36,698 bases of DNA from a virus. Shown piece after piece: positions 1-36,698 of this stretch. The notes under the pieces are model-generated. The model saw only the letters and a list, made by a program, of their open reading frames with translations. It made no database searches and was not told where the DNA came from. The DNA lies in IMG/VR virus record IMGVR_UViG_3300038701_002117, positions 1 to 36,698 of that record. The stretch is one strand, 5' to 3'. Positions within the stretch are counted from its first letter, which is position 1. Each line of letters begins with the position of its first letter. A program made the translations under genes and the position numbers.

Positions 1-76
1 GGCTCGCTGGTATCCCTTCGACATGCTGCGGAAGGTGACGGACGACGATTTCAAGCCGTGGTATTTCGATGAGTGA
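1..76 (+). CDS. RecE-like exonuclease, C-terminal end (gene broken by the window boundary)
   Basis: This is the last stretch of the exonuclease gene that is present in full at 35484-36644. The reading frame enters from the left edge and ends WYFDE followed by TGA at 74-76. Base 1 differs from the equivalent base near the right end; everything from base 2 onward is identical. It is a linearisation artefact of a circular molecule, not a second gene. The stop overlaps the ERF start at 69 by 8 bases, so the two recombination genes are translationally coupled. Confidence 0.93.
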   Translation, partial: ARWYPFDMLRKVTDDDFKPWYFDE

Positions 77-127
77 GACGAAGAACCTGCCGACCGCGCC
101 AGCTCCGGCGCGGTCTCAGGCGATGGA
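2..127. repeat. Left copy of 126-bp end duplication
   Basis: Bases 2-127 are identical to 36570-36695. The flanking bases differ on both sides (base 1 g versus c; after 127 gct versus ttc). The repeat lies inside two overlapping coding sequences, the exonuclease end and the ERF start, and each is completed only by joining the ends. The simplest reading is an assembly overlap from a circular or circularly permuted genome. A true short direct terminal repeat is possible but would have to sit in the middle of an operon. Confidence 0.9.
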
Positions 128-848
128 GCTGGCGTCCGAGAACTTCGCCGCCATGTTCCGCGCCATCGAGTCCGGGTCCGTCAACGTGGACGCCCTGGAG
201 AAGATGGCCGCGATTCAGCTCCAGCTCATCGACCGCGAGCGAGAGACTGAATTCCACGCGGCGAAAGCTGCGGCGCTCAATGAAATGCCGATCATCAGCA
301 GGCGCGGCGCGATCCTGAACAGCGCCGGCAAGACGATGAGCCGTTACGCCAAATTCGAGGATATCATGGCCGTGGTCCGGCCGATCCTCCAGCGCCACAA
401 CCTGGTGGTTTCCTTCGATATAGGGAACTCCGACAAGATGGTTACGGTTCAGTGCATCCTCGCCCATGCCGGCAACGGGTGGACCGAGCGTTCGCAACCG
501 ATGAGCCTGCCGATTGACACGACGGGCGCGAAGAACGCCACGCAGGGCTCCGGCTCGGCCGCGAGCTACGGCAAGCGAAATCAGCTCTGCGCCGTGCTGA
601 ACATCGTCACGCAGAATGAAGATGACGACGGGACCGGCCGCGGCGTCCAGGTCGAGCAACTTGGCGTTGACGACAGCGAACTGGTGGCCGAGGCGCAGCG
701 CCAGGCCGCGCAAGGCGTCGCGGCTTACTCCGCCTGGTTCAAAGGCGAAACGAACATGAGGAAGGGCCGACTCATGGATTTGGGCTGGCACGACAAGCTC
801 AAGGAAGCGGCCCGCATTCACGACGAAGGAGTCAAAACCGATGGCTAA
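69..848 (+). CDS. erf: ERF-family single-strand DNA annealing protein
   Basis: The 259-residue protein belongs to the ERF superfamily (Essential Recombination Function, as in phage P22), which anneals complementary single strands during recombination and circularisation of phage DNA. Visible support is the central region at about residues 50-190, with a conserved GSAASYGKR block followed by a hydrophobic strand and an acidic EDDDG motif, the usual ERF signature. The length is normal for the family. The ATG at 69 overlaps the stop of the preceding exonuclease, forming the classic exonuclease-plus-annealase pair. The next gene starts at 841 inside its 3' end. The C-terminal part (about 200-259) is less conserved and probably mediates protein contacts, which is inference. 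Family assignment is confident. Confidence 0.92.
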   Translation: MSETKNLPTAPAPARSQAMELASENFAAMFRAIESGSVNVDALEKMAAIQLQLIDRERETEFHAAKAAALNEMPIISRRGAILNSAGKTMSRYAKFEDIMAVVRPILQRHNLVVSFDIGNSDKMVTVQCILAHAGNGWTERSQPMSLPIDTTGAKNATQGSGSAASYGKRNQLCAVLNIVTQNEDDDGTGRGVQVEQLGVDDSELVAEAQRQAAQGVAAYSAWFKGETNMRKGRLMDLGWHDKLKEAARIHDEGVKTDG

Positions 849-1245
849 GAAACCGACCAAGCCGGCGACGCCGGACGAGACCGCGGCCGACCTGGAGAAG
901 AACGCCGCGGCCGCGGCCGAGACGCAGGAGTCGCCGGAGACGCAGGAGCTGGACAGCGACGGAACGCCCGGCGAGGAGCTGCCGAAGCTCCCGCAGATCA
1001 ACGGCCGCGCGGCGATGGACCCTGACACGCCGTTCGCCGTCGTCTCCTACCAGACCGCGAACCAGGATCGCCACGCGATCCTCCAGGACGCGGACGGCGC
1101 GAAGCTGATGAAAGAGGCGAACGACAGAGCCGCCGCCATGGCGACCTCCACCGGACAGCCGGTTTTTGTCCTGGCCCCGGTCGCCTGCTACACGCCGCCT
1201 CCGAAGGTCACGGCCGAAAAGAAGGCCGTGACGTTCAAATTCTAG
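841..1245 (+). CDS. Hypothetical protein with acidic, disordered N-terminus
   Basis: I do not recognise this 134-residue protein. Residues 1-55 are rich in Ala, Glu, Thr and Pro and look disordered. Residues 60-134 alternate hydrophobic and polar positions (FAVVSY, then PVFVLAPVACY) and look like a small folded domain. It starts 8 bases before the ERF stop, so it is coupled to the recombination genes and may be an accessory to them, though nothing in the sequence proves that. It is the last gene before the large hairpin at 1264-1300. Base composition matches the neighbours, and the opposite-strand reading frames over it have no start context. Confidence 0.8.
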   Translation: MAKKPTKPATPDETAADLEKNAAAAAETQESPETQELDSDGTPGEELPKLPQINGRAAMDPDTPFAVVSYQTANQDRHAILQDADGAKLMKEANDRAAAMATSTGQPVFVLAPVACYTPPPKVTAEKKAVTFKF

Positions 1246-1263
1246 TCTCGCTCTTTCTGACTT

Positions 1264-1300
1264 GTCTCCGGCGGGTGTAGTAACTACATTCGCCGGAGAC
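1264..1300. promoter_or_regulatory. 17-bp-stem hairpin with internal palindrome TGTAGTAACTACA
   Basis: GTCTCCGGCG (1264-1273) is the exact reverse complement of CGCCGGAGAC (1291-1300). Inside it two G-T wobble positions lead to TGTAG/CTACA (1276-1280 and 1284-1288) around TAA, so the whole element can fold as a 17-bp stem with a 3-base loop. It fills the only sizeable gap (1246-1323) of the early arm. No T-run follows on either strand, so it is a poor intrinsic terminator. TTGTCT (1262) and TACATT (1285) are 17 bases apart and could be a weak sigma70-type promoter, with the palindrome overlapping its -10. Similar inner palindromes lie at 31803-31815 and 33627-33639. Confidence 0.6.
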
Positions 1301-1323
1301 GACCACCAAGAGGGAATGAGACG

Positions 1324-1662
1324 ATGAGCCCACGCAGAGAGCCGATTGAGATTTCCGCCCCCTACCGCGGCTGTTGTTCGTGGTGCGGCGCTCCCCGCCC
1401 TGCGGCGAGGAAGTATTGCAGCGCCGAGTGTAAAAAGCTCTACGCCAACCGACTCCTCGCCGACGGCAAGGCAATTGCCGAACTGATGAAGGTTCACCGC
1501 CTGGAGCGCGGCCGGAAGGGGACGCGCGCCGAGGGACTCCTGACGATCATTCACCGGCGCGTTGACGAGGCAATCGCGAATGACCGCGAGCGCCACGCGG
1601 ACTGCAAGGCGAATAAGCTCTATGGCTGGCGCGAGCTAGAAACCGCCGACCAGTCAACCTAA
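1324..1662 (+). CDS. Small zinc-knuckle protein
   Basis: The 112-residue protein opens with a metal-binding motif: C17/C18, C21, then C32 and C36 in a GCCSWCG...KYCSAEC arrangement, typical of short treble-clef or zinc-ribbon modules. The rest is helical and highly charged, with no catalytic motif that I can name. The ATG at 1324 has a good AAGAGGGA ribosome site at about 1308-1315 and is the first start after the hairpin at 1264-1300, so it may head its own transcription unit. Three further genes in this genome carry similar knuckles. DNA or RNA binding is the usual role of such modules; here it is inference. Confidence 0.82.
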   Translation: MSPRREPIEISAPYRGCCSWCGAPRPAARKYCSAECKKLYANRLLADGKAIAELMKVHRLERGRKGTRAEGLLTIIHRRVDEAIANDRERHADCKANKLYGWRELETADQST

Positions 1663-1679
1663 CAAAGAAGGACCGACCT

Positions 1680-2087
1680 ATGAAAATCTATCTCGCATCT
1701 CGCTACTCACGCGCGCCACAGCTTCGCGATTGCCGCGCGGACCTAGAGAGCCTCGGCCATGTCGTGACTTCCCGTTGGATCGACGGAGGCCATGAACTCG
1801 ACCGAAACGGCTCTCTTGAGGCTCAGGCGAGCGAACGGACCCGGTTTGCCACCGAGGACTGGTCCGACATGGCCGCCGCCGATTGCGTAATTTCCTTCAC
1901 CGAAGAACCGCGAAAGACAAACACGCGGGGCGGACGGCACGTCGAATTTGGCGGAGCCCTCGCCCTCGGAAGGCGGTGCATCGTCGTCGGTTGGCGAGAG
2001 AACGTCTTTCATTGCCTCTCGAACGTCGAGTTTTTCGAGCGTTGGGAAGACGTGATTGTTGCTCTCGCGCGCGACGCCGCAGCCTGA
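1680..2087 (+). CDS. Nucleoside 2-deoxyribosyltransferase-like protein
   Basis: The 135-residue protein starts MKIYLASRYS and carries SRWID (31-35), an Asp-rich middle (ED...D at 59-63), ISFTE (71-75) and RGGRHVEFGGALALG (83-97). This is the pattern of the nucleoside 2-deoxyribosyltransferase-like fold common in phages, with E89 in the expected position of the catalytic nucleophile. Family enzymes exchange or hydrolyse the base of deoxynucleosides, so the product may act in nucleotide salvage or on a modified nucleotide. No DNA base-modification enzyme is recognised nearby, so the substrate is unknown. The ATG is preceded by AAGGACC. A DUF-type relative with only nucleotide-binding activity is the main alternative. 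Confidence 0.8.
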   Translation: MKIYLASRYSRAPQLRDCRADLESLGHVVTSRWIDGGHELDRNGSLEAQASERTRFATEDWSDMAAADCVISFTEEPRKTNTRGGRHVEFGGALALGRRCIVVGWRENVFHCLSNVEFFERWEDVIVALARDAAA

Positions 2088-2104
2088 CAAGGAGGGACGG
2101 AACC

Positions 2105-2434
2105 TTGTCGGCCGGCAACATCACGCTCGCCTGCGCTGATTGCGGATCGCCGCGCGAATACAACGCGCGGACCGCGGCGACGCTGAAAACGCCTTACCGC
2201 TGCAAGTCATGCGCCGCGGTCCACCGATTTCGACAGCCAGGCGAGCGCGAGAAATTGCGAAAGCCGAACCTGGAGGGAAACAAGATCACAACGGAATGCC
2301 ACGACTGCGAAGCGGTCCTGGTTCTCTATGTCAGCTCGCTGGCCGGCCGTCGCCGTCCATATCGCTGCAAGTCCTGCGCGGCCCGCAATCGCGAGCTGGT
2401 CAAGGTTGCGCGCAACCGAAAGAGGGAAACATGA
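2105..2434 (+). CDS. Tandem zinc-ribbon protein with TTG start
   Basis: The 109-residue protein contains two zinc ribbons with identical spacing: C10/C13 with C33/C36, and C65/C68 with C88/C91. Each second pair lies in YRCKSCAA, so the gene looks like an internal duplication. The start is chosen as TTG at 2105 because GGAGGG sits 8 bases upstream at 2091-2096. Longer in-frame extensions run back through the deoxyribosyltransferase gene in another frame and have no ribosome site. The C-terminus is basic. Such ribbons usually bind nucleic acid or bridge proteins; the target is unknown. The stop overlaps the next ATG (ATGA at 2431-2434). Confidence 0.82.
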   Translation: MSAGNITLACADCGSPREYNARTAATLKTPYRCKSCAAVHRFRQPGEREKLRKPNLEGNKITTECHDCEAVLVLYVSSLAGRRRPYRCKSCAARNRELVKVARNRKRET

Positions 2435-2706
2435 CGAGAGTCATTCACTGGTTCACGTTTGGGCAGGATCACATGTCCAGCTATCCGCATAAAGCTGGCG
2501 GCCGCCTGGCGGACTATTTCGTCACGGTGGATTTGCCGGAGGGATTCGAGCTGACGCATCGCGAGGTTTTCATGCGGGATTTCACGTCGCGTTACTGCCC
2601 GAGGGATTCGCAATTCGCATTCGAGTATGACCAGGCGAGACCGCTGGACTCGTCCTATTTCCCCCGCGGCGAGCTGTGCCGCATCACCGAGGAGGGAATC
2701 CAGTGA
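2431..2706 (+). CDS. Hypothetical protein, 91 residues
   Basis: I do not recognise this protein. It is rich in aromatic residues (HWFTFG near the start, YFVTVDLPEGFEL in the middle) and lacks cysteine pairs, membrane segments or a signal peptide. The ATG at 2431 has AGAGGGAA just upstream and overlaps the stop of the zinc-ribbon gene. Its own stop overlaps the GTG of the next small gene. This chain of overlaps argues that it is real and translated with its neighbours. It is probably one of the host-interaction or regulatory proteins typical of phage early regions, which is inference from position only. Confidence 0.78.
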   Translation: MTRVIHWFTFGQDHMSSYPHKAGGRLADYFVTVDLPEGFELTHREVFMRDFTSRYCPRDSQFAFEYDQARPLDSSYFPRGELCRITEEGIQ

Positions 2707-2849
2707 GACGCCGCGTTTTCACCAGGCGCGCCGATCTGGAGCGCCACCGCGCGAAGATGCGCCGGTTTCGAAATGCGCTCATCACCGCGGCGCTGGCCGT
2801 CGTCGTCGCCGTCGAGCTGGCGAGACTCCATGCGTGGTGGATGCAATGA
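2703..2849 (+). CDS. Very small single-pass membrane protein (48 residues)
   Basis: Reading from GTG at 2703 to TGA at 2847-2849 gives 48 residues. An Arg-rich N-terminus (MRRRVFTRR...RMRRF-like charge) is followed by a hydrophobic helix of about 18 residues (ALITAALAVVVAVELARL) and a short WWMQ tail. The positive N-terminus predicts an N-in topology. Both junctions are exact overlaps: GTGA with the upstream stop and ATGA with the downstream start. No antisense gene competes. Function unknown. A membrane-acting early protein, for example one interfering with host envelope functions or superinfection, is possible but unproven. Confidence 0.7.
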   Translation: MRRRVFTRRADLERHRAKMRRFRNALITAALAVVVAVELARLHAWWMQ

Positions 2850-3151
2850 GCGGCCGCATTCAGCCAGTCCCGCCCCACGTCCTGGAGTCGATGCCGAATG
2901 GCTATGAGCTGGAACACGCCCGCCAGGGCGATGGGCGCCCGGCTTTTCGCTGGCGCAAAGGCAATCTCCGGAGCGGATTAATCCCGACGCCTGACGAGGC
3001 GCAGCAACGCGCGGAGCGCCACCACAAGAGCCAGCAGAAGCGAGTCCGAAAGTGTCTCAACTGCCCTGACGATTTCGAGTCGGAAGGCATTCACAATCGA
3101 CTCTGTCCGCGCTGCCGCCGCCACCCGTTTCGCGAGTGGTGGAACAACTAG
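2846..3151 (+). CDS. Zinc-knuckle protein, last gene of the rightward arm
   Basis: The 101-residue protein has a C-terminal knuckle C70/C73 and C87/C90 (CLNC...LCPRC) followed by a basic-aromatic tail ending EWWNN. The N-terminal half contains the motif QPVPPHVLESMPNGYEL and a basic segment. The ATG overlaps the TGA of the preceding small membrane gene. Its stop TAG (3149-3151) shares the palindrome CTAG with the stop of the o-spanin gene on the other strand, so the two arms of the genome collide with no spacer. Function not recognised. It completes a series of three zinc-knuckle genes within 1.9 kb. Confidence 0.8.
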   Translation: MSGRIQPVPPHVLESMPNGYELEHARQGDGRPAFRWRKGNLRSGLIPTPDEAQQRAERHHKSQQKRVRKCLNCPDDFESEGIHNRLCPRCRRHPFREWWNN

Positions 3152-3354
3152 CCGTCGCAGATACGAACCAGGCCGGCGTCCGTGTTGTCGATGAATTCGA
3201 AAACGGGCGCCGGCGTTTTCAGCAGCTCCGATTCCATTTCCTCGGTTTTCAGCGCCTCGCGCTCGTTCATGTAGAACACGCAACCAGGTCCGCCGGCGCT
3301 ACCGCCGGCGCATCCGCTTAATCCGATCAGCGCGAGAAAGATCACGAGTCGCAT
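3148..3354 (-). CDS. Outer-membrane spanin (Rz1-like lipoprotein)
   Basis: The 68-residue product begins with a lipoprotein signal peptide, MRLVIFLALIGLSGC, in which LSGC is a good lipobox and C15 the predicted lipidated residue. A short Gly-rich stretch and a hydrophilic tail follow. The start lies inside the upstream membrane-protein gene in a different frame (56 bases of overlap), the nested arrangement typical of Rz/Rz1 spanin pairs. O-spanins sit in the outer membrane and, with the inner-membrane partner, fuse the two membranes at lysis. Low proline content is unusual for Rz1 proteins. The identification rests on the lipobox, size, overlap and lysis-cassette position. Confidence 0.75.
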   Translation of the reverse strand: MRLVIFLALIGLSGCAGGSAGGPGCVFYMNEREALKTEEMESELLKTPAPVFEFIDNTDAGLVRICDG

Positions 3355-3559
3355 TGATATTTTCCCATTTCGCCTTGTTGCCAGCTTCGACCAGTCGGAC
3401 CGTTTCGACGGCGCGCCTGGCGACCTCGGCCGTGGAGCCCCATCGCCGGCCGATCATAATACAGGCGACGACGACGAGAACAGCAACGGCCGCCACGATT
3501 ACGTAGCGGCCGGCCGCAGAAAACCGGAGCGAGAACAGCCCGGCGAGGATGGCGCTCAT
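3299..3559 (-). CDS. Inner-membrane spanin candidate (Rz-like)
   Basis: The 86-residue protein has one strong membrane helix at about residues 18-36 (VIVAAVAVLVVVACIMIG). A charged helical region rich in Ala, Arg and Glu follows, ending in RIKRMRRR. One N-terminal helix plus a soluble helical tail fits an inner-membrane spanin, although 86 residues is short. The ATG at 3559 overlaps the endolysin stop (ATGA), and the o-spanin gene starts within its 3' part. The reading frame can be extended upstream, but that extension is an Arg-rich shadow of the endolysin gene. A small holin is the alternative. Confidence 0.65.
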   Translation of the reverse strand: MSAILAGLFSLRFSAAGRYVIVAAVAVLVVVACIMIGRRWGSTAEVARRAVETVRLVEAGNKAKWENINATRDLSRADRIKRMRRR

Positions 3560-4236
3560 TGCTGCTCGAGTCCCCGAAGAACCCGCCGGAGCTTGCCGCG
3601 CCACATGGGCGAAGTCAGGACAGCCACGACGACGACGCCAGCCACGATCAGGAAGGGAACAGGAAGCGACGCCAGGCGCGCCGTCGCCGCGCCGCCGTTC
3701 GCTACCTGGTCCGTCACGACAGCGCCGACGACGGTTGCGCCGAGACCTTGCGCGCGGCCGTTGTCGGCCGCCTTTGGCGCGGCCTCCTCCATGCGCGGCG
3801 TCTCCTCGGCGAACCGGCTGGACCGATGCGGGAACGGATCGCCCCACCTGGCGCGACTCGAGCGCGCGTCGATGTGGATGAAATTGGAGCGCGGATAGGT
3901 GCCGATGCCCTGAAAGCCGAGCTGTTCCGCCAGCCACATGAAAGCGGCCGGATCATGGTTCGCCATCGACACGTCGAACGCCAGGCCCTCCATGTGCTTC
4001 GATTTCTTCGCGCCGCCCACCGCGCGATTGTGTTCCGGTGAGCGGTAGGCGGAATGGATGATGAACGGGGCGCCCATCTTGGTTCGCATCGCCTGGAGCA
4101 TGTCGAGCGCCCTGCATGAAATCAGGAGCCGGCCGGTTCCTTTGCAAGCCAGCTCCTCCGGAGAGAAGTTTGGCCAGCGCGAGCTATCCCACCCCTCCAG
4201 CTTCGACCAGTGATCCGCGTTCAGAAAATCCACCAT
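3556..4236 (-). CDS. Endolysin, peptidase M15A type, with C-terminal membrane helix
   Basis: The 226-residue enzyme has an M15A (D-Ala-D-Ala carboxypeptidase-like) domain at about residues 20-130. Support is SAYRS (62-66), KHMEGLAFD with zinc ligands H81 and D88, and FIHID with H121, which together form the metal site that cleaves peptidoglycan cross-bridges. A linker of about 55 residues leads to a hydrophobic helix at about 190-210, then a basic tail. There is no N-terminal signal peptide. The tail helix is odd for a soluble endolysin and suggests membrane anchoring or holin-like delivery. AGGAGG lies only two bases before the ATG at 4236, so the GTG one codon later could also be used. Confidence 0.88.
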   Translation of the reverse strand: MVDFLNADHWSKLEGWDSSRWPNFSPEELACKGTGRLLISCRALDMLQAMRTKMGAPFIIHSAYRSPEHNRAVGGAKKSKHMEGLAFDVSMANHDPAAFMWLAEQLGFQGIGTYPRSNFIHIDARSSRARWGDPFPHRSSRFAEETPRMEEAAPKAADNGRAQGLGATVVGAVVTDQVANGGAATARLASLPVPFLIVAGVVVVAVLTSPMWRGKLRRVLRGLEQQ

Positions 4237-4242
4237 AGCCTC

Positions 4243-4644
4243 CTATGTTCTCCTGTTGCCGTAGCGCGCCGCCAGCGACGCAACGTCCGCGTGGATTTCG
4301 CCGAGCGACCGCTGGACCTCCATGTCGCGAGCGTGGCGCTCATGCTGCGCCTCGGCGAACTTCGCTGTAATCGCAAGCTCCATCCTGGACAGGCTATCGG
4401 AGACTCGAGCGATAGCGGCGTTGTGCGCCGTCTCAAGAGCCGCGACTCTTTCCTTTGTCTCCACCGCCAGCTTGTCCAACGCCTCAACCTCCGACTCGAG
4501 TCTGGTTGTCACGTCATGCAACTTTTGGATCGCGTCTCCGATTTCACGCCTCGCAGCTCGCCGGCCGGCGAAGTGCGAAAGAACCGCGGCGGGAACTAGA
4601 GTCGCTGTGATCGCGACTAGAAGCTGGCGAAGCTCGGACTCCAC
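4243..4644 (-). CDS. Membrane-anchored coiled-coil protein of the lysis cassette
   Basis: The 133-residue protein has an N-terminal hydrophobic helix (about residues 7-26, LLVAITATLVPAAVLSHFAG). A long heptad-rich helix with Leu, Glu, Arg and Ala (about 35-120) follows. It starts with GTG at 4644; no ATG is available near the N-terminus. It lies between the tail fibre and endolysin genes. The architecture resembles phage DUF2730-type proteins and also inner-membrane spanins; it could alternatively serve as the holin, since no other candidate is obvious. I cannot decide between these from sequence. Confidence 0.7.
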   Translation of the reverse strand: MESELRQLLVAITATLVPAAVLSHFAGRRAARREIGDAIQKLHDVTTRLESEVEALDKLAVETKERVAALETAHNAAIARVSDSLSRMELAITAKFAEAQHERHARDMEVQRSLGEIHADVASLAARYGNRRT

Positions 4645-4648
4645 GCCG

Positions 4649-6019
4649 TCACGCCTTCGCGCCTAGAAGAACCGCGAGCCCGCCGTTGAAGTTTCCGGAC
4701 ACAAGGTCGACTCGGAACGGAAACCCGACGCTCAAATCAACGGACAGCACGCTGTCCACATAGCGAACCCCGGAGCCGTGGCTGTAGACAAGATCGCCGG
4801 CCGTGTCCCGATAGCAGAGCCGCCACGTCGCCGATGCCCCCGCCCCCTTGCCGAGCGAGATTTCAATTTCGCCGCTGAGGAGGGAGTTTGCGTCGGCGTC
4901 CACTGGATTCGTGAAGGCCACGTTATCGCCGGCGAAATAAAGCCTGCGGTTCGATGCGTCGAACACGTTAACAGCGCCGGCGCTTTCACCGCCCATAAAC
5001 ACGCCTTCATGAACCTGGGCGCCTGTATCGTATCCCCCCGCGCCGTCGCCGAATTCAATTCCGACGCTGGTGTCCGTGTCGACAGTGATGCCTGACAGGA
5101 GCATTTTGAACGAAGTGTATCCAGGGAAGTCCGACGCTTCGACTTCGAAATCGCCGATGGGCGATCCGCCGGTGGGCTCCCACCTGGTCAGCTCGGTGAA
5201 CGCCACCCGGTTCTCATATCCGGTTTCGGCCGCGTTCGCCGTCAGAACCTTGCCGGCGTCGCCGGTGGAAATGGACGGCACGTTCAGACCGGCCGCGTAG
5301 CCTTGCGCCTTGTTTGACCAGTGCTTGGCCGAGTAGTCGTCAACGCCGTCTCCGCCGGCCGCCACCGAGACCAGCGAGTCCTCCGCCTTGTTCGCCCACT
5401 CGGCCGAATATCCGACCGTCGTTTCCGCTTCATCGGCGAAGCCCGAAGCATCGCCAGCCGATCCGGACGCCGCCGCCGCCGACGCCGCCGCCGCCGTCGC
5501 GCTCGCCTCGGCCGCGTCCACGTTCGCGTCGATATTGTCCACCGCGTCGCGGTCGATATCGAACGCCGGGACGCCCGATCCGTTCGTTGCCATGATCTTG
5601 TTTGGCGTCAGCGGAATCGGGTCGATCACGTCGTCAGTGGAGCCGACGCGAAACACCCGGCGAACCTGCGTTGTGACGTATTGAGCAATCCTGACGATGC
5701 GGTCCAGCTCATCGTTGACCGCCGCGCTGGAGAAGCCGCCGCGGAACGCAAGGTCCGTCGTCCTGGCCGCCGGCTGAACGTAGAAAACCGCGTATGTGGT
5801 CGAGCCGTCCGCCGGCGTGGTGAGCGTGATTGAGCCGGTGGAAGTGCCGACGCCTGAAACGGTGTAATCCGCGCCGAGCGACAACGGAGTCTCGCCGCCG
5901 GCGCTCGAATAGACTTCGATGTGGGCTGAGCTTTCGATGAAGAAATCCAGCGAAATGACGCTCACGCCGTTCGAAGGCGTGACAGGTCCGACGAGAAGGT
6001 CATTCAGAGCTGCGGTCAT
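4649..6019 (-). CDS. Tail fibre protein with T7-like N-terminal domain
   Basis: The 456-residue protein begins with a tail-attachment domain like that of the T7 fibre gp17 (about residues 1-150: a beta-rich region with SITLTTPADGSTTY, then AAVNDELDRIVR before an Arg-rich strand). An Ala-rich, coiled region of repeated AEASATAAAASAA type (about 170-200) likely forms the trimeric shaft. The C-terminal 180 residues are beta-rich and probably bind the receptor. GGAGGG at 6023-6028 fixes the ATG at 6019. It follows the internal virion proteins, as in T7-like genomes. Attachment-domain identification is good; receptor specificity cannot be read. Confidence 0.83.
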   Translation of the reverse strand: MTAALNDLLVGPVTPSNGVSVISLDFFIESSAHIEVYSSAGGETPLSLGADYTVSGVGTSTGSITLTTPADGSTTYAVFYVQPAARTTDLAFRGGFSSAAVNDELDRIVRIAQYVTTQVRRVFRVGSTDDVIDPIPLTPNKIMATNGSGVPAFDIDRDAVDNIDANVDAAEASATAAAASAAAASGSAGDASGFADEAETTVGYSAEWANKAEDSLVSVAAGGDGVDDYSAKHWSNKAQGYAAGLNVPSISTGDAGKVLTANAAETGYENRVAFTELTRWEPTGGSPIGDFEVEASDFPGYTSFKMLLSGITVDTDTSVGIEFGDGAGGYDTGAQVHEGVFMGGESAGAVNVFDASNRRLYFAGDNVAFTNPVDADANSLLSGEIEISLGKGAGASATWRLCYRDTAGDLVYSHGSGVRYVDSVLSVDLSVGFPFRVDLVSGNFNGGLAVLLGAKA

Positions 6020-6020
6020 T

Positions 6021-8504
6021 TCACCCTCCAATTACTCGCGCCAGCTCCGGCGCTCTTGGCCCGCGCCGGTCTAGCACAGATTGCCCTGGCGCGAAGAAAT
6101 ACTGAGCGCCCTGGCGCTCGGCGAACTTCACCCGCCGGCGGAACGTCTTGTCCGCCTCCGGGTTTACCGCCCGCTCCAGCCTGTCCAGAATCTCGCGCTC
6201 ATACGCCATTCGCAAATACCAAAGCGATCCGCCCGGCGTGTAGCGCCGGAGGAGCCCGACGAATTCCTTACCCGCTTTCGTGTCCTCGCCGGCCGCAAGC
6301 TCCTGGACGTTGCCGACTCCGAACTTCAGGACGATATCGTCAAACGCGCCAGCGCCTGGCCCCGCCAGTGTCTCGCCGAAGCTCCCGCCAAAGCGGTTCT
6401 GGTCGGAAAAAAGGAAGTCTCCGAAGATGCCAACGCCTCCGCCCTGAAGCATCGCCGCCGCCCAGAACCGACCCTCCGTCATGTCGCGCGGATCGCGCCC
6501 CTTGCTCGCTTCCTTGAGCTGGACAGCCAGGGCGCCCAACAGCGTGTTGCCCAACAGAAGCCCCGAGCCGTAGCCGACCACGCCCTTGACCGCGGCCGAG
6601 CGCGAGCTTGCGCCGGTCGCCGCCTCGGCGATCCGCCCGAATTGCTGCATCATGATGGTGATAGGGAACGCCTTGAACTGGAGCCCGAACCGGACGAACT
6701 CGCCGGAAATCGAGCCCGGCCGCGTCTTGCCCAGAACCGTGGCGCGGCCGATCAGGTCGGTTGTCGGGACCGCGTAGTCGGTCAGGTTCGCGACCATTTC
6801 CAGGTAAAGGTCCGCGGTCCGTTGTCCCGCCGCCGCCTCCACGTCCTGCGGCCGGAGGAGCGTCAATCCCCTCTCGGTCTGGTGCGGGGTCGCCTTGTTC
6901 ACCGCGCCCCACATTTCCTGCGTGAAGCCGTAGCGCGTCAGCACGTCGCGCGCCCTCTTGTCGAGACCGCCCCATGACGTGCCGGCCCATCCCGCCGCGG
7001 ATTTCATGAACTCCAGGCCGAACGCCTGGCGCTGAACCTCGGTCAGATAGCCGAGCCCTGACGCGCGGATCGTGAAATCAGCCATGCGCGCCGCGGTTTC
7101 GACGTGCATTTCCTCCAGCTCGAAACGCGCCGCGGCGTTGCCCACGTCCACCGCGTTCTCGAATACCAGGCCCGCCTCGTTCGCAACCTCGCGCAACTCC
7201 GGCGACGCCATGAGCTTGGCGAGCTGGCGAACGGGTCCGGTCTTTGCCAATCCAGCGTAACCGGCCGCCAGGCGAGACGTGTTGAAGTCCGTCACGCTGG
7301 AGAGAACGGCCGAGCCAAGGTGGGTTGACGTGAGATAGTTTCGAACAGCCGCAGCGCCGCGCGCGAAGCCCCGACTATGCGGCGCATTCGCTCGGCCGGT
7401 GAGAACGTCGTAAGCCTCATTCGCCGTTCCGACTCGAGAAGCCGCCTTGTCCAACGCTTTCGGGTCATCTGACTGCGCCGCCAGTTTCTTCGAAGCCTCG
7501 CCGAGCCAGGCGAACGTCACGTCAGGATTCGGCCCAAGCTCCTCCATCATGGCGATATCCATCGCCATTGAATCAAGGTGGCCCATCATGACGCGGAACG
7601 GATCGACGCCGCCGCCGAACTCGGCCGAATACGCCAGCCAGTCCTCCGGCGATTTGAACTTGAAGAATCTGGGGTCCGACCGCGAATTGTATTTCGCCGA
7701 GCCGAACCTGGCCGACGCCTTCACCCGCGAATAACCGTCCGTTCGGATCGCCTCGAAAGCATCCTTCAGCCGCGCCTCGATTGTTTCCGGAGTGAATGAA
7801 AGCCCGGTTCGCGGATCCTCCATTTTTTCCAGATCGAGCCGCGGCAGGATCGAGTCGCGCCAGGTTTCGTAACCGACCTTGCGAACGGCTCGCGTGTCGT
7901 GGAACTGCGGCAAGCCCCATCCGTCGAGCTTGCCGATATGTCCGCCGGCCGCGTTGAACCGCAGGCGCGCGGTCTCCGCCACCTTCGACCAGGCCGACGC
8001 GAGCGCCCGCGCCTTCGCGTTCTTGGTGTCGCGGCCGAACAGCTCGCCCACCACGTCGTTAAGCATCGCCTTGTTGCGGCGACCGCCAACCAGGTTCGCC
8101 CGAAACGCCACGATTGCGTCGGTCATTTCGCTGCGGAATCGCCGGCGGACCGCGTTGAATTTGCCCTGTAGAGTCGCGCCGCCAATGCCGCGCCGCGAGC
8201 CCACCAGGTCGATAATGAACCTGGACGGATTCAGCCGGCCGAGCGTGTCGCGATGCGTCACCATGCGCTCCGCCAGCCGCCGGGTCGCCGCCGCCTGGAG
8301 CTGCGTTCGCCGGCGCTTCTCGAAAGCCTCGCGCCTTACCGCCTTCATGACAGCGTTCGCCGCCTCCAGCTCGGCCGCGGTCGGACCCATCGTTCGCTTG
8401 AATTCCGGTAGGAGCCTTTCGTAATCGGCGACGACTCGCTTGGCCCGCTCCGGGTCCATGGCGTTCGCCTTCACCGCGCGAGCTACGCAATCCTTCAGGT
8501 TCAT
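6021..8504 (-). CDS. Large internal virion protein (ejection protein), 827 residues
   Basis: The protein sits last of three large genes between the nozzle and the tail fibre, the position of the ejected core proteins gp14-gp16 of T7-like phages. The N-terminus is highly charged and helical. Residues about 380-560 have many amphipathic helices, and the region around 640-690 (GVVGYGSGLLLGNTLLG) is hydrophobic and could insert into a membrane during ejection. The C-terminus carries a LWYLRMAYEREILDRL segment and ends with a YFFAPGQS motif, seen in large virion proteins of related podoviruses. No lysozyme motif is visible, unlike T7 gp16. Its ATG overlaps the preceding stop. Confidence 0.78.
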   Translation of the reverse strand: MNLKDCVARAVKANAMDPERAKRVVADYERLLPEFKRTMGPTAAELEAANAVMKAVRREAFEKRRRTQLQAAATRRLAERMVTHRDTLGRLNPSRFIIDLVGSRRGIGGATLQGKFNAVRRRFRSEMTDAIVAFRANLVGGRRNKAMLNDVVGELFGRDTKNAKARALASAWSKVAETARLRFNAAGGHIGKLDGWGLPQFHDTRAVRKVGYETWRDSILPRLDLEKMEDPRTGLSFTPETIEARLKDAFEAIRTDGYSRVKASARFGSAKYNSRSDPRFFKFKSPEDWLAYSAEFGGGVDPFRVMMGHLDSMAMDIAMMEELGPNPDVTFAWLGEASKKLAAQSDDPKALDKAASRVGTANEAYDVLTGRANAPHSRGFARGAAAVRNYLTSTHLGSAVLSSVTDFNTSRLAAGYAGLAKTGPVRQLAKLMASPELREVANEAGLVFENAVDVGNAAARFELEEMHVETAARMADFTIRASGLGYLTEVQRQAFGLEFMKSAAGWAGTSWGGLDKRARDVLTRYGFTQEMWGAVNKATPHQTERGLTLLRPQDVEAAAGQRTADLYLEMVANLTDYAVPTTDLIGRATVLGKTRPGSISGEFVRFGLQFKAFPITIMMQQFGRIAEAATGASSRSAAVKGVVGYGSGLLLGNTLLGALAVQLKEASKGRDPRDMTEGRFWAAAMLQGGGVGIFGDFLFSDQNRFGGSFGETLAGPGAGAFDDIVLKFGVGNVQELAAGEDTKAGKEFVGLLRRYTPGGSLWYLRMAYEREILDRLERAVNPEADKTFRRRVKFAERQGAQYFFAPGQSVLDRRGPRAPELARVIGG

Positions 8505-10978
8505 ATCAGACAGACTCCAAGCGCCTCGGCGAATTCGTCGTCCGCCTCCAGCTCGGCCGCCAGCTCCTCGCGCGTCATCGTCCGCACTCCAGCCTCGCCG
8601 TCCTCCAACGTTTGCTCCACCGGCACGTCGTCCAGCAGGTCGAGCTGGTTGCGCTGCGCCTCGTCAAACAGACCGCCCTCCGGAGGAGGAGAGTCGCCGC
8701 CGCGCATGGCGCGCTCCTGCGCCGCCGCAGCGCGGTCTGCGTCCGTCACTGGTGCGACGCCCTCGATAAGCGTTTGCGTTCCCTCCGGCGTCTCCTCGGT
8801 CGCCGTAGTAACCACGCCCTCCTCCCGCGCCTTGCTGGACGGTGTGAGCTGGTCGCGGGTGTTGGCTACCTGGCGCGTCACCCCTTCGCCGTCCGGCTCC
8901 GAGAACGAGGCAAGCGCCCCATCAGGAGTCGAGCCGCCCGCTCCGCCAGGTTCTGCACTGCGTCCGACGCCGCCAGCTCTCTCCCCAATTCCGCCATTTC
9001 GCTCAATCTCTCGGAGGATGGCGTCTCCAACGGACCTCGCGGCGTCGCCGAGCCGTCCGGTTTCCTTGTATTTTCTGGCGGCATTGTTCAGAGCCTCCGA
9101 CACTGGCCCGGCGCGATGCGCCGATTTCTTGATGGTGACGAGCGCGGCCTCGGTCGCCTTGCGCCTCGCCTCGTTCGTCGTCGCGTCTAGCCGATTGCCG
9201 GCCCCTTCGATAGTCTCCGCCTGATCGGTGAGAGTCTGGAACACGCGCCGATCCTGCGCCAGATTCCGCAGCGCGCGCTCCAGAACCTTGGCCCGCTCGC
9301 CGAACAGACTTTCCGCGAACTCTCGCTCGCCGAACAAGTCCAGCTCCACGCCGCGCTCCACCGGAGCCTCCATCGCCTGGCGAATGACCGTCTCCGCCTG
9401 CTCGGTCGTCTCCGGCTTGATCCGCTCCAGGACTCGCATGATGGGAGCGTGGAGCGATTTATCGCCGACCAGGCGGCCGACCGCGGCCGCGTATCTCTCC
9501 GGGATTACCTCGTTGATGTAGAGCCCGAACGCATCGTCCGACAGCTCCGCCAGCTCTTTGGCTCGCGCGACGCCAGGTCCGGCAGGGAGCTGGTCGAGCT
9601 GGTCCGGCGCGACGCGCAAAACCTTGGCCGCGTCCTTCGCCATTGCGGCCGTCATTCCGTCCGCCGCCTCGGTGATGTTCTTCATTGCGGCGATTACGCG
9701 AACGTCCTCGGCCGAGAACCCGTCCGCCTCTCGAAACACCTTCGCCGTGAGCCTGATACTCGAGTCCGGGTTTTGCTCCAGGAGCCGACGCGCCAGGGCC
9801 GTGCGCTGGTGGCCGTCCGCAACAGCCATCCGGCCGTCGTTGTATTCGAAAAGCACGGTGACTCCGGCCCGCTCCTGACGCCATTCCGTCACGCCCCGGA
9901 GCTTCGCCGTGACGCCGCCCGCGTCCGCGTCGCTCTTGAACTGAAACACGTCCGGCTGGACCTCGATTTCGCGCGGATCGACCAGGACCAGCTCGCCAAG
10001 CTCGGCGCGCGCTCCGCCTTCGAACAGCGGCCGGTCGGTGGGCGCCGGTCCGGTCGGGTCGGACTGCGCCGCCAGCGCCGCTTGCTGCCGTTCGCCATGT
10101 TCGCGAACCGCCTTCCCGTCTCCTGGACTGGCAACCGCCAGCTCCTCGTCCGCGATATCGCGCTCCACCACCGCGGCCGCGGCGCGCGCCGCCGGACTCT
10201 CCGACCGCTTCCCCTCGGCGACCGCCGCCTTTTTCTTCTCGCGATTCATCAGCGCGCCGCCGCCGATCTGTAGCGCCTTCACCGCGCCGCCGAGAAACGC
10301 GCCGCCGACGAAAGCCGTCGCGGCGTTCATTCCGATGGATTGCTCCGTCAGGCCAAGCTCGCGCCGGAACTCGTTTCGGAATGGAGTCGTCGCCGCCTCG
10401 GTCCCGGCCGCCAGGCTTCCCTCTACAAGCGCCGTCGCCAGGATGCCGGCGCGCGCGCCAGCCCCAACCGGCAGAGTCGCGATGGTTTCAAGCCCAGACA
10501 TGGACGAGACCGTCGCGCCGGCGAATGCGCCAAACGGCGCTTGCTCCGCGACAGCCTCGTTTTTCCTGGTCCGATCCGCCAGGCGCTTCCGCATATCGTC
10601 CAGGCGAGTCTGGATTGCGCCCGGTCCAGCCTCCTCCGGTAGAGATATCCCAAGCTCGCGCAACTCCAACTTCAGCTTCGCCAGGGTCGAAGCTCGCGGC
10701 AACATTTGCTGGTCCAGCAGCTCTTGCGACAGCTCCGGCGAAACCCTCGGCCCATCGTATCCGCCGCCCGGCGTCCATGGCAGGAGCGCGCGCCCCTCCT
10801 CCGACATGGTGAAATCCAGGAACGGCTTGTAAGCCTCGCGCCGCAGCTCGGTTGATGACGTGAGCCGGTCAACCTCCTGGTCAACCTGAAACCCGGCCTC
10901 GTATCCTTCCCCGAAGGTGACGCCGCCGAGCGATGGCCGATCCGCCCGAACCGGAGCGAGCTTGCCGACTCCGCTCAT
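8501..10978 (-). CDS. Large virion-associated protein with ParB-like domain
   Basis: The 825-residue protein belongs to the ejected-protein block. Residues about 150-245 are Gly/Ala-rich and hydrophobic, suitable for channel or membrane contact. Residues about 325-445 form a ParB/sulfiredoxin-like domain: VDPREIEVQPDVFQFK, then FEYNDGRMAVADGHQR (377-392) and a following helix-rich part. DGHQR is the diagnostic loop of the ParB-N fold. Related ParB domains occur in polyvalent proteins that phages and conjugative elements inject with their DNA. The C-terminal third is acidic and low in complexity. Overlaps with both neighbours (ATGA) show tight co-expression. Enzymatic activity (NTP binding or nuclease) is inference. 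Confidence 0.78.
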   Translation of the reverse strand: MSGVGKLAPVRADRPSLGGVTFGEGYEAGFQVDQEVDRLTSSTELRREAYKPFLDFTMSEEGRALLPWTPGGGYDGPRVSPELSQELLDQQMLPRASTLAKLKLELRELGISLPEEAGPGAIQTRLDDMRKRLADRTRKNEAVAEQAPFGAFAGATVSSMSGLETIATLPVGAGARAGILATALVEGSLAAGTEAATTPFRNEFRRELGLTEQSIGMNAATAFVGGAFLGGAVKALQIGGGALMNREKKKAAVAEGKRSESPAARAAAAVVERDIADEELAVASPGDGKAVREHGERQQAALAAQSDPTGPAPTDRPLFEGGARAELGELVLVDPREIEVQPDVFQFKSDADAGGVTAKLRGVTEWRQERAGVTVLFEYNDGRMAVADGHQRTALARRLLEQNPDSSIRLTAKVFREADGFSAEDVRVIAAMKNITEAADGMTAAMAKDAAKVLRVAPDQLDQLPAGPGVARAKELAELSDDAFGLYINEVIPERYAAAVGRLVGDKSLHAPIMRVLERIKPETTEQAETVIRQAMEAPVERGVELDLFGEREFAESLFGERAKVLERALRNLAQDRRVFQTLTDQAETIEGAGNRLDATTNEARRKATEAALVTIKKSAHRAGPVSEALNNAARKYKETGRLGDAARSVGDAILREIERNGGIGERAGGVGRSAEPGGAGGSTPDGALASFSEPDGEGVTRQVANTRDQLTPSSKAREEGVVTTATEETPEGTQTLIEGVAPVTDADRAAAAQERAMRGGDSPPPEGGLFDEAQRNQLDLLDDVPVEQTLEDGEAGVRTMTREELAAELEADDEFAEALGVCLI

Positions 10979-13530
10979 TTCAGCTCGCGAAGGTCGATTG
11001 TAAACATGCCTTCCCCCTTTCCGTCGTCGCGGATGAAATACGCGCCGTTCTCATCGAGCGGAACGAACACATTCGGATTCCCCGGAATCGGCTGAAGCGT
11101 CTCGATAGAGTTTCGCAACGCCTCCACGCTGAGGAAATCGCCGAACGCCGTAACAACCCGGCCGCGCGCGAGCCTCACCAGGTCATCCTCGGTCAGCGCC
11201 TCCAGCGCCGCCTCGATCCGCTCGCCGGTCCAGCCCGCCGGCGCGATGGTGTCGCCGTATGATCCGGCGTTCTGCGGTCCGCCTGTTCCGTCCGGCTGGC
11301 GGCCGAGCGCCACGGCATAGCCGGCCGCCAGGTCGTCGGTCGAAACCGGGCGCCCACCGTCCCGAGCCGCCACGGATCGCGCGTAAGACTGCGCCGCCGC
11401 GTCCACGTCCGGCAGGCTGGACGGCGCGAGAATGCCAGACGCGAGGAGCGATCCGACCTCCTGCGTTCGAACCATGACGGAATCGGAGCTGGACAGGTCG
11501 CCGCCCTTCACGTCGCCGCCTTCGATCATGGCGGCCGCCGCCGGCAGATTGCCGCCCGCGGCGATTGCCCCGGCGCGGCGCAAGTCATCCCCCGCCATGC
11601 CGAGCTGCTTCAAGGTCCGCTCCTGCGACGCCTTGTCCATCGAGCCGATGGCCGAGAAGAACGCCGCCCTATCCTCCGAAGTGGCCGCCCGCAACGCGAT
11701 CCCGATTGCGTGAGCCTCGCCGTCGCGAAGCGCCGCCACGCCGTCCGAGCCCTCGCGCCGCGCCAGGTCGCCAAGGATCGCGGCCCGCTCGGCGATAACC
11801 TGGCCGACGCCAACCACGCCCATTTCCTCGGTGAACTCCGGCACTGGCACGTTGTAGGCTTCAGCCAGGTCCATGGTTGAGCCCGCCGCCAGCTCGCCCA
11901 CCCGATTTGAAAACTTCTCCAGGTTGTCGAGAACGCCGCTCAACACGACGCCTTCCGTTCCGAATGTCTGGCCCGCTTCATTCAGGTCGTAGAGCTGCGC
12001 GCGGAGCTGCTTCACCATGGCGTCGCGCTGCGCCGGCGACAGCGACGAAGCCTCGGCGATCGCTCGGTGGGACTCGCGCGCCGTGGCGACCATTTCGAGA
12101 AGGTCCGGATTCGATCCGGCGCGCCGCGACAGCTCGTCATAGAATCCAGGATCGAACGCCCGAAGGTCCAGCGCCGCGTCCAGCGCCGCGTCGATTCCGA
12201 TTTCGTCCGCCTTGAGCGCCGCCTGAAGGCGCTTCGCCTCGCCCTGAAGGTCCGCGACCACGCCAGCCTTGACCGGATCGAAGTCGCCATTTTTCACGTC
12301 GTCCGCCAGCTCGGCGCGAAGGTCGGTAACGTATGAAATCACTTCCGGCCCTGACATGCCCTGCGTCGCCACTCGCGCGTCGGCCGTGGCGAACAGGACA
12401 GCCGCCGCCTGTGATTTCTTTGGATCGTGCGCCAGGAGCCCCAGAATCCTGTCCCGCTCCTCCTGCGGCGGCGCGACGTAAACCCCCGCCTTGTCCAGCG
12501 CCAGATATGGCGCAATGGCGCTGCTCGCTTCATTCTCGAGTCTCGCCTCCTCGCGAGCCCTGGCGGCCCGAGCCTCGGCCGCCCTGGCGCGGATGCGCCC
12601 CTCCATGTGGGAAATCAGGCGCAAGCCCTCGCTCGCCGTAAAAGGAGTCTGGCCGGACAACAGGTTCGCCTTGAAGCGCCGCAGGTAGTCGGCCGGCGCG
12701 CGGCTTTCTTCGAACTGGTATTGAATCGCGACGCGCTGCGTCGACTCGTCCAGCTTCTCCAGGCTCTCCGCCAGGTCGAACGCGGACAGAATGTTCGCCC
12801 GGCTGTCATCCTCCGGATATTCGACGCCGCCGAGCGTGAACGCCTCGCGCGGCCCATACTGCGCCAGCTCCGCCTGCGTCGCCGCAATCTCCTCGGAGAC
12901 CATGCCGCCGCTCGCGCCGTTGAGAACCAGGAGCCCGAGCCGCTTTTCCGCCGCCTTGAGGGACGCCGCCGCCGCCTCGCGCTGGCGCTCCACCGCCTTC
13001 TCCTGCGCTCGCGCAATCGTCCGCGTTTCCGCGGCGACGCCAATCCGCATCATCTGGCCGGTGATGCGCGCCTCGATGCCGGGAATTTCGCTGTCAGTAG
13101 CGCCGGCGAGCGCCGCTTTGCGGGCGGCCGCAAGGCCCGCCTGCATAAGCTCCATGTCGCCGTCAGCCTGCATGACGGCCGCCTGCGCCTCCACCGCGAA
13201 CGCGCCGGAAATCTTGGCTTCAACCAGGCGATTGGCCGTCTCATTGTAAGCCCGGTTGCGGATCGTGAACGGGAATCGGTGACGCGCCTCGCCAGCATCC
13301 ACGTCGGCCGCCGCCTCCGCCTCGCCGCGGCCGATCTGGTATTCCTGAACAATCGGCTTTGCCACCTGGTTGATAAGGTCGAAGCCCTCGGCAATGCGCC
13401 CATAGACCTCGCCTCGGCCGTTGTATTCCTCGGCCGATCCGACGCGGACCGCGACAGGCGAGGGAACGCCGCCGGCGGCCGCGACGCGAAGCCCGGCCGA
13501 GAAGGTTTCGAACGTCGGCGCTCGCCTCAT
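10975..13530 (-). CDS. Internal virion protein, gp15-like, 851 residues
   Basis: This is the first and largest of the three big internal-protein genes. It is almost wholly helical, rich in Ala, Glu and Arg, with long coiled segments (about residues 150-215 and 305-330), as in the T7 gp15 type of tubular core protein (747 residues in T7). No catalytic motif is visible. The C-terminus (VPLDENGAYFIRDDGKGEG) is a small beta-rich tail. The ATG at 13530 overlaps the stop of the gp14-like gene, and its stop overlaps the ParB-domain gene. A role in the conduit that carries DNA through the cell envelope is inferred from position and composition. Confidence 0.75.
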   Translation of the reverse strand: MRRAPTFETFSAGLRVAAAGGVPSPVAVRVGSAEEYNGRGEVYGRIAEGFDLINQVAKPIVQEYQIGRGEAEAAADVDAGEARHRFPFTIRNRAYNETANRLVEAKISGAFAVEAQAAVMQADGDMELMQAGLAAARKAALAGATDSEIPGIEARITGQMMRIGVAAETRTIARAQEKAVERQREAAAASLKAAEKRLGLLVLNGASGGMVSEEIAATQAELAQYGPREAFTLGGVEYPEDDSRANILSAFDLAESLEKLDESTQRVAIQYQFEESRAPADYLRRFKANLLSGQTPFTASEGLRLISHMEGRIRARAAEARAARAREEARLENEASSAIAPYLALDKAGVYVAPPQEERDRILGLLAHDPKKSQAAAVLFATADARVATQGMSGPEVISYVTDLRAELADDVKNGDFDPVKAGVVADLQGEAKRLQAALKADEIGIDAALDAALDLRAFDPGFYDELSRRAGSNPDLLEMVATARESHRAIAEASSLSPAQRDAMVKQLRAQLYDLNEAGQTFGTEGVVLSGVLDNLEKFSNRVGELAAGSTMDLAEAYNVPVPEFTEEMGVVGVGQVIAERAAILGDLARREGSDGVAALRDGEAHAIGIALRAATSEDRAAFFSAIGSMDKASQERTLKQLGMAGDDLRRAGAIAAGGNLPAAAAMIEGGDVKGGDLSSSDSVMVRTQEVGSLLASGILAPSSLPDVDAAAQSYARSVAARDGGRPVSTDDLAAGYAVALGRQPDGTGGPQNAGSYGDTIAPAGWTGERIEAALEALTEDDLVRLARGRVVTAFGDFLSVEALRNSIETLQPIPGNPNVFVPLDENGAYFIRDDGKGEGMFTIDLRELK

Positions 13531-14270
13531 GCCACCAGCTCCACCGCTTCAATCACGCGCCGGCCCGCGTCCAGGTATCCGTCGAGACGCGATCCGCGCG
13601 CCGCATCCATGAGCGACCGACTGCGCCGCCTGGTGTAACGCGCATTTTCGCGGATCAGCCCGGTATTGATTCCGGTCAGGTCGGCGCGAGTCAGGCGGGC
13701 GCCCTCCGCGCTTCGACCGCCGGCCCGCTCTATCGTCATGCGCCGCTCCACGTCAGCCCTGGCCGCGTCGGTCATCGCCACCTGCGATCCGGAGCCAGGC
13801 GCGAGTCCTGACGTGGAGAACAGCGCCGACTGTTCCGCCGTGATGCGCCGATACTCCGCCGCCAGGTCCGCGCGCCTGGTCGCGCTTGACGCCGCTTCCT
13901 GCGCCGCGGCCGCGCCTTCCTGCGCCGCCTCGGTCTTGTTCCGGAGCGCATCCATTTCAAGCGTGGTCGCCTGTAGCTCCAGGCCCTCGCGCTGAATGTC
14001 GATGGCGGCCGCGTTCGCGTTTCCCCTGGCGATGGCGAACAGCGCCGAGCCGGCCGTGGCGACCGCCGAGACCGCGGACAGGACCGAGCCGAGTGAGAAC
14101 GCGCTGGACGCCGCAGTCGCGCCGGCCGTAGCCGCTGTGAACGTCCCGACCGATCCGGCCGCGACAGCGCCCGTCGCGGCGCTCGCCGCCGTGGCGGCCG
14201 CCGCCGTGCCAGCCGTGGCCGCCGTGGTGCTGGCGAGACTGGCGCCCAACGCAATGAACAGCTCCGCCAT
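13527..14270 (-). CDS. Internal virion protein, gp14-like
   Basis: The 247-residue protein has an extremely Ala/Gly/Thr-rich, hydrophobic N-terminal third (residues about 5-90), followed by a charged helical region with a continuous Ala/Glu/Arg coil (about 100-180) and an Arg-rich tail. This matches the composition and position of the T7 gp14 group, the small ejected protein thought to enter the outer membrane. It begins 2 bases after the nozzle gene and overlaps the gp15-like gene. Assignment is by order and composition, because these proteins diverge quickly. Confidence 0.72.
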   Translation of the reverse strand: MAELFIALGASLASTTAATAGTAAAATAASAATGAVAAGSVGTFTAATAGATAASSAFSLGSVLSAVSAVATAGSALFAIARGNANAAAIDIQREGLELQATTLEMDALRNKTEAAQEGAAAAQEAASSATRRADLAAEYRRITAEQSALFSTSGLAPGSGSQVAMTDAARADVERRMTIERAGGRSAEGARLTRADLTGINTGLIRENARYTRRRSRSLMDAARGSRLDGYLDAGRRVIEAVELVA

Positions 14271-14272
14271 GT

Positions 14273-17119
14273 TCAGAACCTCACATCATAGGTTGCAGAA
14301 AGTAGGGTAAACGCGGCCGGCTCGGTTTGGGATACCGTGATGCGCGGCTCGGTTCGCCAACCAGCTATCCCACCGACTCGGAGCGAGCCCGTAAACATCA
14401 GCTCCTCCAGGGTTTGGTCCGTGACGCCAACGTCCGTCAGGAGCGTGGGAAGCGGCGCGAGGGACTCGCCGTCAATCCCAACCGCCGCCGCCGCCGTGCG
14501 GTAGAGCTGGAGGAGGCAGCGCGGATATCGCATCTTGTTGAACGTCGCCGGAAACACCGAGCCGCGCCCCTTGAACGCCTGGAGCGTCAAGAGCGGAACG
14601 AACGGCAATCCAACCTCCAGCTCGAAATCGAACCGCAACACGTCCAGGTCGATGACATTTGACGACGGGGTGAACGGACCGAGCGGAACGCCGTCATTAT
14701 GGCAATACAGCTCCACGCCGTCCAAGTGGTCGAGCGTGATTGTCGCCGAAGTCTGACGCCGCAGGATAGCGATGGAGTCGCCAGCCGCGCGGCCGGTTGC
14801 GAAAGTCACGGTTTTCGCGCCGAGATTGATGGTTATCCCGTCCCGGTCGACAGGATCGTATCGCGAGCCGTTGAGCGCAAAGACTCCGATATCCGCCTCC
14901 TCGGCCGGCGAAGTGAATGTGTAGGTGAACACGGTTTGAGAAGCGGTCGCGTTGAAATACTCCACGTCGGGATTGGCGATCTTCTCTCCGGCGTCCGACA
15001 TGCTGTCCGCGTCGAATTTCTCGATTGCATCCCATGTGATTCCGCCGGCCGAAAAGGTCCGCCTGGTGATCGCCAGCGCCTTGCCGCTCTTGAATGCGAC
15101 GAACCCCACCAGCGCATCGCCGAGCCCTTCGATCCCGGTGACGAAGCGCGATCCGGCGAAAATCCCCACGTCGCGATCAATCGCCCATTCGACCGCCGGA
15201 ATCACATTCCCCTCCAGGTCGCGGCCGTTCGCCGTCGTCAGGAGTGTTGATGGGTCATCCTCGCGAACGCTCGGCCGGTGCTTCATGTCGTCAGGATTGC
15301 CGATCAAGTGCGGCGCTCGCAGCGACAGCGGAGGAGCAACGAAATTCTTGCGCGCATCGGAATAGACAACTTCGCGAAGCGAGCGCCCGGTTTTGTTCGC
15401 GAATATCGTCACATCGCCCACCACAAGCGGCGGAACGCTGGAGGAACAGCCGAACGCCGTTCCGAGCTTCAGCGCGAAATTGTCCGGCGTGATGGGCTCC
15501 GACGCTTGCGCGAATTCCGCCGTAGCCGTGAACACCATAAGCGCCTGACCGGCGACGATATCGCGGACAGTCACGTCGCCCTCCGCGTCGATGTCGCCGA
15601 TGATGGGCGAGCTTGCCACCGGCGAGTCGTCGCCTTCGAAATCTTGAGGAGCGTCGATGCGAGACCCTGCGATGACGTTCGGAGCGAAGGGAAACCCGCC
15701 AAGCCAGAGTCGACGCTGGTAGAACTCGCCGCAGCTTGGCCAGCCGCGCGTGTCACTGAACAGCGGCTCGGTCGCCGTCTTGCCTTGCTGCGGCGTGGAT
15801 ACGCTGATCGTGCCGGAGCCGGTGACGATGGACAGAACCAGGGTGGCCCAATTCGTGGAGCCTGACGCGCCGATGAATTCAACCTTGTAGATCGCCGCGC
15901 CGTTGCCGGTCTTTGAGGTTCGGTTCACGCGAACCGAAGCGCCGGTTACGGACTCGATCCTGTTTTCCAGGACTCCGGCGATGTTCGTTGAGAAGCCGCC
16001 GAGAAATGACCATGCGGCCGTCTCGCTGTCCTCGGAGTCGTAGGTGACTTTGAACGTCGCGCCGTCCGTCATGCTGGAAAAGTCCAGCTCCTGAATCTCG
16101 TTCGTCCCGGTCGCCCGCGGCCGGTCGCCGAAATTGAACTGCGGCCGCGAAACGTAATAGTAGCGGCCGGACTGCCAGTTTACAGTCTCGTTCCATTCCG
16201 TCGCCGCCGAGCTGAACGTGACGTTATCGAGCTTCTGGACAAACTGCGTCGCAACCTCGCTATGAAAGAGAAGGAGCGTATTCAGGCGCGCCGCCTTGCG
16301 AACGTCAGCCACGCGGGCGTTGTTGAATGGCGTCCGCAGCGAAACCACGAAATCGCCGTCCTCGGTGAACACGTCAGCCGTTCGCCCGGTCAGGATTACC
16401 GCGAATTCCTCGGACGACTCCGGCGAAATCTTGAAAGCCCGATGATTGCCCACCGCCGTGGAAGCATCGGCCCGCGTCGCCTCGGTCCGCATTTCCACCT
16501 TGTTGATGAAGAATTCGACCGTGTGGCTACCGTCGTTGAAATCCCCGTCAATCAGCCGGAGACGCCAGTAACGCGCCGTCGCCAGCGTGACGCCAGGAGC
16601 GTTCGCGAACCTCCTGTCCAGCTTGACCGTCCCAACCGCGATTGCGCCTCGCACAGTCCAGGCGCTGTCATCGGTCGAGCTTTCGAGAACAAGCATCGCG
16701 ACAAGTGACGGAGTTTCCGTGTCCTCCAGCCCGGCCGCCACCAGGTCCACGATATCGACGCGCTCGGCCGAGCCGAAATCGAAGTGAAGAACAACAAAGC
16801 TCGCCTTTCCCGCCTCGTCATATCCGCCGGTCGTAATCATCGCGTCGGAATCGTCAGTCCCGACAGCCGCGTCCGCGTCGCCGCCGTTCGGCGCTGTCAC
16901 AGTCACGCCGCTGGTCAGATCAAGCTGCGTCGTGATCCCGCGCTTGAATCTCTTGTGAGCCAGCGCCTCGCGCCGGCGAGCGCCGCCCTGCGGCAGAAAC
17001 CGGACATTCTCAGCCCGGCGAAGCGAGGAATAGAAGGCGTCGATATCGTCACGCCCGGCAAGTTGAGGATCAAGCTCGCCATTCGCGAAGCTGTTCACAA
17101 TATCCCGCTCGAAAGGCAT
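14273..17119 (-). CDS. Tail nozzle protein, gp12-like (tail tubular protein B)
   Basis: The 948-residue protein begins with the characteristic nozzle N-terminus: NSFANGELDPQLAGR (9-23), then ENVRFLPQGGARRREAL, the widespread pattern of N-x-F-x-x-GE-(L)-x-P and QGG-x-x-RR. The remainder is beta-rich, as expected for a protein forming the distal tail tube (T7 gp12 is 794 residues). The extra length could hold an added beta domain. Its start overlaps the tail-adaptor stop by one base (TGATG), the usual gp11-gp12 order. Confidence is high for the family. Confidence 0.88.
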   Translation of the reverse strand: MPFERDIVNSFANGELDPQLAGRDDIDAFYSSLRRAENVRFLPQGGARRREALAHKRFKRGITTQLDLTSGVTVTAPNGGDADAAVGTDDSDAMITTGGYDEAGKASFVVLHFDFGSAERVDIVDLVAAGLEDTETPSLVAMLVLESSTDDSAWTVRGAIAVGTVKLDRRFANAPGVTLATARYWRLRLIDGDFNDGSHTVEFFINKVEMRTEATRADASTAVGNHRAFKISPESSEEFAVILTGRTADVFTEDGDFVVSLRTPFNNARVADVRKAARLNTLLLFHSEVATQFVQKLDNVTFSSAATEWNETVNWQSGRYYYVSRPQFNFGDRPRATGTNEIQELDFSSMTDGATFKVTYDSEDSETAAWSFLGGFSTNIAGVLENRIESVTGASVRVNRTSKTGNGAAIYKVEFIGASGSTNWATLVLSIVTGSGTISVSTPQQGKTATEPLFSDTRGWPSCGEFYQRRLWLGGFPFAPNVIAGSRIDAPQDFEGDDSPVASSPIIGDIDAEGDVTVRDIVAGQALMVFTATAEFAQASEPITPDNFALKLGTAFGCSSSVPPLVVGDVTIFANKTGRSLREVVYSDARKNFVAPPLSLRAPHLIGNPDDMKHRPSVREDDPSTLLTTANGRDLEGNVIPAVEWAIDRDVGIFAGSRFVTGIEGLGDALVGFVAFKSGKALAITRRTFSAGGITWDAIEKFDADSMSDAGEKIANPDVEYFNATASQTVFTYTFTSPAEEADIGVFALNGSRYDPVDRDGITINLGAKTVTFATGRAAGDSIAILRRQTSATITLDHLDGVELYCHNDGVPLGPFTPSSNVIDLDVLRFDFELEVGLPFVPLLTLQAFKGRGSVFPATFNKMRYPRCLLQLYRTAAAAVGIDGESLAPLPTLLTDVGVTDQTLEELMFTGSLRVGGIAGWRTEPRITVSQTEPAAFTLLSATYDVRF

Positions 17120-17760
17120 CAGAACGCGCCTCCGAACCTGGCCTCGTCAATCTGGTCGGCATCGTCAAAAAGCCCCTCCTCGCCTGACGCCTGCGTGTCG
17201 GCTGTCATCGCCGCGCCGAACAGGCCGCCGCGCATGTTCTCGGATGGACTGCCGAAAGCGTTCTGTTGGTGCAGCGTTTGCTTTGCGGCGATTTCGGTGA
17301 CTGGCATCGCCAGGATCGCGGCGACAGCCTCAATCGCCAGGCGCTCGAAATACCCTGGCCACAGCTCCACCGGCTGGCGCTTCACATACTGAATGACGAT
17401 GGTCGACTCGTTCGTCATCACCCACCGGCTTTCGATTTCGTAGCGCGTCATTTTCCTGGCGTTGATCGCCGTCGTGTTGAATATCGCGAGCGGCCGGCCG
17501 ACCATTTCCGTTTTCGGAGTCGGCATGAGGAACGCATATCGCCACTGATTGACCGGCGTTTTCCCGCCGTCGATTTCCAGTGCTATGCGCTCTTTCGCGA
17601 AACCCCATTCGTAGCCGGAAAACAGGGACAGAATGCACGGCTCATAGAGCGCCGCGGCGTGTCGGCTTGCGTCGGAGCCGTCCGTAAGCGCCGCAATCTG
17701 CGTCTCGCCGAGAAGCGACAAGGCCGCGTTGATGATATCCAGGTCGCTTTCGTTCGCCAT
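17119..17760 (-). CDS. Tail adaptor protein, gp11-like (tail tubular protein A)
   Basis: The 213-residue protein connects the portal to the nozzle. The N-terminus, DIINAALSLLGETQI, followed by a helix with AALYEPCILSLF and the aromatic GYEWGFAKERIAL, is the recognisable gp11/gp4-type adaptor pattern (T7 gp11 is 196 residues). Then comes a beta segment around PVNQWRYAFLMPT and a C-terminal helix. It is the first gene after the terminator at 17772-17805, so its transcript depends on readthrough or an unseen promoter. High confidence by motif and order. Confidence 0.87.
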   Translation of the reverse strand: MANESDLDIINAALSLLGETQIAALTDGSDASRHAAALYEPCILSLFSGYEWGFAKERIALEIDGGKTPVNQWRYAFLMPTPKTEMVGRPLAIFNTTAINARKMTRYEIESRWVMTNESTIVIQYVKRQPVELWPGYFERLAIEAVAAILAMPVTEIAAKQTLHQQNAFGSPSENMRGGLFGAAMTADTQASGEEGLFDDADQIDEARFGGAF

Positions 17761-17771
17761 CGTCAGCTCCT

Positions 17772-17805
17772 AAAAAAGCGGGCCGGACCGTCGCCAGTCC
17801 GGCCC
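17772..17805 (-). terminator. Rho-independent terminator after the capsid unit
   Basis: On the minus strand a perfect 9-bp stem, GGGCCGGAC/GTCCGGCCC (17797-17805 and 17780-17788), with an 8-base loop is followed by GC and six T. It lies between the small capsid-adjacent gene and the tail adaptor gene. It would reduce transcription of tail genes relative to capsid, a common way to keep the stoichiometry right. Confidence 0.9.
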
Positions 17806-17842
17806 TTCCCCCATTTGGCGGCCCAGGTTGAAGGTGGGGGAA

Positions 17843-18091
17843 TTACGCGAAGGCGTCCACCGCGGCGATGGTCACGACGCCCGCCGAAATCGCCGAAACG
17901 TGGCAATCGAAATCGAAGTCGGTGGCGTGGACCGCGATGCGGTCGCCGACCGAAAGCATGTTCGCCGCATCGTTGAAGTAGTTGGAGCCCTTCACCGCCG
18001 CGCGGTTGTCGGAGCCGGAGTCGTAGCTCCAAAGCTTCGGACCGGAGCCGGAGCCGGAGTGGTTTTCGAGATTGCGAAGCGTCAGCGCCAT
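17843..18091 (-). CDS. Small capsid-adjacent protein, possible head decoration
   Basis: The 82-residue protein starts at ATG 18091 with a GGAGGG site a few bases upstream. After a Gly/Ser-rich segment, it has KLWSYDSGSDNRAAVKG, then YFNDAANMLSVGDRIAVHA, and finally short beta strands. The YFN...L..GD.I pattern is common in small proteins encoded right after the major capsid gene of many phages and is usually annotated as a structural protein of unknown function. Its place between capsid gene and terminator means it is made in large amounts. A head-decoration or fibre role is plausible but unproven. Confidence 0.78.
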   Translation of the reverse strand: MALTLRNLENHSGSGSGPKLWSYDSGSDNRAAVKGSNYFNDAANMLSVGDRIAVHATDFDFDCHVSAISAGVVTIAAVDAFA

Positions 18092-18110
18092 TGCGCCCTC
18101 CTGTGGTTGA

Positions 18111-18137
18111 GCGGCCGGGCGATGGGCGCCCGGCCGC
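18111..18137. repeat. 11-bp hairpin between capsid and next gene
   Basis: GCGGCCGGGCG (18111-18121) and CGCCCGGCCGC (18127-18137) form a perfect stem with a 5-base loop. No T-run follows on either strand, so intrinsic termination is unlikely. It may protect the 3' end of the capsid message or mark RNA processing. The same core hairpin, GCCGGGCG-CCCAT-CGCCCGGC, occurs on the + strand at 34412-34432. Confidence 0.75.
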
Positions 18138-18143
18138 CTTGGG

Positions 18144-18989
18144 TTACGTGGACTGGACGCAGACCGCCTCAACAATGCCGAGCGCGTCGATGTCGACCGA
18201 GCCCGCCTTGAAAAGCATGTTCGCCAGCCAGGAAGTCTTCGTGGGAATGTAGTTGACTTCCATCCGCTTATCCAAGCCGATGGCCAGGCCCATCGAGGAT
18301 TTCGCGTAGGCGTAATTCGTGCGGTCATTGGTCGAGAGCGGGAGTCCGCCCTCGCCGGCGCGGTTCTCGATCCACTTGAAGCCGAACCCCATGAAGGAGT
18401 TCAGCTGACCGGACGTGAGCGCCTGGACGCTGTTGAAATCCGTGCTGGTCGTCTCGGTCTCGCCGAGAAGTCCCTCACGGTTCGCGAAGGAGCCCACCCA
18501 CGTAAGCTCCTCGTCCATGACGCCCTGTTCGCCGAGGAGACGGGAGCCGCGCCGGAGCTTGGTCACGTTCAGGTCGGACGAGGAGCCGCCGACGCTGGAC
18601 GCGATGGTGAGCGTAGAGGATGCGGCGTCGAGCGCGTCGAGAATCAGCTGGTCCTCGCGCCGGCCGATGGCCTTGGCGATGATCTCCGCCAGCTCGGTGC
18701 GCTCATCGAAATTCACCGCCATATTGTCGAAAACGTCGGTGTATTCCGGAGCGTTCCAGTCCTCCAGGGTCGCGGTGCGGTTCGAGTGCTGGAGGTTCAT
18801 GGGCACCACGTCGGTCTGCGGAACGCGCGGAGTCGCCGTGCCGGCCGCCATCTTCGGGAAGCGATGCGTAGCGCCGACCACGCCAGACTTGACGCGGACC
18901 GTATCGCGCAGCTTCCCCGAGCCCTGGTAGGCGTGTTTCACTTCCGTGTCGAAGGAGGCAATCTGCGCCGTCGTCAGTGAGGTGGACAT
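18144..18989 (-). CDS. Major capsid protein
   Basis: The 281-residue protein has the layout of a podovirus HK97-fold capsid protein of the short type found in BPP-1-like and related phages. It has an extended N-terminal arm, a central region with MNLQHSNRTATLEDWNAPEY (64-83), a long spine helix (RTELAEIIAKAIGRREDQLI), and a C-terminal beta region with RMEVNYIPTKTSWLAN. It follows the scaffold gene, has its own promoter just after a terminator, and has an AGAGGG ribosome site. The 5' leader is about 90 bases. All of this fits the most abundant virion protein. Confidence 0.88.
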   Translation of the reverse strand: MSTSLTTAQIASFDTEVKHAYQGSGKLRDTVRVKSGVVGATHRFPKMAAGTATPRVPQTDVVPMNLQHSNRTATLEDWNAPEYTDVFDNMAVNFDERTELAEIIAKAIGRREDQLILDALDAASSTLTIASSVGGSSSDLNVTKLRRGSRLLGEQGVMDEELTWVGSFANREGLLGETETTSTDFNSVQALTSGQLNSFMGFGFKWIENRAGEGGLPLSTNDRTNYAYAKSSMGLAIGLDKRMEVNYIPTKTSWLANMLFKAGSVDIDALGIVEAVCVQST

Positions 18990-19099
18990 TTCTAGCCCTC
19001 TGTTTCGATTTCCGGTTGAGAGGATCGAGGGCGTTGGTCGCTTCGGCCTTCCGGCTTTTCCGGTGGGTGCGAAGCGCCGCGGGTCGGCATCCGCGAAAG

Positions 19100-19129
19100 G
19101 TTATGCAGGATTTTCCGTCAGACCGTCAA
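19100..19129 (-). promoter_or_regulatory. Sigma70-like promoter for the capsid gene
   Basis: On the minus strand TTGACG (19124-19129) is followed after 18 bases by CATAAC (19100-19105). The -35 matches consensus in 5 of 6 positions and the -10 in 4 of 6. It lies immediately downstream of the terminator at 19131-19162 and about 110 bases before the capsid ATG, so capsid transcription would be independent of the scaffold transcript. Confidence 0.65.
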
Positions 19130-19130
19130 G

Positions 19131-19162
19131 AAAAAGAGCGGCCGTGGGGACGGCCGCTCTTT
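19131..19162 (-). terminator. Rho-independent terminator after the scaffold gene
   Basis: GAGCGGCCGT (19136-19145) and ACGGCCGCTC (19150-19159) form a 10-bp stem with a GGGG/CCCC loop, extended by A-T pairs. On the minus strand it ends in TTTTTCTT. It closes the scaffold transcript just before the capsid promoter. On the + strand the following run is shorter, so any bidirectional function would be weak. Confidence 0.87.
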
Positions 19163-19214
19163 CTGTTCCGGGAGCTACGCAAGAGGGAACAAACGCAACT
19201 CGGAGCGAGACTCC

Positions 19215-20273
19215 TTATAGCGCGCTGGAACGGATTGAACCAGAGGGAGAATCGCCGAAAGCCTTGTCCATGTCCGCCTGCGCTTTCTTGATCGCCGCAT
19301 CCCGCTCCGGTCCGCCCTTCATGTTCAAGGCGGCCGAGTAATTGGCGCGCGCCGTCTCCTCGGTCACCGCGCCTTCGCCCCCGTCGAAGTTGAGCGGAAT
19401 CGGCTTCTCGCCGAGCCGGTCCGTGAGGATCGAATAGAACAGCGCGGCCGCCTCGGCCGTTCCCACCATTTCATCGAAGGTCGCGCGCTGGTCGTCGGTG
19501 ATGATGCGCCGCTCCAGCAGTCCGTCCGCGAAGTTGGCCACGGTGTTGACCATGACTCCGGCGTTCTCGCGGCCGGCAATCTCGGTCAGCTTCTCCAGCT
19601 CGGCCGCCCCGGAAATCTGCCGCGCCTCCTCCGGCGTCGCCAGGATCGGAACGCCCGCCGCGTCAGTCGCGGCGAACCCCTCGCGAATGAAACTCTCAAA
19701 CGCTTGCGGCGACAAACCAGCCTTGTGCGCCGCGCCGCGCCAGGCGTCCAGGAACGGCTTCGAGGAGTCCCGCGTCAGAGCCGCCGCCACCCGGTCGTCG
19801 TCGCCCTGACTGGCGATCTGGTAATCCTCCGGCTTGGCTGGAGCCTGGCCGCCGCCATCGCCCTCGCCGCCTTCCTTTCCGGATATCGCCTTTCTCGCGC
19901 CCCTGTAGGCTTCATAGACCTTCTGCAAGGTCTCCTCAGCCGTGGAGCCCTGAAGATGCGAGGCGACGTAATCCGGCGCTTTGTAGTTACCACCCTCGCC
20001 GTCGCCGCCTTTCTCGCCGCCTTCCGGCTTCTCGCCACCCTTGGCGGCGTGATTCAGAATGGAGCTGTCACCGCCCGCTCCATCGCCACCAGACCCACCG
20101 TCGCCAGGCTGGCCGCCTTCGCCGCCGCCTCCAGCTCCAGCTCCGCCGCCTTCGCCGTTTCCCGCGCCGTCGCCGCCATCGCCAGCTCCGCCACCCTCAC
20201 CGCCGCCAGCGCCGCCGCCCTCTTTGTCGAAGGCGACGCCGCCAGCCAGCAGTCGCAGAATCCACGTTGGCAT
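19215..20273 (-). CDS. Capsid scaffolding protein with Gly-rich N-terminal region
   Basis: The 352-residue protein lies just upstream of the capsid gene, the standard scaffold position. Residues about 19-70 are a low-complexity Gly tract with Glu, Asp and Ala. The rest is acidic and helical, with a KPEDYQI motif (147-153) and LDAWRGAAHKAGLS (175-188), seen in phage scaffold proteins where the helix packs against capsid. The C-terminus, with positive residues (KKAQADMDKA), probably binds the capsid. Its ATG overlaps the stop of the upstream gene by one base. The Gly tract is unusual and may make a flexible, easily cleared core. Confidence 0.82.
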   Translation of the reverse strand: MPTWILRLLAGGVAFDKEGGGAGGGEGGGAGDGGDGAGNGEGGGAGAGGGGEGGQPGDGGSGGDGAGGDSSILNHAAKGGEKPEGGEKGGDGEGGNYKAPDYVASHLQGSTAEETLQKVYEAYRGARKAISGKEGGEGDGGGQAPAKPEDYQIASQGDDDRVAAALTRDSSKPFLDAWRGAAHKAGLSPQAFESFIREGFAATDAAGVPILATPEEARQISGAAELEKLTEIAGRENAGVMVNTVANFADGLLERRIITDDQRATFDEMVGTAEAAALFYSILTDRLGEKPIPLNFDGGEGAVTEETARANYSAALNMKGGPERDAAIKKAQADMDKAFGDSPSGSIRSSAL

Positions 20274-20839
20274 CAGCGCGCCGCCGCTTCCATCGCCGCC
20301 GTGTTGGCGTCGCGGATCGTCATTTCAAGCGCGTCCGTCATGGTGGCGAACGCCTTGCGGTAGGCAGCGAGCGGCTTGAAGTCAGCCACGCGCGTGTCGG
20401 TCGCGTTGGCGATGAACACGAACGCATCCAGCGCCTTGAACGCCTCCGCCTGCGAAGCGCGCATTGCGTCGATGGACTGGCCGACGCGCCGCGCCGAGCC
20501 CTGGCGGAATGCGCGCGATTTCAGCTCCTCGCCGTCATCGAGCGATTGCAGCGACATGAACCCGGCCGAGACCGTTTCCGCGTCGGGAAATTCGGTCATC
20601 GAGCGGCGCACGGCCGCCAGCTCCTCGGTCGCCTTCTCCAGCTTCGCCAGCGCCTCATCGCGCTCGCGCACCAGCGCCTCAGCGTTGGCGATGTTGTCAG
20701 GCGTCATGAAAACGCCCTCGCCCTCACCGCCGCCCACGTCGCCGGTCGCCGTGATCGTGTCGTCAGCCAGCTCCTGCGCCGGCTTCTCCTGCGGCTTGGC
20801 GTCAGCCTTCGCCGCCGTCTCTGCTTTCTTGGTCGCCAT
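20273..20839 (-). CDS. Hypothetical helical protein before the scaffold gene
   Basis: The 188-residue protein has a Lys/Ala-rich start, a Gly/Glu patch (GGGEGEG) and a coiled-coil stretch at about residues 50-80 (NIANAEALVRERDEALAKLE). A helical C-terminal half follows. I do not recognise a family. It lies between the Bbp19-like gene and the scaffold, overlapping both, so it is likely part of head assembly or a minor virion component. It starts at ATG 20839 with GGGAGAAG upstream. Confidence 0.72.
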   Translation of the reverse strand: MATKKAETAAKADAKPQEKPAQELADDTITATGDVGGGEGEGVFMTPDNIANAEALVRERDEALAKLEKATEELAAVRRSMTEFPDAETVSAGFMSLQSLDDGEELKSRAFRQGSARRVGQSIDAMRASQAEAFKALDAFVFIANATDTRVADFKPLAAYRKAFATMTDALEMTIRDANTAAMEAAAR

Positions 20840-21095
20840 GTTCTTCTCCCATCACCAGGTCGAGGATTTCGTGAACGACGCTCGCCGCGCCTTCACGGTA
20901 GAAACCGAAGGACTCCGCCTCACCAGGAACGAAGCGGGACGGCGCTATATAGCGCCTCACCAGGTCCGCGAGAACAGCACGGCCGGCGTCAGTGTCGAAC
21001 ACCGCCGCGTAAATCTCGCGCTCGACTCCAGCTCGCGGATCGGCCGACGCGGTAATGATCACGTCGGAAAGCCAGTCATCCAGTTGGTTTGTCAC
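20802..21095 (-). CDS. Bbp19-family structural protein
   Basis: The 97-residue protein contains the pattern seen in the Bbp19 family, named from Bordetella phage BPP-1: a phrase like FDTDAGRAVLADLVRRYI, then SRFVPGEAESFGFYREGAASVV, and a final helix. These small proteins are encoded beside the portal gene in many podoviruses and are regarded as structural, with no known activity. It starts with GTG at 21095, overlapping the portal stop (GTGA), and its 3' end overlaps the next gene by 38 bases. Confidence 0.75.
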   Translation of the reverse strand: MTNQLDDWLSDVIITASADPRAGVEREIYAAVFDTDAGRAVLADLVRRYIAPSRFVPGEAESFGFYREGAASVVHEILDLVMGEEHGDQESRDGGEG

Positions 21096-22732
21096 GCCGC
21101 CCTCGCTTGCGCTTCCTGTTCAGCCACGCGCCCCGCCACCGCCGGGTCGCCGCCTTCCTGCGCCGCAAGGCGCTGCGCCAGGCCCTTCATGGCTTTCTTT
21201 CGATCCTCCTCGGAATTGAGGAAGTCCGCGCCGATATCCATAAGGCGCGCAATCTCCATCGCTGCGGCGTCCAGCTTGACGATGACGCCCGCCATTTCCT
21301 GGCCGCCGAGCGTGGTTAGAATCTCGATGAAGCGCACCAGGTTCTCCACGCTGCGAAGCGCCTCGGCTTGCGCGAGCGGCGAGCGGAGTCGAACGTCCAC
21401 ATAGAACCCGTCGATTTCGAGCCCCGCCAGGTCGATGATTTGGCGGCGCTCCAGAATATCCACAACGCGCGCCGCGGCCGGGACGATGAATTCCGCGTAA
21501 AGCCGGGCGAAGCCGGCCGCCTGGTCGGAAAGAAGCTCGCGCGCCCGCTCAACGAATTCGGTCGCCGTGCGGATCGGCCCCGCCGTGGATGGCAGAGAGT
21601 TATCGCCGAGAACCTTGCGAATGTTCTCTTGCAGCTTTTCCAACAGCAGCTCGCCGAAATTCAGGTCCGCCCGCGTGTCGAGCCTGGTCAGCGAATTCTG
21701 GTCGCGCACCTTGATGACCGCCGCCGGCTTGATCTTGACTGGCCCTGTGTGGCGCTCGGTCGCCTTCCAGACGCCAGCCAACTCCAGGGCGCACGATTTC
21801 AGCGTCAGCTCGGTGATCTTGTTCGCCGTGCGGATATCCGGCAGCGCGAAGATAACCGGACCGCGGCCGCGGTTCTCGCCCGCCACCTTGTAGTAGCGCG
21901 GCGAAATGAAAGCCGGAGTCCGCGAAACGCGCTCCACGATCCGCTCGCACGTGTTCCGGCCGCGCATGTAGAACACTTCGAACCGATAGCCGCCCTGGCG
22001 CGGCGAAGTTTTGGGCGCCGCTTTTTCGTCGTAGTAGACGATAGACGCGAACCGGACCGGCACGTCGCATTTCTTCTGATCCTCGGCGAGCCTGGTCAGC
22101 TCCTCGGTCATCTTGGCGTCCGGCCATTCCCTGGTCACGTCGGACGGCTTGACCTCGTGCCAGAAATACCACTGATCCACGTTCCCTTGCGCGCCTTCGA
22201 CCGGGTAGAAATGCGACGATGGCAGGGCGCGGAAAACCGCCGGCATCCCGACAGCCGGCTGGCCGTCCTCGCCGATATTCTCCTGGATCGACATTCCGCC
22301 GGTCCCGAACATGTAGTCCACATACATTTCATTGGACGCGGCCCCGAAATTCGGATGACCGAAAACAGCGTTGGCCACCTTGGAAATGCGCTGGAACTTG
22401 CCGCGCGCCTCCTCTTTCGATGATCCGTAGACCTTCTGAAACGTCTCGTCGTCCAGCGCCTCGCCGGCCGGACCCACGACGATTTCCAGCCACTCCTGGA
22501 ATTGCGGCGTCAGGTCGGATGAAAGCCGGCCGGCGGCCCGCATGACGGACACGCCCGCCGAACTGTCATAGGCTCGGCCGGGTTTCTTCTCGCCCTTCGC
22601 GCGCTTGTAGAAGTTTTCGCGGTCGGGGACCGTCAATTCCATCGCCTCGCGCAACAGCTCGTCACTTGTCGACTTGTCGCTTTCCGCCTTGCGGATGCGC
22701 TTGCCTGCCAGCTCCTCGCTCCACTGCGCCAT
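21092..22732 (-). CDS. Portal protein (head-tail connector, gp8-like)
   Basis: The 546-residue protein matches the podovirus head-to-tail connecting protein family (T7 gp8, 536 residues). Early it has SGVSVMRAAGRLSSDLTP and QEWLEIVVG, then the membrane-free wing region with FYMRGRNTCERIVER, and a central helix-rich stem with ITELTLKSCALELAGVW. GDNSLPSTAGPIRTATEF (378-395) is typical of the family's conserved P-x-R-T-A-x-E segment. Twelve copies would form the DNA channel and the terminase dock. One-base overlap with the preceding stop. Confidence 0.9.
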   Translation of the reverse strand: MAQWSEELAGKRIRKAESDKSTSDELLREAMELTVPDRENFYKRAKGEKKPGRAYDSSAGVSVMRAAGRLSSDLTPQFQEWLEIVVGPAGEALDDETFQKVYGSSKEEARGKFQRISKVANAVFGHPNFGAASNEMYVDYMFGTGGMSIQENIGEDGQPAVGMPAVFRALPSSHFYPVEGAQGNVDQWYFWHEVKPSDVTREWPDAKMTEELTRLAEDQKKCDVPVRFASIVYYDEKAAPKTSPRQGGYRFEVFYMRGRNTCERIVERVSRTPAFISPRYYKVAGENRGRGPVIFALPDIRTANKITELTLKSCALELAGVWKATERHTGPVKIKPAAVIKVRDQNSLTRLDTRADLNFGELLLEKLQENIRKVLGDNSLPSTAGPIRTATEFVERARELLSDQAAGFARLYAEFIVPAAARVVDILERRQIIDLAGLEIDGFYVDVRLRSPLAQAEALRSVENLVRFIEILTTLGGQEMAGVIVKLDAAAMEIARLMDIGADFLNSEEDRKKAMKGLAQRLAAQEGGDPAVAGRVAEQEAQARAA

Positions 22733-23229
22733 CAGCGAAGCTCCGCCGCTGATCCTGGAGTCGGCCCGGTCCCGCCGGCCGGTTTCTTGTCGTCCTTCTT
22801 TTTCGTTTTCGGCTTCGCCTTGGGCTTCATGTCGGAAAGCCTTTTCTGCTCCTGGCGTCGAGTGAACCGCTCGCGCTGTTGGCCTGGTCCGAGCCCCTGG
22901 TATGAGCGCGGATTGTCGATGGGTCCATCCGATGGATCGCGCCTGGCGGCGTCCGGTGTGGTGGACAGCGAGCCGGCGAAGATGTTTCGGAATGACCGCG
23001 CGGCGTTCGTCGCCAGCTCGCCGGCTTGCAGCTCGGTCGCCGCGCGCTCGTTTTCCTTCTGCTCGATATCGCGCGCCCTCATCCGGTCCTCATCGGCCCG
23101 GCGCTCCGCCTCGCGATTGGCGCGGCGACTCTCCTGAAGCGCCTCGCGCTGAAGGTCGAGCCCCTTGCGCTGGAGCTTCAACCCTTCCTTCGCCGTCTTG
23201 TTACTGCCGCCGAGTCCGAGAAAGCCCAC
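22732..23229 (-). CDS. Hypothetical protein with N-terminal coiled coil and Lys-rich tail
   Basis: The 165-residue protein starts with GTG at 23229 after a GGAGG site, within the end of the preceding gene (29-base overlap). It has a short Gly-rich lead, a charged coiled coil at about residues 15-70 rich in Arg, Glu and Gln, and a basic disordered tail with KPKAKPKTKKKDDKK. I do not recognise it. Similar helical genes next to the portal in other podoviruses often encode core or scaffold-like virion proteins. Position supports a head role, with low certainty. Confidence 0.72.
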   Translation of the reverse strand: MGFLGLGGSNKTAKEGLKLQRKGLDLQREALQESRRANREAERRADEDRMRARDIEQKENERAATELQAGELATNAARSFRNIFAGSLSTTPDAARRDPSDGPIDNPRSYQGLGPGQQRERFTRRQEQKRLSDMKPKAKPKTKKKDDKKPAGGTGPTPGSAAELR

Positions 23230-23674
23230 CGCCGTTCCTCCTGATCCACAACCCCATGTCGGAGCCGTCGAGCGCGAATTCAGTCATTGGCCCACAATCG
23301 TAGTCAAACGCAAGGAAATGGGCAAACGCTCGCGCCGAATCGTCATCCTCGCGGACCAGGGCGCGGATCGTGTGGAAGGTCGGTGAAGCCACGGCAACGG
23401 ACCAGGGTCGGCGGAGTCGGAGGAGCTGGCGCGCATCCTTCAGCGCCTCGCCAGGCAACCCGATTGCCCACGCGCGGCCCGGCGCTTCCTCCACAAGAGC
23501 GCAGGCGAACACCAGGCTTTCGTCATCCGTCACGCTCCACTGCCAGCCGGCGCGCATGGCGGATGAAAGGTGGCCGGTATGCGTCACGGCGGACTCGCGG
23601 ATCGCCGGCCGCGCCTGGCCGATAAGCCAGTCCAGGCCGCGGCCGGCGTCGAAGAACGGGTGTAGCTCGGTCAT
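23201..23674 (-). CDS. GNAT-like / gp13-like virion assembly protein
   Basis: The 157-residue protein shows a weak GNAT-type layout: a central beta strand with LVFACALVEE, then a GLPGEALKDARQLL helix, and a C-terminal AFAHFLAFDYDCGPM strand-turn followed by GLWIRR. Podoviruses commonly have such a degenerate acetyltransferase-like gene near the terminase and portal genes, including the gp13 group of T7-like phages. The acetyl-CoA loop is not clear, so enzymatic activity is doubtful. ATGA overlap with the upstream gene. Confidence 0.55.
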   Translation of the reverse strand: MTELHPFFDAGRGLDWLIGQARPAIRESAVTHTGHLSSAMRAGWQWSVTDDESLVFACALVEEAPGRAWAIGLPGEALKDARQLLRLRRPWSVAVASPTFHTIRALVREDDDSARAFAHFLAFDYDCGPMTEFALDGSDMGLWIRRNGGGLSRTRRQ

Positions 23675-24135
23675 TCGTCGTCCGGCCCTCGCCCGGTGAG
23701 CGGATCGGCCGAGACCAGGACTCGCAGGTCGCGGTGATCCGCCTTCCTCCGCTGATCCTCGCCGCCGCCAAGGTGATGCGGCTGAAGGTCAAAGTGGAAA
23801 TGCTGCGTGGTCTGGTTCACCCACGCGCCGCCCTTGATCGGCACCGAGCCCACAACCGCGCGCTCGAATGTCGTTCGCGACATGTGGATATTGTTCGCCG
23901 AGCTGACACGCGGCGGACCGAGCCACAACGCATCGTCAACCACCATGATTCCGGGTAGCGCATCCACGTTTCCCTTGCACATCGCAGCGACCATTTCCGG
24001 CGTGAACTTCAGCGCCGCCTCCGGATTCTTCCGGAACCTGGCGCGGCGCTCCTCGCGCCTCGCCTCCAGCGCCTCTTTGAACCGCTGGAACTCACCGTCC
24101 GCGGCCCGGTTCAGAATCTCGAATGTCCGCGTCAT
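23671..24135 (-). CDS. Hypothetical protein, 154 residues
   Basis: I do not recognise this protein. The N-terminal 45 residues are a charged helix rich in Arg and Glu. The middle has GIMVVDDALWLGPP, and the rest contains a His-rich patch (QHFHFDLQPHHLGGG), which might bind metal. The ATG overlaps the stop of the preceding gene and its own stop overlaps the GNAT-like start. It belongs to the late operon and is probably a virion or assembly factor. Confidence 0.72.
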   Translation of the reverse strand: MTRTFEILNRAADGEFQRFKEALEARREERRARFRKNPEAALKFTPEMVAAMCKGNVDALPGIMVVDDALWLGPPRVSSANNIHMSRTTFERAVVGSVPIKGGAWVNQTTQHFHFDLQPHHLGGGEDQRRKADHRDLRVLVSADPLTGRGPDDE

Positions 24136-24371
24136 TTGACCCTCAGTCTGTAGGTTGATCGAGCCGCCGAAATACTCAGCGAGTTTGACAGCTTCGCAAG
24201 GTCGAGCGGCGCGCCGAGCCCGTCCACCGCCAGGCGCTCGGATATCTCGCGACCGCCCACCGGCCGCGTCATTTCTTCAATCGGCACTTCAGCTCCAAAG
24301 CGCCGAATGACGATTGGAACGATGGTGGCCGAGATTCTATCGCTCCGGATTCCCTCGCCTCTTTCTCGCAT
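24132..24371 (-). CDS. Hypothetical protein, 79 residues
   Basis: I do not recognise this product. The ATG at 24371 is chosen because AGAGGGAAGAAC precedes it directly; a longer frame to 24434 would run through the divergent control region and antisense to the next start. It is basic at the N-terminus and has a strand-rich middle (ISATIVPIVIRRFG). The gene reopens the late minus-strand operon after the opposite-strand island, so it must be transcribed either from its own promoter in 24372-24432 or by readthrough. Confidence 0.7.
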   Translation of the reverse strand: MRERGEGIRSDRISATIVPIVIRRFGAEVPIEEMTRPVGGREISERLAVDGLGAPLDLAKLSNSLSISAARSTYRLRVK

Positions 24372-24432
24372 GTTCTTCCCTCTTTCCGATGAAGCGGCGA
24401 TGATATCGGCCGCGAACGAAAGAGGGAACGAC
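24372..24432. promoter_or_regulatory. Divergent start region with mirrored ribosome sites
   Basis: This 61-base gap separates two divergent ATGs. GTTCTTCCCTCTTTC-type sequence on the left and GAAAGAGGGAACGAC on the right are near inverted repeats, which comes from the two ribosome sites. The centre, GCGGCGATGATATCGGCCGC, is an imperfect dyad. A pair of promoters would be expected here, but I do not see convincing -35/-10 boxes. Confidence 0.5.
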
Positions 24433-24636
24433 ATGAAAGCTACCCTAGACCTCAGACCGGTTTTCCCGGCTTTTCGGGACTCGATGGAATCCGCCTACCG
24501 CGCCGCGATGGCGGACGGGCGACTCGTCTACACCGCCGACAAGAAGCTGTGGCCATGCGCCCTGATTTCAGACGCGGACCGAGCTGTCATGGAAATGGGC
24601 GCGAAGCGCGTCCGAAAGCTGGAGGTTATGAAATGA
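24433..24636 (+). CDS. Hypothetical protein of the inverted island, 67 residues
   Basis: The ATG at 24433 follows AAGAGGGAACG. The product is small and helical with a TADKKLWPCALISDADRAV motif; I recognise no family. It is encoded on the + strand inside the otherwise minus-strand late operon and overlaps the next + gene by ATGA. Being inverted with its own start region, it looks like a moron-type insertion or a regulatory gene transcribed at another time. Confidence 0.72.
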   Translation: MKATLDLRPVFPAFRDSMESAYRAAMADGRLVYTADKKLWPCALISDADRAVMEMGAKRVRKLEVMK

Positions 24637-24968
24637 ACGTGTTGAACGCCGCCGCGATGATCCTGCCATCCCTGATCGACCGAGAGACGCAGCGCCAGGT
24701 AATGGGCGACGAACCGATTGAATCGACCATGAGCGCCGAGCTGGTCGTGGAGCTGTGCGACCAGGCGTTGAACATCGCCGAAGTGCTGGCCGAGCGCGCC
24801 ATCGCTCCGGTGGACGAGGAGCTGGAGGAGGAGCTGGAGCCGGAGCCAGCGCCGGAGCCGGAGACGCCAGCCCCGGCTCCGGAACCGCCCGCCGTCACAG
24901 ATGAGCTTTGCCCACATGGTCGCTCGCTCGCGTCATGGTGCATCATCTGCGACGGCCCCCACCCCTAA
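24633..24968 (+). CDS. Hypothetical protein with Glu-Pro linker and C-terminal Cys/His motif
   Basis: The 111-residue protein has a helical N-terminal domain (about 1-60). An acidic, proline-rich linker of alternating EP/AP type follows (about 66-92), then a C-terminal metal-like motif CPHGRSLASWCIICDG (C-x-H...C-x2-C). GGAGG lies 7 bases before the ATG. The stop TAA (24966-24968) overlaps the stop of the 57-residue gene on the opposite strand. The C-terminus is reminiscent of the knuckle proteins of the early arm. Function unknown. Confidence 0.75.
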   Translation: MNVLNAAAMILPSLIDRETQRQVMGDEPIESTMSAELVVELCDQALNIAEVLAERAIAPVDEELEEELEPEPAPEPETPAPAPEPPAVTDELCPHGRSLASWCIICDGPHP

Positions 24969-25138
24969 GACTTGCCGACCTCGCGGCGCTGGCGGCGAAT
25001 GCAGCGCATCATGATACGCCGCCGCTCCGCCTGACTGTCCCGAATGTTCGCCTCAGCCAGCTTTATGCGGCGATCGAGCGTATCAACCCTTTGACTTTCA
25101 AAGGAATTTAGAGCGTCGCGCCATCCGCGATTTCTCAT
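24965..25138 (-). CDS. Very small basic helical protein (57 residues)
   Basis: ATG at 25136-25138 and TAG at 24965-24967 enclose 57 codons for a strongly basic, helical protein: a WRDALNSFESQRVDTLDRR helix and an Arg-rich end (RRRIMMRCIRRQRRE). AGAGGGA lies 10 bases upstream, the same ribosome site used throughout the genome. The competing + strand frame over this region (to 25111) starts inside the preceding gene and lacks such a site. The stop overlaps the convergent + gene's stop. Function unknown; charge pattern suggests nucleic-acid contact. Confidence 0.68.
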   Translation of the reverse strand: MRNRGWRDALNSFESQRVDTLDRRIKLAEANIRDSQAERRRIMMRCIRRQRREVGKS

Positions 25139-25231
25139 CTGTGCAGCTCCCTCTATTGCACCGCGCCATCCGCGGCCGAGGAAAACCTAGCACATCACGC
25201 GAAAACGGACAGCGCCACGCGCTGCACAAGG

Positions 25232-26851
25232 TCAGTCGAAAACGTCAAAATCAACGTCCGCCTCGCTGGTCTGGTCCTCAAGTCCGGGACCGTGAAGCTC
25301 CACCAGCTCACCGGCGCCCATGAGCCCATAGCCGAGCGCATCGCATGGGTGGCTTTCGTCGTTCTTCGACGGCTTGTCCATGAAGCGGGATTCCCCGGCA
25401 ACCTGGACGCGCCGGAAATGCCAAGCGCCTTGCAGTCCGCGGCGCAGCGTCGGGCATTCCGTCCGGTTGAGGAGGAGCCCCGGCTTGCCGTCGATCATCC
25501 TGGCGCAAGGCGCTGATATCGCCCTGGTCCGCAACTTTATGTCTTGCGTCGGCGCGGGCTGGACCGCCAGGCCGTGCTTGCTGGACAGGTAATCGAATCC
25601 CGCCGTTTCGAAAATCTCGTCACGGCTCGCGCCGGCCGGGTCGCCGTAGATCGGGCCGACCATGCCGCGCCCAACATGCGAGGGAAACCGGCGCGACAGA
25701 TACGCCGTGCATTCCTCGCCGAACCGCTCCAGCCCCATATCGGAACCGATGGTTTCGCCGTGAATGAGGTAAGGTCCGCGCGGGTGCTGTTGAAACCAGA
25801 CCGCGGCCGGCTGGAGCGTTCCGCCCCCGATATCCATTCCGCCCTGTATCGGCACGTCCTCCAGGACGGGCAGAGACTCCCGACTGTGCGCCTCATCGTC
25901 GTATTCCGGGACGACTCGCTTACCGTCCGCCACGAAGGTGTAGACGCCTTGCAGGTAGCTCCGAATCTCCTCCAGGAGCTTACCGGCGAGCGCCTGGCCG
26001 TAGTAGGAAAGCCGGCCGATGGGATTGCGGCCGGGCGCGACCTTCGACAGCGCGATATGGTTTTCCGCCCACGGATTCACGATCCACTCGCGGCCGGCCG
26101 CGGCGATGACCTCCACCGGACAGCGCACAACCTGGACCGAGCCGCGGTAGGTGCAGAGAACGTCAGCATGATCGAGCCGCAGTCCGTTCCATCGCGGGAA
26201 GTTTTCATCGGTGATGATGACCGCATCGCCCTTCGCCCGCTCAACCTCCAGGACGCCAGGCGGTTGCGACCAGAACTTGAATCCCTCCGGCGTGTCCTTC
26301 ATGTGCCAGTTGTGGAGCCAATGGCCCACGTCAGGCGGGTTGCTATCCAGCCAGACGCCGCGCCAGGTCGTCGGCCGTTCGTTGATCCGGTATCGGCCGA
26401 CACGCTCCGACAGGCGGTTGATGACGGTTCGCGGAACCTCCCGAGCCTCGTTCACCAGCGCCGCAGTCAGCTCAAGCGAGAGGAGCTTTTTCACGTCCTG
26501 CGGCTTGTCGAGCGCAACGAAATTTACCTCTGCCTCAATGCCTGGCCACCGCAGCTTGATCCCTGGCGGCGACGCCCACTTGATCGAGCCGAACGCGCTT
26601 TCCGGATAGATGTTATCGAAGGTTTGCGCCGTGGTTGATTTGAGCTCCGGATATGTATTCCGGACGACTGCGTATCTGGACCGGCGAACACCGTCAGGCG
26701 ACGCCGCTTGTTCCCCCGCAATGTCGCCAATGCGGAGGATCAATGGAACGGATTTCCCCGAGCCCACCGGACCGAGACAGCCGGCGAGCGGCGCGCGGCT
26801 GTTCTTGAACTCGTAGGCGACAGGCGAGCCGGAGAAATCCCATTCAGGCAT
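25232..26851 (-). CDS. terL: Terminase large subunit
   Basis: The 539-residue packaging motor has an N-terminal ATPase with Walker A GPVGSGKS (27-34), Walker B LTAALVNEAREV (128-139, with E135 as likely catalytic carboxylate) and a coupling motif LDSNPP (168-173). The C-terminal nuclease domain has D340 in GGMDIGGG, D404 in YGDPAG and D504 in HPCDALGYG, which would bind the two metals that cut concatemers. Length and order are normal. The ATG overlaps the preceding gene by 8 bases. The small subunit lies about 5 kb upstream rather than next door. Packaging mode (headful or site-specific) cannot be decided. Confidence 0.92.
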   Translation of the reverse strand: MPEWDFSGSPVAYEFKNSRAPLAGCLGPVGSGKSVPLILRIGDIAGEQAASPDGVRRSRYAVVRNTYPELKSTTAQTFDNIYPESAFGSIKWASPPGIKLRWPGIEAEVNFVALDKPQDVKKLLSLELTAALVNEAREVPRTVINRLSERVGRYRINERPTTWRGVWLDSNPPDVGHWLHNWHMKDTPEGFKFWSQPPGVLEVERAKGDAVIITDENFPRWNGLRLDHADVLCTYRGSVQVVRCPVEVIAAAGREWIVNPWAENHIALSKVAPGRNPIGRLSYYGQALAGKLLEEIRSYLQGVYTFVADGKRVVPEYDDEAHSRESLPVLEDVPIQGGMDIGGGTLQPAAVWFQQHPRGPYLIHGETIGSDMGLERFGEECTAYLSRRFPSHVGRGMVGPIYGDPAGASRDEIFETAGFDYLSSKHGLAVQPAPTQDIKLRTRAISAPCARMIDGKPGLLLNRTECPTLRRGLQGAWHFRRVQVAGESRFMDKPSKNDESHPCDALGYGLMGAGELVELHGPGLEDQTSEADVDFDVFD

Positions 26852-27098
26852 AGACCGGCGTTCCGCTCGCTTTCAGCCGCCATCGACACGTCGCCGGCAC
26901 CAGGTCGGCCGCGGATCGACAGACTCGCAGAACCTCCGGCGCGGTCGTCAGCTCCACAAGCTCTGCCTTGAAGCCGCGCCTGGCGCGCCTGACGTGGGCG
27001 TTGAACGCCTCGCCGTCGCCCCTCGCCAGGGCACCGTCGCACCGCTTGATTGCGTCCATTAGAACGTCCTCGCGCGTCGGTTCTGGAAGTGGAGTCAT
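26844..27098 (-). CDS. Hypothetical protein upstream of terminase, 84 residues
   Basis: I do not recognise this protein. It is helical, with EDVLMDAIKRCDGALARGD early and a run of basic residues (HVRRARRGFKAEL) in the middle. It overlaps the terminase start by 8 bases and the preceding gene by ATGA, so all three are translated together. It may assist packaging, but nothing in the sequence shows this. Confidence 0.7.
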   Translation of the reverse strand: MTPLPEPTREDVLMDAIKRCDGALARGDGEAFNAHVRRARRGFKAELVELTTAPEVLRVCRSAADLVPATCRWRLKASGTPVYA

Positions 27099-27322
27099 TC
27101 CGGCAGCTCGCTGATCAACTCGGCGGCTTCGACCATGTGGCGCTCCAGCTCGTTCGTCAGCTCCTCAAGCGGCTCCAACTGCATCTTCAAATCCTCGCGC
27201 CCCATGCAAACAGAGACATTCACGCCATGCAGACACGCCACCATGTTCTGCATGACGCGCGCCGACTCGCCTAGCGCCGCGGAAATCCGCGCCAAGGCTT
27301 GCAGCTTCTCGGTCTCGGTCAT
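27095..27322 (-). CDS. Hypothetical helical protein, 75 residues
   Basis: The ATG at 27322 is chosen because GGAGGG precedes it by about 6 bases and it overlaps the upstream stop (ATGA); a further upstream start has no ribosome site. The product is a continuous heptad-like helix with LEPLEELTNELERHMVEAAEL near the end split by charged turns, and two Cys residues (C31, C39). It probably oligomerises. Function unknown. Confidence 0.7.
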   Translation of the reverse strand: MTETEKLQALARISAALGESARVMQNMVACLHGVNVSVCMGREDLKMQLEPLEELTNELERHMVEAAELISELPE

Positions 27323-27735
27323 TTCGAGCCCTCCAGCTTGATCCGGTCCAGCTCCTCGCCGGGCTTGCAAATCGCCGTGCCGCCAGGCGTTCGCCAGTAA
27401 AGCGGGAAATCCCTGAAATCGTCAGCCATCACGCCGACAATCCATAGCGGTTCTATCTCGCCATTCTGCCGAACCTTGAGCGCCCATGTCTCGCCGAGCG
27501 CCGGTTCGGTCCGCTCTTTCTCCATGAGCTTCACCGCGAACGACTCCACCCCGGTTTCCCGGTCCACGTCATAGCGAAACGCGGTCGGCAGTCGCCCTAG
27601 CATCGGCTCGAATTCGGCGGGTCCGAACTTCATTTCGTTCACGCCGAAACGGCGCAGAACGCAGGCGATGATATTCGAGGGATTGGGAGCTAGGCGCGGT
27701 TTGACCCTGCTAGTCCGGTTGTCGTTGTCAGCCAT
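27319..27735 (-). CDS. Hypothetical protein, first of the terminase transcription block
   Basis: The 138-residue protein has a basic start followed by NPSNIIACVLRRFGVNEMKF and a beta-rich C-terminal half (ETWALKVRQNGEIEPLWIVG, then DDFRDFPLYWRTPGG). I recognise no family. It follows the only gap in this part of the operon (27736-27791), so it may head a new transcript that also carries the large terminase. Upstream GAGGAGAACGAA provides the ribosome site. Confidence 0.72.
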   Translation of the reverse strand: MADNDNRTSRVKPRLAPNPSNIIACVLRRFGVNEMKFGPAEFEPMLGRLPTAFRYDVDRETGVESFAVKLMEKERTEPALGETWALKVRQNGEIEPLWIVGVMADDFRDFPLYWRTPGGTAICKPGEELDRIKLEGSK

Positions 27736-27755
27736 TTCGTTCTCCTCTTGCGAGC

Positions 27756-27770
27756 GCGCATCCTATGCGC
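27756..27770. repeat. Small hairpin in the 27736-27791 gap
   Basis: GCGCAT (27756-27761), loop CCT, ATGCGC (27765-27770). It lies between the lectin-like gene and the terminase block, about 20 bases before the next start on the minus strand. TTGACG at 27790-27795 overlaps the lectin stop codon, but no -10 box lies at a usual distance, so I do not call a promoter. Confidence 0.5.
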
Positions 27771-27791
27771 TCCGGAGAACGACGGGAAGCG

Positions 27792-28472
27792 TCAAGCGCC
27801 AGGCGGCAAGAGCGCCTGTGTCAGCGTCACAGTCCCGCCCGATGACTCGGTGAAGTCATTCATTCCCCACAGGTCCTCGCCCTTCACGCCCCCGTTGTTC
27901 AGGATGCGATAATCGTTCGCGCCGGGCGAATATCCCGTCACGTCCTTCCACTCGCCGCCGCCGGCGCTGGAGAAATTGCCGGCCGATGGAGCTTGCTGGC
28001 CCGTCATGCGGATTGGATCGTAAATCGTTCCCTTGAACGTGTTGTCCGGGCCGTCGTCCTGGCCCCAAAGGTGCGACGTGGAGCCGGTGAGCTGCGCCGC
28101 GCCGGCCGCCACGGTATCGACCAGCGAGCCGTTGATGTAGATCGGCGTGGAGCTGGAAAGCCATTGTGTGCAAACGTGATACCAAGTCTCGGCGGCAATG
28201 CTGATCGTCTTTTCGGTGTTGTTCGCTCGGATGACCAGGTTTCCGCCTGACGTGATCCACCATTGCTCCAGTCCGCTACCTGAAGCGAAAACCGAGTGAT
28301 TGATGACCGGAGTCGGACCGGAATAGACCCACGCCATATTCGTGGACACGGACAGACCGCCCACCGTCGCGATGAAACCGTGGCCCGCTGACGATCCATC
28401 GAAGGTCGCGGCGTAGCCGTCGAGCGCCGGAGCGCCCGCGGCCGATGCGTCAAGGAAGAATGGATGCGTCAC
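27792..28472 (-). CDS. Concanavalin A-like / LamG-type lectin protein
   Basis: The 226-residue protein has the beta-sandwich pattern of LamG/ConA-like lectin domains. After a short lead, FDGSSAGHGF and NMAWVYSGPTP form strands, TISIAAETWYHVCTQW and PIYINGSLVDTVAAG give the signature WYHV and Y-x-NG-x-L-V strands, and a KGTIYDPIRM strand follows. Such domains bind carbohydrates. It ends the adhesion module and overlaps the DUF4376-like gene. A role in binding capsule or lipopolysaccharide is likely, though it could decorate the head rather than the tail. Confidence 0.78.
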   Translation of the reverse strand: MTHPFFLDASAAGAPALDGYAATFDGSSAGHGFIATVGGLSVSTNMAWVYSGPTPVINHSVFASGSGLEQWWITSGGNLVIRANNTEKTISIAAETWYHVCTQWLSSSTPIYINGSLVDTVAAGAAQLTGSTSHLWGQDDGPDNTFKGTIYDPIRMTGQQAPSAGNFSSAGGGEWKDVTGYSPGANDYRILNNGGVKGEDLWGMNDFTESSGGTVTLTQALLPPGA

Positions 28473-29083
28473 CGCTCGCCCCGGAACACCGCCCCGACCT
28501 CGGCCGGCGTGGTCGCCGATCCGTCCTCAATCGCCTCCTGCGCCAGCCGCTCCTGATTGTAGGCGCCCATGATCGCCGATTGGACCGCGGCCGCGATGGC
28601 GCGGAACTCGTCATGCGTCACCAGGCGCGAGACGCCGCCCGCCTTGAAGGTGAACGGCTCCGGCAGCTCGCCGGTCGCCATCGCCACCTTTAGACCGAGG
28701 AGCGAGCTTTCATCCTCGCGGTCGCTATCCACGTCCAGCTCCAGCGTCTCGTCCCGGCGCTCGATAGTCACTCGCGTGACCTTCCTCGCCGCGTCTCGCA
28801 GACTCCTGGCGTGAGCCAGCAGCTCGTCCGCCGTGGACTGCCGCGTCAGCCACTCGCGAACCACGAACGCCGACTTGGGCGGCAACGTGAGCTGGTGGCC
28901 GATGACAACGGCATCCTCCGGCCGGTCCTGATCCTGGATGGGATAAACGCCGACCTCGCGCAGCTTCGCCCGCTCCCATAGCCGCAACACGCTGGCCGGG
29001 TGCTGGTTGTCGTCCGTTCCTGTGAAGCCGCGATTGCGCGACAGCTCGCGGATTCCGCCAGGCGTGACCAGCGCGAACGTCAT
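28469..29083 (-). CDS. DUF4376-like protein, possible fibre assembly factor
   Basis: The 204-residue protein has an N-terminal beta-rich part with LREVGVYPI and, at about residues 112-195, a DUF4376-like pattern: ELDVDSDRED at the F/D-x-D position, a helix with LLGLKVAMATGELPEPFTF, then TFKAGGVSRLVTHDEFRAIA and AIMGAYNQERLAQEAI. DUF4376 proteins are often coded next to tail fibres and may chaperone or cap them. Overlaps both neighbours by ATGA. Family call is moderate. Confidence 0.68.
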   Translation of the reverse strand: MTFALVTPGGIRELSRNRGFTGTDDNQHPASVLRLWERAKLREVGVYPIQDQDRPEDAVVIGHQLTLPPKSAFVVREWLTRQSTADELLAHARSLRDAARKVTRVTIERRDETLELDVDSDREDESSLLGLKVAMATGELPEPFTFKAGGVSRLVTHDEFRAIAAAVQSAIMGAYNQERLAQEAIEDGSATTPAEVGAVFRGER

Positions 29084-30219
29084 GACATATCCCCTTTGAA
29101 GCCGATCCAGATTTCCGTGGAGCTGATCGCGTGATAGGGCACCGCGTCCTCGTCATCCGCCCCGGTCGAAAGCGTCGGAGCCGTCCCGCCTTCGAACTTG
29201 AAAACCGAGTTGAATGACAGCGTTCGCCCGCCCGTCGCGTCCTGGATGACGCGCAGCATTCCCGATTGCCCCTCCGGAACATTCGACGGCGCGCCGAGCG
29301 TTCGGTTGCCGCCCAGGGTCACTTCGAAATTCACGCCAGTCGACATATCCCACGCGATGGTCGCGGCGTCCGTCAGCTCCACCGCCGCCAGGTCCGGCGC
29401 GGTCGGGTCCGTCGTCCATTCGGTGTCGAAGTCCGTTCCGCTCGCTTTCGTGAGGCGCTGTCCGGTTGTCCCGCCGGCCGGAACCTCCACCGCCTTCCAC
29501 CTGGTCTGCGCCAACTCGGTGTCGATGGCCGAGACCATTTCCGCGCCGGTCTGGTCCGCGGTCGCGTTCGCCTCCGCCGGCCCGTTCGTCAGGTTGAGCG
29601 CATCCAGCGCGCCTTCATGCTGGACCACGCTCGCCTCGGAAATCCGCGCGCTCGCGAAAGTCCCGCTCACGATATCCGCCGCGCCATGCGTGTGGCCGAC
29701 TATCGCGAACGCCGTGCTATCCTGCGTCGCGGCCGAGCCGAGCCCGAGCGTCGCCCGCGCCGTCGCCTGGTCCGCATCGTCAATCAGCGTCGCGCCGAAA
29801 CCGGAAATCGTAGGCGTCCCGGAAAGGTCCGAATAGTCGCCGGACAGGCCGACCGCCGCGACACCCACCGCGGCTTGTAGCGCCGCCTGGTCCGCGAGAG
29901 CGATGAGCCCTTCGCCGTATGTGGTCGTCGTCACCTGCGTGTAGGTCCCGGAACCGTCCGTCCCCTTCAGGAGACCGATGGACGGGAAATCGCCATCCAT
30001 CAGCGCGCCGACCGCCTCCACGGTGTTCTCGTCCACCACGTCAGCGCCTTCGGTGATCGTGTCCAGCTTGGTAAGCATCGCGTCGAGCTGAGCGCCCGTC
30101 ACGCTGGTGTCCAGCGAGGAAAGCGCATCGCCCGGCTGAACGGCGCTCGCCGCAAGAGCCTCGGTCGCGTTCAGCTTCGCCCGAACGTCGCCGGCGTCCT
30201 CAAGGTTGTTGATCGTCAT
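29080..30219 (-). CDS. Second fibre protein
   Basis: The 379-residue protein has a typical fibre shaft: helix-breaking repeats such as LSGDYSDLSGTPTI, DADQATARATLGLGSAA and VGHTHGAADIVSGTFASARI (about 130-195), seen in many phage tail and head fibres. The C-terminal 110 residues are beta-rich, with AWDMSTGVNFEVTLGGNRTL and a final TEIWIGFKGDMS, a common fibre tip. It lies within the spike/Ig/lectin block and far from the T7-like fibre at 4649-6019, so it may belong to a head spike or a separate appendage. Confidence 0.8.
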   Translation of the reverse strand: MTINNLEDAGDVRAKLNATEALAASAVQPGDALSSLDTSVTGAQLDAMLTKLDTITEGADVVDENTVEAVGALMDGDFPSIGLLKGTDGSGTYTQVTTTTYGEGLIALADQAALQAAVGVAAVGLSGDYSDLSGTPTISGFGATLIDDADQATARATLGLGSAATQDSTAFAIVGHTHGAADIVSGTFASARISEASVVQHEGALDALNLTNGPAEANATADQTGAEMVSAIDTELAQTRWKAVEVPAGGTTGQRLTKASGTDFDTEWTTDPTAPDLAAVELTDAATIAWDMSTGVNFEVTLGGNRTLGAPSNVPEGQSGMLRVIQDATGGRTLSFNSVFKFEGGTAPTLSTGADDEDAVPYHAISSTEIWIGFKGDMS

Positions 30220-30641
30220 GGCGGATCGTCCCTCCAGATATCGCTGTCATCCCATCGCCCATCGTCGTTCCAGACGCCAGTCGCCACCAGCCAGGGCGCG
30301 CCGGCCGCCGTAACGCTGATCGCCGAGCTGGTCGCGCTCGCCGATCCTTCGCTGTTCGTCGCCGTCTCGGTGACAGTCAGGGCCGTGCCAACATCGGCGG
30401 AAACCGTCGTGTAGGTTGTCCCGGTCGCGCCGCTGATATTCGAGCCGTCCCGCTTCCACTGATAGGTGAAGGTGGGCGCCGGGTTTCCGCCCCACGTCCC
30501 GACGACTCGAGCAACGGTGTCGCCCTCCTCGGCCGTGCCAGGCGTGATCGACGGTGGAGCGTAGTTTTCGGGCGCGAGCGGTCCGCCGCCGTTTGGCGTC
30601 AGGTCCATGCCCAACTCCCACCCGAAACCAAGCTCCGGCAT
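30216..30641 (-). CDS. Ig-like domain surface protein
   Basis: The 141-residue protein has one bacterial/phage Ig-like domain at about residues 28-112, with PTFTYQWKRDGSNISGA and TVSADVGTALTVTETATN as the characteristic strands. Flanking Pro/Gly-rich segments and a Trp/Asp-rich C-terminus complete it. Phage Ig domains decorate capsids or fibres and add weak binding to host surface sugars. It is sandwiched between the spike-base and fibre genes, with TAATG and ATGA overlaps. Confidence 0.78.
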   Translation of the reverse strand: MPELGFGWELGMDLTPNGGGPLAPENYAPPSITPGTAEEGDTVARVVGTWGGNPAPTFTYQWKRDGSNISGATGTTYTTVSADVGTALTVTETATNSEGSASATSSAISVTAAGAPWLVATGVWNDDGRWDDSDIWRDDPP

Positions 30642-30904
30642 TAGACCAGGGCGACGATGTTCGTTGCGGTCGTGTTGGTCGCCATGACGTGGGAACAGCG
30701 CACCGGAATGATGGTCCCGACCGGAACGGCGACGAACGTCACCACGTCGCCCTCCGCCGTCGTCACCGCCAGGTTGCCAGCCCCGCCCACGTAGAGCGAG
30801 CGGCAGAACTCGGTCAGCTCGTTCGTGTCATGCGGCGTCACGGCAAAAGCCGTAACCGCCGGGTCGCCCAGGTCGTAAGATTTGCCGCGGTATCTGTCCG
30901 CCAT
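30641..30904 (-). CDS. Head spike base protein, RCAP_Rcc01079-type
   Basis: The 87-residue protein matches a family known from the Rhodobacter capsulatus gene transfer agent: FAVTPHDTNELTEFCRSLYV, then GGAGNLAVTTAEGDVVTFV, PVGTIIPVRC and the final ATNTTATNIVALV. In the transfer agent this protein forms the base of head spikes that bind capsule. Here it heads a block of Ig, fibre and lectin genes, so it probably anchors these appendages on the virion. Site of anchoring, head or tail, is inference. Confidence 0.8.
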   Translation of the reverse strand: MADRYRGKSYDLGDPAVTAFAVTPHDTNELTEFCRSLYVGGAGNLAVTTAEGDVVTFVAVPVGTIIPVRCSHVMATNTTATNIVALV

Positions 30905-30969
30905 CGCAGGCTCCAGGTTGCGGCCGCCGCGGCTGAGAATACCGGCGAAGGCGAGGAAATGTCACGCGG

Positions 30970-31194
30970 TCATTCAGTCTCGTTCCAGCCGAGCCAGTGC
31001 CAGAACCCCGAGCCGTCGCGTTTCTGAAACCACTCGTAGGCTCCGGATCGCGTCTCGCGTTCTCTCGCGGCGTCGAACATGGACGGCGCGGCGTCATCCT
31101 CGAACAACTCCGCCTCCGCCTCGTATGTCCATATCGGCGATGCGCTGGTCAGATCGTCGCCGTTCTTCGGACCGCCAACGCATCGCCCCTTCAT
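30970..31194 (-). CDS. Hypothetical protein, 74 residues
   Basis: I do not recognise this protein. It is acidic in the middle (YEAEAELFEDDA) and aromatic at the end (YEWFQKRDGSGFWHWLGW). The start is ATG at 31194, sharing one base with the exonuclease stop (TGATG); a GTG one codon earlier is also possible. The gap to the spike-base gene (30905-30969) has no clear signal apart from that gene's ribosome site. Confidence 0.65.
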   Translation of the reverse strand: MKGRCVGGPKNGDDLTSASPIWTYEAEAELFEDDAAPSMFDAARERETRSGAYEWFQKRDGSGFWHWLGWNETE

Positions 31195-31781
31195 CACAGG
31201 CGCTCGGTCAAGGCGAAGTAGACGCGAGAACAGGCGCGCACGTCGTTGAACGCATCGTGTGCGCCTTCCAGCTCCTCATTGAAGAAATGCCGAACGCACT
31301 CCGCCAGGTTCGGCGACTTGAAGCCCGTCCGGCCCGACGCCACCATTTTCTTGGTCGGCGGAATCTTCGCCACCGGCTTGGCCTTCTCCATCGTGCAGAA
31401 GTGCATCGGCCGATCCAGTAGCTTGTCGTCCTCCTCGCTCCTGGCGAACGCCGAGCGCATGATATGAAGATCGAAAGCCAGGTTGTGCGCCACCAGCACG
31501 TCGCACCTGGCGAGCGCGTGACTGAACAGCGCAACAGCGCCGGTCTCGCGAACGCCGTAAGCGTCCGTCGTGGCGAGCGTCAGGCCGTGAACGTCGCTCG
31601 CCTGTTTCGGAACCGGAACTCCGGCCGAGACGATAAGCGACGCCATCGACAGCCAGCCGTGGTCAGTGCTGTGCAGCATGTAGGCGAGCTGCACCAGGCG
31701 CGGCTGTGCCGGGCTGTCCAGCGGCTTGGAGCGCGCCGGAAAGCCCGTGGTCTCGGTGTCAAAGAAAAGCGTTCTGGTCAT
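31194..31781 (-). CDS. DnaQ-like 3'-5' exonuclease (DEDDh)
   Basis: The 195-residue enzyme has all three exonuclease motifs: D8/E10 in FFDTETTG, AHNLAFD (98-104, D104 catalytic) and HDAFND (H175 general base, D180). This is the DEDDh set of DnaQ, RNase T and related enzymes, acting on 3' ends of DNA or RNA. There is no phage polymerase for it to proofread, so it may process replication or packaging ends, degrade host RNA, or assist the host enzyme. The ATG is preceded by AAGAGGGA and, further up, by a palindrome like that at 1276. Confidence 0.88.
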   Translation of the reverse strand: MTRTLFFDTETTGFPARSKPLDSPAQPRLVQLAYMLHSTDHGWLSMASLIVSAGVPVPKQASDVHGLTLATTDAYGVRETGAVALFSHALARCDVLVAHNLAFDLHIMRSAFARSEEDDKLLDRPMHFCTMEKAKPVAKIPPTKKMVASGRTGFKSPNLAECVRHFFNEELEGAHDAFNDVRACSRVYFALTERL

Positions 31782-31802
31782 CGTGTGATCCCTCTTGCTG
31801 GT

Positions 31803-31815
31803 TGTAGTAACTATG
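31803..31815. promoter_or_regulatory. Operator-like palindrome TGTAGTAACTATG
   Basis: This site shares 11 of 13 bases with the centre of the hairpin at 1276-1288. It lies 21 bases upstream of the exonuclease start, in a 51-base gap within a region otherwise free of gaps. A regulator, possibly the HTH protein at 33400-33624, could bind these sites. No experimental-type evidence is available. Confidence 0.5.
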
Positions 31816-31832
31816 AAAGCCGGAGAGAGGCG

Positions 31833-32279
31833 TTAATCGCCCTCCTCGAACATGACTGGCGCGGGTAGCTCGCGTGGCGGCAAGATGCGCTGGACGCGAG
31901 GAGACTCGCCGTTCAGGTCATCCGGCCCGTCGTCGTCCTCCCTGCCCCAACCGAAATTGACCGCGAGAGTGAACGCAGCGCCGCGATGGCCCTCTTTCGA
32001 GTAGAGCATCATTTCAGCGAACTCCTCGACGCGCTCACGCGCGCGCGAGACGACGTGCGACAACTCCCCCTTGTCCCCGTAACGCAACAGCGTCCGGCGA
32101 TTGATGCCGAGCGCCGCGGATAGCCCGACCAGGGTAGGCGGCCGCAGGATTTTGAACGCGGGCAGGTCGCCGGACTCCTCATCGACCTCGCCAATGACGA
32201 GGCAGGAATCAAAATACTGATCCACCGCCGCCTGTAGCTCCTCGGCTGAGGAGAAAGCGAGCCGCCCGCGTTCCGCCAT
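31833..32279 (-). CDS. terS: Terminase small subunit
   Basis: The 148-residue protein has the usual small-terminase order: a start helix with EELQAAVDQYFDSC, a helix-turn-helix around PPTLVGLSAALGINRRTLLR, a coiled region (SRARERVEEFAEMMLYSKEG), then AAFTLAVNFGWG, equivalent to the common F-x-L-K-N-x-F-GW motif, and an acidic tail. It recognises phage DNA and starts packaging. The ATG at 32279 overlaps the previous stop (TAATG). A longer frame to 32393 is a shadow of the upstream gene. Confidence 0.85.
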   Translation of the reverse strand: MAERGRLAFSSAEELQAAVDQYFDSCLVIGEVDEESGDLPAFKILRPPTLVGLSAALGINRRTLLRYGDKGELSHVVSRARERVEEFAEMMLYSKEGHRGAAFTLAVNFGWGREDDDGPDDLNGESPRVQRILPPRELPAPVMFEEGD

Positions 32280-32635
32280 TATCCCGCCGTTTGCCTCCTG
32301 AATTCGTCGCGCGTCACTGTAGCGCCGCCCTCGGCGATTTGCATCGGCGAGCGAGATTCCACCTTGGCCTTGACGAGAAAGCGGCCGAGCCACGTTGCAA
32401 TGTAGGCCGCCAGGCGCTCCTCCATCGAGTGCGTTTCGGTCGGCTTGAAGAACTCGCGAACGAGCTTTCCGTGGCGCGCCTTGATCCGAATGGTGACGGT
32501 GAAATCCTCGGTGGGCTCCAGCTCCTCGCGGCCGGCCTCCTCCTCGGCGAGCGCCAGGGCCTCGGCGAGTCCGATCTGGTCGTGAGCCATCAGCTCCTCG
32601 GCCCTGGCGATGATTTTCGGGTCGGTCTTAGCCAT
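32279..32635 (-). CDS. Hypothetical protein, 118 residues
   Basis: I do not recognise this protein. The first half is acidic and helical (AEALALAEEEAGREELEP), then a beta stretch DFTVTIRIKARHGK and a final helix with AYIATWLGRFLVKAK. It lies between the initiator-like and small-terminase genes, with overlaps on both sides. It could assist replication or packaging. Confidence 0.7.
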   Translation of the reverse strand: MAKTDPKIIARAEELMAHDQIGLAEALALAEEEAGREELEPTEDFTVTIRIKARHGKLVREFFKPTETHSMEERLAAYIATWLGRFLVKAKVESRSPMQIAEGGATVTRDEFRRQTAG

Positions 32636-33398
32636 CCTTCGGTCCTTTCGTGATCCGCTTCATGTTGGCGATGTTCTTCGCCACGTCCGCAGGAACCTCC
32701 CGACCGCGTTTCGCGGGAAGGGAGGGAGGTTCGCCGGGCGCATCGCCGGCCGATTTTCCCTTGGTCGTGGTAGTGGTCGTGGTCGTGGTGTTGGTCGTGG
32801 TCGTGTTTTGGTAGTGGTCGTGGTCGTGTTCGTATTCCGGTAGGGTTATGGATAAGTCATCCGATAACCTTATCCGTAATGTATCCGAGAGACCGAACGA
32901 CGGGTCCGCGAAAAGCCTGGTCAGGTCGAAGTCTCGCACCAGGTCCGCGGCTTCCTGCATGAAGACGGCGCGCGCCTCCACGTCCTTGTCCCAACCGCGC
33001 GCCCTCTTGTGGATATCCACCACCAGCTCCAGCGCGGCGGCGTCTCTCGCGAAGCTGTCCGGCAGAACGCCGCGAATGATGCGAAGCGGTCCCGCCAGGT
33101 ATTTGCGACTCTTCACGCTGTTCCACCTGAAGAATCCGACAATCTGCAACAGCTCCTCGCTTTCGTCGTAGCGGATCAATCCCACGTCGCGGAGCTGGTG
33201 GAAGCTCCCGCGGATTTCGTCAGCGTCGCGAACCAGGTCCAGCGCCGCCAGCTCCGGCGGCATCACGAAAGCGCCGGCGCTGTTACCGTGCGGACTCGTG
33301 TGGAGATAGAGATAAGTGAACCTGGCCGCCGTGTCCGTCAGGGCTCGAAACCGTTTCGAGCGCCAGATGGAGCTGGAGATTATGCCGAACTCTCGCAC
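32628..33398 (-). CDS. Replication initiator-like winged-helix protein with poly-Thr tract
   Basis: The 256-residue protein has an N-terminal winged-helix domain at about residues 1-110 like those of phage replication initiators: SIWRSKRFRALTDTAARFTY, then LHTSPHGNSAGAF, a helix with LRDVGLIRYDESE and IVGFFRW. Residues 191-213 hold HDHDH followed by a Thr tract (T199-T202, N203, T204-T213), and then a basic tail. It would bind an origin and recruit the host helicase, which is inference. It starts with GTG at 33398. No phage helicase or primase is seen. Confidence 0.7.
   Translation of the reverse strand: MREFGIISSSIWRSKRFRALTDTAARFTYLYLHTSPHGNSAGAFVMPPELAALDLVRDADEIRGSFHQLRDVGLIRYDESEELLQIVGFFRWNSVKSRKYLAGPLRIIRGVLPDSFARDAAALELVVDIHKRARGWDKDVEARAVFMQEAADLVRDFDLTRLFADPSFGLSDTLRIRLSDDLSITLPEYEHDHDHYQNTTTTNTTTTTTTTTKGKSAGDAPGEPPSLPAKRGREVPADVAKNIANMKRITKGPKDG
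32760..32834. repeat. Hexanucleotide GTGGTC-type microsatellite inside the initiator gene
   Basis: Imperfect copies of GTGGTC (CACGAC/ACGACC on the coding strand) run through the region. Read in one register they give His-Asp, and after a CAAAAC interruption the register shifts by one base so that they give Thr-Thr. Length changes of one unit would preserve frame. Confidence 0.75.
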
Positions 33399-33399
33399 C

Positions 33400-33624
33400 T
33401 CACCGAGCCCCGCGCCGCCACTCCTCGCGGATCGCCGCGACGTGTCGACCGACAGTCGCCCGGTTCAGACCGAGCGCCGCCGCGCATTCCGCGATGCGCC
33501 CGAAAGGATGAGCCCGAGCCCATTGCTCGACGCGCCGCCTGTTGTCCTCGCCGATCCGGTTGTTGAATTCGTGAATCGTCTCGCCGTCCTGCCGCTCCAG
33601 GTGCATTATTTTCTTGCGCCCCAT
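33400..33624 (-). CDS. Small helix-turn-helix protein, first gene of the leftward arm
   Basis: The 74-residue protein has a clear helix-turn-helix at about residues 42-66: GRIAECAAALGLNRATVGRHVAAI, where the AALGLNRATV core is the turn and recognition helix. The N-terminus is basic. It is the first gene leftward from the divergent control region and directly precedes the initiator-like gene. It could regulate the early arms or act in replication. There is no strong ribosome site before ATG 33624. The palindrome at 33627-33639 lies just upstream of its start, which would suit autoregulation. Confidence 0.75.
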   Translation of the reverse strand: MGRKKIMHLERQDGETIHEFNNRIGEDNRRRVEQWARAHPFGRIAECAAALGLNRATVGRHVAAIREEWRRGAR

Positions 33625-33688
33625 ATTGTTGCTGCTACATTCCGACGACTAACCGATTTGAGACGAACGGCAAAGAGGGAAACTTGCC
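33625..33688. promoter_or_regulatory. Divergent control region between the two arms
   Basis: The 64-base gap separates the leftward HTH gene from the rightward early operon. It contains TGTTGCTGCTACA (33627-33639), an imperfect dyad sharing CTACATTC with the site at 1284-1291, and the ribosome site GAGGGA (33675-33680) for the rightward gene. TTGCGC (33614) and TACATT (33636) are 16 bases apart and may be a weak rightward promoter. Confidence 0.55.
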
Positions 33689-34141
33689 ATGAAGATCACC
33701 GACTTGCGGGCGGGAACCTTTGTCCGCCTGAAGCGAGAACCGGCGCAGCTCGCCGTGATCGCAGAGGCTTTTTCGAAGGTCGAAGGCCGTAAGGTTTCCA
33801 GAAAGCCAGCGGCGTTTCGCATTCGCTTCAGGAACGAGCGCAACCTGGAGCCAGGGTGGATCGACGCTGGCGAAGTCATGCTGGTGGGCGGGTATCGCCC
33901 AGATCACCTTCGCTTCGCCACGGTGGGCGCGCAGGAGCCCGCGGCAGTCTGGCACTTCAACGCCTGGATGGAGCCGATTGAAACCCATCGCGACAAGATT
34001 CTTTTCGTCACGCGCGACAGGATGCGCGGTCTTTGGTTGTGTCGGCGGACGCTGACCATTCTCGCCGCCTTCGACAAGCGCCTGGTGGAGCGACCGTTCA
34101 GCTCCAGGCGCTGCTCGGTGAAGTGGGGCGATCATGTCTAG
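33689..34141 (+). CDS. Hypothetical protein, first gene of the rightward arm
   Basis: I do not recognise this 150-residue protein. It begins MKITDLRAGTFVRLKREP with a beta-rich, SH3-like appearance, has a basic middle (KVEGRKVSRKPAAFRIRFR), and a C-terminal half with WHFNAWMEP and LWLCRRTLT. GAGGGA upstream fixes the ATG at 33689. Being first after the control region, it is likely among the earliest proteins made and may act against the host. Confidence 0.75.
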   Translation: MKITDLRAGTFVRLKREPAQLAVIAEAFSKVEGRKVSRKPAAFRIRFRNERNLEPGWIDAGEVMLVGGYRPDHLRFATVGAQEPAAVWHFNAWMEPIETHRDKILFVTRDRMRGLWLCRRTLTILAAFDKRLVERPFSSRRCSVKWGDHV

Positions 34142-34403
34142 GTGGAATCGTGGCGACACGTTCCGCGCGCAAATCTTCCTGGCCGTGACGAGCGATCGGT
34201 TGCGCTATTCGTTCACCGTCGAGCGCGTCACCGCGGCCGGCATGGTCTACGCTCGCGGCGAGCCTGACGACAGGACGGACCGCGGCAAGCCGCGGCCGGA
34301 ACAGCTCGGCCGGATCACCCGCAAATTCCGCGACCACAAGGGAACGCTGCGGGAAAGCTCCAAGCACTCTCTCGCGAAGTTTCAGCAGATATTCGAGGAG
34401 TGA
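34134..34403 (+). CDS. Hypothetical protein, 89 residues
   Basis: I do not recognise this protein. It is basic, with beta-rich RAQIFLAVTSDRLRYSFTVER followed by an Arg/Lys/Asp-rich segment and a helical end (KHSLAKFQQIFEE). It starts 8 bases before the upstream stop. The hairpin at 34412-34432 follows its stop. Confidence 0.72.
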   Translation: MSRWNRGDTFRAQIFLAVTSDRLRYSFTVERVTAAGMVYARGEPDDRTDRGKPRPEQLGRITRKFRDHKGTLRESSKHSLAKFQQIFEE

Positions 34404-34411
34404 CGCGGTTA

Positions 34412-34432
34412 GCCGGGCGCCCATCGCCCGGC
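34412..34432. repeat. Hairpin repeated from the capsid intergenic region
   Basis: GCCGGGCG (34412-34419), loop CCCAT, CGCCCGGC (34425-34432). The 21-base sequence is the same as the core of the hairpin at 18111-18137 read on the minus strand, so in both cases it follows a stop codon in the sense of transcription. No T-run follows. Confidence 0.75.
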
Positions 34433-34474
34433 CTTCCGCGGCGCTCCTGCCGCCTTGAAACAAGGAACGATCCA

Positions 34475-34858
34475 ATGATTAGCTTGAGCATTCACAGCGC
34501 GCCCAACGTCAAACTCCGCTGCACGACGTTTTCGCCCTTGAACGGCCGCATGACGCGGCTTGTGGCTCAGGCGGGCGCCCCCTTCGAATTCGATTTCTAT
34601 GGCCTAGGCAACGCCGAGCGTATCGTGATGCAGCTCGGCTACGCGGAAATGGAAGTAAGCGGACTTCCGGGCGGCGACCATTTCCGAAGTCTCGGCGAAC
34701 ACATGGACGCGGACGACATTGATTGCGCGGCGAACCGCGGCCGCGCCCTCTTGCGTATGATCGAGGGAGCCATCCCCCACGCCCACACAGACCGCGAGCG
34801 CGACAAGCTGGTGGAAATCGCCGGCTCGATCCGGGCGGAGCTTTCGCTGTGCAAGTGA
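34475..34858 (+). CDS. Hypothetical protein, 127 residues
   Basis: I do not recognise this protein. The ATG at 34475 is chosen because AAGGA sits 8 bases upstream and it follows the hairpin; a longer frame from 34400 would cross that hairpin. The product has a beta-rich first half (MISLSIHSAPNVKL, FEFDFYGLG) and a helical second half (IDCAANRGRALLRMIEGA). It overlaps the HNH gene. Possibly an early regulatory or host-interaction protein. Confidence 0.72.
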   Translation: MISLSIHSAPNVKLRCTTFSPLNGRMTRLVAQAGAPFEFDFYGLGNAERIVMQLGYAEMEVSGLPGGDHFRSLGEHMDADDIDCAANRGRALLRMIEGAIPHAHTDRERDKLVEIAGSIRAELSLCK

Positions 34859-35487
34859 CAAAGCCCATGAAAATGGCGGGCTTTGTGAAGTATGGAGCGA
34901 TCAAGGCGTTTCTGCGGTGGGTGGATTCCCGCGGCGGAATCGTCCTTGAGCCGATCCACGACGCGGAGTTGGCGCGATTCTGCGCCGCTTCGCGGCTTCA
35001 CTCCATCGTCGCCGCCGGAGCCATGACGAACCCGGAGGGAAGTCACGCCTGGTTCGTCAACAACACCACGCTCGCGCTGTGGAACGCCTGGCGTGGAGTC
35101 AATCCACTGGACCGAAAGCCGATGGACCTTACCCCGGTCTATCATGACGTGGGTCCGTTCGCAGCGCGCAAGGCGCTTCGCAAGGCGGCCGCCAAGAAAA
35201 TCGGCGACCGCTGTTTCTACTGCGGTTGTGAATTCACCGAGGAGAACCAGGCGACGCTGGAACACCTTCTCGCCCTGAACACATGGGGATCGTTCGCATT
35301 CGAGAACTGCACGGCCGCCTGCGCCGACTGCAACAGCGCGGCCGGATCGGCCCACCTTATCGACAAATTCGAACTGCGCGACGAGCTGCACGTAGCCCGA
35401 GCCGGAGGAGCCAGCGAGGAGGAGCTGGCCCGCATTCGCGCCTACTTCATCGAACTCCACAAATCGCCAAGAAAGGCAGAGCTATGA
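34849..35487 (+). CDS. HNH endonuclease
   Basis: The 212-residue protein ends with a zinc-type HNH domain: C122/C125 (CFYCG), E138/H139 (EHLLA) carrying the catalytic histidine, N153 (FEN), and C158/C161 with N162 (CADCN) and H169. The N-terminal 110 residues are helical and probably bind DNA. The start is taken as GTG 34849, 8 bases after GGAG; GTG 34855, which overlaps the upstream stop, is the alternative. HNH enzymes in phages nick or cut DNA in packaging, recombination or homing. Coupling to the exonuclease gene (ATGA) favours recombination or replication here. Confidence 0.85.
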   Translation: MQVTKPMKMAGFVKYGAIKAFLRWVDSRGGIVLEPIHDAELARFCAASRLHSIVAAGAMTNPEGSHAWFVNNTTLALWNAWRGVNPLDRKPMDLTPVYHDVGPFAARKALRKAAAKKIGDRCFYCGCEFTEENQATLEHLLALNTWGSFAFENCTAACADCNSAAGSAHLIDKFELRDELHVARAGGASEEELARIRAYFIELHKSPRKAEL

Positions 35488-36644
35488 CTGACGAAGTAAT
35501 CGAGACCGAAGGCGAGGAGGTTGTGCGCCCGCGCGACTTTCCGGACGGAATCTATTTCCACATGGATGACGAGGAGTATTTCGCCGCGAAGCGCCTCGGC
35601 TCCGGCGACATTCGCCGGCTGAACATCAGCCCCGCCACCTATTGGTCGAAATCCCATTTCAACACCGACTCCCGCGACAAGCGGACCGGCGCGACCAATC
35701 GCGGCAAGCTGTTCCATACCGCCATCCTGGAGCCCGAGCTGGTCGCAAAGCGTTTCGCGCAAGCCCCGATGAAGGAGGAGCACGACGGACCGAAGAACGA
35801 TAACGAGGTTTGCGACGCGCTCGGCGAAATGGGTCAGACCAAGAGGGCGAAAGGGGAGAATGCCCTGGACCGCGCCGAGCGCCTGGCCAGTCTCGGCGGA
35901 CCGCGCGCATGGGTCATCGAAGAGGCGGCGTTCCAGGAACGTCTCGGCGGCCGGATCGCCATCGACTCGGCGACATGGGATGAAGTCATGCGAGACGCGG
36001 ACTCGCTGACCGACAACCCGGAGCTGGTCGAGCTGGTCGCCGGCGGCTTCGCGGAGGTTTCGCTGTTCTGGACGGACGAGGAGTCCGGCGTCCCGATGAA
36101 GGCGAGAATCGACAAGCTCAAGTCCGGCTTGCTGATCGACCTCAAGTCCTTCACCAATCCGCAGGAGAAGGAATTGGAGCGGATGCTGACCGAGCGCCTG
36201 GCGTATAGCGAATACGTCGTCCAGGCGCGCCACTACCAGCGCGGGCTCGGCTGGTTTCACGAAAAGAAACTCGGCGATTTCGTCACGGACGCCAGCAACG
36301 ACGCCGAGGAGTCGTTTGTCGCCCTGGTTTGCCGCACCGTGATTGACGTGTGGCGCCCGGTCATCCTGTTCCACGAAATGGGCGGCGTCCCGAACGTCGC
36401 CGCTCGCGAGCTGGAGTTTTACCGCCCCGCCCCTGGCATGGCCGAACAGGCGAGCGACGAAACCGAAGAATTTTACATGACGCGCTCGGCGATGACGGCG
36501 CGGGCCGACCGAAAAATCCGAACCGCCACCGTGGCGTATCAGAAGGCGCTGGAGCTGTATGGCCCTTACGCTCGCTGGTATCCCTTCGACATGCTGCGGA
36601 AGGTGACGGACGACGATTTCAAGCCGTGGTATTTCGATGAGTGA
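35484..36644 (+). CDS. RecE/exonuclease VIII-like PD-(D/E)XK exonuclease
   Basis: The 386-residue enzyme would degrade one strand of duplex DNA to expose tails for ERF. The early GKLFHTAILEP (74-84) is the conserved G-x-x-x-H loading helix. E191 (EVSLFW), R208/D210/K211 (KARIDK) and D219/K221 (LIDLKS) form the PD-(D/E)XK core, and YVVQARHYQRGL supplies the later QxxxY-type helix. The ATG at 35484 overlaps the HNH stop. A longer frame from 35283 is a shadow of the HNH gene. Its stop overlaps the ERF start, completing the recombination pair. Confidence 0.87.
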   Translation: MTDEVIETEGEEVVRPRDFPDGIYFHMDDEEYFAAKRLGSGDIRRLNISPATYWSKSHFNTDSRDKRTGATNRGKLFHTAILEPELVAKRFAQAPMKEEHDGPKNDNEVCDALGEMGQTKRAKGENALDRAERLASLGGPRAWVIEEAAFQERLGGRIAIDSATWDEVMRDADSLTDNPELVELVAGGFAEVSLFWTDEESGVPMKARIDKLKSGLLIDLKSFTNPQEKELERMLTERLAYSEYVVQARHYQRGLGWFHEKKLGDFVTDASNDAEESFVALVCRTVIDVWRPVILFHEMGGVPNVAARELEFYRPAPGMAEQASDETEEFYMTRSAMTARADRKIRTATVAYQKALELYGPYARWYPFDMLRKVTDDDFKPWYFDE

Positions 36645-36695
36645 GACGAAGAACCTGCCGACCGCGCCAGCTCCGGCGCGGTCTCAGGCGATGGA
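36570..36695. repeat. Right copy of 126-bp end duplication
   Basis: Identical to bases 2-127. The last three bases of the window (ttc) do not match the continuation after base 127 (gct), so the terminal bases of the sequence are probably unreliable. Joining at the repeat gives a circle of about 36,568 bp. Confidence 0.9.
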
Positions 36696-36698
36696 TTC
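36637..36698 (+). CDS. erf: ERF protein, N-terminal fragment cut by the window end
   Basis: This encodes the first residues of the ERF protein (MSETKNLPTAPAPARS...), cut by the right end of the sequence. The complete gene is at 69-848. The final codons are altered by the mismatched terminal bases. It is the same gene seen twice because of linearisation, not a paralogue. Confidence 0.93.
   Translation, partial: MSETKNLPTAPAPARSQAMD

Follow-up and report, generated by a model that had tools for sequence, protein, structure and literature searches.

What is encoded by the five-gene block that separates the terminase genes of a podovirus, and where on the virion would its products act? The DNA analyzed here (the window) is an IMG/VR virus record of 36,698 bases. 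Positions 27792-30904 (3.1 kb, minus strand) are filled by five intact open reading frames (ORFs), for a putative spike base, an Ig protein, a fibre, a DUF4376 protein and a LamG-type lectin. A sequence-only reading of the window had described an overlapping block between the small and large terminase genes, about 5 kb apart. Both points are borne out. All four gene junctions overlap by 1 to 4 nt (TAATG, ATGA, ATGA and GTGA), and TerS (31833-32393, minus strand; GP3_package, E=1.5e-12) and TerL (25232-26851, minus strand; phrog_2, E=6e-11) are separated by 4.98 kb. Outside the block, this interval contains an exonuclease resembling RNase T, an ORF of 75 aa and three small ORFs. The cassette is also distinct, as had been proposed, from the tail fibre (4649-6031), whose N-terminus matches tail-protein families and which has no W-x-D motif of the kind described below. 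A promoter scan of the cassette region gave nothing exceeding chance.

This virus record encodes replication and recombination functions of its own (Erf, exonuclease VIII and a DnaD-like loader), and nothing in it points to a gene transfer agent (GTA). Homologous TerL, connector, MCP, tail tube and internal virion genes, in conserved order, place it among the BPP-1/BcepC6B-like podoviruses, with which it shares a similar core genome. The nearest core genomes are those of Dunaliella viridis virus SI2 and of IMG/VR contigs L010 and L011, with MEP301 and BcepC6B more distant. SI2 has the same core gene order and 18 of the queried window proteins in common (TerL 59% identical, MCP 65%), while TerL, portal, p827 and the tail fibre N-terminus are common to BcepC6B and the window phage. 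Unlike the window phage, the BPP-1/BcepC6B-like podoviruses and SI2 have TerS and TerL close together, without an intervening spike block. The gap is 0.77 kb in SI2, 0.69 kb in L010 and 1.77 kb in L011, and no base homologue was found in these three records, L010 being a 10-kb fragment. Thus, either this lineage appears to have acquired the block as an accessory insertion, or its relatives have lost it. The lack of a base in SI2, L010 and L011 would also suit a recently acquired, moron-like passenger with little part in adsorption. We consider this very improbable, since the five ORFs are intact and overlapping, share a strand with the structural genes and have a GC content (0.63-0.66) in line with their surroundings.

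The identity of the first gene product (87 aa; 30641-30904, minus strand) was assayed by sequence and by structure prediction. The protein matched the NCBIfam family NF048002 ('spike base protein, RCAP_Rcc01079 family') over profile positions 1-85 of 85, with 100 bits (curated cut-off, 28 bits) and E=7e-29. Rcc01079 (GhsA), the head spike base of RcGTA, was matched at E=9e-9 by single-sequence phmmer and at 4e-20 by a 61-sequence profile; for chain h of the Carin1 entry (PDB 8cjz), the corresponding values were 0.003 and 2e-10. The AF2 monomer model (pLDDT 90.6) displayed the jelly-roll fold of the RcGTA base. In the structural comparison with Rcc01079 that the sequence-only reading had called for, performed on the monomer, the model superposed on RcGTA 6tb9 with TM 0.87/0.90, rmsd 1.5 and Z 13.9 over 84 residues (VIA). 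The Carin1 mature capsid followed with Z 11.5, and the next best match reached only Z 4.1. Altogether, sequence, curated family and predicted fold indicate that the 87-aa protein belongs to the RcGTA-type spike base family.

This family is not a peculiarity of GTAs. At least 498 relatives of the base were detected among viral contigs, and the named ones come from phages of Rhizobium, Rhodobacter, Flavobacterium, Verrucomicrobia and Edwardsiella. An alignment of the named-phage bases (A1) was too divergent for the contig scan, which was therefore performed with a closer set (A2). The special tie to GTAs suggested earlier is not sustained by this distribution; RcGTA would be one user of the family among many. 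An origin of the cassette from GTAs was likewise rejected as unsupported: the family is broadly spread among phages, GTAs being among its users but not evidently its source. In PHROG, the base family is labeled 'tail fiber protein'.

In RcGTA, an alternating hydrophobic peptide at the N-terminus of the head fibre threads the base pentamer (PMC7296036). The same sequence pattern is present in the adjoining Ig protein of the window (141 aa; 30216-30641, minus strand), whose start codon overlaps the base gene by 1 nt and whose N-terminus is MPELGFGWELGMDL. The putative anchor peptide, LGFGWELGMDL, spans residues 4-14 (30600-30632, minus strand). Genes following the base start similarly in RcapNL (MGLGLGIGLGL), P8625 (MIGLGLDLSL), Edwardsiella ZHS (MIGLGLNIW) and Flavobacterium immuto (MYIGLGISL). 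A strict anchor pattern was found in 34 of 97 distinct base-adjacent genes, drawn from viral contigs, named phages and genomes, versus 8 of 1781 other genes of the same loci, for which later start codons were allowed (OR 120, p=3e-39). About two thirds of the base-adjacent genes miss this pattern, some through wrong start calls; they include near misses as well as portal, protease and head-tail adaptor genes, names that were partly read from sequence alone. The window anchor has six alternating hydrophobic residues, tryptophan included, and four is the commonest number among homologues, ahead of five, so that a correspondence of one residue per pocket is inexact; a strict rule of exactly five hydrophobics for each anchor was rejected on these counts. 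Most likely, it is the Ig protein that is anchored to the base, by the peptide at its N-terminus, and the 379-aa fibre stands one step further out.

Beyond the anchor, the Ig-like domain covers about residues 23-112 (30306-30575, minus strand). It matched IG_AIR9 (E=8e-4) and Ig_3 (E=0.006), neither of which reached Pfam cut-offs, and PHROG families down to E=6e-13, some of them Hoc-like. The C-terminus lies outside the Hoc-like match and ends in a triple W-x-D motif, WNDDGR-WDDSDI-WRD (30228-30272, minus strand; followed by DPP), the sole such motif in the six frames of the window. In its make-up, the protein resembles short adaptors from contigs L074, L131 and L201. The L074 partner (47 aa) has the same W-x-D ending and no Ig domain, suggesting that the Ig domain is inserted between the anchor and the tail. 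All seven distinct cases from a first scan had three hexads, the third not being demanded by that scan. Among 47 W-x-D cases, 45 had three hexads, two kept the third tryptophan minus the acidic residue and none had four, the second scan having demanded three tryptophans. Searching named phages with the W-x-D peptide gave two weak matches only, one of them inside tail tubular protein B of roseophage CRP-143.

The next gene encodes a 379-aa fibre (29080-30219, minus strand; phrog_4757, 1e-10; phrog_2282 tail fiber, 2e-7). Its C-terminal domain is common to cyanophage and roseophage fibres (tblastn); the protein gave no PDB match, and its AF2 model (pLDDT 35) was unusable. Near the N-terminus, DAGDVRAKLN (30169-30198, minus strand) includes an R-x-x-L-N motif in which R13 and N17 are invariant in alignment A6. 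We propose this motif as the partner of the W-x-D tail, because the two recur as neighbors. Indeed, R-x-x-[LIVM]-N within the first 45 residues was found in 44 of 62 genes following a C-terminal W-x-D gene versus 32 of 1963 controls (1.6%; OR 147), with p=5e-55, a descriptive value because the criterion was fixed after the first loci had been inspected. At loci outside the motif-scan retrieval, a W-x-D tail precedes 2 of 39 R-x-x-[LIV]-N genes (in L144 and L201) versus none of 2426 others. L201 was retrieved by fibre similarity alone. L144 was retrieved with the Ig protein query, for which one of six query patterns came from the W-x-D tail, but the L144 tail differs from that pattern. The two motifs could also merely mark fibre operons, with no mutual contact. 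Sequence searches of the PDB with the W-x-D tail and with a relative's fibre dock matched no chain, and thus gave no solved example of the proposed contact; no description of the pair was found in the literature searched, whose coverage was partial.

The two last genes fit an adhesin. The DUF4376 protein (204 aa; 28469-29083, minus strand; PF14301, E=7e-8) is a probable fibre assembly chaperone, with a weak match to the tail fibre assembly family phrog_188 (E=0.01) and no tblastn match among named phages. The LamG/concanavalin-type lectin (226 aa; 27792-28472, minus strand; Laminin_G_3, PF13385, E=5e-9) is probably a carbohydrate-binding part. LamG domains were also present in 7 of 35 anchor-peptide partner proteins from other loci, beside single cases of SASA esterase, PA14, GLEYA, GDSL and sialidase domains, as expected if these partners are receptor-binding parts.

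The co-occurrence of these genes might result from the juxtaposition of two unrelated units, base and Ig protein forming a Hoc-like capsid decoration, and fibre, DUF4376 protein and lectin an alternative fibre set carried on the tail. The similarity of the Ig domain to Hoc-like decoration proteins and the presence of the fibre C-terminal domain in other phages' tail fibres agree with such a division. However, every junction overlaps, including the one between the supposed units, across which the W-x-D tail and R-x-x-L-N also face each other as recurrent neighbors. Moreover, base, adaptor and fibre stay together in independent contigs (L124, L131, L132 and L201). In L201, the base (E=3e-13) is followed by a 37-aa adaptor, MNFILGLGIL...YWGDGELWDDDGEWVDEDD, and then by a fibre with VREKIN. 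In L131, a LamG protein (8e-28) and a Phage_tail_APC tail assembly chaperone (2e-19) come after the triad, so that this contig has all five component classes of the window cassette. We therefore judge the division into two units improbable. One base and one fibre make up the whole RcGTA spike, whereas the 141-aa Ig adaptor of the window precedes a separate fibre, an arrangement also found in the L131 module.

The sequence-only reading had gone further, proposing a second adhesion apparatus on the capsid. The cassette is made up like a receptor-binding apparatus, is accessory in this lineage and has its counterpart in L131; the capsid location draws on homology. The same proteins might instead form an accessory adhesin on the tail or neck, if base homologues are generic ring-shaped bases and this one is attached at the tail. 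The PHROG label given above would suit such a location, as would the base genes of RcapMu, RcapNL, P8625 and RcWaterboi, each of which comes last in the tail cluster. W-x-D tails, too, are seen without a spike base, with other small base-like proteins and on tail/neck proteins, so the dock would not be capsid-specific. Against this, both solved structures containing a base homologue (RcGTA and Carin1) are capsid entries. Most annotated upstream neighbors of the base at 58 loci belong to head or packaging families, led by portal, major head protein, adaptor and TerL (these families overlap), and in Flavobacterium phage immuto the base gene comes immediately after that of the major capsid protein. 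Finally, the window block lies far from the tail genes of its own phage. Taken together, these comparisons make attachment to the tail or neck unlikely, and placement of the cassette on the capsid of the window phage likely.

The reading that we prefer, with somewhat more confidence than doubt, is a capsid-vertex adhesion spike of a BPP-1/BcepC6B-like podovirus, made of a base pentamer, an Ig adaptor and a docked fibre, with a chaperone and a lectin. By homology with RcGTA, five 87-aa bases would sit on a capsid pentamer. One Ig protein would be threaded through them by its alternating hydrophobic N-terminus, as suggested by the RcGTA structure and the gene-neighbor pattern. Its Ig domain would project outward and display the three W-x-D hexads at the C-terminus, and these may grip the R-x-x-L-N-bearing N-termini of the 379-aa fibre, as their recurrent adjacency suggests. 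The number three would fit a trimer, with each fibre subunit held by one hexad, if the fibre is indeed trimeric. The DUF4376 protein may aid fibre assembly or folding, and the LamG protein may contribute carbohydrate binding. Whatever its orientation, such a spike could capture surface polysaccharide, and the tail would meet its own receptor afterwards. More tentatively, and with the balance leaning somewhat against it, the short protein could serve phages generally as an adaptor from five-fold to three-fold symmetry, with an anchor peptide for pentameric base pockets and three hexads for the R-x-x-L-N motifs of a trimeric fibre, one in each subunit, which would let bases, spacers and fibres be freely swapped. 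If the three-hexad dock is real, it would give a sequence-level answer to how one chain mounts a trimeric fibre on a five-fold vertex, a problem so far largely beyond cryo-EM because the fibres are flexible.

Among known systems, the closest is the RcGTA head spike (GhsA Rcc01079/GhsB Rcc01080), with a homologous base of the same predicted fold, a base-adjoining partner with an alternating hydrophobic start and likely carbohydrate binding. In RcGTA, one 325-residue fibre is anchored directly; in the window podovirus, the anchored part would be a short Ig adaptor ending in W-x-D, with fibre, chaperone and lectin encoded after it as proteins of their own. Our verdict is that the cassette encodes a putative head spike of the RcGTA type, more complex than that of RcGTA itself and equipped with a recurrent adaptor with two ends, of which no description was found in the literature searched. 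What is known in detail as the spike of one GTA would thereby become a widespread modular phage system. The proposal states which protein anchors and which docks, and its short motifs would let anchored partner, adaptor and fibre be spotted in unannotated phages. A capsid location would, moreover, correct the tail fibre label frequently given to the base family.

Three other head structures invite comparison. Carin1 has a base of the same family (8cjz chain h, from a mature capsid entry, with the profile E-value and Z score given above); no description of its spike was found in the literature searched, with partial coverage. T4 Hoc and Hoc-like proteins resemble the window Ig protein in PHROG and have an Ig-like domain that is probably displayed on the head here too. 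Hoc is described as binding the capsid by its own C-terminal domain (PMC10385173), whereas the window Ig protein would be anchored in the base by its N-terminal peptide. The HFTV1 turrets, like the proposed window spike, are two-part head appendages (turret base and turret head) with a carbohydrate-active outer part (PMC12494034). These turrets, from an archaeal virus, differ in standing on capsid hexamers, with a hexameric base and a trimeric head.

Both halves of the proposed docking pair, namely the W-x-D tail (the C-terminal triple hexad of the window Ig protein) and the N-terminal R-x-x-L-N motif of the 379-aa fibre, were also found away from the spike base protein. Among the compared loci L202-L319, many phages displayed the same order of W-x-D tail and fibre without a GhsA-type base. 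In these phages (e.g. L251, L284 and L308), the triple W-x-D tail is carried by short proteins that adjoin other small base-like proteins, and R-x-x-L-N fibres follow. The tail and the motif might form a general fibre-docking pair.

Base genes themselves occurred as two or three paralogues per locus, two of them side by side, in L041 (4636-5186) and L042 (9643-12178), followed by a protein with the N-terminus MQLNGLSLAIT. In Sphingobium/Sphingomonas genomes (L110-L112, approximately 7200-10500), an endonuclease III-like gene precedes the base gene, and a gene for a protein of 736-745 aa follows, which in L110 contains a SASA esterase domain. These might be head-spike loci on the chromosome, belonging to a GTA or a prophage.

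The virus named 'Dunaliella viridis virus SI2' (L023, HQ332136) is a phage with a core genome common to the window, and an algal host seems unlikely. The Erf and exonuclease VIII genes lie at opposite window ends (1-848 and 35283-36644) and are neighbours in SI2. The record may thus represent an almost complete genome in circularly permuted form; no terminal repeat was detected in it.

The region 6021-13530 encodes three probable internal virion proteins in a row (827, 825 and 851 aa), of which the 851-aa protein lacks a PHROG match. Between TerS and the spike block, an RNase T-like exonuclease (31194-31781) resembles DNA polymerase exonuclease subunits. Finally, a TGGTCG-type tandem repeat (32762-32843) within the DnaD-like replication gene encodes a Thr-, Asp- and His-rich run.
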